45,715 nucleotides of DNA from Ignavibacteriales bacterium (GTDB lineage: Bacteria; Bacteroidota; Ignavibacteria; Ignavibacteriales; SURF-24), in the NCBI GenBank assembly GCA_026390815.1, contig JAPLFH010000048.1, positions 1 through 45,715 of the forward strand, in the 5' to 3' direction. This document shows positions 1-45,715 of the stretch, in pieces. Each line of letters begins with the position of its first letter. Position 1 is the first letter of the stretch. The position numbers and the translations under genes are program-made. The notes beneath the pieces were generated by a model, which made no database searches, had not been told where the DNA came from, and was given only the letters and a program-made list of their open reading frames with translations.

Positions 1-71
1 CCCGTGGCTGTCGTATAAGAAAATGAACTCATTAAATAATCTGTGTACAGTTCTAAGAGTTCTTTTTTCAT
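1..71 (-). CDS. Transposase N-terminus (partial, runs off the window)
   Basis: The reverse strand opens with ATG at 71 and stays open for 23 codons to the window edge, reading MKKELLELYTDYL then a Ser/Phe-Tyr-Thr-Thr-Ala-Thr-Gly stretch. This resembles the N-terminus of IS4/IS1634-like DDE transposases (an ELL.LY.DYL start followed by a TTATG segment); the match is from memory of the family, not a search. An AGAGGT ribosome-binding site sits at 77-82 with good spacing, so the start is credible. The catalytic part lies outside the window. Bases 72-314, between this start and the 3' end of tssH, contain no convincing gene; one end of the element should lie there, but I could not identify its terminal repeat. 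Confidence 0.5.
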   Translation of the reverse strand, partial: MKKELLELYTDYLMSSFSYTTAT

Positions 72-314
72 CGCATACCTCTGATTTTTGTCACCAGAAA
101 TTTAATACCTTTCTTTCTCTTTGCGTAAGGTGAGTTAATTAATCAAAATTTTGATGCATTTTAATTTCTTGAGCAAGAGTAAGAGCAAGAATGAGAATTC
201 AGTTAGGATACTGCTGGTTTATGTGGCTGAATCATTTATAAAAATTTTTTTTGATTTGTATTGTTGAAAATTGAGTAAATGGATTTCTAAACCAGCTTTT
301 GTGCAAGTTAGTTT

Positions 315-2933
315 TTATGAAAATTTATATTTGAATGAACCATCCTTTGCCTTAGACACAACTAACTTTGATGGATTTTTCCCTTCCGCCATAAAGCCTA
401 AAAGCTGGGATGAAATTTCGGGTGCTAATCTTCTATCCACAATTGCATCTATATTCCGGGCACCTGTTTCTGCACGTGTACACGATGTAACTATTTCATC
501 AATTACTGCTTTGTTAAATTCCACTTCAAGATTCTGATTAGTCAACAATCTCTTTTGTATTTTCCCAAGTTTCATTTCAACGATTGGTTTCATTACGTCG
601 CTGCTAAGCGGAAGAAATACTATCGGCTTAACTCTTCCAAGGAATTCTGGTCGGAAGTATTGATTCATGTATGGTCTTAATTCTTCAAGCAGTTCTTCGG
701 GGGATGTCATGCCGCCATTATATTTTTCAAACAAGACTTCTGATGCCAGGTTTGAAGTCATAAAAATTGTTGTGTTTGAGAAATCAATATTTCTCCTGTC
801 AGCATCCTGCAGCATTCCACGATCAAAAATTTGCATGAACAAATCAGTAACAGAAGAGTTTGCCTTTTCAATTTCATCTAACAAAACTACGCAATAAGGT
901 CTTCTTCTTACTGGCTCACTTAAAGCCCCACCTTCACCATAACCTACTAAACCAGGATCTGCACCTATAAGTCTTGAAGTATTATATTCGTTTTGATATT
1001 CCGTCATATTAAGTGTTACCATAAATCTTTCATCGCCAAATAAAACTTCGGCTACAGCTCTGGCAAGTTCGGTTTTACCCACACCACTCGTTCCGATTAA
1101 TAAAAATACACCAATCGGACCTTCTTCTTTTTTAATTCCAACTTTTGCTGCACGTATTGCATCTGCAATCTGTTTAATGGCGTGGTCCTGTCCAACAACT
1201 CTTTTCTTTAAATCATCCTCAAGACTTAATAACGTTGTCATCTCATCTCTTGTCATATTACCAACCTTAATGCCTGTCCACGCCTCAATAACTTCTGCCA
1301 CCGTGTTTGCGGTTACTTCGGCAAAAACCTGTGGATTATTTACCTGCAAAGCAATTAATTCATCTTTTACTTTCTTTAACTCTTCAACAACTACAGGATC
1401 ATCTTTTCCTGCAACATTTCCGGCAGCTTTTTTAATTCTAAGATCCATTAACTTTTTGGTAAGTGAACTTTCCGTTACCCATCTTTCTTCATCTTTTTTA
1501 ATTTCTTCTTCTAATTTTATTTTTCTTTCTTTTAATGATTTCAGAATTTCCTGGTCAATGATTAATTCCATATCCGAATCTTTCTGTTGTGAGTTAATTG
1601 CCATCTCAACAGATTTTAGCTGGCTGATTGTTAATTCCAGTTTGGGTGGTTTGCTTGTTAAAGACATCTTTACCCTTGTTGCGGCTGTATCCAAAAGATC
1701 AACTGCTTTATCCGGCAATTGCCTTCCAGCTATATATCTTCGGGAAAGTTTTACAGCACCTTCAAGCGCTTCGTCAGTAATATGAATTCCATGATAAGTT
1801 TCATATTTATTTTTAATACCACGTAACATTAATATAGCTTTATCATTATCTGGTTCACCAACATGTATTGGCTGAAACCTTCTTTCCAAAGCTGCATCTT
1901 TTGCAAAGTATTTATTGTACTCAAGATAAGTAGTTGCCGCAATTGCTCTGAATGATCCTCTGGCAAGTGCAGGTTTAAGAAGATTTGCTGCGTCACCACC
2001 TCCTGCGGATGCACCAGCACCAATTAAGGTATGTGCTTCATCTATAAAAAGAATGGCTGGCTTGGGAGAATTAATAATTTCATTTATTACCGCCTTTAAC
2101 CTCTTCTCAAACTCACCGCGCATCTTAGTACCAGCCTGTAGAGCTCCCATATCAAGAGAATATATTTGGTTATTTTTTATAATGTCCGGAACATCATCAG
2201 CGGCAATTTTTATTGCAAGTCCTTCAACAAGGGCGGTTTTTCCAACTCCCGGTTCACCTAATAAAATAGGATTGGATTTTTTCCTTCGGCACAATACTTC
2301 TATAACCTGAATGATTTCTTCATCGCGCCCAAGTATTGGATCTATTTTTCCGTCTTTAGCTTGCTGCGTTAAATTTGTTGTATATATATCAAGCACAGTT
2401 CCATCTTTAGGAATTTCTTGAGCTTCTTCTTTTGAAATCATTTCAGATGACACTGCCGGATCTTCAATTGATCCTTTTACAATATTGTAAAATTCGGTTC
2501 GGAGCACATCTTCTTTAATTGCCGAAAGAATGTTCATTAGTTTGCTGCTTATAACTTGTTCAGAAGCTATGAAAACTTCGAACAATGCTCCCGATCTTAT
2601 TTTTGTTTCATGATGATGTACTGAGCTGGTTATCCATGCCTGCTCTAATAATTCTGTTAACAAAGGGGATAATTTGGGTTTGCCAGAATTCCCACTTTCC
2701 ATTTCATCCAGATTTTTTGTAACAATCGAATGAACATCGCCTTCCTCAATTCCAAAATGTTTTAGGATCAGTGGTATATCTCCTTGTCCATCTTCAAGCG
2801 AAGCATTGAGCAGATGATCTAAAGTAATTTCATAATGTCCCCGTTTTATTCCCAGTCCGGTTGCTGTATCCAGAATGCGAACTATATAATTATTTAGCTT
2901 AAGCAGCAGCGATTTTAAATCTTTACCTTGCAT
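315..2933 (-). CDS. tssH: T6SS ATPase TssH/ClpV
   Basis: AAA+ disaggregase that dismantles the contracted TssB/TssC sheath so that subunits can be reused; cytoplasmic. The 872 residues show an N-terminal ClpN-like region (about 1-160), a first AAA module with Walker A GEPGVGKTA at 226-234 and Walker B ILFIDEAH near 294-301, a charged middle coiled coil (about 450-530), and a second AAA module with Walker A GTSGVGKTE at 614-622 and Walker B VVLLDEIEK at 682-690. A GYGEGG pore-loop motif lies near 664-669. The ATG at 2933 has an AGGAG site just upstream. It is the last gene of the operon, 130 bp after tssG. Its place among T6SS genes favours ClpV over housekeeping ClpB. Confidence 0.95.
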   Translation of the reverse strand: MQGKDLKSLLLKLNNYIVRILDTATGLGIKRGHYEITLDHLLNASLEDGQGDIPLILKHFGIEEGDVHSIVTKNLDEMESGNSGKPKLSPLLTELLEQAWITSSVHHHETKIRSGALFEVFIASEQVISSKLMNILSAIKEDVLRTEFYNIVKGSIEDPAVSSEMISKEEAQEIPKDGTVLDIYTTNLTQQAKDGKIDPILGRDEEIIQVIEVLCRRKKSNPILLGEPGVGKTALVEGLAIKIAADDVPDIIKNNQIYSLDMGALQAGTKMRGEFEKRLKAVINEIINSPKPAILFIDEAHTLIGAGASAGGGDAANLLKPALARGSFRAIAATTYLEYNKYFAKDAALERRFQPIHVGEPDNDKAILMLRGIKNKYETYHGIHITDEALEGAVKLSRRYIAGRQLPDKAVDLLDTAATRVKMSLTSKPPKLELTISQLKSVEMAINSQQKDSDMELIIDQEILKSLKERKIKLEEEIKKDEERWVTESSLTKKLMDLRIKKAAGNVAGKDDPVVVEELKKVKDELIALQVNNPQVFAEVTANTVAEVIEAWTGIKVGNMTRDEMTTLLSLEDDLKKRVVGQDHAIKQIADAIRAAKVGIKKEEGPIGVFLLIGTSGVGKTELARAVAEVLFGDERFMVTLNMTEYQNEYNTSRLIGADPGLVGYGEGGALSEPVRRRPYCVVLLDEIEKANSSVTDLFMQIFDRGMLQDADRRNIDFSNTTIFMTSNLASEVLFEKYNGGMTSPEELLEELRPYMNQYFRPEFLGRVKPIVFLPLSSDVMKPIVEMKLGKIQKRLLTNQNLEVEFNKAVIDEIVTSCTRAETGARNIDAIVDRRLAPEISSQLLGFMAEGKNPSKLVVSKAKDGSFKYKFS

Positions 2934-3063
2934 TTATTCTCCTAGAAATACTTGTTAAAAAAATTTCAGATGTTATGAAGAAAATAATTCCAAAGCTCAG
3001 TACTTATTTCAGAGCAATTCAGAATTATTTTTTATGAAGTGAAAACAATCTATGGTTTTATGA

Positions 3064-4083
3064 CTAAGCGGCAGTAGCTAATTCTTCAAATCTTAAATTA
3101 ACATTTACGTTTTCTTTGTCTGGTTTTCCCAGCCACATTGTAGAGCCTAATCTTAAACGGTCATCATTCCAATCTACTGAAGAAATTGAATCTGACTTTA
3201 CAATAAATTCAATGTTAAATTCTAATCCATCATTCAAATAGAGTTTTAGAAGTTCGTATAATTTATTTGCATTTTCTGTCCCCGGTAAAAATTGCAGATA
3301 GTCTTGAAATGAAATCTCCCCAATCTGAATACTTATCCTGCTCATATAATCAACAACTGTTTTACCAATATAGGAATTTGAACCTAACTTATAATCATTA
3401 TTACCAAGTGTTGGTATTTCAGATAACTCCACCCAATGAGGAACAAATTCTTTTATTTTCATACGGAATTCGGGAAACAATTTTGCAAGCAGAATTTTTA
3501 ATCCTGATTTATTCCTTACCCTTTGACTTAATATTCCTGAAAATTTTAGAAGCGTAAAATCTGGTAATATGGAAGTTTTGGAACCGGAATGTTCTTCTCT
3601 TCCTATAAATGCAAATAATCTTTCAGTTATTTTGTTGTTCGGTTTTCCATCAAGATGAAGATAGAACCGATACTTTTTCCAGGATTGATAGTAAAGCCAA
3701 TAAAAACGATTGTTAAACAAATCAAAAAAACTTTGAAGCGGAACATTGCCTTCACCTAATGTTCGCAGTTGCATCGAGACTTGTTCATGATAGCACCTTG
3801 GTAACGGCGAATTTATGCCGTACAATCCAAGGAAGTTAAGAATGAATTGTATCTCACCCTCTTTGTAGGATATAGATTTAATATCTCTTGGTGGATATTC
3901 ATAATTCTCGTATGAGCGAAACCTTATTCCGGTTTGGTCGAGAAGAAAATCTTTTCTATTTGGATAATCTTTTTTTGTGATTTGCTCACTTAGCCAAACA
4001 GCTTGCCAAACATGAAAGGAAGGTCCTTCCTGAATAAGCTCTTTTATTAAACTGGTAATATTTCCCCCAACAGCGGTTGCCAT
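3064..4083 (-). CDS. tssG: T6SS baseplate subunit TssG
   Basis: Baseplate wedge protein that forms the TssE-TssF2-TssG wedge with its neighbours; cytoplasmic, docking to the TssJLM membrane complex. At 339 residues it has the usual family length. The N-terminus (MATAVGG..., then an FHVWQAVWLSE segment near 22-33) matches the conserved F-x-x-x-Q-A-V start of TssG (VasB/ImpH). The IxFRSYEN segment and the PLPRCYHEQ motif in the first third are also typical. The ATG at 4083 lies inside the 3' end of tssF (37-bp overlap), consistent with translational coupling and fixed stoichiometry. No shorter start fits the family better. Confidence 0.93.
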   Translation of the reverse strand: MATAVGGNITSLIKELIQEGPSFHVWQAVWLSEQITKKDYPNRKDFLLDQTGIRFRSYENYEYPPRDIKSISYKEGEIQFILNFLGLYGINSPLPRCYHEQVSMQLRTLGEGNVPLQSFFDLFNNRFYWLYYQSWKKYRFYLHLDGKPNNKITERLFAFIGREEHSGSKTSILPDFTLLKFSGILSQRVRNKSGLKILLAKLFPEFRMKIKEFVPHWVELSEIPTLGNNDYKLGSNSYIGKTVVDYMSRISIQIGEISFQDYLQFLPGTENANKLYELLKLYLNDGLEFNIEFIVKSDSISSVDWNDDRLRLGSTMWLGKPDKENVNVNLRFEELATAA

Positions 4084-5900
4084 GTATAAACTTTTCCTGT
4101 TCCCTTTTCAGTAATTTTTAAAAATACAAAGGAGTTAAGAGTTACATATTGAGATAGGAAAGCATTCAGCACCATTCCCATCAAATTAATTTCTCCTTCA
4201 CCATATTCAAATTCTTTTGGATCTACTTCAGCCTGAAATTCAATGCCTCTTATCAATCCCTGATTCATGATTTTACTAATGAGTTTTGGCTGAGTTACAT
4301 TTTTTATCCCATCTATCCGTTTCTTATTTGAATGATTATGTTTTTTATTCCAGTTGTAAAGATTTAAAACACTCTTAAAAGTTTCTGTATTAGCCATTGT
4401 GTTAAAGCTGAATGACAGATGAGAAATTAATGACCATAAATAATTTTGTTTGTCAGGACATTCAAGAACTTCAGACGGCATTGTAATATTTGAGGCTTCA
4501 ATTCCAGGCGGAAAATCTAATGGCTCTTTTATTGCGCCTACTTCCAAATATGCCGATGGTAAAAATCCATTAGAAAGTGTTGCTTCAATACTTAAAGTTT
4601 CTTTAGGAAAAGTTTCCAGTCCCATACTTGGTCCAAATAATCGGATATAAGTTTCAGACATATCACTTTGAAGCGGTCTTCTAAAAATGGAAAAAAATCT
4701 TTTGTAATTATAATCAGGACTGTTTGAATCCAAAATATCATGTGAAGTTGTTGGGATATAAACATATTGCTCCGTTCTATCCTGGCTAATTCCATTTACT
4801 TTATCCACCGAATATATTTCTCTGCTTTTTCTTCTATATAGATCAGGAATGATATAATATTCAGGAAGGCGCTGAGTAACAGAAACTTCTTCTGTCGGAC
4901 GGGAGAATAGATTAATTATAGGAGCACAATTTATTAATATGTTTGAAGCATCTGGCAATTTTTCCCGAGCCATCTTTTTATCGAAATCAATTTTTATCTC
5001 GAATGTAGAAGATTCCCCCAAACTCTTAAATTGATTTAATCCCAAAATTTCTAAGAAGAAAAATTTTTCAGGGAAAGAAAAATATTCGTGAAGCAATCTA
5101 AATCCTACAAAGGTTTGTTGGGAATAGGGAAGTAGTGCATATTCATTTCCATTTTCCAGTTCCTTTGTAAGTTCAGGTACTTCTATTTTAAAATTTTCAA
5201 TATTTACAAATGGCGATGCTTCATCTATATATTCCCTGACTGAGATTGATTTTACAAATCGATTCAGATAAAGATGTAAGTTGTATTTAACGGATGCGGA
5301 CCCATGTAAAAATATTTGAAAGCGTTCCAGGTTAAGCAAATTATAGTCAACATTTCTTTCGAGCTGAAGGCGAAGAATTAATGATGAAGTTCCATAAGCC
5401 GAATCAACAACTTTAACTTCTTCCAATTTTATAGGACGGACTACTAAATCCTGTGTTGTGCGAAAAATAAAATCCGCAGCTTCTTCCTTTTCCGTTATAC
5501 GGCTATTTTCACTTGGTCCGGATTGTACTTTGTATTTAACTTTATACTTTCCTGCAGGTGTTTGTATTTCACTCCCTCTTTTGATAAAGACTGGTTCAGT
5601 AAGCGCACCAGTTTTTATTTTTGCCTGAAGAATTGCACAAGAAGGAAAAGCTTTTAGCAAATGCGGAAACAAGATTTCCAATATTCCCCCGGCAATCTCT
5701 GGGAATTCATCATCCAATCTTTCATGGATTCTACCAGCAAGGAAAGCAAATCCTTCAAATAATCTTTCAACAAACGGATCTTTTTTTTCTCTTTCACTTA
5801 ACCGCAAACTTGAACCAAGAGTTGGATGTTTCTTGCTGAATTCATTACCTTCAACCTGAAGCGAATTATATTCTCTTTCAAAATATTTATCTAAACTCAT
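4047..5900 (-). CDS. tssF: T6SS baseplate subunit TssF
   Basis: Baseplate wedge protein (VasA/ImpG family), partner of TssG and TssE. The 617 residues begin with MSLDKYFEREYNSLQ and continue through the diagnostic region with DPFVERLFEGFAFLAGRI and DEFPEIAGGILEILFPH (about 42-83), among the best conserved parts of TssF. The full expected length is present with no frame break. Its ATG overlaps the tssE stop in an ATGA junction at 5897-5900, and its 3' end overlaps tssG, so the three wedge genes form a tightly coupled block. Confidence 0.95.
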   Translation of the reverse strand: MSLDKYFEREYNSLQVEGNEFSKKHPTLGSSLRLSEREKKDPFVERLFEGFAFLAGRIHERLDDEFPEIAGGILEILFPHLLKAFPSCAILQAKIKTGALTEPVFIKRGSEIQTPAGKYKVKYKVQSGPSENSRITEKEEAADFIFRTTQDLVVRPIKLEEVKVVDSAYGTSSLILRLQLERNVDYNLLNLERFQIFLHGSASVKYNLHLYLNRFVKSISVREYIDEASPFVNIENFKIEVPELTKELENGNEYALLPYSQQTFVGFRLLHEYFSFPEKFFFLEILGLNQFKSLGESSTFEIKIDFDKKMAREKLPDASNILINCAPIINLFSRPTEEVSVTQRLPEYYIIPDLYRRKSREIYSVDKVNGISQDRTEQYVYIPTTSHDILDSNSPDYNYKRFFSIFRRPLQSDMSETYIRLFGPSMGLETFPKETLSIEATLSNGFLPSAYLEVGAIKEPLDFPPGIEASNITMPSEVLECPDKQNYLWSLISHLSFSFNTMANTETFKSVLNLYNWNKKHNHSNKKRIDGIKNVTQPKLISKIMNQGLIRGIEFQAEVDPKEFEYGEGEINLMGMVLNAFLSQYVTLNSFVFLKITEKGTGKVYTWQPLLGEILPV

Positions 5901-6349
5901 TTCGCATCCTTCTCTTGAACTACCTTTGTCCAGCCAGTGGTAGAAAATTCGGTTAATAGTATTTCTTTATTTGGACTGTCTTTAATTTTTATAATTATTT
6001 TCAACGATGCTCTTAATGTTTTTTGGTCAAAATCTGATTTTTCTATTCTTACTTCTCCAACTCGCGGTTCATATTTTAGGATGACTTCCTGAATTTCTTT
6101 TTTTAATAATTCGGTTGGGTTACCGGACTCCAGGTAAAGTTGTAGGATATCTGAAATACCAAAATCCGGCAAGTGTAACACGGAACCTCTTCTGGTAGTT
6201 AATATCATCCGCAAATTCTCAATTACACTTAAGCTTAATTTTTGATCTTCAGTTAGATGATCGAATTGAGAAAGACCGGCTTCATCAAGATTCTTATTTT
6301 CATAAGTGAATTGACCGACAAGAATATTATACAGACTTAGATTACTCAT
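5897..6349 (-). CDS. tssE: T6SS baseplate subunit TssE (gp25-like)
   Basis: Small baseplate protein homologous to phage T4 gp25 that helps start sheath polymerisation. The 150 residues contain the conserved core: a Leu-rich helix ending SVIENLRMILTTRRGS, then VLHLPDFGISD (about 57-68), and the EVILKYEPRVGEVRI strand near 108-122. The ATG at 6349 has no obvious Shine-Dalgarno sequence. Six bases before it, on the coding strand, is AAACATATCAA, an 11-mer also present just before fha. The gene is separated from hcp by 214 bp with several inverted repeats, so it may have its own transcript or be fed by read-through. Confidence 0.93.
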   Translation of the reverse strand: MSNLSLYNILVGQFTYENKNLDEAGLSQFDHLTEDQKLSLSVIENLRMILTTRRGSVLHLPDFGISDILQLYLESGNPTELLKKEIQEVILKYEPRVGEVRIEKSDFDQKTLRASLKIIIKIKDSPNKEILLTEFSTTGWTKVVQEKDAK

Positions 6350-6415
6350 TCTATATTGATATGTTTTCTTAAGAGAAGTAAATGATTTACGAATAATTTA
6401 TTAAATCACTCTATG

Positions 6416-6486
6416 TAGTACTTTTGTACTAAAATTTCATGGTTTTAATCTTATTCATTTTAGTAGATAAAAAAGAATAAGATTAA
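6416..6486 (-). other. Two inverted repeats in the hcp-tssE gap
   Basis: TAGTAC-TTTT-GTACTA (6416-6431) and TTAATCTTATTC / GAATAAGATTAA (6445-6456 and 6475-6486, 18-base spacer) are both perfect. Together with the GC-rich hairpin at 6527-6545 they give three consecutive stem-loops between hcp and tssE on the minus-strand transcript. They could be mRNA-stabilising or partial-termination structures, or the longer palindrome could be a protein-binding site. Confidence 0.45.
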
Positions 6487-6526
6487 GATCAAAAATAAGA
6501 AGGAGATTAGAACAATAAAATAATTA

Positions 6527-6545
6527 CCCCGGCAAAACGCCGGGG
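6527..6545 (-). terminator. GC-rich stem-loop after hcp
   Basis: CCCCGGC (6527-6533) pairs perfectly with GCCGGGG (6539-6545) around a 5-base loop, 18 bases after the hcp stop. In the transcribed direction it is followed by the AT-rich TAATTATTTTATT, not a clean U-run. I read it as a partial terminator or 3'-end stabiliser that lets hcp accumulate above the distal baseplate genes. Confidence 0.55.
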
Positions 6546-6563
6546 CTAAAAAAACGAGAAACG

Positions 6564-7040
6564 TTACTTCATAAAGAAGCCTTCATCGGTATGTATTGTA
6601 CTTGCTGTCAGATGTTCCCAGGTATATGTTTCGGAAACCAAATTAATTTGTTCCAGATGTCCAACTGTTTCAGTCTCTGCCTCAAACGAAGAAGGCATCC
6701 AGTTCTTAACGGAAGCAATCCTCGCTTTCTCTAAAGTATATTTAAAGTAAGGTGTTTCTGATCCTGTTGCTTCAGCAATTTCATATAAAGTAACAACCAC
6801 TTTAGATAATATTGCACCTTCAACCAGTGCTTTCCATAAAAGCGGCGTTAACTTATCGATTGATTTTACAATTTCAAACTGCTCATAAGTTCTACTGCCC
6901 GAAGGTGTAGATGAACCTTTCTGGTAACTTAAACTGCATTGTTGAGAAAATCCAAAAACCATACAACTTTTATTTGCTCTTGGACCTGGCATTTCACTTC
7001 CGCCATCATCAGAGAAAATAACTTCGCCTTTAACTGCCAT
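6564..7040 (-). CDS. hcp: T6SS tube protein Hcp (TssD)
   Basis: Hexameric ring protein that stacks into the inner tube propelled by sheath contraction, also a carrier for small effectors. The 158-residue sequence has no signal peptide, as expected for a tube subunit, and shows the Hcp-like PGPRANKSCMVFGFSQQC segment early and an IVKSIDKLTPLLWKAL helix mid-protein. A TWEHLTASTIHTDEGF stretch lies near the C-terminus. Its place between tssC and tssE is standard. The ATG is preceded by an excellent AGGAGG, the strongest ribosome-binding site I saw in the operon, which fits a highly made protein. No C-terminal toxin extension is present. Confidence 0.93.
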   Translation of the reverse strand: MAVKGEVIFSDDGGSEMPGPRANKSCMVFGFSQQCSLSYQKGSSTPSGSRTYEQFEIVKSIDKLTPLLWKALVEGAILSKVVVTLYEIAEATGSETPYFKYTLEKARIASVKNWMPSSFEAETETVGHLEQINLVSETYTWEHLTASTIHTDEGFFMK

Positions 7041-7108
7041 AAGAACCTCCTATTATGTTTGTTAAGAATTAATTTATTAAAAAATAAGATCGATCAATTC
7101 CGATCGTC

Positions 7109-8569
7109 TCAGCCCTCTTCGCCTGAATGGTAGGCAATAAGTTTAAGATTTACGTCCATTCCTGTTATTGCAACGTGTGGTCTAAATTCAGCGCTTATCT
7201 GAAAGAATCCTGGTTTTTCCGGAAGCTCTTTAACATCAAGCTGATATGAACGGAGTGGTTTTTCTGCAATAATTTTTTCAGCAGGATTAGGCATATCAAC
7301 TACTAATGTATCCAACCAACTGGACAGGTCTTTCTTAATTTCACCAGCACCGGCATTTCTACCAACGAATACTAATTGCCTGTATTTTAAATAGTGCGCT
7401 ATCCTGGTTACAAGCATTGTGTATTGTAAACGTGATCCAACAGCATAATTAGCAGAAGCAATCGGATCGTTTTTTATTTGTTTAGGTCTGTTTGCGGAAG
7501 GAGTTTCAAAGAAACATGCATAATCAGTTCTATCCCAATGTGCAAGAGGAATAAATCCTAAATCGCAAAGTTCCTGATCCTTCGCCTGACCGACAGAAGC
7601 TTCGATAGGTACTTTTAGCTTCTTCTGTCCATTTTCTTCATATGTTGGAACTGGTAAGTTTTCAACTTTACCACCTGAATCTACGCCAACTATTTTTACG
7701 CCCCATCCCCATTTTTCAAAGCTCTTAACCATGTTAGACGCAAGTGCAAATGAAGCACTACACCACAAACTTTTATCCTGCCCGGCAGAATAAATGCCTT
7801 CGCTGTAGTTAAAGTTTTTTGTTGGTTCAGCTTCAGCATTGTAAGGTAATCTTCCTAAAAACCTTGGAAGTGCCAGCCCGATATATTTAGAACGATCATC
7901 ATCGCGGAAAGCTCTCCAGGATGTATAGTCCACCCCTTCATTAACCTGTTCCGAAAGGAAGCGATTGTTCATCACATCACCCATACTTTTTTCACCAAAG
8001 AATTGATGACTTGCATTTCCAACGAATGGAAGCTGTGCTGATTCAGAAAGAACAGAAAGATGTTGAAGCAAAGACATATCTGTTGGTGTATTGTTAAACT
8101 GAAAATCAGAAATAATTGAAGTGTAAGAATGTCCACCTACTTTATCATATGCACCCCAATATATATGATGCCAGAATCCGCTGTCTTTTTCATAACCCTC
8201 ACCTAAAGCAGCATCGTTCAAATCATCGTACAATTCCTCTTTTGTTACATCAAGAAGTTCAAATTTTACTGGTTTGCTAAACTCAGTATTCTGAACAAGA
8301 AACAACAAGCCTCTCCAGGTAGATTCAAGTTCCTGAAAATCCTGCTGATGTAAAATCTCATCCATTTGAGCGCTTAAAACAGTATCAATATCGGCAATGT
8401 AAGAATCTACCAAAGCACCTGTTATTTTAAACACCTGGGATTCTTTTCCAATTTTATTTATAAACTCTGCAACAGCAGTTTTTTTTGTCTCGTCCAGCAT
8501 CGAAATAAGTTTATCAACTGAACTTTGCTCCTGCTGCTGTTCTGTACCGGTTATTTTTTCTTCTGCCAT
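7109..8569 (-). CDS. tssC: T6SS sheath large subunit TssC
   Basis: Large subunit of the contractile sheath (VipB/EvpB family), assembling with TssB around the Hcp tube in the cytoplasm. The 486 residues follow the family layout: an N-terminal helical part, then the ESTWRGLLFLVQNTEF motif near 80-95, SWRAFRDDDRSKYIGL near 215-230, and a C-terminal region with FRPHVAITGMDVNL that supplies part of the interlocking sheath handshake. The ATG at 8569 has GGAGG upstream. tssB lies 51 bp upstream and hcp 68 bp downstream, so sheath and tube are made together. Confidence 0.96.
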   Translation of the reverse strand: MAEEKITGTEQQQEQSSVDKLISMLDETKKTAVAEFINKIGKESQVFKITGALVDSYIADIDTVLSAQMDEILHQQDFQELESTWRGLLFLVQNTEFSKPVKFELLDVTKEELYDDLNDAALGEGYEKDSGFWHHIYWGAYDKVGGHSYTSIISDFQFNNTPTDMSLLQHLSVLSESAQLPFVGNASHQFFGEKSMGDVMNNRFLSEQVNEGVDYTSWRAFRDDDRSKYIGLALPRFLGRLPYNAEAEPTKNFNYSEGIYSAGQDKSLWCSASFALASNMVKSFEKWGWGVKIVGVDSGGKVENLPVPTYEENGQKKLKVPIEASVGQAKDQELCDLGFIPLAHWDRTDYACFFETPSANRPKQIKNDPIASANYAVGSRLQYTMLVTRIAHYLKYRQLVFVGRNAGAGEIKKDLSSWLDTLVVDMPNPAEKIIAEKPLRSYQLDVKELPEKPGFFQISAEFRPHVAITGMDVNLKLIAYHSGEEG

Positions 8570-8620
8570 TTTTTAAATCCTCCGATTTGTAATTTTAAAA
8601 CTTTTTATCATTGATAATTA

Positions 8621-9133
8621 TTATTTCTTTTCTGTTGAAGTTTGTCCAACTCCCAGTTTTGACATGAGGTCTTCAATACTTCCACTGCCATCTTTAAGAA
8701 CACTTTCCAAAGCCTTCTTTAGGTTGGCATCTTTTAGAACGGAAAGTTTTAATTCCTTTAACCTTTCTCTTGCATCCAAAAGTTTTTGCAAGGGTTCAAC
8801 TTTTTTAACAATTTCATCAGGATGAAAATCTTTAATGTCCTGAAAGTTAAGTTTTACTTCCATCTGCGCATCAGGATCATCAGAAAGTTTGTTCTTAACA
8901 GTTAATTTCAGATGAGGATTAATATCCTTCAATGCTCTTTTGTAATCCCCTTTGTTACCTATAACCCTAAGTCTACGATCTTTAACAGCGCCCAGGCTTC
9001 CAGGTTCACTCTTACTGAAATTTCCGGGAATAAGCAGGCGATAATCAAGTTCAACGCTTTCTTTTGCGTCGCTGCTTGGTAAGATACTAACTTTAACTCG
9101 TTGTGCTATTTTAGGTGTGATTGGTCTTGCCAT
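8621..9133 (-). CDS. tssB: T6SS sheath small subunit TssB
   Basis: Small sheath subunit (VipA/ImpB). The 170 residues have the conserved RVKVSILPSSDA start, an ELDYRLLIPGNFS core (about 28-40), the LKLTVKNKLS segment, then FQDIKDFHPDEIVKKV leading into LQKLLDARERLKEL, the most recognisable TssB signature. The C-terminal tail after about residue 125 is a long charged helix, the part known in this family to contact ClpV or stabilise the sheath. ATG at 9133 with AGAGG upstream; followed by tssC. Confidence 0.96.
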   Translation of the reverse strand: MARPITPKIAQRVKVSILPSSDAKESVELDYRLLIPGNFSKSEPGSLGAVKDRRLRVIGNKGDYKRALKDINPHLKLTVKNKLSDDPDAQMEVKLNFQDIKDFHPDEIVKKVEPLQKLLDARERLKELKLSVLKDANLKKALESVLKDGSGSIEDLMSKLGVGQTSTEKK

Positions 9134-9144
9134 TGTGTACCTCT

Positions 9145-10821
9145 TTATTTTGGTTTTTGTTTATGTAATTTGATTGCTAAGATTCCGTTATATTTTGCAA
9201 TTTTGTAGAACAATTCTTCTTGTTCCTTTTCAAGTTTACTTATTAATTCCTTATCCTTGCTTTTGGAAATAATTTCCAGGTTGGTTAAATAGAGTGATTG
9301 CCACACTGCTGTACTTAAAGCTTGTTCCCAACCATCAAGATTATAATTTTGGATAACCTCCTTCAGTTCTAAAAGATTTACTTTTGCGAGATAATACTCT
9401 TTTTGATGATAGAAATAATTTGCAAGATTAAGCTTTCGTAAAAATTTTCCTTTCATTCTATCGTCAGAATTTATCTTATTCTGCATCGTTAATACATTCA
9501 TTTCAAAATTATTCGGAAGATCTTTGCATGCAGCTTCATACTCATTATTTATTGTGCTATAATCTTCGCCAAGGATAGGTGGTAGAATCATTGCTCCACC
9601 TGTTCCATCAGAACTTACAACACTTTTAACTTCATCATTAATCCATTTAATTGTTTCAGGATCAGCAAATGGAGTTTGTTTATCCTTAAATTTTAATTGA
9701 GGTAAATCCGGTATTCTTTTAAGCAGCGAAGCGAGGTGATGTTTAATATCGTTTGAAGCAAAGACATAATTCCCACCTTTTTTATCGAGTGCATTTATTA
9801 AATATCTTTGCGCATCAAACCAATATCTGAATTCACTATTTTCTTTTATAAACTCACTCTCAACACGGGCAATCAGCATATCAAAATTGTTATTTGTAAA
9901 CCAATCCTTAACTAAACCTCGTATTATTTTATTTGGCGCTTCAATAAGAGTAGCACCATCAGTATCCGCTGGGCGCACGAGATTAGTCCATTGAATTTGC
10001 CGCGATAATCCGAACACAAAATAATTTTCCGGGATGCGCTGTTTAGTAACGCCTTCTTCGTTGTACTCAAAAAAGAAAGTAATAGTTTTTCTTAATTGAG
10101 TAACCGCATCTTTTTCGGAACTGAGATTTATCTCTTGAATAGATGAAGAAGTTTGGGCAGAGGGTTGTTGAGGTTTTGTTGCTTCAACAATTTGAGTTGA
10201 AGGAGTAGAAACTGGTCTTTCAACTGTGGGAGTACTAATTTTGGCTTCTTCCTTTTGTGGAGGGAATAATAGTTTGTTAGCTTTTTCCGCCTGGGTTTCA
10301 AGTGCTTCCTTAAATAATTTTAAGACAGGAACATTTTCAACAAAAAGTTTTTCGCTTAAAATAATTATTTGGGATAATGTTTTATCAGCGTCTATAACAT
10401 AGGCAGCATTAGATTTATTTATATCTTCTCGTTCAACTAATTTATAAACTCTTGGTGTATTTAGAAATTGAAGAGCTTTGCTTCGATGAACAATATTTCC
10501 AGGGAACAGGTTATTTTCAAACTTTGCAAGAAGATGATATACTAAGTTTAATCCTTCTTTAAGTCCCTGCATTTTTTCTGTTCTGAAAAAAGAAAAACAT
10601 AACCAAATTGCAATTTTCAAGTCTTTACTTTTATCCAACAGGATAGCATCACATAATTCTATAATTTTTTTATAATCTGGTTCTGTTTTAGGAATTTCCA
10701 TATTTAGCTTAAAATATTCTTCAGAACTAATCGCATCTATTCCCGCAGGTGAATCACCAGGTATGGGTTCTAAATATTTTTCAACAGCTTCAGAAATTTC
10801 TATTATATCAATATCCGCCAA
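9145..10821 (-). CDS. tssA: T6SS cap/assembly protein TssA
   Basis: TssA primes and caps tail polymerisation. The 558-residue protein carries an ImpA-type N-terminal domain (about 10-115: IPGDSPAGID, DYKKIIELCDAILLDKSKDLKIAIWL, FENNLFP). A low-complexity Pro/Thr/Ser/Gln linker (about 190-220) follows, then a long C-terminal region resembling the VC_A0119-type TssA C-terminus (DAQRYLINAL..., IPDLPQLKF). The start is TTG at 10821 with GGAG nine bases upstream; no ATG fits the N-terminal domain. tagF lies 17 bp upstream. The TTG may lower its translation relative to tssB. Confidence 0.88.
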   Translation of the reverse strand: MADIDIIEISEAVEKYLEPIPGDSPAGIDAISSEEYFKLNMEIPKTEPDYKKIIELCDAILLDKSKDLKIAIWLCFSFFRTEKMQGLKEGLNLVYHLLAKFENNLFPGNIVHRSKALQFLNTPRVYKLVEREDINKSNAAYVIDADKTLSQIIILSEKLFVENVPVLKLFKEALETQAEKANKLLFPPQKEEAKISTPTVERPVSTPSTQIVEATKPQQPSAQTSSSIQEINLSSEKDAVTQLRKTITFFFEYNEEGVTKQRIPENYFVFGLSRQIQWTNLVRPADTDGATLIEAPNKIIRGLVKDWFTNNNFDMLIARVESEFIKENSEFRYWFDAQRYLINALDKKGGNYVFASNDIKHHLASLLKRIPDLPQLKFKDKQTPFADPETIKWINDEVKSVVSSDGTGGAMILPPILGEDYSTINNEYEAACKDLPNNFEMNVLTMQNKINSDDRMKGKFLRKLNLANYFYHQKEYYLAKVNLLELKEVIQNYNLDGWEQALSTAVWQSLYLTNLEIISKSKDKELISKLEKEQEELFYKIAKYNGILAIKLHKQKPK

Positions 10822-10838
10822 AATCTCAGCTCCGTTTT

Positions 10839-11810
10839 TTATTGTTGTATTGTTTGAAAAAACTTCATCAAGGAAAGCTTATCATTTTCTAATAATTTTT
10901 TATAAGCTGATGGTATTGAATTTAGTAACTGAATTTTATCCTCAAACTTTTCTACTTTTAAAACTCTTGCCCCACTTTCATCTTTCAGAATAAGATCAAC
11001 ATATTGCAATGAGGTAGGTTTGTTAAGAAATACATATAAATCAATATTGTTGTCTTGTTGAGTCCAAAAAAATGAAGGTATATATAAAGGTTTGTTTACT
11101 ATAATTAGAATCAATTGAATAAAAAATCCCAAATCGTAATTGGAGTATTCTTCTGAAGTTCGAAAAGAAATTTTAATTCCGAATGGGAATATCAAGTGTG
11201 AATTGAATTTCATCCAGGAAAGATTTTTAATCAAATTATTTACTATAGCAAATTTTACCGGATGATTAAAATCATTCAAAGTTCTTTCCCAGAATATTTT
11301 CTGAGTTGTGGAAGTAAGGTATTCCTGGTATTTCAAGTTTGGGTTATTCATTGAAATTTGAGATGAGATTTTCTGTACTTCATTATTCAGTAAATCTAAA
11401 GTTTTTATTAATGAGGATTCTTTATACAAGAGCCTGAATGAATTAAATGATTCATAAAAGAAAAGTGGAATTAAATGTGCCGGGATGCCATTTAAAAAAT
11501 TCGTATTTAAATTCAAAAATAAAATGAATGGAAATTCTCTTTCACTTTTATCATTGCTTGGAAAAATTACTCCGGCAAGAGCGTTTTTCGTATTTGTATC
11601 AGGATAAAAGAAATTTAACCCAGGAGATTGTTTGTAATATGCTTTCCATTCTGATTTTAGTTTTCCTCTTGCTAATGTTATCCCGTCTTGTATCCATTTA
11701 TCTATGGATAGGATTTCTTCACCACCCGCATTGTATTTAATAAAATCTAAATATTTTGGCAGCTTGCCAAAGTATCCGGCAGTTAGCCCAAAATTATTTT
11801 GCGGATTCAA
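10839..11810 (-). CDS. tagF: T6SS accessory regulator TagF
   Basis: TagF (SciT/ImpM family) is a post-translational repressor of T6SS firing in systems with the threonine-phosphorylation pathway, acting on the FHA protein. The 323 residues open with GYFGKLPKYLDFIKYNAGG, the family G(W/Y)FGKLPxxxDF start, followed by a DKWIQDG helix. An 'ALAGVIFPSNDKSEREFPF' segment near 78-96 matches the conserved G...S.D..GR.FPL region. No PppA-like phosphatase domain is fused to it. The start is TTG at 11810 with a weak ribosome-binding site, 15 bp after tssM, so low expression is likely. FHA is present at the head of the operon, but PpkA/PppA are not in this window. Confidence 0.85.
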   Translation of the reverse strand: MNPQNNFGLTAGYFGKLPKYLDFIKYNAGGEEILSIDKWIQDGITLARGKLKSEWKAYYKQSPGLNFFYPDTNTKNALAGVIFPSNDKSEREFPFILFLNLNTNFLNGIPAHLIPLFFYESFNSFRLLYKESSLIKTLDLLNNEVQKISSQISMNNPNLKYQEYLTSTTQKIFWERTLNDFNHPVKFAIVNNLIKNLSWMKFNSHLIFPFGIKISFRTSEEYSNYDLGFFIQLILIIVNKPLYIPSFFWTQQDNNIDLYVFLNKPTSLQYVDLILKDESGARVLKVEKFEDKIQLLNSIPSAYKKLLENDKLSLMKFFQTIQQ

Positions 11811-11825
11811 TAGAACAACCGATTG

Positions 11826-14800
11826 TCAATCAATTTTATACGGCAGATTAAAAGATTTAAAGAAACTTGCAGAAAAAGGATTTCTTGAACTTCCCGCATT
11901 TAATAAGTAGGTAACAACAACATCGTAAGAATTCTCTTTTCTAAAGAACCAGTTAAAAATATACTGGGAGGATGATTCTCCAATAGATGCTGAAGCTTCA
12001 TTCAGCAACCTGAACAAAGACCATTCTCCATCATAGGCTTTTGAATCACTTGTTCCATAACCGCGGATTGATATATTCATTTTAGCCGTTGGAGTTCCTT
12101 TGCTTCCGGGCCAGGAATAATCTGTCCAGAAAGAAGCACCCATTTTATAATAATTCTCAACGTTATCAAGATTAAGATAAACTTGTTCAACAACCGGCTT
12201 AGGAGTAACGATTGGTTTAGAATCAGGAAGCTGCGGTTTTAATTTGAACGAAATATTTAAATCACCGCTTTTAAATAATGTGGCGCTTATATCATCCGCT
12301 CTTTTATAGGCAGCTAACAATTCATTGGAAATATTTATTCCTTCGTTTTCCCACAAATTAACTTTCCATCTTTCTTTATTTATGAATGAGCTTAATTCAT
12401 CATTGAAAAAACTCCAAAGTATGCCGCCCTGAGGTTTAAAGAAATCTTTGAAATCCTGAATTGGAACATCATTGTTAGATTTTTTAAATGGAAATGAGTT
12501 AGCCATAGTTTTGTTAAACACATCATAAACTTTTGTTTTCCACTGCTCATTAATATAAAGCGAAGCATCCGAAAGTATAGCCCGCCAGGTAAGTTTAACC
12601 GGATCGGTAAAAAGTCCCTGGAGCGCTGGTGTACTAAATAACGCACCTTTAATTGATTGAAGCGCAGTAGGTAATTCCACAGCGCGCTGGCTTAATACTT
12701 TAACAGCATAATCTTTGGTTAAATCCTGCGCATCTTTAATCGATTCAATTACTCCACCGATATTACCATATTGAGCAATAATTGCATTCAAATCATTGCT
12801 GGCAGAACCATCCGGAGCTAAAATTAATTTTCTGTATTTATTAATTTCTGCAAGATTGGGATTTGTTGAACCTGAATTTGCTGAATTTTTTTTGTTTTGA
12901 GTTGTATCCTGCGGAGATTGAATATCTACAATTACCTGTAATTGAGTAGCAAAAGTTTTTAAAATTAATACTAGCGGAGATCCCACTGGGTCACTTAATA
13001 TCTTTAAACTATTTGCAGCCAAAGGAACAGATTCAAAATCGCCGAACTGGATACTTTGAAGAAATTGAACCCAGGCTTGTTTATAATCGTTCAAGTACAT
13101 TAACAATAATTCATTTCTAACATCTTCGCTGTTAAGTTCTTTTGTTGGTTTTATCTGTTGATCTCCCATTACCCAATCTTCCTGCCCTGGATTCTTACTT
13201 TCATTTATGATTGCTTCCTGCATATAATTCTTCCAGCCATCGGCAGTAAAAATATGTGGTATTTTTAAATCGGTCTTCATCAAACTGGAAAATCTTCCAC
13301 CGATTACTTGCTCAAGTGTAAGATCATTAGAAAATTGGTTTGTACCTTTCTGCTTTAACCGGGCATATAAATTTTCTGCATTTGGTTGATATTGAATTCT
13401 GCTTCTTACTAAGCTTATCAATACATTATCATTCCTTTCGGGATAAACAGCTTTATCATTAAGTCTTTTAACAATGAATGAAATGTAATTTCTGAAAAGA
13501 TGTTTTAATGAATCTTTGTCTGTTGATGAAGCAAGTGTATTTGGATTTATATAGTGTGATTCTAAAATTTTTGAGAATACATTAACTAAAAACTTATGTT
13601 CAGTTGTATCTAATTTTATACGTTCATTGCCAAGCAGCATATATGCTTTCAAATAATTGTAAATATCCTCACCTGAGTAATCCTGACCATTAGCAAAAAT
13701 ATTAAGTACTCTTTCAATCTCTTTAAAAATATTTTCATTAAAGAAATATTCTGTTTTAGTTATATATAAGTTCTCTAACAATTTTTTAGTTCTATCACTC
13801 CTATCCATTCCAAAGCTTACAAATGATTCAACCGCATTTCCATTTTCTATGTTTTCAATGGTTGACCGTAGATTTTCTGTTTCCTTAAAATTAGTTAAGA
13901 GATTTCCATTCCAATTAATAGATTTAAAGGTATTTGCTGTGCTGGAAATTTTATCCAAGGCATTAGTGCTGCCACTAAATCCAACATATGTGAACAAACT
14001 AAACAGTGAAAGAAACAAGATGGAAGATATTACAACTACTAGCTTTAATGTGTTCAATTTTTTAGTAAAGCCGGAAGTTTGTCCTGCAATGTAATTTTGG
14101 TCACCGATTACAACATCATTCAATAAATCTTTTATGAAATAATTTTTTGTTTCAACAATTTCTTCCGCATCTTCTGTGGATTCTTTTGTTGGTTCAGGAA
14201 GATTAAATTGTTTAGCAATTTGTTTTATTGCAAGATCTAATGGAACACCTTCCTGAGTACCGCTGGTAAAATAAAATCCACGGAATATTGGATTATCCTG
14301 ATACGGATTATGCTGAAAAACTTCACTAATCAGGTGAGTTAACTTTTGTTGAAGGGATTTATATTGGAAAGGGAATAAAAAAACTTTGCGACGCTGTTCT
14401 CTTTTCAAAGGTCCGCTCAGCCGGATTGTTCGAATTTCAAAAAGTTTTTCCGTAAGTTTATTAAACTCAATTTCAAATAAATCTTTTACATTTTGGTTTA
14501 GTTGTTCACTAGGAAAAGTAGCACCCCAAATTTGTGAGCGTTCTATCTCACTAAAGTCTCCGAAATATTCCACAAATCCCTGAATTAAATCGCACTTGGT
14601 AAAGATAAAATAAACTGGAAAATTTACTCCCAGGTTTTGGATTAGTTCATCTATTCTCTGCCGCATATTGGATGCATGTTCATTAAGCTGTTCCTTATCA
14701 GCATTAATTATTTCATCAACATTAAGAGCAATTATTACACCGTTGATGGGTTTTTTGCGTCTATTCTTTTTTAATACATCTAAAAATGCAAGCCATTCAG

Positions 14801-15365
14801 ATCGGTCTTCTGTTTGTGAAATATATCTGCCGGCAGTATCAAGAAAAATTCCTTTAGTAGAAAAAAACCAATCACAATTTCTTGTACCACCTACACCTCT
14901 AAATCCTTCTTTGCCAAATGGAAATTCCAGACCGGAGTTTTGTATAGCTGTTGTTTTACCGGCAGCAGATGGACCAATAATCATATACCAGGGTAGGGCG
15001 TATAATGCAGCTTTGCCAGTTTTACCTTTCCCGATTTTTGAATTCTTTAACGAGGTTATTGCCGCTTCTAACTGTTTTTTAAACTGCTCTATCTCGGCTT
15101 TTTTTTCAGGACTTAAGTTCTGCATATTTGCATCTGCTGAAGCATTTATTGATTGCTCAATCTTTCCAGCTTTTTGAACTTCCTTCATTCGATTGTACAA
15201 CAAAAATATTATTACAACCATAATGAAGAATATTCCGATTCCTATCCGGAATACCATTGACATTCCAAAAATTGAACCGCCAAAATATGCTATTGCCAAT
15301 AAAAGAATAATTACCAATGCAACTATTACATTTCGGCTTCTAAGGATTTTAATGATGCTGTCCAT
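11826..15365 (-). CDS. tssM: T6SS inner-membrane protein TssM (IcmF)
   Basis: Core of the TssJLM membrane complex, spanning the inner membrane and periplasm. The 1179 residues show two N-terminal transmembrane helices (about 13-57), a cytoplasmic GTPase-like module with Walker A GPSAAGKTT at 131-139, DTAG at 176-179 and TKCD at 256-259, and a third helix near 441-463. A large periplasmic IcmF domain follows. The Walker A is intact, unlike in some TssM proteins. The C-terminus (FSASFFKSFNLPYKI) corresponds to the end that contacts the TssJ lipoprotein. tssL is 44 bp upstream, tagF 15 bp downstream. Confidence 0.96.
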   Translation of the reverse strand: MDSIIKILRSRNVIVALVIILLLAIAYFGGSIFGMSMVFRIGIGIFFIMVVIIFLLYNRMKEVQKAGKIEQSINASADANMQNLSPEKKAEIEQFKKQLEAAITSLKNSKIGKGKTGKAALYALPWYMIIGPSAAGKTTAIQNSGLEFPFGKEGFRGVGGTRNCDWFFSTKGIFLDTAGRYISQTEDRSEWLAFLDVLKKNRRKKPINGVIIALNVDEIINADKEQLNEHASNMRQRIDELIQNLGVNFPVYFIFTKCDLIQGFVEYFGDFSEIERSQIWGATFPSEQLNQNVKDLFEIEFNKLTEKLFEIRTIRLSGPLKREQRRKVFLFPFQYKSLQQKLTHLISEVFQHNPYQDNPIFRGFYFTSGTQEGVPLDLAIKQIAKQFNLPEPTKESTEDAEEIVETKNYFIKDLLNDVVIGDQNYIAGQTSGFTKKLNTLKLVVVISSILFLSLFSLFTYVGFSGSTNALDKISSTANTFKSINWNGNLLTNFKETENLRSTIENIENGNAVESFVSFGMDRSDRTKKLLENLYITKTEYFFNENIFKEIERVLNIFANGQDYSGEDIYNYLKAYMLLGNERIKLDTTEHKFLVNVFSKILESHYINPNTLASSTDKDSLKHLFRNYISFIVKRLNDKAVYPERNDNVLISLVRSRIQYQPNAENLYARLKQKGTNQFSNDLTLEQVIGGRFSSLMKTDLKIPHIFTADGWKNYMQEAIINESKNPGQEDWVMGDQQIKPTKELNSEDVRNELLLMYLNDYKQAWVQFLQSIQFGDFESVPLAANSLKILSDPVGSPLVLILKTFATQLQVIVDIQSPQDTTQNKKNSANSGSTNPNLAEINKYRKLILAPDGSASNDLNAIIAQYGNIGGVIESIKDAQDLTKDYAVKVLSQRAVELPTALQSIKGALFSTPALQGLFTDPVKLTWRAILSDASLYINEQWKTKVYDVFNKTMANSFPFKKSNNDVPIQDFKDFFKPQGGILWSFFNDELSSFINKERWKVNLWENEGINISNELLAAYKRADDISATLFKSGDLNISFKLKPQLPDSKPIVTPKPVVEQVYLNLDNVENYYKMGASFWTDYSWPGSKGTPTAKMNISIRGYGTSDSKAYDGEWSLFRLLNEASASIGESSSQYIFNWFFRKENSYDVVVTYLLNAGSSRNPFSASFFKSFNLPYKID

Positions 15366-15409
15366 TATTTATAATTGTTTTTGAGGTTATTAAAAAATTG
15401 ATGACTAGT

Positions 15410-16108
15410 TTAAAGCAGCTTATTTAATATTTGCACAACACTATCAGCTTTACCAGAAACAGACATTGCCATTATCGCATAAAATATTGTTGAGATTACG
15501 ATAGCACCAACCGGATACACCCAAAGTGGTAAACCTCCTTTAGCATATTGAATTACATCATCTTTTGCTTTTCCATTTGGGGAAATTGTATCAATGGCGT
15601 TATACATATCCGGATGAAGTTCTATATTCAAATCATTTATTACCCGTCTCAAATTTTCTGGAGATTGAAGCTGGTACTTTCCCTTAAAGCCAAGAACCAG
15701 GCAGAGGTAGTAAATTTCTAAGACATCTTTGTTGCCAGTAGTTCTTTGTCTAAGCGAATTTATATTATTAAAAAATTCTTCACCTGCATTAAAAGTATCA
15801 AAAAGTTTTAATTGAAGTGGTTCAGATAGCCATTCGCTCTTTTGGTCCCAGGAAGAACTGATTATTGTTTCATCAAGTAAGGCAACCAATGCAAATTTAG
15901 CCTGCTGTATTTTTTCATTTTCGTATCCGGAGCTTCTTCCATTTCGTTCAAAGTCATCAAACATTTCAGTTACTTTTGTTTTGATGGAATTTGCATTACC
16001 ATAATTATTTGTTGCTCTCAATTGAAGAATAAGAATCAAACAATCAGAAGCTACGTCTGAAAGAGGTTTGCGTTTTTGGCTTGATTGTACTTGCTGAACT
16101 GAATTCAT
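15410..16108 (-). CDS. tssL: T6SS inner-membrane protein TssL (DotU)
   Basis: Partner of TssM and docking site for the baseplate. The 232-residue protein has a cytoplasmic hook domain with family landmarks (FALVALLDETIISSSWD near 72-88, FNAGEEFFNNI near 109-119, YLCLVLGFKGKYQ near 133-145) and one C-terminal transmembrane helix (about 197-217). There is no peptidoglycan-binding OmpA domain after the helix, so wall anchoring would need another protein or is absent. The ATG at 16108 is 144 bp after the tssK stop. Confidence 0.93.
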   Translation of the reverse strand: MNSVQQVQSSQKRKPLSDVASDCLILILQLRATNNYGNANSIKTKVTEMFDDFERNGRSSGYENEKIQQAKFALVALLDETIISSSWDQKSEWLSEPLQLKLFDTFNAGEEFFNNINSLRQRTTGNKDVLEIYYLCLVLGFKGKYQLQSPENLRRVINDLNIELHPDMYNAIDTISPNGKAKDDVIQYAKGGLPLWVYPVGAIVISTIFYAIMAMSVSGKADSVVQILNKLL

Positions 16109-16252
16109 TTTTTCAATCCTGTAAATAAGGAAAAAAATTAAAAATTATTGGATTTAGATATCGTTGTAAAGTTTGATTGCTTAATCGTCTCATCATAAAT
16201 AACAATTGAACAATTTTTCTTGGACTATGAATATGTGGAATATGAAAAAAAA

Positions 16253-17602
16253 TTATCCCCCAGGCATTAGCAGAACTAACTCCATTTGCAGAGATTTAAA
16301 TTCCGCTGCAATAAAGAAGGCGATATTATTTTTGGCAATAATTTTATCCCAGAATCTACCTTCCTTATTGATTTTAAAGTAATGCGCTTTTTCATTTATG
16401 GAAATCCCAGCCGGTGGACGCGCTACATACTCAATTGATACACCCTGAATACCAGCCTGATGAACAGCAAAAATTTCTTCGTACGAGGATATCTTAATAT
16501 TTTTTGATAACTCGGAAATTATTTTCTTTTCTGACATTTCACCTTGCACGGTTAGGAAAAATTGAGCATTCATTTGAATAGGCGATAGCTGTCCAACAAA
16601 TAAAGTATCTGCCTGTTTTCTTAAAGGAATAATTACATCACGTCTGGAAACAGTTTTCTGAACATTTAACATTGCATTAATCTCATCAATCAAAAGTTTA
16701 AAAACCTCAGTTAAATGATTATGATCATACATTGGAAATTCCCCGGTCTTCAATCCTAAATTTGAATATGTGGAAAGCTGACCAGCAAGATTTAAAAATA
16801 ATGTATAAAGATTTTCCGGATGAATATGACGCGAAGAATGATAATAATTTAGTAAAGGAATGTAAGTATTAACCGAAAGAAGCATTAATAATATTTCTAC
16901 CTGAGTTAAAGACAATTCAGGTTTCTGAATACTTGCCTGGCTCCGCAATTCTTTACTTTTGGAAACCAAAGCGCCTAAAATTTCTCTGATAAAACTTTGC
17001 AAAACTTCTGATGCAGTAATTGAAATTACCGGAGCGATATAATTTGCATCCATATTAAATTTACCATCAGAACTCCTTACTATTTCACCAATTTTTATTA
17101 CACTAAAATCATCTAATGATTCTTCGCCAAATTTGAATTGGAAATTTGGTTTAACAACTCCAACTGTGCGCATATTTACGCCGGTATTATAATCAAGTAA
17201 TTCCATGTTCTGCAATATGAAGCGTGAACTTTGGGAGTTTGCAGATTCTGATAACTGGCAGTTATTTCCAGTTAATTTTTCTATGGGAATTGTCAAATAG
17301 ACATCTAATTTTTCCGAAGTAGCTGAGAAGGAATCAGCAAAGCTCCTGCTTTTTGGTACTGGATCGTTGTTCGGAATATCAAATACTAACCCGTCGGGCA
17401 TTATTCCACTGCATGCAACAAGCCCAAATGAACCACCGGACAGTGCTGCCAAATCAATTTGAATTTCTTTAAAGCCCCAATAATTTGGATTTAAGTACCC
17501 AAGTTTTGTATTTGTGTAATATTGATTGTATCTATCCGCCTGTTGAAAATGATGCGGATCTAATTTCATTCCTTCGAACCAGATAACCTTCTGTAATTTC
17601 AT
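16253..17602 (-). CDS. tssK: T6SS baseplate connector TssK
   Basis: Trimeric baseplate protein that links the TssEFG wedges to TssL/TssM. The 449 residues start with KVIWFEGMKLDPHHFQQADRY, clearly the conserved TssK opening (V.W.EGM.L.PHHFQQ.D.Y). The middle helical part includes HPENLYTLFLNLAGQLS (about 261-277), also conserved, and the C-terminal head domain has ISIN..HYFKINKEGRFWDKI. Length and ends are as expected. The ATG is at 17602, 68 bp after tssJ. Confidence 0.95.
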   Translation of the reverse strand: MKLQKVIWFEGMKLDPHHFQQADRYNQYYTNTKLGYLNPNYWGFKEIQIDLAALSGGSFGLVACSGIMPDGLVFDIPNNDPVPKSRSFADSFSATSEKLDVYLTIPIEKLTGNNCQLSESANSQSSRFILQNMELLDYNTGVNMRTVGVVKPNFQFKFGEESLDDFSVIKIGEIVRSSDGKFNMDANYIAPVISITASEVLQSFIREILGALVSKSKELRSQASIQKPELSLTQVEILLMLLSVNTYIPLLNYYHSSRHIHPENLYTLFLNLAGQLSTYSNLGLKTGEFPMYDHNHLTEVFKLLIDEINAMLNVQKTVSRRDVIIPLRKQADTLFVGQLSPIQMNAQFFLTVQGEMSEKKIISELSKNIKISSYEEIFAVHQAGIQGVSIEYVARPPAGISINEKAHYFKINKEGRFWDKIIAKNNIAFFIAAEFKSLQMELVLLMPGG

Positions 17603-17670
17603 TAATTTATTATCCTGGTATTAATAATTCAAATTGTTATTTTGTTGGATTCTGAATAACCCCAAATTGA

Positions 17671-18111
17671 TTATTCATTTTTATACGATAAAGAATTTTC
17701 GTGAACTACTATTTCAAATTTGTCATTCCCAGAATCCAAAGATATAATTTGAAGCCAACCATCTTTAGCAGGCGAAAAGAAATCACCAACAACACCAAGG
17801 TAAGCCGCATCTTTTTTAATTTCAATCTCTTTTGATTGTACAGATTCTCCTGGTACCAATGTTTTTTCAAATTTGGAGTTTGGAATTAAGTCATCAGCTA
17901 AAATTTCCTCTGGACTTCTAATTAATGATTCAAAGCTGGCGTTCCTGAATTTATCAGCATTTTTTAATTGATAAATTCTAATAACAATTGCATTATTATT
18001 ATTGCAATCATCATCGCATTTTAAATTGATTTTAACTGTTTGCACTCCGCCGCATCCGGATAATACAAACGAAGTAACAAGAAAGGGGAGTAGTAAAAAT
18101 AATTTTTTCAT
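17671..18111 (-). CDS. tssJ: T6SS outer-membrane lipoprotein TssJ
   Basis: Outer-membrane lipoprotein that anchors TssM. The 146-residue precursor has a lipoprotein signal peptide: MKK, a hydrophobic core, then the lipobox Leu17-Ser18-Gly19-Cys20. The mature part fits a small transthyretin-like beta sandwich: paired strands, VVIRIYQLKNADKF (typical TssJ 'R.YQLK....F'), and VPGESVQSKEIEIKKDAAYLGVVGDF, matching the family's 'YLGVVA.F' segment. Its presence separates this system from Bacteroidota T6SS-iii, which lacks TssJ. Confidence 0.9.
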   Translation of the reverse strand: MKKLFLLLPFLVTSFVLSGCGGVQTVKINLKCDDDCNNNNAIVIRIYQLKNADKFRNASFESLIRSPEEILADDLIPNSKFEKTLVPGESVQSKEIEIKKDAAYLGVVGDFFSPAKDGWLQIISLDSGNDKFEIVVHENSLSYKNE

Positions 18112-18132
18112 ACCGCTTCCAGTTTTAAATTA

Positions 18133-19371
18133 TTAAAATTCATTTTGAGATTTACCTGAAATTCTTTTCTGATATCCTTTCATAAAAGATGGTCTAAAAA
18201 ACTTCTTTTCTATATGATAAGGATCAGATATATACTTTTTATAATTTTCCTTAATGCTCTCCAATATTTTTGCTTTTTTAGAGCCAGGTAACATTTTTCC
18301 AAAATCTAAACCTGGAGTTTTTTTAATTTTATTTTCCATCTCAGCTTCAATTAGCTCAGGATTTAAACTTTGTAAAAGTGATTTGCTGCCTTCTGTAACC
18401 GAATTCATATAACCTTCCAGGAGACCTATTTGATGTGCGAGTAATTTTTGTGCTTCTTCTTTTAGCAAAAAGATCCTCTTTTTTTCTTCTTCGGCAGAAA
18501 CCGCAGGATTAAATAAAAATTCTTTTAACTCCTTTAAAGAACCAGTTGGCAATGTATAAAAAACTGTTACCCCAAAAAATTCCTGCCTGAAATGAAGAAA
18601 GCCTTGGATTAGTTTTGAAAAAGTATCGAGTAAGATATCTAAAATGTTTGTAAAATGGGAACTAAGAGAATAATCCTGGGAAAACGGTTCGTTCGGATTC
18701 ACCATTGGTTCTATCGTTTGCTTGAAAGATTGCGATTTATTTAATTCAGGCTCATCAACAATTTCTTTTTTGTTAGGATCGTACCCTTTTTTCTCAAATG
18801 GGTGATATTCCTTTCCCAAAAATTTTTCAACAAAAAATTCTGCTAAAATTTTATTAACATCATTTGCTTCAATCCTATTAAGAGATTGCAGTACAGAGAA
18901 TCTTAATGCATCTGATTTTACCTGAGATTTTTCTAACGAATATTTTTCTGCTATTTTTCCCAAGCTTTCAACTATATTGTTCATCTCATCAGCGTATGGA
19001 CTTGAGAACACCATCGTTTTTTGATTGTCATCAATTATTATTTTCTTTTCCTCTTGATCAATTAAAAGCAGAGTTTCAAGTTCATAATCTCCAATTTTTA
19101 TTTTGTCACCAGATTTTAAAGGATTTTCTTCTCCTGCTTCAATTTTTTGTTCGTTCAGATAAGTAAAATTTGCAGATTCGAGATCGATTAATTGAAGTAT
19201 ACCTTCAGTATCAATAATCCGCGCATGCTTTCTAGAAATAATTTTAAAAGCATCTGGCAAGGCAATATCGTTACTTTCATCTCTGCCTAAAAAAATTGGA
19301 AATCGGGTAAAATCCAATTCTTTTGAATAAGAAGGATCGGATTGTTTTTTAATAAATAGTTTTAATTTCAT
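18133..19371 (-). CDS. tagH: T6SS FHA-domain protein (TagH/Fha-like)
   Basis: FHA scaffold protein, first gene of the operon. In related systems the FHA domain binds phosphothreonine and relays the on-signal from PpkA. The 412 residues have an N-terminal FHA domain with GRDESND at 29-35 and ISRKHARI at 45-52. After an acidic linker comes a C-terminal domain (about 225-412) like that of T6SS FHA proteins, ending in DPYHIEKKFFRPSFMKGYQKR. The ATG at 19371 lacks a clear Shine-Dalgarno sequence; AAACATATCAA lies three bases upstream, as also before tssE. The operon promoter should be in the AT-rich DNA just above 19372. Confidence 0.87.
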   Translation of the reverse strand: MKLKLFIKKQSDPSYSKELDFTRFPIFLGRDESNDIALPDAFKIISRKHARIIDTEGILQLIDLESANFTYLNEQKIEAGEENPLKSGDKIKIGDYELETLLLIDQEEKKIIIDDNQKTMVFSSPYADEMNNIVESLGKIAEKYSLEKSQVKSDALRFSVLQSLNRIEANDVNKILAEFFVEKFLGKEYHPFEKKGYDPNKKEIVDEPELNKSQSFKQTIEPMVNPNEPFSQDYSLSSHFTNILDILLDTFSKLIQGFLHFRQEFFGVTVFYTLPTGSLKELKEFLFNPAVSAEEEKKRIFLLKEEAQKLLAHQIGLLEGYMNSVTEGSKSLLQSLNPELIEAEMENKIKKTPGLDFGKMLPGSKKAKILESIKENYKKYISDPYHIEKKFFRPSFMKGYQKRISGKSQNEF

Positions 19372-20322
19372 TCTTTGATATGTTTGAATTTAGATTAGAG
19401 GAAAATAATTTAACTGGACGCAACTTCGTTCAGTGACTCACATTTTGTTTATTCACTTATTTTCTTACTTGTTCAAATAGCTAAGTATAAATTTGTTTAA
19501 TAAGTGATATTTTATAGAGTTCTATGTTTATAAAATTCTTGTTCCTAAATGAAAGTACCTAGTCAATTTACATCTTATGTGCATCTAAAAAATTCATTAG
19601 TAGTCTGTCCGGTCATACAAAACACCCAAATTATTTAAGAATATAGATTTAAATGTTACCACCGGATTCTGCTTTTTAATAATCCAATAAATTTTATTAA
19701 ACGAAGGAAATAACTGGTGGTAAAAATTTTTATTCATTTTTTGTGTTAAGCAGCTTTTTTATTGAAAAGGTCGACAAATAATTTCATATTAAAATATAGC
19801 TTATTCGTATATACAAGACTATAACTATATTCTCCGGTTTTAAAGTGATAACAATGATGAAAATGAGACCTCTTCATACGTTCATATTAAAAAAAAATAT
19901 TTGCTTTGTCAAGAATAATTTAATTTGTTATCCTTAAAACCTAAAATAAAAATACTTCTTTCATTTCCCCCAATTTTTGCTGTTAGTCACAATGAATCCT
20001 AAAAACAGTAAAAAAATTTTCATATGCAATTGGAATTAAATTTCTTTACTTCTGTTATAATTTAGAAAGTATATTGAAGACATGGTTTGTATTATTCAGA
20101 CCGTTGGTTGCTTGATTAGTGGATAAATGCTTTAAAATTATTTATTGGAATCGTCGTTTATTCCTTTATTAATAACAAGATTAATATGACACAACTCTTT
20201 CGACCCATATTAAATAGAAAGATCTCGAATTATTTTGGTTCCAGGAAAAATGAATGAATAATTCAAAATTTATTGTTTATGGAAGTTGGGATTAAAAAAA
20301 AAGTTTTATAATCGACCAATTC
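19372..20322. other. Gene-free stretch upstream of the T6SS operon
   Basis: About 950 bp with no coding-looking frame on either strand, between the T6SS operon start and the terminator of the large exported protein. It must hold the T6SS promoter, but I could not place boxes with confidence. It contains the inverted pair TTACCACC / GGTGGTAA (19656-19663 and 19716-19723, 52-base spacer) and otherwise very AT-rich DNA. A small RNA or degraded gene cannot be excluded. Confidence 0.5.
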
Positions 20323-20355
20323 AAAAAAAAAGCGGTTCCATTTCTGGAACCGCTT
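20323..20355 (-). terminator. Intrinsic terminator of the large T9SS protein
   Basis: On the minus strand, AAGCGGTTCCA pairs with TGGAACCGCTT around a four-base loop and runs straight into nine T residues. It lies 23 bases after the stop codon at 20379. This is a textbook Rho-independent terminator and insulates the gene from the T6SS promoter region. Confidence 0.92.
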
Positions 20356-20378
20356 CTAAGATGACCCCCGAAGCCCGA

Positions 20379-23300
20379 TTACTTCTGTAATATCATCTTT
20401 TTAGAAATGCTTACCGATGGGGAGGTGAGTTTGTAAATGTACACACCACTTGCCAATTCACTTGCATTAACTGAAACATTATAATTACCTTGCTCAAGTT
20501 CTTGATCGATTAAAGTTCTAACAGTCTGACCGAGCATATTGTAAATTGATAATGTAACTTGTCCTCTCATTGCAATTGAAAATTCAATTGTTGTACTTGG
20601 ATTGAACGGGTTTGGATAGTTCTGGCTCAACTTGAATTCCGAAGGTAGTTCGTTATTCTTATCAACAGAAGTTGTTCCGTTAACACTCTTGAATACTTTA
20701 CCACTCTTTGTTCCAACAAACAAATCATTGGAAATAGGATTTACTATCATTGAGCTTATTCCGTATCCATCCATTCCGATTGATTTCCAGTTCTCGCCAC
20801 CATCTTTAGAAACGAATACACCATTTGCAACTGAGCTTGCATAAATGTTATCATTACCGTCTACCGTCATTGAGTAGATATATTTTGCAGTTAAGCTGCT
20901 GTTAACCTTAATCCAGTTTTCACCATTATCAACTGAACGGTATAAGCCATTACCATAAGTACCGGCATAAAGAACGCCTTTAGAATCTTTTGTTAATGAC
21001 CATACATAATCATAACCAATTGTCAATTCATTCCATTTGCTATTTGCTTTATTGAATTTAACTACTCCTGAACCAAATGTACTCGCATACAAATCGGAGT
21101 TTGAGTTAATAAGCAGACTTTGAACTGAAAGATTAGTTAAACCATCATTTATAGAAGTCCAGGTTTTTCCGTTATCATTAGAAGAATAAACGCCTGCGCC
21201 CCATACTGATGCGAACAAGCTGCCTTCATTATCAGACGTAACTGTTCTTACATCTTGCATTGATAAGCCAGCAGATACCCAGGTATTTCCTTTATCTAAT
21301 GAACGATATAACCCGGTTTCTGTTCCTGCTAACAATTCATTTCCGTTATTAGCAATAGACCAGATTGACTTTGTACTGATATTGTTTACTTTATTCCAAG
21401 TGTTGCCACCATCTTTTGAACTTAAGATTGATCCATCAACTACACCAGCAAACAAATTGCCTTCAGCATCACTTGCAAGTGTGGAAACAACAGAGTTAGA
21501 ATTAAAGTTATTCATCGATTTCCAGTTATTCTGATCTGAGTTTCCAACTGGACCATTATTATCGAAAGTAATATGAACGACTGCTTTTCCAAAATCATCT
21601 TCTGATTCAACGCCATTGTTTGGAGTAGAATCAGGATCGTATTTGGAAGATGCAGAAACTTCTGCAACGTTTGTAATATGATCAACAGGAATGTTGCCAA
21701 TGAATTGAGTATTGTTAAACTGACCTTGACCTGTAATACTCTTTGCAATCATTTGACCATTCTGAACACCAGATACAAAGTTTACTGCTGCGAATGGTGC
21801 AAGAATAGAGCCTCTAACATCAATTCCCTGAATTCTAAGAGTTGATGCGTTATAGAAATTGTAAAGGACGTTTGATTTTTCTGTTCCAAATATTACTAAT
21901 CCACCAGTCCAGGAAACATCAACACCATCGATATTAACAAGAACTACAGAACCGTTTGGTACATCAATTTCAAAATTGTTAGCTGAAGATAATTCAGCAC
22001 CAGAAACTTTAAAGACGTTAAGGAATGGGTCGGTTCCCTTTAAGAACAATCCACCCCACTCAAATTTGGTTGTACCATTTACTGTATAACCAGAAAGCTG
22101 AGTAGAAAGATTAGTCAGGTAAGTTCTGGCTGCTGCAAAATCAATTGGATTTCCTTGATGAACATCGCCATTATTGATGCTAACAAGATAAATTGGAAGG
22201 TTAGATGAACTTCCATAAACCACATTACCACTATAAACAGCGCCACTGTGGTAGGTTAGATTTTCACCAACTATCAAAACATCTTCTGCGCCATTGGAGT
22301 TAGTAAGTTTATCACCAACACTATAGCAACCTAATTCAGCGCTTCTTCCAACTGCCATCTTACCTTCGGTATCTGATGATGGTTGGTTAATATCATAAAG
22401 AACAAAAACATTGTAACCTTTTGCAAGACCTAAATCGAAATTACTGTTGTTCATCTGGTTTACGTTAACTTTTACTGTTATACTTAAAACTGCACTAGCA
22501 CCATTTGCTAATGAACCAACAATCCATTTTCCAGTTGTGTTATCATAAGAACCGTTTGTAGAAGATGAACTAATATAATCTAAACCAGAAGGAAGAACAT
22601 CTTTTACTTCAACATTATCAGCATCCTTTGCACCTTTATTAATTACTGTTATTGTGTAAGTAATGTTGTCACCATTTTTGGGGTTTTCATCACTTACAGT
22701 TTTTGTTAATTCTAAATCTGCATTATCGCAAGCTGGGGCAGAGCATACATTGGGATTCCAATAGTAATCAAACCCTTCTCCATTGTGAATTACATTTCCA
22801 TTACAATCAAGAACATTTACACCAAAGTGAATTTCTACGATTTGATCAGTACATCTAACACCAGGCCAAATTCCATTGATAGTAAAATCTGTGCTGCCGG
22901 TTATATCCTGGTTAATATAATGTGTGCTGTTATCAACGCTGCCATCATTTGGTTGAACAATATTCCAGGCTAATTGTAATCTTGCACTACTTGGATTTGG
23001 AGTAAGATCAACGTGTCCGGTAACTGAAGCCGCTTGAGAATTCAACCAACAAACAGCCATAGAGTTGTTTTGGGCACCTACAACTGTAAAGAAAGCTGAC
23101 CAATTAGTAACACAACCAGTTTCTTTCTTATAAATACCAGCGTCCCAGGTTAAATCGTTTTCACCAGCTTCTAAATTTGTGCATACTGTCATTCCAGTGT
23201 TGATGTCAACATCAGAATCAATTGCATCGTTAATACCAGCATCTTTCTGTGTAAATAAATATCCGGTAGGTAATACAAATTGAATTTTGTAATCACCGGA

Positions 23301-26006
23301 GACAAGATCACTAAATAAATATAAACCATTATTGTCTGTTGTTGCTTCTGCTAATAATTCATTGTTGCAATTAAAAAGACTAACTAATACTCCAGGAACT
23401 CCTAATTCACCTTCATCCTGAACGCCATTTTTGTTTTTATCTTCCCAAAGTCTATCACCGAGTGAACCTTTAGGAGCAGGTAGAACGTATATTCCAGCGT
23501 CCCAGGTTAAATCATTGGTAGCAATTGGTAAAGTAATACAGGTTGTTGTTCCGTCGGTAAGTTCAACATCAGAGTCAAGTGCATCGTTACCAACATCTTT
23601 TAATGTAAATGCATAACCGTTTGGTAATACAACTTGTACTTTGTAGCTGCCAGCTGTTAGATCACTAAATAAATATAAACCATTGTTGTCTGTTGTTGTG
23701 GTTTTTAGAACTGTTCCGTTGCAATCAAGCAATTTAACAGTTACACCACCAACACCAGTTTCATTATTATCTTGAATTCCATTTTTATTAACATCGTTCC
23801 ATACTTTATCGCCTAAAGAACTCTTGCAATTTACAGTTAATGTAGCACTGCTCTGGAATGTTACATATGCAGATCCATTGCTTGGATGACCTTCTATGGT
23901 TGCAGTGTTTACCAACTGACCACAGTTGTTTTCTGTAACTGTATAGGTTTGGGTATAAGTTTGAGTTTGACCAGGATTGATCAAATCAAAATGTTTAATA
24001 CTATGATTACCTGATGGATTTAATAAAGCATCAAATAAATCAGCGCCGCCTGCGTGTGCAACATCGCCACAATTGCTTACTGTAAATGTATAGGTAACTA
24101 CATCACCCGGTTTGGCAGTTGTAGGTGCAACTGATTTTTCCATACTGATGCAAGTCTTATAAAATCCGAAATCAATTGTAATATTATTTGAACAATTTAC
24201 CGTAACTGAAGCAGAATGTGTAGTAAGATCACCATCACTGTCTTTCGTATCATCGCCTTGATCTTTTTTACTTGCGTACCATTTTGTTTGATCAGTATTG
24301 AAGAATAAACCACCAGAAACAAAGTTGCTTGCTGCAATCCGTACAGTATAAGTTCCGTTTACAACATCTGTAAATGAATATTTTCCATTTACATCTGTGG
24401 TAACAGTTTGAAGAACTTGATTGCTGTTATTAACTAATTCAACTTGAACGCCTTGGATGCCAGGTTCGTTTGCATCTTGTTTTCCATCATAATTCAAATC
24501 GTGCCATACAAAATCGCCGATTGAGCTTTTGCAAACTACCGGTGGGCAAGCCAAATATCCTTTATCAACTGTTCCATTATCAAAATTTTCGTTCATTGCA
24601 GTTGCAGCATCATTTAATTGACTTAACGTATAACCACCAAGACTTCCGCCGCCTATTGCTGTATTTGCAATTGCTAAAAATTCATTTACAGTCTTACCTG
24701 CAAGAGTACCGGAACTTATAACTAAGTCGCCAAGGTGAGTGCTTTTTATTCCAAATGCACCAACCTTATCAAATTCTACACTTAATGTTAATGCTACTAA
24801 TTGTCCTGCAAGAACAGTAATCTTTGAAGTTGGGTTATTATAATTTTGAGTTAAAGCATCCGCTGTTCCACCTTGTGGTATGAATCCTTGTACTGCTGAT
24901 GAGCTTGTTAGAGTTATTTTATAAATTCCACCAATAACAAGTCCATTTGGAAAAGCTGATGGAAAATATTGTTCTCTTATATGTCCAGGTGTACTGTTTG
25001 GTTTGCTTCCCCAACCACCCTGGGTATAAGTTGTATAACCTTTTAAATCGCAATCTCCTTCATTCCAATTTGCGCTACCTTTTACTATTCTTGTAACTGT
25101 TGTTGGAGTTGCTAAAACTAATTTTTGATAAATATCAGGAGCCGCAATGTGAAAATAACGTGTACCTTGAGGAATTATTGCGTTAGCTGTTGCAGTAATT
25201 TCTGATGTTAAACTATTTCCCATTGCAAGGCTTACTAATGTAGTCATTCCTGCAGCATCGGTTTGTAAAGATGAAGTGCTTAATGATCCGGTAGAAGCTG
25301 TAAAATTGATTGTTAAAGCGTTAACAGGAGCTCCGGTTTCATCATAAGCAGCTGCGTTAAATTTTGCTGCATTACCTACAAGGTTGTTTTGATTTGGAGG
25401 TAATATTTGTAAAGTTTCAACTGGTTTAGTTGTACCAGCATTTGCTACTGCATCTGCAATAATTACTAAAGCTCTTGCTTTTATAACTGCGTCATTAACC
25501 GTATTTGCATCTACCCCGTCCATAAAATGCCAAATAGCAACCTGAAGTGCTGCGGCTTCTTTTTTTACATCTGCTCCAGAAGGAACTGACTTATATGGAT
25601 AATAATTGTTAAGTATATAAGTAACTTCTGAAGGAGTGAAACCTGCATCAGTATAAGGATTAGGATCACTTGGTGAGTCCCACTTAATATGATGTTGAAT
25701 ATCAATACAGTAAAAACTTGCTGAAACACCATTTATTGTACCAGCAAAAGTACCTGCGTAAACATGCAGGCTGCTATTATCATAAGGATTAGTAAAAGTT
25801 ATATCACTAACCTGATCTGTACCGGTTACTTTAGCTGTGCTTGTACCTAATAACTGGTTGCCAGAGTTGTTAAACCTGGTAGGAAAATTTGTTGAAACAT
25901 TTTTGTTTCCACCAACTACAGGTTCATAAGCAGATGTAACCTGTACACCTAAAAACAAAAAGATGATAGAGAAAAGCACCATCAAATTTGTAAGTCGATT
26001 TTTCAT
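20379..26006 (-). CDS. Large T9SS-exported mosaic adhesin with predicted thioester domain
   Basis: Predicted cell-surface or secreted protein of 1875 residues. In order: signal peptide (1-26); a domain resembling Cys-Gln thioester adhesin domains (about 65-180), with Cys100 in FYCID and Gln155 in LQVAIW; an Ig/Big-like domain (about 195-290); an SdrD-like B repeat (494-615, 'SSIGDFVWHDLN.DG.QD..EPGI.GV'); a DUF11-like domain (617-725); two more SdrD-like repeats (728-840, 845-958); a Cys-containing beta domain (960-1090); a DUF11 repeat (1093-1185 plus 1443-1480) that seems to enclose a choice-of-anchor-A domain (about 1187-1440); five Asp-box (S.D.G.TW) propeller repeats (1495-1775); and a T9SS sorting domain (1792-1875). 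ATG at 26006 follows a GGGAC site. Its role is probably attachment; the ligand is unknown. Monocistronic, ending in a strong terminator. Confidence 0.88.
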   Translation of the reverse strand: MKNRLTNLMVLFSIIFLFLGVQVTSAYEPVVGGNKNVSTNFPTRFNNSGNQLLGTSTAKVTGTDQVSDITFTNPYDNSSLHVYAGTFAGTINGVSASFYCIDIQHHIKWDSPSDPNPYTDAGFTPSEVTYILNNYYPYKSVPSGADVKKEAAALQVAIWHFMDGVDANTVNDAVIKARALVIIADAVANAGTTKPVETLQILPPNQNNLVGNAAKFNAAAYDETGAPVNALTINFTASTGSLSTSSLQTDAAGMTTLVSLAMGNSLTSEITATANAIIPQGTRYFHIAAPDIYQKLVLATPTTVTRIVKGSANWNEGDCDLKGYTTYTQGGWGSKPNSTPGHIREQYFPSAFPNGLVIGGIYKITLTSSSAVQGFIPQGGTADALTQNYNNPTSKITVLAGQLVALTLSVEFDKVGAFGIKSTHLGDLVISSGTLAGKTVNEFLAIANTAIGGGSLGGYTLSQLNDAATAMNENFDNGTVDKGYLACPPVVCKSSIGDFVWHDLNYDGKQDANEPGIQGVQVELVNNSNQVLQTVTTDVNGKYSFTDVVNGTYTVRIAASNFVSGGLFFNTDQTKWYASKKDQGDDTKDSDGDLTTHSASVTVNCSNNITIDFGFYKTCISMEKSVAPTTAKPGDVVTYTFTVSNCGDVAHAGGADLFDALLNPSGNHSIKHFDLINPGQTQTYTQTYTVTENNCGQLVNTATIEGHPSNGSAYVTFQSSATLTVNCKSSLGDKVWNDVNKNGIQDNNETGVGGVTVKLLDCNGTVLKTTTTDNNGLYLFSDLTAGSYKVQVVLPNGYAFTLKDVGNDALDSDVELTDGTTTCITLPIATNDLTWDAGIYVLPAPKGSLGDRLWEDKNKNGVQDEGELGVPGVLVSLFNCNNELLAEATTDNNGLYLFSDLVSGDYKIQFVLPTGYLFTQKDAGINDAIDSDVDINTGMTVCTNLEAGENDLTWDAGIYKKETGCVTNWSAFFTVVGAQNNSMAVCWLNSQAASVTGHVDLTPNPSSARLQLAWNIVQPNDGSVDNSTHYINQDITGSTDFTINGIWPGVRCTDQIVEIHFGVNVLDCNGNVIHNGEGFDYYWNPNVCSAPACDNADLELTKTVSDENPKNGDNITYTITVINKGAKDADNVEVKDVLPSGLDYISSSSTNGSYDNTTGKWIVGSLANGASAVLSITVKVNVNQMNNSNFDLGLAKGYNVFVLYDINQPSSDTEGKMAVGRSAELGCYSVGDKLTNSNGAEDVLIVGENLTYHSGAVYSGNVVYGSSSNLPIYLVSINNGDVHQGNPIDFAAARTYLTNLSTQLSGYTVNGTTKFEWGGLFLKGTDPFLNVFKVSGAELSSANNFEIDVPNGSVVLVNIDGVDVSWTGGLVIFGTEKSNVLYNFYNASTLRIQGIDVRGSILAPFAAVNFVSGVQNGQMIAKSITGQGQFNNTQFIGNIPVDHITNVAEVSASSKYDPDSTPNNGVESEDDFGKAVVHITFDNNGPVGNSDQNNWKSMNNFNSNSVVSTLASDAEGNLFAGVVDGSILSSKDGGNTWNKVNNISTKSIWSIANNGNELLAGTETGLYRSLDKGNTWVSAGLSMQDVRTVTSDNEGSLFASVWGAGVYSSNDNGKTWTSINDGLTNLSVQSLLINSNSDLYASTFGSGVVKFNKANSKWNELTIGYDYVWSLTKDSKGVLYAGTYGNGLYRSVDNGENWIKVNSSLTAKYIYSMTVDGNDNIYASSVANGVFVSKDGGENWKSIGMDGYGISSMIVNPISNDLFVGTKSGKVFKSVNGTTSVDKNNELPSEFKLSQNYPNPFNPSTTIEFSIAMRGQVTLSIYNMLGQTVRTLIDQELEQGNYNVSVNASELASGVYIYKLTSPSVSISKKMILQK

Positions 26007-26268
26007 AATGAGTCCCTTTGTTGAAAAAAAAATTATTTATTTATTTTGCTGGAATTAACTCAGTTCTCGTACCAAGGCTGTTTTGTGCAAATTCAGAAGA
26101 ATTTCTAACTTTTATTAATTCGTACCTGTTGCAAAATGGGACAATTAAAGGCTGTTTTCAAAAGTTAAGACAGCTAAATCGTGTTCTTTTTTAGTAAAGA
26201 AACTGAAGGTTATTATGTTTGAAATGAAGTTTTTTTTGTTATTTTTATAGAAAAAAATTGGATAAAAT
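26007..26268. promoter_or_regulatory. Divergent intergenic region with an 11-bp direct repeat
   Basis: The region separates the large exported protein (minus) from bshB1 (plus) and must hold both promoters. AAGGCTGTTTT occurs at 26074-26084 and again at 26148-26158, 74 bp apart, in the same orientation. This could be a regulator-binding pair, but no regulator gene is adjacent and I could not assign -10/-35 boxes with confidence. Confidence 0.3.
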
Positions 26269-27000
26269 ATGAATATTGATGTATTGGTTTTTTGCGCCCA
26301 TCCTGATGATGCTGAAATATCAATGGGTGGAACAATTGCAAAACTATCTAAAAATAATTTGAAGATAGGAATTATTGATTTAACTCAGGGTGAGTTGGGA
26401 ACCCGTGGTAATGCTGAAACCAGACAAAAGGAAGCATTCGTTGCGGCAGGAATTCTAAAGGTTGCTTTCAGAGAAAATTTTGGACTGCCTGATGGCAACA
26501 TACAGGTAAATAATGAAAATGTTCTGAAACTGATAAAAGCAATTCGAAAATATAAACCAAAAATAATTTTTGCTCCTTATTATAATGATCGCCATCCTGA
26601 CCATATGGACACAAGTAATTTAGTTAAGCGTGCTTATTTTGCATGTGGACTTCCTAAAATAAAAACTTTTGAAAAAGAAAAACCGCAGGAAGCATATCGC
26701 CCGAAAAAACTTTTTTACTTTATGCACTTCTACCGTTTTAATCCATCTTTTATTATTGATATCAGCGATACTTTTGAAAATAAAATGCAAGCTATTACAG
26801 CTTATTCAACTCAATTTTTTAATCCTAAAAGTGTTGAACCTGAAACGTTTATTAGTCAGCCAAATTTTTTAAAGTTCATAGAATCAAGAGCACAGGTTTA
26901 TGGATTTAGAATTGGTAAAACTTATGGTGAACCATTTTTTTGCGAGGAAGATATTGAGTTGGATTTAATCAATATGCTTCATAATAAAAATCCAAAATAA
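26269..27000 (+). CDS. bshB1: Bacillithiol biosynthesis deacetylase BshB1
   Basis: PIG-L/LmbE-family zinc deacetylase expected to remove the acetyl group from N-acetylglucosaminyl-malate, giving GlcN-malate for bacillithiol (a cytoplasmic low-molecular-weight thiol). The 243 residues carry the metal-site motif AHPDD at 10-14 and HPDH at 109-112, plus the BshB1-type segments TQGELGTRGN (39-48), ENFGLPDGNI (69-78), and the C-terminal ESRAQVYGFRIGKTYGEPF. These distinguish it from other PIG-L enzymes. No bshA or bshC is nearby. It starts a short plus-strand cluster with the oxidoreductase 12 bp downstream. Confidence 0.9.
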   Translation: MNIDVLVFCAHPDDAEISMGGTIAKLSKNNLKIGIIDLTQGELGTRGNAETRQKEAFVAAGILKVAFRENFGLPDGNIQVNNENVLKLIKAIRKYKPKIIFAPYYNDRHPDHMDTSNLVKRAYFACGLPKIKTFEKEKPQEAYRPKKLFYFMHFYRFNPSFIIDISDTFENKMQAITAYSTQFFNPKSVEPETFISQPNFLKFIESRAQVYGFRIGKTYGEPFFCEEDIELDLINMLHNKNPK

Positions 27001-27012
27001 GAAAGGTAAAAA

Positions 27013-27858
27013 GTGAAAACTGGATTTATTGGTACTGGTTTAATGGGCAATCCAATGGCTGAAAAGCTTCTTTCGGTTGGTAATGAATTGTTGGTTTACA
27101 ACAGGACTATTGAAAAAACTAGTAATCTAAAAATAAAAGGGGCTCAAATTTGTTCTACTCCGGCTGAAGTAATTCTAAAAGCGGATATTATCTTTTTAAT
27201 GCTTGCAGATGGGAAAGCGATTGAGGATGTATTAAAATCGATTTTATCCTTTGGTGGAAAAACAATTATTCAGATGAGCACAGTTTCACCGGAAGAAAAT
27301 AAATTATTTGCAAAAAAAGTTATAACATCTGGCGGAGATTTTCTTGAAGCGCCAGTTTTAGGTAGTATACAGCAGGTTAAAGAAAGCAAATTATTTGTTA
27401 TGGTTGGCAGTACTAAAGCATTGTATGAAAAACATTCTGCTACTCTTCAGATTTTTGGAGAATCAATCTACATCGGTGAAGTTGGTAAAGCTTCTGCATT
27501 AAAACTTGCTTTTAACCAACTAATTGCTTCTTTAACCGCTTCTTTTTCTATAAGCCTTGGAATTGTACAGAAAGAAAAAATTGATGTTGAACTCTTTATG
27601 GGAATATTAAAAAGAAGCGCTCTGATGGCTCCTACTTTTGAAAAGAAACTTGATAATATGCTTACAAGAAATTTTGATGCTACAAACTTTCCAACCAAAC
27701 ATCTCTTAAAGGATGTGAACTTAGTTATTGATGAAGCTAAGAAATTGGAAATTAATACCAGTAGCTTGGAAGGAGTCCAAAAAATACTTGAACACGCAAT
27801 TAAAATGGGATTATCCGAGAAAGATTATTCATCTTTATATAATGCTGTTGTATCCTAA
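27013..27858 (+). CDS. Beta-hydroxyacid dehydrogenase-family NAD(P)-dependent oxidoreductase
   Basis: The 281 residues have an N-terminal Rossmann domain with GFIGTGLMGNPMA (4-16), the family opening of 3-hydroxyisobutyrate dehydrogenases and GLYR1-type succinic semialdehyde reductases. Next come a STVSPEEN substrate-loop motif (90-97) and DFLEAPVLGS (109-118) in place of the usual DAPVSGG. The all-helical C-terminal domain has the expected catalytic lysine in GKASALKLAFNQ (Lys164, Asn168). The substrate cannot be told from sequence; short hydroxyacids or semialdehydes are typical. The start is GTG at 27013 with GAAAGG seven bases before. It lies 12 bp after bshB1, so the two are probably co-transcribed. 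Confidence 0.8.
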   Translation: MKTGFIGTGLMGNPMAEKLLSVGNELLVYNRTIEKTSNLKIKGAQICSTPAEVILKADIIFLMLADGKAIEDVLKSILSFGGKTIIQMSTVSPEENKLFAKKVITSGGDFLEAPVLGSIQQVKESKLFVMVGSTKALYEKHSATLQIFGESIYIGEVGKASALKLAFNQLIASLTASFSISLGIVQKEKIDVELFMGILKRSALMAPTFEKKLDNMLTRNFDATNFPTKHLLKDVNLVIDEAKKLEINTSSLEGVQKILEHAIKMGLSEKDYSSLYNAVVS

Positions 27859-27905
27859 GTTAGTTTGATGCATCATATTTTTAATTAATTTTAAGGAGAA
27901 TAGTT

Positions 27906-28292
27906 ATGAATTATTACAACACTAAAATTGTAAAATTATCTTTTGAAGATGCAATTGTAAAAGTAACCGAAGAGCTTAAAAAGGAAGGCTTTGGTGTGCT
28001 TACTGAAATTGATGTTAAAGAAACATTGAAGAAAAAACTTGATGTTGATTTTAGAAAATACAAAATACTTGGTGCCTGCAATCCGCCATTTGCTTACCAG
28101 GCTATTATGGCAGAAGATAAAATCGGAACTCTGCTTCCCTGTAATATTATTGTTCAGGAAACTATAGATGGAAAAGTTGAAGTTTCAGCAGTCAATCCTT
28201 TGGTTTCTATGCAGGCAGTAAAAAATCCTGGTTTAGAATCTGTTGCTTCTCAAGTATCTGAGAAACTTATAAAAGTTTTAGAAGCAGTGTAG
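27906..28292 (+). CDS. DUF302-family protein
   Basis: A 128-residue protein matching the DUF302 pattern: SFEDAIVKVTEELKKEGFGVLTEIDVKETLKKKL at the start, then YKILGACNPPFAYQAI around 57-72 and LLPCNIIVQE around 82-91. The C(N/D)P..A motif and the following Cys (Cys62 and Cys85 here) recur in the family. The biochemical function is unknown; the fold is a small alpha/beta domain. A clear AAGGAG site precedes the ATG. It is 47 bp after the oxidoreductase, probably the last gene of that unit. Confidence 0.85.
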   Translation: MNYYNTKIVKLSFEDAIVKVTEELKKEGFGVLTEIDVKETLKKKLDVDFRKYKILGACNPPFAYQAIMAEDKIGTLLPCNIIVQETIDGKVEVSAVNPLVSMQAVKNPGLESVASQVSEKLIKVLEAV

Positions 28293-28731
28293 ATTTTAAA
28301 CTCGCATTTATCGGTATGAATTTTCTGTTTTAAGTAAACAAATTAAGGGTTCAACAAGATTTTTTCAGCTTGATTTTATTCCAGTATTTAAGGAATCATA
28401 ATATTCCTAATTTCTGTTATCGCATGCACACATAAAGAGTATTTAGCCTCATATTTTATTTCTAATGTGAATTAGTCTCAAAAATTTTAACAAAATTATA
28501 AATCAATCCAATTTTTTAAACGTCTAAAGAATCAACAAGAAATAAGAACTTAGAACTACGAGTGAAGAGTGAAGAGTGAAGAATGTAGAATGTAGAATGT
28601 AGAATGAAGAATGAAAAAAAATAACAAAAAATTTAACATTAGAGCTATTAAAGCAATTTATAGTTAATTAAATTGTCGTTTGAATTCTAAACTCATCGTT
28701 CTCAGTTCTCCACTCATCAAAGGAGTATTGG
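28293..28731. other. Non-coding stretch with a heptad repeat
   Basis: About 440 bp without a credible gene. It holds an AT-rich segment, the 7-bp tandem array annotated separately, and the leader of the next gene. The leader words (ACTCATCGTTCTCAGTTCTC at about 28691-28710) look like the reverse complement of GAGTGAAGA-type units, so the array may be one arm of a degenerate foldback. Confidence 0.45.
28560..28615 (+). repeat. Heptanucleotide tandem array (8 units)
   Basis: Eight back-to-back 7-bp units: GAGTGAA three times, GAATGTA three times, GAATGAA twice, followed by an A-run. The block-wise drift from one variant to the next suggests local duplication of already diverged units. It resembles the short tandemly repeated repetitive (STRR) sequences described in cyanobacteria. 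Confidence 0.85.
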
Positions 28732-29994
28732 ATGTTTGAAAGTGATTTGAAAACCGAAATAGTTACAAGTAATTCGATGGAAAGGATTGTTCAGCAATCT
28801 GTTTTGCAATTCAATAAAATGTGGTATCAAAGCAGTGTTAAAGCTCCGCAGATAGGAATTACTTATTCAATATTAGGAAAACTAAAACGGGAAAGACAAG
28901 TAAAACGTTTTTTCAAACTTTTAGAAAAGGAAATAAAAAAGAATTCGAATAATGAAATTGACTTATTGAATAAGTCGGCACTAAATCCTGCTATTAAAAA
29001 ACTTTTAAGTACAACATTTGATTTTGAAGATGAGCAGGTTGGCCTTTTGTTTAAGAATAATTTTTTAGAAGTTACCAGACAATTTATTAAAACGGCAAAA
29101 AGTTTTGATCATTCAATAAGTACTAAAGACATATTCCAGGCTTGCCGTAATGTTTGGACAATGAATTGCCTTCAGTTGATGCTTGGACTGCGGGTTGAGT
29201 TGACACCATCGATTTTTGCTTATAGTATGCTTTACCCTTATACCGATAATTACATTGATGACCCGGATATAACACGCGAAAATAAAATATACTTCAATCA
29301 ACGACTTTCAAACAGGTTGGCAGGCGAAGCACTTGATCCAATTGATTTTCACGAACAAAAAATTTATGAACTTATTGGAATGATAGAAATTCAATATGAT
29401 CGCTATCTTTATCCAAATGTTTACGATAGTTTGATTTCTATTCATAAAGCGCAAATGAAAAGCCTTGCTTTGCTGGATTCAGATACTCATCTTTCCGAAG
29501 ACGAACTATTGAACATTAGCATTGAAAAGGGAGGCACATCGGTTCTTGCAGATGGTTATCTTGTAGCAGGAACTTTAAATGATGCACAACGATTGTTTAT
29601 GTTTGGTTACGGTGCTTTCCTTCAACTTGTTGATGATTTGCAGGATGTAAAGCAGGATCTTGAGTGCGGGCTCAAAACAATTTTTACTCGGGCAGCAAAA
29701 AAAAATCCTTTAGATGTTTATGCAAACCAAACTTACAATTTTGGTGATGAAATAATTTCCTATTGTGATTCTATTATTCCAAAACACCTAAACACAATCA
29801 AAGGATTAATGAATAAGAGTGATCAGATTCTGATGACTGAAACTATTGGACTTTCATTCATTTATTATTCGAAAAATTATTTTAAGCAGATTGAAACTTA
29901 CTCACCGTTCCGTTTTTCCTTTTTGAAAAATGAGCAGGATAAATATCCATACTACCAAAAACTCTTTACACAGTTATCCGAAAAATGTTTATAA
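28732..29994 (+). CDS. Class I isoprenoid-synthase-like protein (orphan)
   Basis: The 420 residues look all-helical, with two Asp-rich motifs in the positions used by class I isoprenyl synthases and terpene synthases: YTDNYIDDPD at 170-179 and LVDDLQDVKQD at 299-309. In that superfamily these bind Mg2+ and the diphosphate. The rest does not resemble canonical GGPP/FPP synthases: there is no clear GKR substrate motif, and the N-terminal approximately 130 residues look specific. It could be a terpene cyclase, a prenyl-chain synthase or a degenerate relative; product unknown. ATG at 28732 with AAAGGAG upstream. It stands alone between non-coding gaps of about 440 and 214 bp, with no carotenoid or squalene genes beside it. 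Confidence 0.65.
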   Translation: MFESDLKTEIVTSNSMERIVQQSVLQFNKMWYQSSVKAPQIGITYSILGKLKRERQVKRFFKLLEKEIKKNSNNEIDLLNKSALNPAIKKLLSTTFDFEDEQVGLLFKNNFLEVTRQFIKTAKSFDHSISTKDIFQACRNVWTMNCLQLMLGLRVELTPSIFAYSMLYPYTDNYIDDPDITRENKIYFNQRLSNRLAGEALDPIDFHEQKIYELIGMIEIQYDRYLYPNVYDSLISIHKAQMKSLALLDSDTHLSEDELLNISIEKGGTSVLADGYLVAGTLNDAQRLFMFGYGAFLQLVDDLQDVKQDLECGLKTIFTRAAKKNPLDVYANQTYNFGDEIISYCDSIIPKHLNTIKGLMNKSDQILMTETIGLSFIYYSKNYFKQIETYSPFRFSFLKNEQDKYPYYQKLFTQLSEKCL

Positions 29995-30208
29995 TAGAAT
30001 TAAGTGGGTTAGGTTAACACCTTTTCTGTTCAATAAAAGTTGAAGGTGAACTTGCTTGACTTTCCTGCCGAAATTGAAGTTATGATTTGATAATGAGTTT
30101 CTATAAATTTGCAAAAAATAGGTTGGTATTCTTACGAACATTTTCCTGTTTAAAAAACTATCCTTACATTCGTTTATTAATATTACATAAATCATTTAGG
30201 AAGCAAAT

Positions 30209-31102
30209 ATGACAAAGAAAAACAAAAAAAAGCAGAACAAGAAAGAGCTTGAAATTTTAAATAACTCTGCCGCGGAGAAAGTTGAAAAGGATAAACCGGC
30301 AAAAATCATTAAGAAAAAGGAATCAAATAAATTTTCAAAAAAGGTTTATGAAAAAGAATACGCTAAATTAAGTATTGAACTTGTAAAATTGCAGGAATGG
30401 ATAAAAACAAAAGGATTGAAAATAGTAGTAATCTTTGAAGGCAGAGATGCGGCTGGAAAAGGTGGCACAATAAAAAGTATAACTCAATCTCTTAATCCCC
30501 GTATTTGCCGTGTGGTTGCGCTTGGAACTCCAACAGACCGCGAAAAAACCCAGTGGTATTTTCAAAGATATGTTCAACATCTTCCTGCTTCGGGGGAAAT
30601 GGTTTTATTAGATAGAAGCTGGTATAATCGCGCTGGTGTAGAACACGTTATGGGATTTTGTACAGAAGCGGAGTACCAGGAATTTTTAAGATCTTGTCCT
30701 GAGTTTGAAAGAATGCTTATGCGCGCAGGAATTATATTAATTAAATATTGGTTTTCTGTAAGCGATGAAGAACAGGAGAAAAGATTTCAAAAAAGAATTA
30801 ATGACCCTACAAAACAATGGAAACTTAGCCCAATGGATCTTCAGTCCAGAGCAAAATGGGTTGAATATTCCAAAGCAAAAGATGAGATGTTTGCTTTTAC
30901 AGATTTTAAGCAAGCGCCCTGGTATGTAGTAAATGCTGATGATAAAATGCGGGCAAGATTGAATTGCATTTCTCATTTATTAAGTTTGATACCATATAAA
31001 GAAATACAAAATGAAATCATCAAATTGCCACCAAGACAAAAAGAAGCTGGTTATGTTCGTCCACCAATTTCGGATCAGACTTTTGTGCCTGAGAAATATT
31101 GA
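30209..31102 (+). CDS. ppk2: Polyphosphate kinase 2 (PPK2)
   Basis: Uses inorganic polyphosphate to phosphorylate nucleoside phosphates, or the reverse. The 297-residue protein has a Lys-rich N-terminal tail (1-45), Walker A GRDAAGKGG at 78-86, the lid region TPTDREKTQWYFQRY (107-121), and Walker B/catalytic DRSWYNRAGVE at 135-145 followed by VMGFC. These motifs and the one-domain length fit PPK2 of the short form; NDP versus NMP preference cannot be decided by eye. The C-terminal YVRPP..DQTFVPEKY is typical of the family. AGGAAG precedes the ATG. Confidence 0.92.
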   Translation: MTKKNKKKQNKKELEILNNSAAEKVEKDKPAKIIKKKESNKFSKKVYEKEYAKLSIELVKLQEWIKTKGLKIVVIFEGRDAAGKGGTIKSITQSLNPRICRVVALGTPTDREKTQWYFQRYVQHLPASGEMVLLDRSWYNRAGVEHVMGFCTEAEYQEFLRSCPEFERMLMRAGIILIKYWFSVSDEEQEKRFQKRINDPTKQWKLSPMDLQSRAKWVEYSKAKDEMFAFTDFKQAPWYVVNADDKMRARLNCISHLLSLIPYKEIQNEIIKLPPRQKEAGYVRPPISDQTFVPEKY

Positions 31103-31152
31103 TAAAATTTATTCCAATTATTTTCTAATCGGTTTAATCCATTTGGTTTCAA

Positions 31153-32331
31153 ATGCAAATGACAAAAATCTTTTTAAAGAAAAATGAAGACCGACGAATC
31201 CGCCAGGGACATCTCTGGATTTTCAGCAATGAAATAAATGAAATTGATGGTGAGGTTCAATCAGGCGATTTAGTTGAACTTAATGACAACCAGAAAAATT
31301 ATTTGGGGCAAGGTTTTTATAATAAAAACTCACTTATTGCCTTACGACTTTTATCCCGAAATAAGGAATCAGACTTAAGAAAAATTTTTCTACAGAAAAT
31401 TCTACAGGCAAACGAATTAAGAAAACAATTCTATCTTAACCGCAATTCATACCGTATGGTTTTTGGTGAAAGTGATTTTTTGCCTGGACTTATTATAGAT
31501 AAATTTAATGAGACTTTCGTTCTTCAGGTTCATTCTGTCGGAATGGAAAAGAATATTGAATTGATCATCCAGATATTAAAAGAAGAATTAAAGGCAAAAA
31601 ATATATTCACTAAAAACGAGGAATACTTCCGTAAACTGGAAGGACTACCAGAAGATGATCAAATCTATTTTGGGAATAAATCAATAGAAATTGTTGATGA
31701 TGGATTAATTAAATATAAAATTGATTTTGAAAAATCGCAGAAGACTGGTTTCTACTTCGACCAATCAGACAATAGATTTTTTATCCAAAGATTGTGCAAT
31801 GGAAAAAAAATTCTTGATGCTTTCTGCAATTCGGGAGGATTTGGATTGCATGCTGCCAATGCGGGAGCTTCCGAAATTACATTTGTGGATAGCTCTTCAA
31901 CAGAAATTGAAAGCGCTAAAACAAATTTTGAACTAAATAATTTTACAGCTCAATCGGAATTTATTGTTTCAGATGTATTTGATTATTTACAAAAATGTAT
32001 TGCTGCAAATAAGCAATTTGATGTTGCAATTATTGATCCGCCGGCATTCGCAAAAAATAAAAAAAGTTTACCAACAGCACGGAAAGGATATGAGAAATTA
32101 AATCGCCTGGCAATTCAATCGGTTAATAATAATGGATTCCTGGTTTCTTCATCTTGCTCTTATCATTTAACGAAAGATGAATTCCTTCAAATAATTAATA
32201 CTGCTGCGGTAAAAGCTGGAAGAACAATTCAACTGGTTTATTTTAATAATGCTTCCTTAGACCATCCTCAAAATCCTGCAATGGAAGAAACGGTATATCT
32301 AAAGTTTGCTGTGTTCAGAGTTTTGGAATGA
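31153..32331 (+). CDS. rlmI: RlmI-type 23S rRNA methyltransferase
   Basis: SAM-dependent methyltransferase of the RlmI/RlmK family, which in Escherichia coli methylates cytosine 1962 of 23S rRNA. The 392 residues have an N-terminal PUA domain (about 1-75, with RRIRQGHLWIFSNEI), a KTGFYFDQ motif (197-204), the SAM loop DAFCNSGGFGLHA (222-234), an acidic VDSS strand end (245-248), and motif IV DPPAFAK at 295-301. A late SCSYHL segment carries the second cysteine expected of m5C-type enzymes. Start ATG 31153; ATG 31159 two codons later is also possible. Confidence 0.88.
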   Translation: MQMTKIFLKKNEDRRIRQGHLWIFSNEINEIDGEVQSGDLVELNDNQKNYLGQGFYNKNSLIALRLLSRNKESDLRKIFLQKILQANELRKQFYLNRNSYRMVFGESDFLPGLIIDKFNETFVLQVHSVGMEKNIELIIQILKEELKAKNIFTKNEEYFRKLEGLPEDDQIYFGNKSIEIVDDGLIKYKIDFEKSQKTGFYFDQSDNRFFIQRLCNGKKILDAFCNSGGFGLHAANAGASEITFVDSSSTEIESAKTNFELNNFTAQSEFIVSDVFDYLQKCIAANKQFDVAIIDPPAFAKNKKSLPTARKGYEKLNRLAIQSVNNNGFLVSSSCSYHLTKDEFLQIINTAAVKAGRTIQLVYFNNASLDHPQNPAMEETVYLKFAVFRVLE

Positions 32332-32426
32332 ATTAGTGAAAGAAAGTCTAATTTATATAGTTGATTGTTTTAGAAAATGCTAGTAGTTTTCAAAAGGAAG
32401 TATGCCTAACAAATAAAAAAGAAGAA

Positions 32427-32612
32427 ATGACACTTACTAAAACTAAGAAACATATTTTAATAGAACGTACCGAGTGGGAAAAGATGAAGAAAAATCCAGC
32501 TTTAAGTGAAACCATAGAATTGCTTGAGGATATCTCCGATCTTGAAAAAGCAAAAAAAGTACGAGGCAAAAGTTTTTCCATTGAACAATATTTAAAAAAG
32601 CGTGGCTTATAA
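32427..32612 (+). CDS. Antitoxin of a RelBE-type pair
   Basis: A 61-residue charged protein (MTLTKTKKHILIERTEWEK...) upstream of and overlapping a RelE-like toxin gene. Its C-terminal half, ISDLEKAKKVRGKSFSIEQYLKK, resembles the toxin-wrapping tail of RelB/Phd-type antitoxins. I chose ATG 32427 (GAAGAA upstream); the frame stays open to TTG 32361 but the extra residues look non-coding. A four-codon minicistron with a better ribosome-binding site (AAGGAAG; ATG 32402, stop 32414-32416) lies just before it. The family assignment rests mainly on context. Confidence 0.65.
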   Translation: MTLTKTKKHILIERTEWEKMKKNPALSETIELLEDISDLEKAKKVRGKSFSIEQYLKKRGL

Positions 32613-32856
32613 AATAATAATTAAACCGTCAGCTATTAAAGACCTGGATATTCTCCCCGATGTTGAATTAAACAAAATTCTAACCCGCATCAATCAGCTT
32701 AAAGAAGAACCGCGCCCAATTGGTATTCAGAAACTTACAGATAAAGAAGGTTATCGTATTCGTTCAGGTAATTATCGTGTGCTTTTTGAAATAAATGATA
32801 AGCTGAAATCCGTCTTGATTTACAGGATAAAACACAGGAAAGATATTTATAAATAA
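32602..32856 (+). CDS. RelE/ParE-family toxin
   Basis: The 84-residue protein matches small RelE-type mRNA interferases: YKIIIKPSAIKDLDILP at the N-terminus, INQLKEEPRPIGIQKLTDKEGYRIRSGNYRVLFEI in the middle and IYRIKHRKDIYK at the end. The RIRSGNYRVLFEI and RI.HR.D.YK segments hold the basic residues that contact mRNA in RelE relatives. The start is GTG at 32602, overlapping the antitoxin stop by 11 bp, so translation is coupled. Confidence 0.87.
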   Translation: MAYKIIIKPSAIKDLDILPDVELNKILTRINQLKEEPRPIGIQKLTDKEGYRIRSGNYRVLFEINDKLKSVLIYRIKHRKDIYK

Positions 32857-32867
32857 ATTCTTTTTCT

Positions 32868-33071
32868 TCAACTGCTTGCATCATATTTACTTTTCATCTC
32901 TTCAATTATCATAACCGTTTCCACACTTACTTTACAAACACGCTTTAGCAAATCGATTACGCGCTCTTTGTAAGCAGCAAACTTGTAAGTGTTAAATTTG
33001 GCGCGCACAGTTGGATCTTTAATTTTCTTTCTCTTCTTTTCTTCCGTTATTCTTAAACGGTATGGAGTAAT
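32868..33071 (-). pseudogene. Coding-looking relic frame without a start codon
   Basis: On the minus strand, between TAA at 33072-33074 and TGA at 32868-32870, lies an open frame of 67 codons whose composition looks protein-like: TPYRLRITEEKKRKKIKDP, then AKFNTYKFAAYKERVIDLLKR and VETVMIIEEMKSKYDASS. There is no ATG until late in the frame; a GTG near residue 22 is possible. It is slightly richer in GC than its surroundings. I do not recognise the family. It may be the 3' remnant of a gene lost when the toxin-antitoxin pair or a mobile element arrived. Confidence 0.35.
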
Positions 33072-33192
33072 TTAAGTAGGATAATATTTTTCTTTTTCAC
33101 CTTAAGAAAAATTTTAATAATTTCATTTTTGAAATTCCTTCTTTACACAATTTTTGTTGTGAAATTATGCTACTCAAAATAAAGGTGTAAAA

Positions 33193-34929
33193 ATGTTATT
33201 GATTAAAAAAGTAATTTGGATTTTTGGTTTCCTCTCCTTCCACTTTTCAATTCAACTTTACTCACAGGATATCCAGCGCTACAGGGATGATGCTAAGGGA
33301 GACCTCCAATATCGCAGACAGGGAATTATGGATGGTAACCTTGTCAGAACTCTCTTTGATAATTGCGGTATGATTGGACAATGGCCAAACCAACCATCAG
33401 GCGAATGGCCTAAAGCAAGCGGACACTCATATCTTGATGGTCTTTGTGTTCTTATTGCATCTGAAGTAAAAGCACCAGGGAATGAACAAATTATTCATCC
33501 GTTGGAAACATATTACAGGGAATGGGTTGATAAAGATCCTGTAACCGGAGCATTGTGGACTTTAACTCCGGTACCAGGATACGCAAATCCAAATTCACAA
33601 ACACCTGCCATTAGCGCCGATCCAAATAGTTGGCCTTCCGAATGGCCAGCCGCATTAGGCTTAGGTTCTGATTGGAATGGAAGCTGGTATGGTTATTTTG
33701 GCAAAAATATTCTCAACGCCGATTTAGAAACTTTCTATGTAATGGATGATTCAAAAGATTATGAATGGACGCGGCAGCCTTACAATTTTTTTCCAATAGC
33801 CTCTGATTTGGCAAGAGGTGGGCTGGGACTAAGAGTTGAAGTAAGAGGCTTTCAATGGTCTAATCCTTTAACGGCGGATGTTATTTTTTGGCAATATGAT
33901 GTAACTAATATTTCAGATAATGATTACGATAATACTTGTTTCGGCATTTTTACAGATCCAGGTGTGGGCGGCATTTATGATTCCGGAGATGATTGTGGTT
34001 CTTTTGATACAGAACTTGATTTGGTTTATGCATTTGATTCCAATGGTTTTGGAGTGCCAAATAATTGGAAAACAGGTTTAATTGGTTATGCTTATTTGGA
34101 AAGCCCAGGAAATCCATGGGATGGATTTGACAATGATGTAGATGGAATGATAGATGAAAGGCAAGATGATGGAATTGATAATGATAATGATTGGAAAGTT
34201 ATCACAGATGATGTCGGTACAGATGGTCTCCCTAATACCTATGATTTCGGTGAAGGTGATGGTATGCCTTCAAATGGTGAACCCAATTTTGATAAAACAG
34301 ATAAACATGAATCTGATCAGATTGGGTTAACGGCAGTTTCTATTTACCGTCTAGGTGATGGAGGTGTGGGTGGCGGATGGCCTAAAGACGATGAAACTAT
34401 GTGGTTAAAAATGCAAGCAGGAACGTTTGATACTTCGTTGCAGAATTCAAATATCAGCATCGTTTTTTCTTCTGGTACTTTTCCGTTTAAACAAGGCAGC
34501 AGAGAAAAGTATTCGATGGCATTACTTTTTGGCGAAAACTTTGATGACCTTGCGTTAAATAAAAACAATGCGCAAAGTATTTATGATAGAAATTATAACT
34601 TTACTCCGGATTCTACCACAAATGTTAATGAGGAATCTTCAAACAATTGCAATAAATATTCTATACTACAGAATTATCCCAATCCTTTTAATCCAACAAC
34701 AACAATAAACTATAATTTACAATCAGATGGAATTGTAACAGTAAAGATTTTCGATATGCTTGGAAGAGAAGTAAAAACTTTAGTTAATGATTATAAAAAT
34801 GCTGGCAGTTACTCGGTTGTTTGGGATGGTAAAGATAATTATACCAATGAAGTTTGTTCTGGGATTTACTTTTATGATATCAAATTTGGAGATAATGTGA
34901 TAACCAAGAAGATGATTCTAATTAGATAG
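33193..34929 (+). CDS. T9SS-exported protein with Asp-rich repeats
   Basis: The 578-residue precursor has a signal peptide (about 1-25, ending LYSQ) and a T9SS sorting domain at about 490-578 (ILQNYPNPFNPTTTINY..., GREVKTLVN, SGIYFYDIK, KKMILIR). The body starts with a Trp-rich region (QWPNQPSGEWPKASGHSY, WPSEWPAALG). A run of Asp-rich segments follows (WDGFDNDVDGMIDERQDDG, IDNDNDW, GEGDGMPSNGEPNFD; about 310-375) that look like Ca2+-binding D-x-D-x-D repeats of the thrombospondin-3/MopE kind. The fold and function of the N-terminal part are unrecognised. AAAGGTG precedes the ATG. Monocistronic by position, with a terminator-like hairpin after it. Confidence 0.8.
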   Translation: MLLIKKVIWIFGFLSFHFSIQLYSQDIQRYRDDAKGDLQYRRQGIMDGNLVRTLFDNCGMIGQWPNQPSGEWPKASGHSYLDGLCVLIASEVKAPGNEQIIHPLETYYREWVDKDPVTGALWTLTPVPGYANPNSQTPAISADPNSWPSEWPAALGLGSDWNGSWYGYFGKNILNADLETFYVMDDSKDYEWTRQPYNFFPIASDLARGGLGLRVEVRGFQWSNPLTADVIFWQYDVTNISDNDYDNTCFGIFTDPGVGGIYDSGDDCGSFDTELDLVYAFDSNGFGVPNNWKTGLIGYAYLESPGNPWDGFDNDVDGMIDERQDDGIDNDNDWKVITDDVGTDGLPNTYDFGEGDGMPSNGEPNFDKTDKHESDQIGLTAVSIYRLGDGGVGGGWPKDDETMWLKMQAGTFDTSLQNSNISIVFSSGTFPFKQGSREKYSMALLFGENFDDLALNKNNAQSIYDRNYNFTPDSTTNVNEESSNNCNKYSILQNYPNPFNPTTTINYNLQSDGIVTVKIFDMLGREVKTLVNDYKNAGSYSVVWDGKDNYTNEVCSGIYFYDIKFGDNVITKKMILIR

Positions 34930-34944
34930 AGATAAGTCTTATCC

Positions 34945-34969
34945 CAGGCGGGGCGTAATGTTCCGCCTG
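34945..34969 (+). terminator. Hairpin after the T9SS-exported protein
   Basis: CAGGCGG (34945-34951) pairs with CCGCCTG (34963-34969), with an 11-base loop and an AT-rich tail (ATTATTATTAATT) but no clean U-run. It sits 15 bp after the stop codon. Probably a weak terminator. Confidence 0.45.
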
Positions 34970-35164
34970 CCAGATTATTATTAATTCCAGTTCATCAACT
35001 ACTGGTAATTCCTTATTAATTTTGCATCGTTTTTATCCGCCACCCAAAAATATAAAGTTCGATTCTTGTAAAAGTATTATTTCATCTATATTTTTTGAAA
35101 CCATTTCTTACGGGTAGTTGTACAAAAGAAGTAATTTTATAAAATTCAAAGCGAGGTTAACATT

Positions 35165-36151
35165 TTGGATATTACAGCTTTAAATGAAAAAATAAAAAAC
35201 GAAAGTGCTTTCGTCGATTTACTGATGAATGAAATTGGCAAAGTGATAGTTGGGCAAAAGGCTATGGTTGAACGACTTGTTGTTGGTTTGCTTGCCAATG
35301 GACATATTCTTCTGGAAGGTGTGCCTGGATTAGCTAAGACGCTTGCAATAAAATCGCTGGCTGCGGCAATGAAAGCTAAGTTCCAGCGAATTCAATTCAC
35401 TCCCGATTTGCTGCCTGCAGATTTAATCGGTACAATGATTTACAACCAAAAGGATGGAAATTTCTTTATTAAGAAAGGCCCGATCTTCGCAAATTTTATT
35501 CTTGCTGATGAAATAAATCGTGCCCCGGCAAAAGTGCAAAGCGCTTTGCTGGAAGCAATGCAGGAAAGACAGATTACAATTAGTGAAAGTACTTTTAAAT
35601 TAGAAGAGCCATTTCTTGTTCTTGCAACACAAAATCCAATCGAGCAGGAAGGTACCTACCCATTGCCAGAAGCGCAGGTTGATAGGTTTATGTTGAAGAT
35701 AAAAATCACTTATCCTTCGCGCGAAGAAGAGTTGAAGATAATGAAGCAGAATGTAGAGAATTTATCCAATGATATAATCCAGCCGGTTATTACTCCACAG
35801 GATATTCTTAAAGCCAGAAATTTGGTGCAGGAGATTTATGTTGATGAGAAAATTGATCGCTATATACTTGATATTGTTTTTGCAACAAGGAATCCAAAGG
35901 AATACGGGCTTCCGAATTTGACAGATTTAATTTCTTACGGTGCTTCACCGCGTGCATCTATAAATCTGGCACTTGGAGCGCGTGCAATGGCGTTTATTAA
36001 AAGAAGGGGTTATGTAATTCCGGAAGATGTCCGTAATATTTGTTATGATGTTCTTCGTCATCGTGTGGCTGTAACTTATGAAGCGGAAGCAGAAGAAATT
36101 ACTTCGGAAACAATCATCCAGGAAATTTTGAATAAAATTGAAGTGCCTTAG
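35165..36151 (+). CDS. moxR: MoxR-family AAA+ ATPase
   Basis: AAA+ chaperone-like ATPase that partners with von Willebrand factor A (VWA) proteins; first gene of the aerotolerance operon. The 328 residues have the MoxR Walker A variant GVPGLAKT at 52-59, Walker B with FILADEINRAP at 111-121, then the strongly conserved AKVQSALLEAMQERQ and a sensor-1 ATQNPIEQEGTYPLPEAQ segment (about 157-174). The sensor-2 region SPRASINL (about 260) is present. The start is TTG at 35165, with GAGG eight bases before; no in-frame ATG fits the domain start. Confidence 0.93.
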   Translation: MDITALNEKIKNESAFVDLLMNEIGKVIVGQKAMVERLVVGLLANGHILLEGVPGLAKTLAIKSLAAAMKAKFQRIQFTPDLLPADLIGTMIYNQKDGNFFIKKGPIFANFILADEINRAPAKVQSALLEAMQERQITISESTFKLEEPFLVLATQNPIEQEGTYPLPEAQVDRFMLKIKITYPSREEELKIMKQNVENLSNDIIQPVITPQDILKARNLVQEIYVDEKIDRYILDIVFATRNPKEYGLPNLTDLISYGASPRASINLALGARAMAFIKRRGYVIPEDVRNICYDVLRHRVAVTYEAEAEEITSETIIQEILNKIEVP

Positions 36152-36154
36152 CCC

Positions 36155-36180
36155 CTAAATCCCCCCAAGGGGGACTTTAG
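36155..36180. repeat. GC-rich hairpin repeat A (moxR-DUF58 gap)
   Basis: CTAAATCCCCC (36155-36165) pairs with GGGGGACTTTAG (36169-36180) with one bulged C and a 3-base loop, four bases after the moxR stop. This 'CCCCTAAATCCCCCCAAGG' sequence looks like a dispersed intergenic repeat rather than a gene-specific terminator, since no U-run follows. Confidence 0.7.
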
Positions 36181-36237
36181 AAGAACAAGTATGAGTTATT
36201 ATGAAAACGATTATTGAATATATTATTGAATTCAATT

Positions 36238-36258
36238 CCCTCTCCCTTGGGGAGAGGG
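36238..36258. repeat. GC-rich palindrome repeat B (moxR-DUF58 gap)
   Basis: CCCTCTCCC (36238-36246) and GGGAGAGGG (36250-36258) form a perfect 9-bp stem with a 3-base loop, followed by TTGGGTGTGGGC. The block ends only 16 bases before the ATG of the DUF58 gene and occupies its ribosome-binding region. It looks like a dispersed repetitive extragenic palindrome. Confidence 0.75.
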
Positions 36259-36274
36259 TTGGGTGTGGGCTTTT

Positions 36275-37150
36275 ATGTTAACCAAAGAATTACTTAAACA
36301 AGTCCGTCAAATTGAAATAAAGACCAAAGGCGTTGTTAACCAGGTCTTCACTGGCGAATACCATTCTGTATTCAAAGGAAGAGGAATGGAGTTTTCTGAA
36401 GTGCGCGAATATCAATTCGGTGACGACATAAGGAATATAGACTGGAACGTTACAGCACGGTTTGGTCATCCTTATATAAAAATATTTGAAGAAGAACGGG
36501 AACTTACTGTAATGCTTCTGGTTGATTTGAGTGGGTCATTAGGATTTGGAAGTGTTGAAAAAACAAAACAGCAAATTGCAGCAGAATTAAGCGCTGTATT
36601 AGCTTTTTCTGCTATGAAGAATAATGATAAAGTTGGATTAATTTTATTCAGTGATAGAATAGAACGTTTCGTTCCGCCCAGAAAAGGAAGAACCCACGTT
36701 CTTAGAATAATCCGGGAGGTTCTTTCTTTTGAACCTGATGGGAAAGAAACCAATATTAAAGCTGCACTTGAGTATATGAACAATGCCATCAAGAAAAGAA
36801 GTATTGTTTTTTTAATTTCGGATTTTATGGACTCCGGCTATGAAAGAATTTTGAGAATAGTTGGAAAGAAACATGACTTTATAGGCGTGGTTTTAACTGA
36901 TGATAAAGAAAATTTAATCCCTAAAGTTGGTCTGATTAAAATCCAGGACGCTGAAACCGGCGAAGAAAGATACATCGATACTTCCGATAAAGTTTTTCAA
37001 AAGTGGTTTGTTAGAAACCGGCTTGAAAATTTTGAACAAAGAAAATCATTGTTTATTAAGAGCCGGCTGGATTCAATTAGTATTAATACAAATAAATCTT
37101 ACATAAAACCTTTAATTGATTTCTTCCGATTACGCGAGAGACGATGGTAA
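36275..37150 (+). CDS. DUF58 protein of the MoxR/Bat operon
   Basis: The 291-residue cytoplasmic protein has the DUF58 signature FSEVREYQFGDDIRNIDWNV (about 40-59) followed by a VWA-like domain with DLSGS (84-88) as its metal-site motif. In MoxR operons this protein is taken to be a partner of the ATPase. ATG 36275 (MLTKELLKQ) fits the family start; an upstream in-frame GTG at 36263 would begin inside the repeat sequence. No good Shine-Dalgarno sequence is visible because the palindromic repeat sits there. The stop overlaps the next ATG by 7 bp. Confidence 0.9.
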   Translation: MLTKELLKQVRQIEIKTKGVVNQVFTGEYHSVFKGRGMEFSEVREYQFGDDIRNIDWNVTARFGHPYIKIFEEERELTVMLLVDLSGSLGFGSVEKTKQQIAAELSAVLAFSAMKNNDKVGLILFSDRIERFVPPRKGRTHVLRIIREVLSFEPDGKETNIKAALEYMNNAIKKRSIVFLISDFMDSGYERILRIVGKKHDFIGVVLTDDKENLIPKVGLIKIQDAETGEERYIDTSDKVFQKWFVRNRLENFEQRKSLFIKSRLDSISINTNKSYIKPLIDFFRLRERRW

Positions 37151-38103
37151 AAAAAGTATTATTAGCAATATTTGTAATAGGTTTTACATTCATTTCTGTT
37201 AAAGCGCAGAGTGTTTCTGTTAAAGCTTCGGTAGATTCTTCACGCTATCTTGTTGGTGATTTTATAAATTATTCCATCATAATAAATCATCCAAAAGATG
37301 TTAGCGTAAATTCTCCATCTATTAAGGATAGCTTAAAAGGAATTGATTTAATAAAAATTGAACCGGTTGCAACAGAAGAAAAAGATGGGAGCGTAACTTC
37401 TACATTTAAATTTATTTTAGCTAAATACGATTCCGGAGATGTTCATATTCCAGCTATACCAATAATCTATAATCGGAAAGGGAATCAAGCTAAAGAAACT
37501 ACATTAACCAACACGGTTTATCTTACAGTAAGTACATTAAATGTTAATCCACAAAGTGATATTAAGGATGTGAAAGAACCGATCAAGATTCCTTTGGATT
37601 GGCGATTAATTTTGATGTGGAGTTTAATTGCTCTGGTTATTATTGCTGCTGGAGTTTATGGATTTTTATATTATAGGAAGAAACGATTACAAAAACTTGG
37701 AATAATTGAAGAGATAAAAAGAGAACCGTACGAAATTGCTTTGGAAGAACTTAAATTGCTTGAAGAAAAAAAACTCTGGCAGCAAGGCAGGATAAAAGAA
37801 TATCACACTGAGGTTACTGGAATCATCCGCAAATATTTTGAAGGAAGATTCCTTGTTCCTGCTTTAGAAATTACAACAGACGAATTGTTAAATGGACTTA
37901 ATGGGGTGGCAGATGCTGAATCAATTACAAAAATCACTTCTGATTTTTTGAACAATGCTGACTTAGTTAAATTTGCAAAGTTTGTACCGATGAATGATGT
38001 TAATGAAGAGATGCTGAAGCAAGCTTATCAAATAGTAAACGATACAATGCACAAAACAGAAGATAACATGCAAATTGAGTCGGAGGTAGTTGATGTTCAC
38101 TGA
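37144..38103 (+). CDS. BatD/DUF4381-like membrane protein
   Basis: The 319-residue protein has a signal peptide (1-21, ending VKAQ), an extracytoplasmic beta-rich domain (about 22-150) and one transmembrane helix (about 154-174, LILMWSLIALVIIAAGVYGFL). A basic, helical cytoplasmic tail with IKREPYEIALEELKLL follows and ends in a region like the DUF4381 tail (GIIRKYFEGRF... ITTDELL). Its place between DUF58 and batA is the usual slot of this protein. It probably helps assemble the membrane VWA complex; no enzymatic motif is seen. It overlaps both neighbours by a few bases. Confidence 0.75.
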   Translation: MVKKVLLAIFVIGFTFISVKAQSVSVKASVDSSRYLVGDFINYSIIINHPKDVSVNSPSIKDSLKGIDLIKIEPVATEEKDGSVTSTFKFILAKYDSGDVHIPAIPIIYNRKGNQAKETTLTNTVYLTVSTLNVNPQSDIKDVKEPIKIPLDWRLILMWSLIALVIIAAGVYGFLYYRKKRLQKLGIIEEIKREPYEIALEELKLLEEKKLWQQGRIKEYHTEVTGIIRKYFEGRFLVPALEITTDELLNGLNGVADAESITKITSDFLNNADLVKFAKFVPMNDVNEEMLKQAYQIVNDTMHKTEDNMQIESEVVDVH

Positions 38104-39088
38104 CACTCACTTTGCTTATTCATGGATGTTTTATTTTCTTCTGCTCCTTCCACTGCTAGCTTTTTGGTATTGGAAAACTGGCAGGAATAAATCAACCTCA
38201 GTAACTTTTTCATCATTAAAAATCTTAAAGGGATTTCCACCAACTCTGCGGGAGCGGTTACGACATTTAATTTTTGTTCTTCGATTGCTCGCTTTAGCTT
38301 TTTTAATCGTTGCTATGGCAAGACCACAAAGTTTTTCTTCGGGCGAAAATATTTATACAGAGGGAATTGATATTGCAATGCTGCTTGATATTTCCAGCAG
38401 TATGCTCGCAGAAGATTTTCATCCTAACAGGATTGGCGCTGCAAAAAATGTAATTGATGATTTCATACAGGGCAGGGTTAGTGATAAAATCGGATTGGTA
38501 ATTTTTGCCCGTGAGAGTTTTACTCAATGCCCACTTACAATCGACTACCCTGTGCTTAGGGGATTGTTGAAAGATATTAAAAGCGGTATGATTGAAGATG
38601 GAACAGCTATTGGGAACGCAATTGCAAACGGTGTTAACAGGTTAAAGGATAGTAAGGCTAAAAGCAAAGTAATCATTCTTTTAACAGATGGCGTGAACAA
38701 CGCTGGTGAAGTGGATCCGTTAACAGCAGCACAAATTGCCAAAACTTTTGGAATACGTGTATACGCAATCGGTGTGGGAACAATTGGTGAAGCGCCATAT
38801 CCTTTCCAAACACCTTACGGAATTCGATATCAAATGGTTCCGGTTGAAATTGATGAAGGAGTTCTTAAACAAATTGCATCAATTACTAATGGAAAATATT
38901 TCCGTGCTACCAATAATAAAAAGCTTGAAGATATTTATAAAGAAATTGATAAGATGGAAAAAACAAAAGTTGAAATTACTTCATACAGAAATGCTAAAGA
39001 ACTTTTTTATGGCTGGCTCGGTGCTGGTATATTTTTTCTTTTCCTGGAAATGGGATTATCGAGAACAGTTTTTAGAAAAATTCCATAG
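38093..39088 (+). CDS. batA: Aerotolerance VWA protein BatA
   Basis: Membrane-anchored von Willebrand A protein. The 331 residues have two N-terminal transmembrane helices (about 9-27 and 57-75), a VWA domain with the metal-ion-dependent adhesion motif DISSS at 99-103 and the later TDGVNN loop, and a C-terminal helix (about 305-322). Bat proteins were named for aerotolerance in Bacteroides; the ligand of the VWA domain is not known. I chose ATG 38093, six bases after GGAGG; a TTG one codon earlier is less likely. Overlaps the preceding gene by 11 bp. Confidence 0.92.
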   Translation: MFTDTHFAYSWMFYFLLLLPLLAFWYWKTGRNKSTSVTFSSLKILKGFPPTLRERLRHLIFVLRLLALAFLIVAMARPQSFSSGENIYTEGIDIAMLLDISSSMLAEDFHPNRIGAAKNVIDDFIQGRVSDKIGLVIFARESFTQCPLTIDYPVLRGLLKDIKSGMIEDGTAIGNAIANGVNRLKDSKAKSKVIILLTDGVNNAGEVDPLTAAQIAKTFGIRVYAIGVGTIGEAPYPFQTPYGIRYQMVPVEIDEGVLKQIASITNGKYFRATNNKKLEDIYKEIDKMEKTKVEITSYRNAKELFYGWLGAGIFFLFLEMGLSRTVFRKIP

Positions 39089-39146
39089 CTGACTTTATAA
39101 TAATTTTTACATTAAGATATTTATTTAATCAAAATTAAGTTACCTA

Positions 39147-40187
39147 ATGTTCAGATTTGCACATAGTGAGTATTTAAACCTTCTTTATTTAATTCCATTA
39201 CTGGTGGTTTTTTACTGGTGGACTTACAGGAAGCAGAGCAAACTACTTGAGCTTTTTGCTAATAAGAAATTATTAAAAGTTCTTTCACCTGAAAGAAGTA
39301 GATCTAAATTTATTTTAAAGAGTGGATTAAATTTGTTCATAGCCACTTTATTAATTTTAGCATTGGCAAATCCACAAATTGGTATAAGGTACGAAGAAGT
39401 TAAACAGGCTGGAATAGATGTGTTTATTCTCCTTGATGTTTCCCTTAGTATGAAGGCAGAAGACATAAAACCAAACCGCCTTGATGTTGCAAAACAATCA
39501 ATCTCAACTTTAATTCAAAAGTTAAGAGGTGATAGATTAGGTCTGATAGTTTTTTCCGGAGCTGCTTATGTTCAGTTTCCTTTAACAACTGATTATGCGG
39601 CGGCCAATCTGCTTTTAAATGCAACAAGTTTCAACACCGTACCTCAACCCGGCACAGCTATAGCCGAAGCTATTAAGTCGGCGGTCAGATCTTTCAAGGA
39701 GGATGTTAAAACTCAAAAGGTAATTATTATTATAACTGATGGCGAGGATCACGAGGGAGACATAACCGGTGCAGTTAATGAGGCTGGAGATAAAGGAATA
39801 AAAATTTATACAATCGGGATGGGCTCGCCGCAGGGTGTTCCGATTCCAATTGGTAATCAACAAGGTCAGCCTGCTTATAAGACTGATGAACAAGGGAATA
39901 TAGTTCTTACAAAGTTAGATGAACTAACTCTTCAGCAAATTGCAAACGATGGTAAAGGAAAATATTATCGCGGTTCAAGTAGTGGTAATGAATTAGATCA
40001 AATCTACAATGAGCTTTCCAAAATTGAAAAGACAGAATATGGAACTGCAAAAGTTACAGATTATGAAGATCGATTTTATTACTTGCTTGCTGCAGCTATA
40101 ATCCTGTTAATGATTGAATTCTTTATTTCAGAAAAAAGATCTGCTCGATGGGCAAAGTTTAGTAAAAAAGTTGGAATTGAATCTTAA
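39147..40187 (+). CDS. batB: Aerotolerance VWA protein BatB
   Basis: Second membrane VWA protein, paralogous to BatA. The 346 residues have transmembrane helices at about 8-26 and 57-75, the metal-site motif DVSLS at 97-101, a conserved TDGEDHEGD loop, and a C-terminal helix (about 309-328, YYLLAAAIILLMIEFFIS). It follows batA by 58 bp and precedes batC by 20 bp, the standard order. The two VWA proteins probably form a heteromeric assembly with the soluble MoxR/DUF58 pair. Confidence 0.92.
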   Translation: MFRFAHSEYLNLLYLIPLLVVFYWWTYRKQSKLLELFANKKLLKVLSPERSRSKFILKSGLNLFIATLLILALANPQIGIRYEEVKQAGIDVFILLDVSLSMKAEDIKPNRLDVAKQSISTLIQKLRGDRLGLIVFSGAAYVQFPLTTDYAAANLLLNATSFNTVPQPGTAIAEAIKSAVRSFKEDVKTQKVIIIITDGEDHEGDITGAVNEAGDKGIKIYTIGMGSPQGVPIPIGNQQGQPAYKTDEQGNIVLTKLDELTLQQIANDGKGKYYRGSSSGNELDQIYNELSKIEKTEYGTAKVTDYEDRFYYLLAAAIILLMIEFFISEKRSARWAKFSKKVGIES

Positions 40188-40207
40188 AAAAATCAGTTGA
40201 AGTTGAT

Positions 40208-40987
40208 ATGAATAATGCAATGAAAAATAGAATTTACGCAATCGGCTTGTTGTTAATAATCTTTGTGTTGTTTGCCAATGTTTCTTTTTCCCAAAGTTTA
40301 AGAAGTCTTGTTAACGATGGTGTGGAAAAATATAAAGATAAAAAATTTCCGGATTCTGAAGTCAATTTTAAAAAAGGATTAGAGAAAGCACCGGATAACT
40401 TTAACGCAAAGTTTAATCTTGGCGATGCACTTTACAAACAACAGCGATACGATGAAGCAATTAAATCCTACCAGCAGGCGTTGCAAATGTCCAAAGATAA
40501 TGAGTCTAAAGCAAAAACTTTTCATAACATTGGAAACTCATTACTAAAATCGGAAAAGGTACAGGAAAGTGTTGATGCCTATAAAAATTCATTGAAGCTG
40601 AATCCCAAGGATGAAGAAACTAAGTATAATCTTTCTTATGCGTTGAATAAGTTAAAACAACAAAAAGAAAATAAACAACAGGATAAGAATAAAGACAAGA
40701 ACGATAAGAAGGATCAAAACAAAAACCAGAAAGATCAGGATAAACAGGACCAGAATAAGGACAAAAAAGATCAGCAGAATCAAAATCAGAATAAGGACCA
40801 ACAATCCCAACAGGATAATACTAAGCAGCAGGATAAACAAAATCAGCAGGCAAAGCAGGATAAGAATAAAATGTCTAAGGAAGAAGCACAGCGCATTCTT
40901 AATGCACTAAAAAATAATGAACAGGATTTGCAAAAGAAACTTAGGAAGTTTGCAGGAAAGCGGGTAGCAACTTCTAAAGACTGGTAA
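40208..40987 (+). CDS. batC: Aerotolerance TPR protein BatC
   Basis: The 259-residue exported protein has a signal peptide (about 1-29, ending VSFSQ), three tetratricopeptide repeats (about 30-145; FNLGDALYKQQRYDEAIKSY and FHNIGNSLLKSEKVQESVDAY are clear), then about 75 residues made almost only of Lys, Gln, Asn and Asp (150-225), and a short conserved tail MSKEEAQRILNALKNNEQDLQKKLRK. Such charged tails are common in BatC. TPR domains suggest a protein-protein role in the periplasm. A foldback repeat separates it from batD. Confidence 0.88.
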   Translation: MNNAMKNRIYAIGLLLIIFVLFANVSFSQSLRSLVNDGVEKYKDKKFPDSEVNFKKGLEKAPDNFNAKFNLGDALYKQQRYDEAIKSYQQALQMSKDNESKAKTFHNIGNSLLKSEKVQESVDAYKNSLKLNPKDEETKYNLSYALNKLKQQKENKQQDKNKDKNDKKDQNKNQKDQDKQDQNKDKKDQQNQNQNKDQQSQQDNTKQQDKQNQQAKQDKNKMSKEEAQRILNALKNNEQDLQKKLRKFAGKRVATSKDW

Positions 40988-41004
40988 AAAGATGGAATAT
41001 TTAC

Positions 41005-41175
41005 AATTAAACTATACTTTGAAAGAGGCTGGTATAAAGGTATAGGGGTATAAAGGTATAGGAGTAAAAGGTATAGGAGTATAAAGTACGTAGAGATCTT
41101 TCCAATATACCCATATACCCTTATACCCTTATACCTATATCCCAGAAACCACTTTCTTTTTAGTATAGTTTAATT
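41005..41175. repeat. 171-bp foldback element between batC and batD
   Basis: Perfect 14-bp terminal inverted repeats AATTAAACTATACT / AGTATAGTTTAATT (41005-41018 and 41162-41175) enclose two arms rich in GGTATA-type units: 5' GGTATAAAGG, GTATAGGGG and so on; 3' ATACCCTTATACCC and so on. The arms can pair over most of their length. There is no coding capacity. It looks like a miniature inverted-repeat element, and in the mRNA it would form a large hairpin inside the bat operon. Confidence 0.8.
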
Positions 41176-41265
41176 TTTGCTTTGTAAATGAAAACTATTT
41201 TACTTCAAGTATATATTAGAATTACGTTTCTTATATTTGGACTGAACCTTAATTGAATCTTTGGT

Positions 41266-43119
41266 ATGATAGAAAAGAAAAAAATATTTTTTATAATTTT
41301 AATAACGTTTATAATAAACTACAATCTGGCGGCACAATCATTTACGGCTTCAGTAAACAGTACGTCTGTGGGATCGAATGAACCTTTCGAAATTTCTTTC
41401 CAGTTTAATGGAGACGAAATTAACAGTCTTAGAAATTTCCATGCACCGGATTTTATGAATTTCAAGGTTATCTCCGGACCAAACCAATCTACAAGCATGC
41501 AGATAATTAATGGTTCAGTTTCTGCTTCTTTAAGTTATTCATTTTACGTAACCGCTTCGGCTTTAGGTAATTTTACAATCGGTTCAGCATCTATCGATTA
41601 CAAGGGAAAGACGTATAAGACAGAACCAATAAAAATAAATGTTATTAAAGGTACTGCACCTCAATCACAGCAACAGCAGAAACAACAACAAAACAATGCA
41701 CAGGTAAATACAAAGAATATTGCCGAGAATGTTTTCATTAAAGCATTTGCGGATAGACAGAAAGTTTATAAAGGGGAGCAGGTTACAGTTACTTATAAAC
41801 TTTACACACGGTTAGATATTTCTTCTCCGCAAATTTCAAAGTTACCGCAATACCAGGGTTTTTGGGCAGAAGAAATAGAATCGCCAAATAGAATTTTCTT
41901 TACAACTGAAGTTGTTAATGGAAAGCAATACAGAGTTGCAACTTTGAAAAAAGCTGCTTTGTTCCCCACCCAAACAGGGCAGCTATCAGTTACACCATTT
42001 GAACTTACGATTCCTGTGGTTATTCCAAAGCAGCGCCGGCGCGGTGATATTTTTGATGAGTTCTTTAATGATCCATTTTTTAACCAGGGACAAACAGTTG
42101 ATTACAAAGCTACGTCAAACACTTTAAGAGTAGATGTTCTGCCTCTTCCATCTTCAAATATCCCGGCTTCTTTCCACGGTGCAGTAGGCGATTTTTCATT
42201 CAAAGCTTCTGTTGATAAAAATAATGTTAAGATGAATGAACCTTTTACATTGAAATTATTTGTTTCCGGAACTGGAAACATTAGTCTGCTGGATTTACCA
42301 GAAATTACTTTGCCCGCCGGGCTTGAAAAGTATGAACCAAAAACCAATGATCAGATAAATAGAAGTGGTAGAATTTCCGGGCAGAAAGTTGTTGAGTATT
42401 TAATTGTACCACGGGCGATGGGTAAAAAGGAAATTGCACCGATTGAGTTTTCGTACTTCAACCCATCCAATAACAAATATTATACAGTAAGCTCTCAGAC
42501 TTTTAATCTAAATGTTGAAAAGGGTGATGGAACTTACGGTGAGGGTGTGGCTGGATTCAATAAGGAGGATGTTAAACTTCTTGGCGAGGATATAAGATTT
42601 ATAAAAACTACTTCTGATGATTTAGTAAAAAAAGGTGATTATACATATCTCAAATTTTGGTTCTGGGCAATTACATTGCTTCCATTAATTGCTTTTGTTG
42701 GCTTAATTGCATGGAAAAAGAGAGAAGATGAATTATCAGGTAATGTGCAATTGATGAAATTCCATCGGGCAGAAAAAATTGCACGGAATAGATTAAAAAC
42801 AGCCAAGAAATCTTTTGATACACATAACCAGCAAGTTTTTTATTCCGATATTTCTCAGGCGCTATTCGGTTATCTTGAAGATAAATTGAAAATTCCCAAA
42901 GCTGATTTTTCAATTGATCGGGCAATTGAAGCTTTAAGAGATAATAATATTTCTGAAGAGTTTGTTGCAGAGGTGAGGAATTCAGTTGAGACTTGTGAAT
43001 TTGCACGATTTGCTCCACAGAGCGATGGACAGGCTACGATGCAGGAAATGTATGAACGGGCTTCCAAAATTATTATTGAATTTGAAAAGAATCTTGTTAC
43101 AAAGAATAAATTGAAATGA
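41266..43119 (+). CDS. batD: Aerotolerance protein BatD
   Basis: The 617-residue exported protein has a signal peptide (1-23, ending LAAQ), an N-terminal Ig-like domain, a Gln-rich linker (133-147), further beta domains typical of the BatD/oxygen-tolerance family (VFIKAFADRQKVYKGEQVTVTYKLY; ALFPTQTGQLSVTPFEL; a DIFDEFFNDPFF insert near 261-272), a transmembrane helix at about 463-483 and a cytoplasmic tail. It is likely the large periplasmic partner of the VWA proteins. The stop overlaps the batE ATG in an ATGA junction at 43116-43119. Confidence 0.92.
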   Translation: MIEKKKIFFIILITFIINYNLAAQSFTASVNSTSVGSNEPFEISFQFNGDEINSLRNFHAPDFMNFKVISGPNQSTSMQIINGSVSASLSYSFYVTASALGNFTIGSASIDYKGKTYKTEPIKINVIKGTAPQSQQQQKQQQNNAQVNTKNIAENVFIKAFADRQKVYKGEQVTVTYKLYTRLDISSPQISKLPQYQGFWAEEIESPNRIFFTTEVVNGKQYRVATLKKAALFPTQTGQLSVTPFELTIPVVIPKQRRRGDIFDEFFNDPFFNQGQTVDYKATSNTLRVDVLPLPSSNIPASFHGAVGDFSFKASVDKNNVKMNEPFTLKLFVSGTGNISLLDLPEITLPAGLEKYEPKTNDQINRSGRISGQKVVEYLIVPRAMGKKEIAPIEFSYFNPSNNKYYTVSSQTFNLNVEKGDGTYGEGVAGFNKEDVKLLGEDIRFIKTTSDDLVKKGDYTYLKFWFWAITLLPLIAFVGLIAWKKREDELSGNVQLMKFHRAEKIARNRLKTAKKSFDTHNQQVFYSDISQALFGYLEDKLKIPKADFSIDRAIEALRDNNISEEFVAEVRNSVETCEFARFAPQSDGQATMQEMYERASKIIIEFEKNLVTKNKLK

Positions 43120-43871
43120 AAAAACTATTCATCTTCATATTATTAATTATTTCAATCCCATTATTAGCTAATGGTGAACCTGAAAGAATACTGGAAAAGG
43201 GAAATACCTTTTACCAGAACAATCAATTTGAACAAGCGATTGAAGTTTATGAAAAAATTTTGCATAACGGATACGAAAGTAAAAATCTTTATTATAATCT
43301 TGGCAATGCTAATTTTAGAATTGGCAGAATTGGCTATTCAATTCTGAATTATGAAAAAGCGCTTAAACTCTCACCAAATGATGAAGATATAAATTATAAT
43401 CTAAAAATTGCTAATGCTCATACTGTTGATAAGATAGAAATGCTTCCAAAATTATTCTTTGTAAGATGGTGGGAATCGTTGGTAAATCTTTTCCCAATTA
43501 ATGGCTGGTTGATAACAATCTATTTTATCTATTTGATTATTCTTTCTATCGCTGCGTTATATTTTTTTTCTAAAAGTTCCTTCATACAAAGATGGTCTTT
43601 TCTTACCGGTTCAATATTCGGAATTCTATTCTTATTATCATTGTTATTTTTCTTCCTTAAATTAAATCAGGATACAAACAGCAATTATGCAATTTTGATT
43701 GAATCAACAGTAACAGTTAAAACATCGCCGGATAATCAAAGTAATGATGCATTTATTATCCACGAAGGATTAAAAGTTAAAGTTGAAGATGAATTGAACA
43801 ATTGGTATAAAGTGCGTCTTGCAGATGGAAAAATCGGTTGGTTACCAGAGGCGAATTTAAAAATAATTTAA
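43116..43871 (+). CDS. batE: Aerotolerance TPR-SH3 protein BatE
   Basis: The 251 residues have a signal peptide (about 1-20), two tetratricopeptide repeats (about 24-100; ILEKGNTFYQNNQFEQAIEVYEKIL and LYYNLGNANFRIGRIGYSILNYEKAL), two transmembrane helices (about 130-150 and 163-183), and a C-terminal bacterial SH3-like domain (about 193-251; VTVKTSPDNQSND.., NWYKVRLADGKIGWLPEANL). This layout is the normal BatE one. Translation is coupled to batD by a 4-bp overlap. Confidence 0.92.
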   Translation: MKKLFIFILLIISIPLLANGEPERILEKGNTFYQNNQFEQAIEVYEKILHNGYESKNLYYNLGNANFRIGRIGYSILNYEKALKLSPNDEDINYNLKIANAHTVDKIEMLPKLFFVRWWESLVNLFPINGWLITIYFIYLIILSIAALYFFSKSSFIQRWSFLTGSIFGILFLLSLLFFFLKLNQDTNSNYAILIESTVTVKTSPDNQSNDAFIIHEGLKVKVEDELNNWYKVRLADGKIGWLPEANLKII

Positions 43872-43948
43872 GCGAGTGAAACTTTTCTTCCCTTCATCCT
43901 GTTGAATATTTACAACTGACTAAACGATAACAATTATTAAGGAAATAA

Positions 43949-44311
43949 ATGAAAAATATATTTTTTGTTGCTGTACTTCTTTTATTAAGTGTAACTATTC
44001 TATCCAACGCCCAGGATAAAAAAATGATGGATATGAAAAAGAAAACTGGAAAAGAGGTATTAAAAAATAAAGAAGTAGTAAATTCAGATAACGCCAAAAC
44101 AATTGATAAAAAAGGTAAAGTGGAAGAATCTGTTAAAATGGCTAATAATAAAGTTTGCCCGGTTTCCGGAGAAGAGCTTGAAAATAACGATGTAACTTAC
44201 ACATATAAGGGTGTAACTTATGGTCTTTGCTGCAAAAAATGCCTGGCAAAAGTAAAAAAGGATCCGGATAAATATTTATCAAAACTTTCAACTGATGGAA
44301 AAAGTTTATAG
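43949..44311 (+). CDS. Exported YHS/TRASH-like cysteine protein
   Basis: A 120-residue precursor with a signal peptide (1-21, ending SNAQ), a Lys/Met-rich spacer (22-65), and a C-terminal approximately 48-residue domain with the pattern CPVSGEEL..., YKGVTYGLCCKKCLAKVKKDPDKYL. Cys residues at CPVSG, at the CC pair and at the final C match YHS/TRASH-type metal-binding domains, which often bind copper or other heavy metals. The spacer Met residues fit that. It is 77 bp after batE and ends at a strong terminator, so it may be the last gene of the bat transcript; a role in metal handling is an inference. Confidence 0.72.
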   Translation: MKNIFFVAVLLLLSVTILSNAQDKKMMDMKKKTGKEVLKNKEVVNSDNAKTIDKKGKVEESVKMANNKVCPVSGEELENNDVTYTYKGVTYGLCCKKCLAKVKKDPDKYLSKLSTDGKSL

Positions 44312-44345
44312 ATGAACATATAATAAATCTAATTTATTTTATTCT

Positions 44346-44373
44346 AAGGTGGTTTAGTAACCACCTTTTTTTT
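44346..44373 (+). terminator. Intrinsic terminator
   Basis: AAGGTGGTT (44346-44354), loop TAGT, AACCACCTT (44359-44367), then eight T residues in total. It is 35 bp after the YHS-like gene and closes the bat-operon transcript. Confidence 0.92.
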
Positions 44374-44380
44374 GATTAAT

Positions 44381-44550
44381 CATAAATGAGTCCACTCTAA
44401 AAAGCCGAAATACTCAAATTGTCATTCCCACGAAAGTGGGAATCTAAAACACGTAGAATTTTAAATAGATTCCCACTCCCGCCTTTCGCTGGCTGGTTCG
44501 TGGGAATGACAATTGGGCAATATTAGCTTTTTAAACCGGACTCATCTATG
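44381..44550. repeat. 170-bp foldback element next to hicA
   Basis: Arms start with CATA(A/G)ATGAGTCC (44381-44393 and, inverted, 44538-44550), continue through AAAAAGC, and then CAATTGTCATTCCCACGAA in near-identical inverted copies. The inner part, GTCATTCCCACGAAAGTGGG, is a palindrome of the kind seen widely as dispersed intergenic repeats. It has no coding capacity. The right end includes the stop codon of hicA. Confidence 0.8.
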
Positions 44551-44791
44551 TAAATAAAAGTTTTATTAATTCATCCTTTGTAATATTTTCATTTATGGAA
44601 AGAGAATTAAGAATGTTGTTTAGAGTTCCAATTTTTAATTGATCGTGATTTGGAATTGTTATATGAAATTGTTCTGAACCAGACTGCTTAGTTAATCTAA
44701 TGTGACTGCCTTTTTGTCGGGTTATAGAATATCCGATTTTTTCAAGTCTTTTTATTAAATCAACGGCGGAAACATCTCTTGGGATTTTCAC
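44546..44791 (-). CDS. hicA: HicA-type mRNA interferase toxin
   Basis: The 81-residue protein has the HicA dsRNA-binding-like fold pattern: DLIKRLEKIGYSITRQKGSHIRLTK with the catalytic His at position 30, then HITIPNHDQLKIGTLNNILNSL. HicA toxins cleave mRNA. The start is GTG at 44791, sharing GTGA with the hicB stop. The last codon and TAG stop lie within the terminal repeat of the adjacent foldback element, so the C-terminus may have been altered by its arrival, though the conserved core is intact. Confidence 0.9.
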   Translation of the reverse strand: MKIPRDVSAVDLIKRLEKIGYSITRQKGSHIRLTKQSGSEQFHITIPNHDQLKIGTLNNILNSLSINENITKDELIKLLFT

Positions 44792-44997
44792 GCTGCCATT
44801 ACCTCTTCTTTAATGTAATGAAGCCTTATCAATTTTGGCATTTCTGAAATCTCGAAATGACAGGCAATTGCTTCCTTAATATTTTTTCTAAGTTCAACTA
44901 AATTCTCAGCCTCGGTAAAAATTGAATAACCTAAGGCTTTAGCTTCGTATCCACCTTCTAATGATTCTTCAATAATAAACATAATTTCATTATTCAT
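44788..44997 (-). CDS. hicB: HicB-type antitoxin (short form)
   Basis: The 69-residue protein has the partial RNase-H-like HicB fold: MFIIEESLEGGYEAKALGYSIFTEAENLVELRKNIKEAIACHF (about 6-48). It is short and has no room for the C-terminal DNA-binding helix-turn-helix or ribbon-helix-helix seen in many HicB proteins. It neutralises HicA by direct binding. It precedes hicA and overlaps it by 4 bp. AGGAAAAAGG upstream is the ribosome-binding site. Confidence 0.87.
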   Translation of the reverse strand: MNNEIMFIIEESLEGGYEAKALGYSIFTEAENLVELRKNIKEAIACHFEISEMPKLIRLHYIKEEVMAA

Positions 44998-45010
44998 ACC
45001 TTTTTCCTGC

Positions 45011-45052
45011 TTTACTTTGTATAAAAATAAAAAATTATAGTTGCAAAGTAAA
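45011..45052 (-). promoter_or_regulatory. hicBA promoter with operator-like inverted repeat
   Basis: On the minus strand, TTGCAA (45041-45046) and TATACA (45018-45023) are separated by exactly 17 bp, a good sigma-70-type promoter about 20 bp before the hicB start. A perfect 9-bp inverted repeat, TTTACTTTG / CAAAGTAAA (45011-45019 and 45044-45052), overlaps both boxes, which is what a repressor operator would look like. Confidence 0.65.
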
Positions 45053-45065
45053 TCATATTTAATAG

Positions 45066-45551
45066 CTATTTCATTAAAACCAACTTTGCGCTTTTCTCAA
45101 TTACTATTTCAGTTTCGATTGATGATGCTGTAAGTTTATAAATATATATTCCACTTGAAACTTGTTCATCAGTGTTATTTCTTCCATCCCAAACAATTTC
45201 TTTATAACCAGCAGACTGATAACCAGATACTAATGTTTTAACTTCTCTTCCCAACAAGTCATAAATTCTCAATTCAACATTTGATGTATTTGGTAAAGAG
45301 TACTTTAGTGTTGTTGATGGATTGAATGGATTAGGATAGTTCTGCGATAAAGAAAATTCAATTGGCAAAATATTTACATCTACTTCAATTTCACCGGAGT
45401 ATTTATACTGTCCGTCATTATCAATTTGTTTTAAGCGGTAAGAATAATTTCCGTTTAAAACATTTTTATCAATAAAAGAATATTCTTTTGGCGAGTTACT
45501 ATTGCCGTTACCGTTTACAAAACCAACTTTTCCCCAATTTCTAATTCCCAA
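45066..45551 (-). pseudogene. 5'-truncated T9SS sorting-domain protein
   Basis: Only the C-terminal end of an exported protein remains: about 161 codons, with a fibronectin-like stretch (NGNGNSNSPKEYSFIDKNVLNGNYSYRLKQID) followed by a full T9SS sorting domain (LSQNYPNPFNPSTTLKYSLP, LLGREVKTLVSG, SSGIYIYKL). There is no signal peptide and no ATG. The frame stays open to 45584 and then meets TGA at 45585-45587. That breakpoint falls where an insertion-sequence end is likely (about 45571), so the gene was probably cut by the element. The TTG at 45549-45551 is a formal start only. Confidence 0.75.
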
Positions 45552-45569
45552 TTTGTAATTCGTAATTCT
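45535..45569. repeat. Heptad array inside the truncated T9SS frame
   Basis: Five consecutive 7-bp units on the plus strand: CAATTTC, TAATTCC, CAATTTG, TAATTCG, TAATTCT. They read in frame through the T9SS protein remnant on the minus strand, giving an Ile-Thr-Asn-Tyr-Lys-Leu-Gly-Ile-Arg-Asn-like segment. Confidence 0.7.
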
Positions 45570-45570
45570 T

Positions 45571-45715
45571 TGTACTGTAATGCTTCAAGTGGAAAAGGAA
45601 TTTTCAAATTATAATATTTGTAAAATAAAAAATGGAGATTCCAACAATGAGAGAAAGAAAACACTACTCGGCTGAACAAAAAGTAATTATTCTAAGAGAA
45701 CTTCTTGAAAACAAT
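45571..45715 (+). mobile_element. Left end of an insertion sequence (partial)
   Basis: The broken T9SS frame ends near 45571, where TGTACTGTAATGC begins; a 5'-TG end suits IS3-type elements. A transposase reading frame starts 76 bp later. The exact boundary is inferred because the other end is outside the window. Confidence 0.45.
45647..45715 (+). CDS. Transposase OrfA N-terminus (partial, runs off the window)
   Basis: ATG at 45647 with GGAGA nine bases upstream opens a frame of 23 codons to the window edge, reading MRERKHYSAEQKVIILREL then a Leu-Glu-Asn-Asn end. The (R/K)xxYSAEQKVxILRELLEN pattern matches the helix-turn-helix start of IS3-type OrfA/transposase proteins. The catalytic part is not in the window. 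Confidence 0.7.
   Translation, partial: MRERKHYSAEQKVIILRELLENN

Follow-up and report, generated by a model that had tools for sequence, protein, structure and literature searches.

A Class II-Like Thioester Domain Heads a Predicted T9SS-Exported Fibrillar Adhesin of Ignavibacteriales

A minus-strand open reading frame at positions 20379–26006 of the window, by which we mean the whole stretch of 45,715 nucleotides analyzed from an Ignavibacteriales bacterium, encodes a protein of 1875 residues whose head is a thioester domain (TED). Every testable feature of its sequence and fold agrees with this identity, and the layout of the head is like that of Class II TEDs. We posit that the protein is probably a T9SS-exported fibrillar adhesin with a genuine Class II-like thioester domain at its N-terminal tip, in which a bond between Cys100 and Gln294 would allow covalent attachment to a target. 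The original prediction, made from the nucleotide sequence, had proposed a thioester between Cys100 and Gln155; the most likely partner of Cys100 in a bond that is itself predicted is Gln294, not Gln155.

By reading of the sequence, a Sec signal peptide occupies residues 1–26 (MKNRLTNLMVLFSIIFLFLGVQVTSA; 25929–26006, minus strand), with a basic N-region, a hydrophobic core, and small residues ahead of the presumed cut, features judged by eye, and the thioester domain thus does follow a signal peptide, as had been proposed. The domain with its Ig insert spans residues 27–318 (25053–25928, minus strand), of which approximately 50–318 are folded, as supported by the Pfam TED family, an AlphaFold model, and fold matches in the PDB. 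In the full-length protein, the match to the Pfam TED profile (PF08341) reaches 40.4 bits, where the cut-off is 22, and a genome-wide search with TED returns one sole match at 47.6 bits (E 8e-12); these scores, well above chance, bear out the thioester-domain pattern first seen after the signal peptide. The same profile search of 14 control genomes gave no match to PF08341. The TED profile matches all 69 aligned family members, in which relatives share 31–51% identity with the window TED. The domain had been described as short and beta-rich and placed at 25407–25812, an interval that falls entirely inside the open reading frame. Both the description and the extent need revision: the interval corresponds to residues 65–200, cuts the folded domain, and omits the likely bond-forming Gln294, and in the model the folded part combines a beta-barrel with a bundle of three helices and an Ig insert of seven strands. 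The domain is followed at residues 319–490 (24537–25052, minus strand) by a conserved region that belongs to no Pfam family and has similar sequence in many homologues.

An AlphaFold2 model of residues 27–318, built with 69 sequences and numbered as residue number minus 26, has a pLDDT of 92.1 and a pTM of 0.85. The modeled chain opens with three strands, the third of which ends at Cys100. After a fourth strand come three helices, then a sandwich of seven strands, and finally the last strands; Gln155 and Trp159 lie on the second helix, and Gln294 lies just ahead of one of the last strands. The published Class II plan lacks a helix alpha 0 and has a seven-stranded beta-sandwich of approximately 75 residues that follows helix 3 and precedes the last hairpin (PMC6194298). 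No helix alpha 0 is found between strand D and helix 1 of the model, where a strand at model positions 92–97 is followed by a helix at 100–108, and a seven-stranded insert with a Big_1 profile match is found at model positions 173–252. This Big_1/intimin-like Ig insert (residues 199–278; 25173–25412, minus strand), assigned from the model strands and a profile match to intimin and invasin, superposes on its own on these two proteins at 2.3–3.1 Å, and Big_1 is recognized in 60 of the 69 family members.

Structure prediction and a search against the thioester-domain family had been suggested as a check on the thioester assignment, and the fold supports that assignment: Foldseek ranks two Class II TEDs highest in the PDB, 6FWY at E 8.7e-10 and 6FWV at E 1.1e-8, each aligned over approximately 290 columns. 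VIA-align pairs the model with 6FWV (Z 15.6, rmsd 8.8, 235 residues), 6FWY (Z 14.1, rmsd 6.5, 227 residues), and SaTIE (Z 10.6, rmsd 9.2, 210 residues) among Class II structures, and with Cpa (Z 12.0, rmsd 3.6, 155 residues), CpTIE (Z 11.7, rmsd 3.2, 144 residues), and SfbI (Z 10.6, rmsd 3.4, 144 residues) among Class I structures. The full-length rmsd of 6.5 to approximately 9 Å would fit two rigid parts, with the Ig insert of the model probably angled differently from those of 6FWY and 6FWV. The full-length match to 6FWV and 6FWY is also compatible with a slipknot in which the last hairpin threads the N-terminal lobe. Searching the PDB by sequence with just the N-terminal fragment returned nothing; PDB profile searches chiefly found the Ig insert and matched Class I TEDs marginally.

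The two residues originally singled out were numbered correctly: Cys100 lies in FYCID (codon 25709–25707) and Gln155 in LQVAIW (codon 25544–25542). The YCID motif around the predicted thioester cysteine (25707–25709, minus strand) fits the TED motif of an invariant cysteine preceded by Tyr, Phe, or Leu and followed by a hydrophobic and a hydrophilic residue, and it recurs in the TED of the pLS20 adhesin. The LQVAIW segment (Leu154–Trp159; 25530–25547, minus strand, with Gln155 at 25542–25544) is the TQxxΦW motif of the second helix in the model, its Gln and Trp invariant and its Thr replaced by Leu. The predicted thioester glutamine, Gln294 (codon 25125–25127), is part of YQKLV (Tyr293–Val297; 25116–25130, minus strand), which fits a weak motif of hydrophobic, Gln, hydrophilic, hydrophobic, and hydrophobic residues, although the residue ahead of the Gln is often Lys in relatives and this position is loose. 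All 69 aligned sequences share Cys100, Gln155, Trp159, and Gln294, and just 13 of 292 positions are invariant overall; the window domain has ten Gln or Cys positions, and none of them except Cys100, Gln155, and Gln294 is constant throughout this alignment. Thioester chemistry is a prediction here, and the fold could in principle be that of a decayed TED that has lost the capacity to make a thioester, but the fixation of all four residues in so variable a domain makes such decay highly improbable.

The choice between the two glutamines is informed by the solved TEDs. The invariance of Gln155 and the closeness of the helix glutamine to the cysteine in solved TEDs speak for a bond to Gln155. However, in solved TEDs this glutamine adjoins the thioester and hydrogen-bonds the cysteine backbone without forming a bond (PMC4450167, PMC6194298), and mutation of either the Gln or the Trp of the central-helix TQxxΦW motif in a Cpa TED leaves bond formation intact (PMC4450167; PMC6194298). 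Given this adjacency, the distance between Cys100 and Gln155 in a predicted structure is an uninformative test of the bond. The bond-forming glutamine of all solved TEDs lies in the last strand, 129–204 residues after the cysteine. Cys100 and Gln294 are 194 residues apart, close to the 195 of BaTIE (Cys71–Gln266) and the 188 of the pLS20 TED, and Cys100 and Gln155 are separated by 55. Fold alignments favor Gln294 as well: counted from where the Class I alignments end at the C-terminus, model residue 268 (Gln294) falls on Cpa Gln575, CpTIE Gln267, and SfbI Gln261, the published bond-forming glutamines of these proteins, a register that is exact if the alignments are gap-free near their ends (aligned end pairs are model 280 with Cpa 587, 276 with CpTIE 275, and 277 with SfbI 270). 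In the pLS20 TED the helix motif lacks a Gln and yet the domain depends on its cysteine, the C68S substitution abolishing function (PMC8092201), and the partner named by its authors is the Gln of YQRLM, residue 256. An hhalign comparison of the family profile with the single pLS20 TED sequence gave no alignment, and the equivalence of Gln256 and Gln294 therefore rests on motif, spacing, and fold. On these points, a Cys100–Gln155 thioester is very unlikely.

The T9SS carrier was recognized correctly. A type A sorting domain is present at residues 1797–1872 (20391–20618, minus strand), where both PF18962 and TIGR04183 score over cut-off, and the genome encodes the SprA/Sov translocon and at least 150 T9SS tails. 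By its sequence features, that is, a signal peptide by reading, a type A sorting domain, and a T9SS-bearing genome, the protein is predicted T9SS cargo. Sequence inspection and profile searches found no LPXTG sortase anchor near the C-terminus, and no anchor other than the T9SS tail was identified in the protein; because the T9SS sorting domain stands in place of a sortase anchor, the protein is not a Gram-positive TIE protein.

Pfam and NCBIfam matches place between the TED and the T9SS tail, in order, three SdrD_B domains with a DUF7507/DUF11 domain, a second DUF11, a pAdhesive_15/choice-of-anchor A domain, and a propeller-like region. The SdrD-like repeats expected after the head are thus present, as three SdrD_B-like stalk domains at residues ~494–616 (24159–24527, minus strand), 730–839 (23490–23819, minus strand), and ~847–960 (23127–23468, minus strand), the first and third of which match Pfam SdrD_B in three stretches each and have boundaries set from sequence. 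The DUF7507/DUF11-type domain recognized by Pfam lies at residues 620–713 (23868–24149, minus strand). The second DUF11 (CLIPPER) begins at residues 1097–1187 (22446–22718, minus strand), a part that contains Lys1102 and Asp1136 and is supported by Pfam and a profile match to 9IFR. It is interrupted by a pAdhesive_15/choice-of-anchor A beta-helix at residues 1192–1432 (21711–22433, minus strand; PF20597, TIGR04215) and resumes with return strands at residues 1436–1477 (21576–21701, minus strand), which are assigned from model strands and the conservation of Asn1446. A BNR/Ycf48-like beta-propeller at residues 1488–1742 (20781–21545, minus strand) is suggested by matches to NCBIfam PRK13684 and to BNR-type profiles, all of which score under the respective cut-offs.

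Homologues found by pattern also have a DUF11 interrupted by pAdhesive_15, with a Lys before the insert; the 33 chosen for alignment have an N-x-A motif beyond the insert as well. Across 32 aligned rows, Lys1102 and Asn1446 never vary and Asp1136 is almost invariant. A model of DUF11 with its nested beta-helix (pLDDT 89.8) matches ice-binding proteins and the solved CLIPPER isopeptide domain 9IFR, to which the DUF11 profile matches as well. Isopeptide folds that carry inserted domains are known from pilins (PMC12617251). By analogy, an isopeptide bond spanning the nested adhesive domain is plausible given the conserved Lys/Asp/Asn set, the nested arrangement, and the model and profile matches to 9IFR.

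TEDs are widespread in the order to which the window belongs. A TED is present in 33 of 395 genomes drawn from the phylum, 31 of these 33 belonging to that order, and in 91 of 164 genomes of the Ignavibacteriales-type order itself. The titles of the 80 loci kept from a contig scan name nearly exclusively Ignavibacteria, Melioribacteraceae, and Ignavibacteriaceae, with a few Chlorobiota/Bacteroidetes and two Chloroflexota. Outside Chloroflexota, nearly all C-terminally complete open reading frames end in a YPNPF-type T9SS tail (locus L117 is a possible exception), and the architectures range from a TED plus tail of approximately 470–500 residues to proteins of more than 2000 residues, usually with DUF11, pAdhesive_15, and propeller domains. 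A closely similar head is thus found in Chloroflexota on a different tail: the two proteins (L085 and L109, locus GC 0.59 and 0.61) share TED and Big_1 but have a hydrophobic-basic tail, and L109 also contains GEVED. In a tree of 74 heads, the two Chloroflexota sequences group firmly, and the backbone, including their place and that of the window sequence, is without resolution; we therefore claim no direction of transfer. Phage and plasmid collections, searched at the protein level, contained no match, and no mobile-element carriage was seen. Convergence, one of the two origins originally offered, is disfavored, since Pfam homology and a shared fold with the same insert position indicate that the window head descends from the known thioester domain.

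The analysis shows the identity of the domain, its fold, its conserved residues, the T9SS tail, and the translocon; from solved relatives we infer that the thioester forms and is reactive, that the protein is displayed at the surface, and that it attaches covalently. The protein would be exported by Sec and then pass the T9SS by way of the Sov/SprA translocon, and its C-terminal sorting domain would, judging from the tail, leave it on or beyond the outer membrane, with the SdrD_B/DUF11 stalk keeping the tip distant from the cell. Cys100, where the third strand ends, would condense spontaneously with Gln294 of the last TED strands, losing ammonia to give an internal thioester, and Gln155 and Trp159 of the second helix may buttress the Cys backbone. 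An amine, by precedent a lysine side chain, could then dock beside the thioester and take the Gln294 carbonyl, which would join the cell covalently to its target; in the SfbI precedent, the TED Gln is joined to a fibrinogen lysine (PMC4450167). Binding to host molecules, as initially suggested, is unsupported: the relatives are free-living Ignavibacteria, and for this reason another microbe, kin cells, or matrix material is a more likely target than animal tissue.

The thioester might instead have a role within its own protein, such as locking a conformation, or be mostly hydrolyzed, leaving adhesion to be non-covalent by way of the nested beta-helix, the propeller, or the Ig domains. The presence of these other putative ligand-binding domains is in keeping with such a role, but Spy0125 is not significantly stabilized by its thioester, the cysteine is required for function in the pLS20 adhesin, and the residues of the putative reactive site stay invariant in relatives that share just 31–51% identity with the window domain; we regard this explanation as rather improbable. 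A version of the preferred covalent attachment that names its target holds that the TED links cells to others of their own or a neighboring species in biofilms or aggregates or aids contact-dependent secretion. Conjugation of pLS20 is efficient only with its TED adhesin, and the complete T6SS cluster that adjoins the adhesin gene at 315–19371 could profit from contact. Against this, the sequences flanking 80 homologous loci contained no T6SS genes, and an intrinsic terminator of its own follows the adhesin gene (20328–20357, minus strand; a 13-pair stem then a T run, 21 bases beyond the stop codon). On these two grounds the T6SS neighborhood looks incidental, we set aside a functional link between the adhesin and the T6SS as unsupported, and cell coupling is a tentative proposal that we consider somewhat unlikely.

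The predicted covalent attachment through a Class II-like head invites comparison with known adhesins. Like the Class II TEDs BaTIE (PDB 6FWV), EfmTIE86 (6FWY), and SaTIE (6FX6), the head combines a beta-barrel with three helices, passes from strand D to helix 1 without an intervening helix, and carries a seven-stranded sandwich after helix 3 with the predicted bond Gln after the insert; unlike them, its insert is an intimin-like Big_1 domain, probably at another angle, it shares 12–14% identity, and it sits in a protein without a sortase anchor that is predicted to be exported by a Gram-negative T9SS. The head lobe is similar to those of the Class I TEDs Cpa/Spy0125, SfbI, and CpTIE at 3.2–3.7 Å over ~144–160 residues, but Class I TEDs have no Ig insert and an extra helix alpha 0, and the window head is the opposite on both. 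The pLS20 TIE adhesin (p34, Bacillus subtilis) likewise has an N-terminal Class II TED on a stalk, with YCID and with YQRLM where the window protein has YQKLV, whereas p34 is Gram-positive, has a CnaB stalk and a role in conjugation, and lacks the helix Gln. As in DUF11/CLIPPER fibrillar adhesins of Gram-negative bacteria (9IFR), a DUF11 stalk domain carries the Lys/Asp/Asn set, and in the survey of these adhesins isopeptide domains co-occur with Por_Secre_tail; in contrast to them, the window protein has a thioester head, none having been described there, and a beta-helix nested inside the domain.

The 2015 survey that defined TEDs placed them exclusively in Gram-positive bacteria (PMC4450167), and among the open-access papers searched we found none that describes TEDs in T9SS proteins; Pfam already recognizes the domain, and such proteins have very likely been annotated in databases. 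The corrected residue, Gln294, determines which mutant is informative. More broadly, we put at about even the chance that thioester adhesion is an order-wide covalent trait of these free-living diderms, in which a T9SS-delivered Class II-type TED with an intimin-like insert would bond cells to other microbes or matrix, the same head being mounted on different anchors in further phyla. Should the bond prove real, covalent adhesion would be a more general bacterial surface chemistry, one that extends beyond animal hosts and is delivered by an unrelated export route.

Within the stalk of the thioester domain (TED) protein, a pAdhesive_15/choice-of-anchor A β-helix, which is ice-binding-like, is nested inside a DUF11 domain of the isopeptide type (window 21576-22718, minus strand). 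A lysine and an asparagine flank the β-helix, one on each side, and presumably form the pair of the DUF11 isopeptide bond. This layout of a β-helix within DUF11 is found again in more than 30 homologues. Also common to many homologues is a conserved region of approximately 170 aa C-terminal to the TED (window 24537-25052, minus strand; sequence CDLKGYTTYTQGGWGS...), which matches no Pfam family.

Elsewhere in the window, a complete and canonical T6SS cluster of an Ignavibacteriales-type genome (315-19371, minus strand) encodes TssH, G, F, E, Hcp, TssC, B, A, TagF, TssM, L, K, and J together with an FHA protein. On the plus strand, a MoxR ATPase and BatD are encoded within a run of same-strand ORFs (35165-43871) that looks like a MoxR-Bat operon, and a 420-aa ORF (28732-29994) returned zero matches in a Pfam search at 1e-5.

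In a genome of the same phylum as the window, locus L112 carries a short ORF of 228 aa that matches the TED only weakly and whose tail is PEP-CTERM-like; a search of this ORF with one pattern did not find the last-strand Gln motif.

Two Chloroflexota loci encode TED proteins with the intimin-like Big_1 insert (L085, 4042-5793; L109, 7734-9485), and their heads, composed of TED and Big_1, are closely similar to that of the window protein. Unlike the window protein, however, they have a GEVED-type region (shown for L109) and a hydrophobic-basic tail in place of the T9SS tail. The Chloroflexota proteins are thus the same TED and Big_1 head on another anchor.
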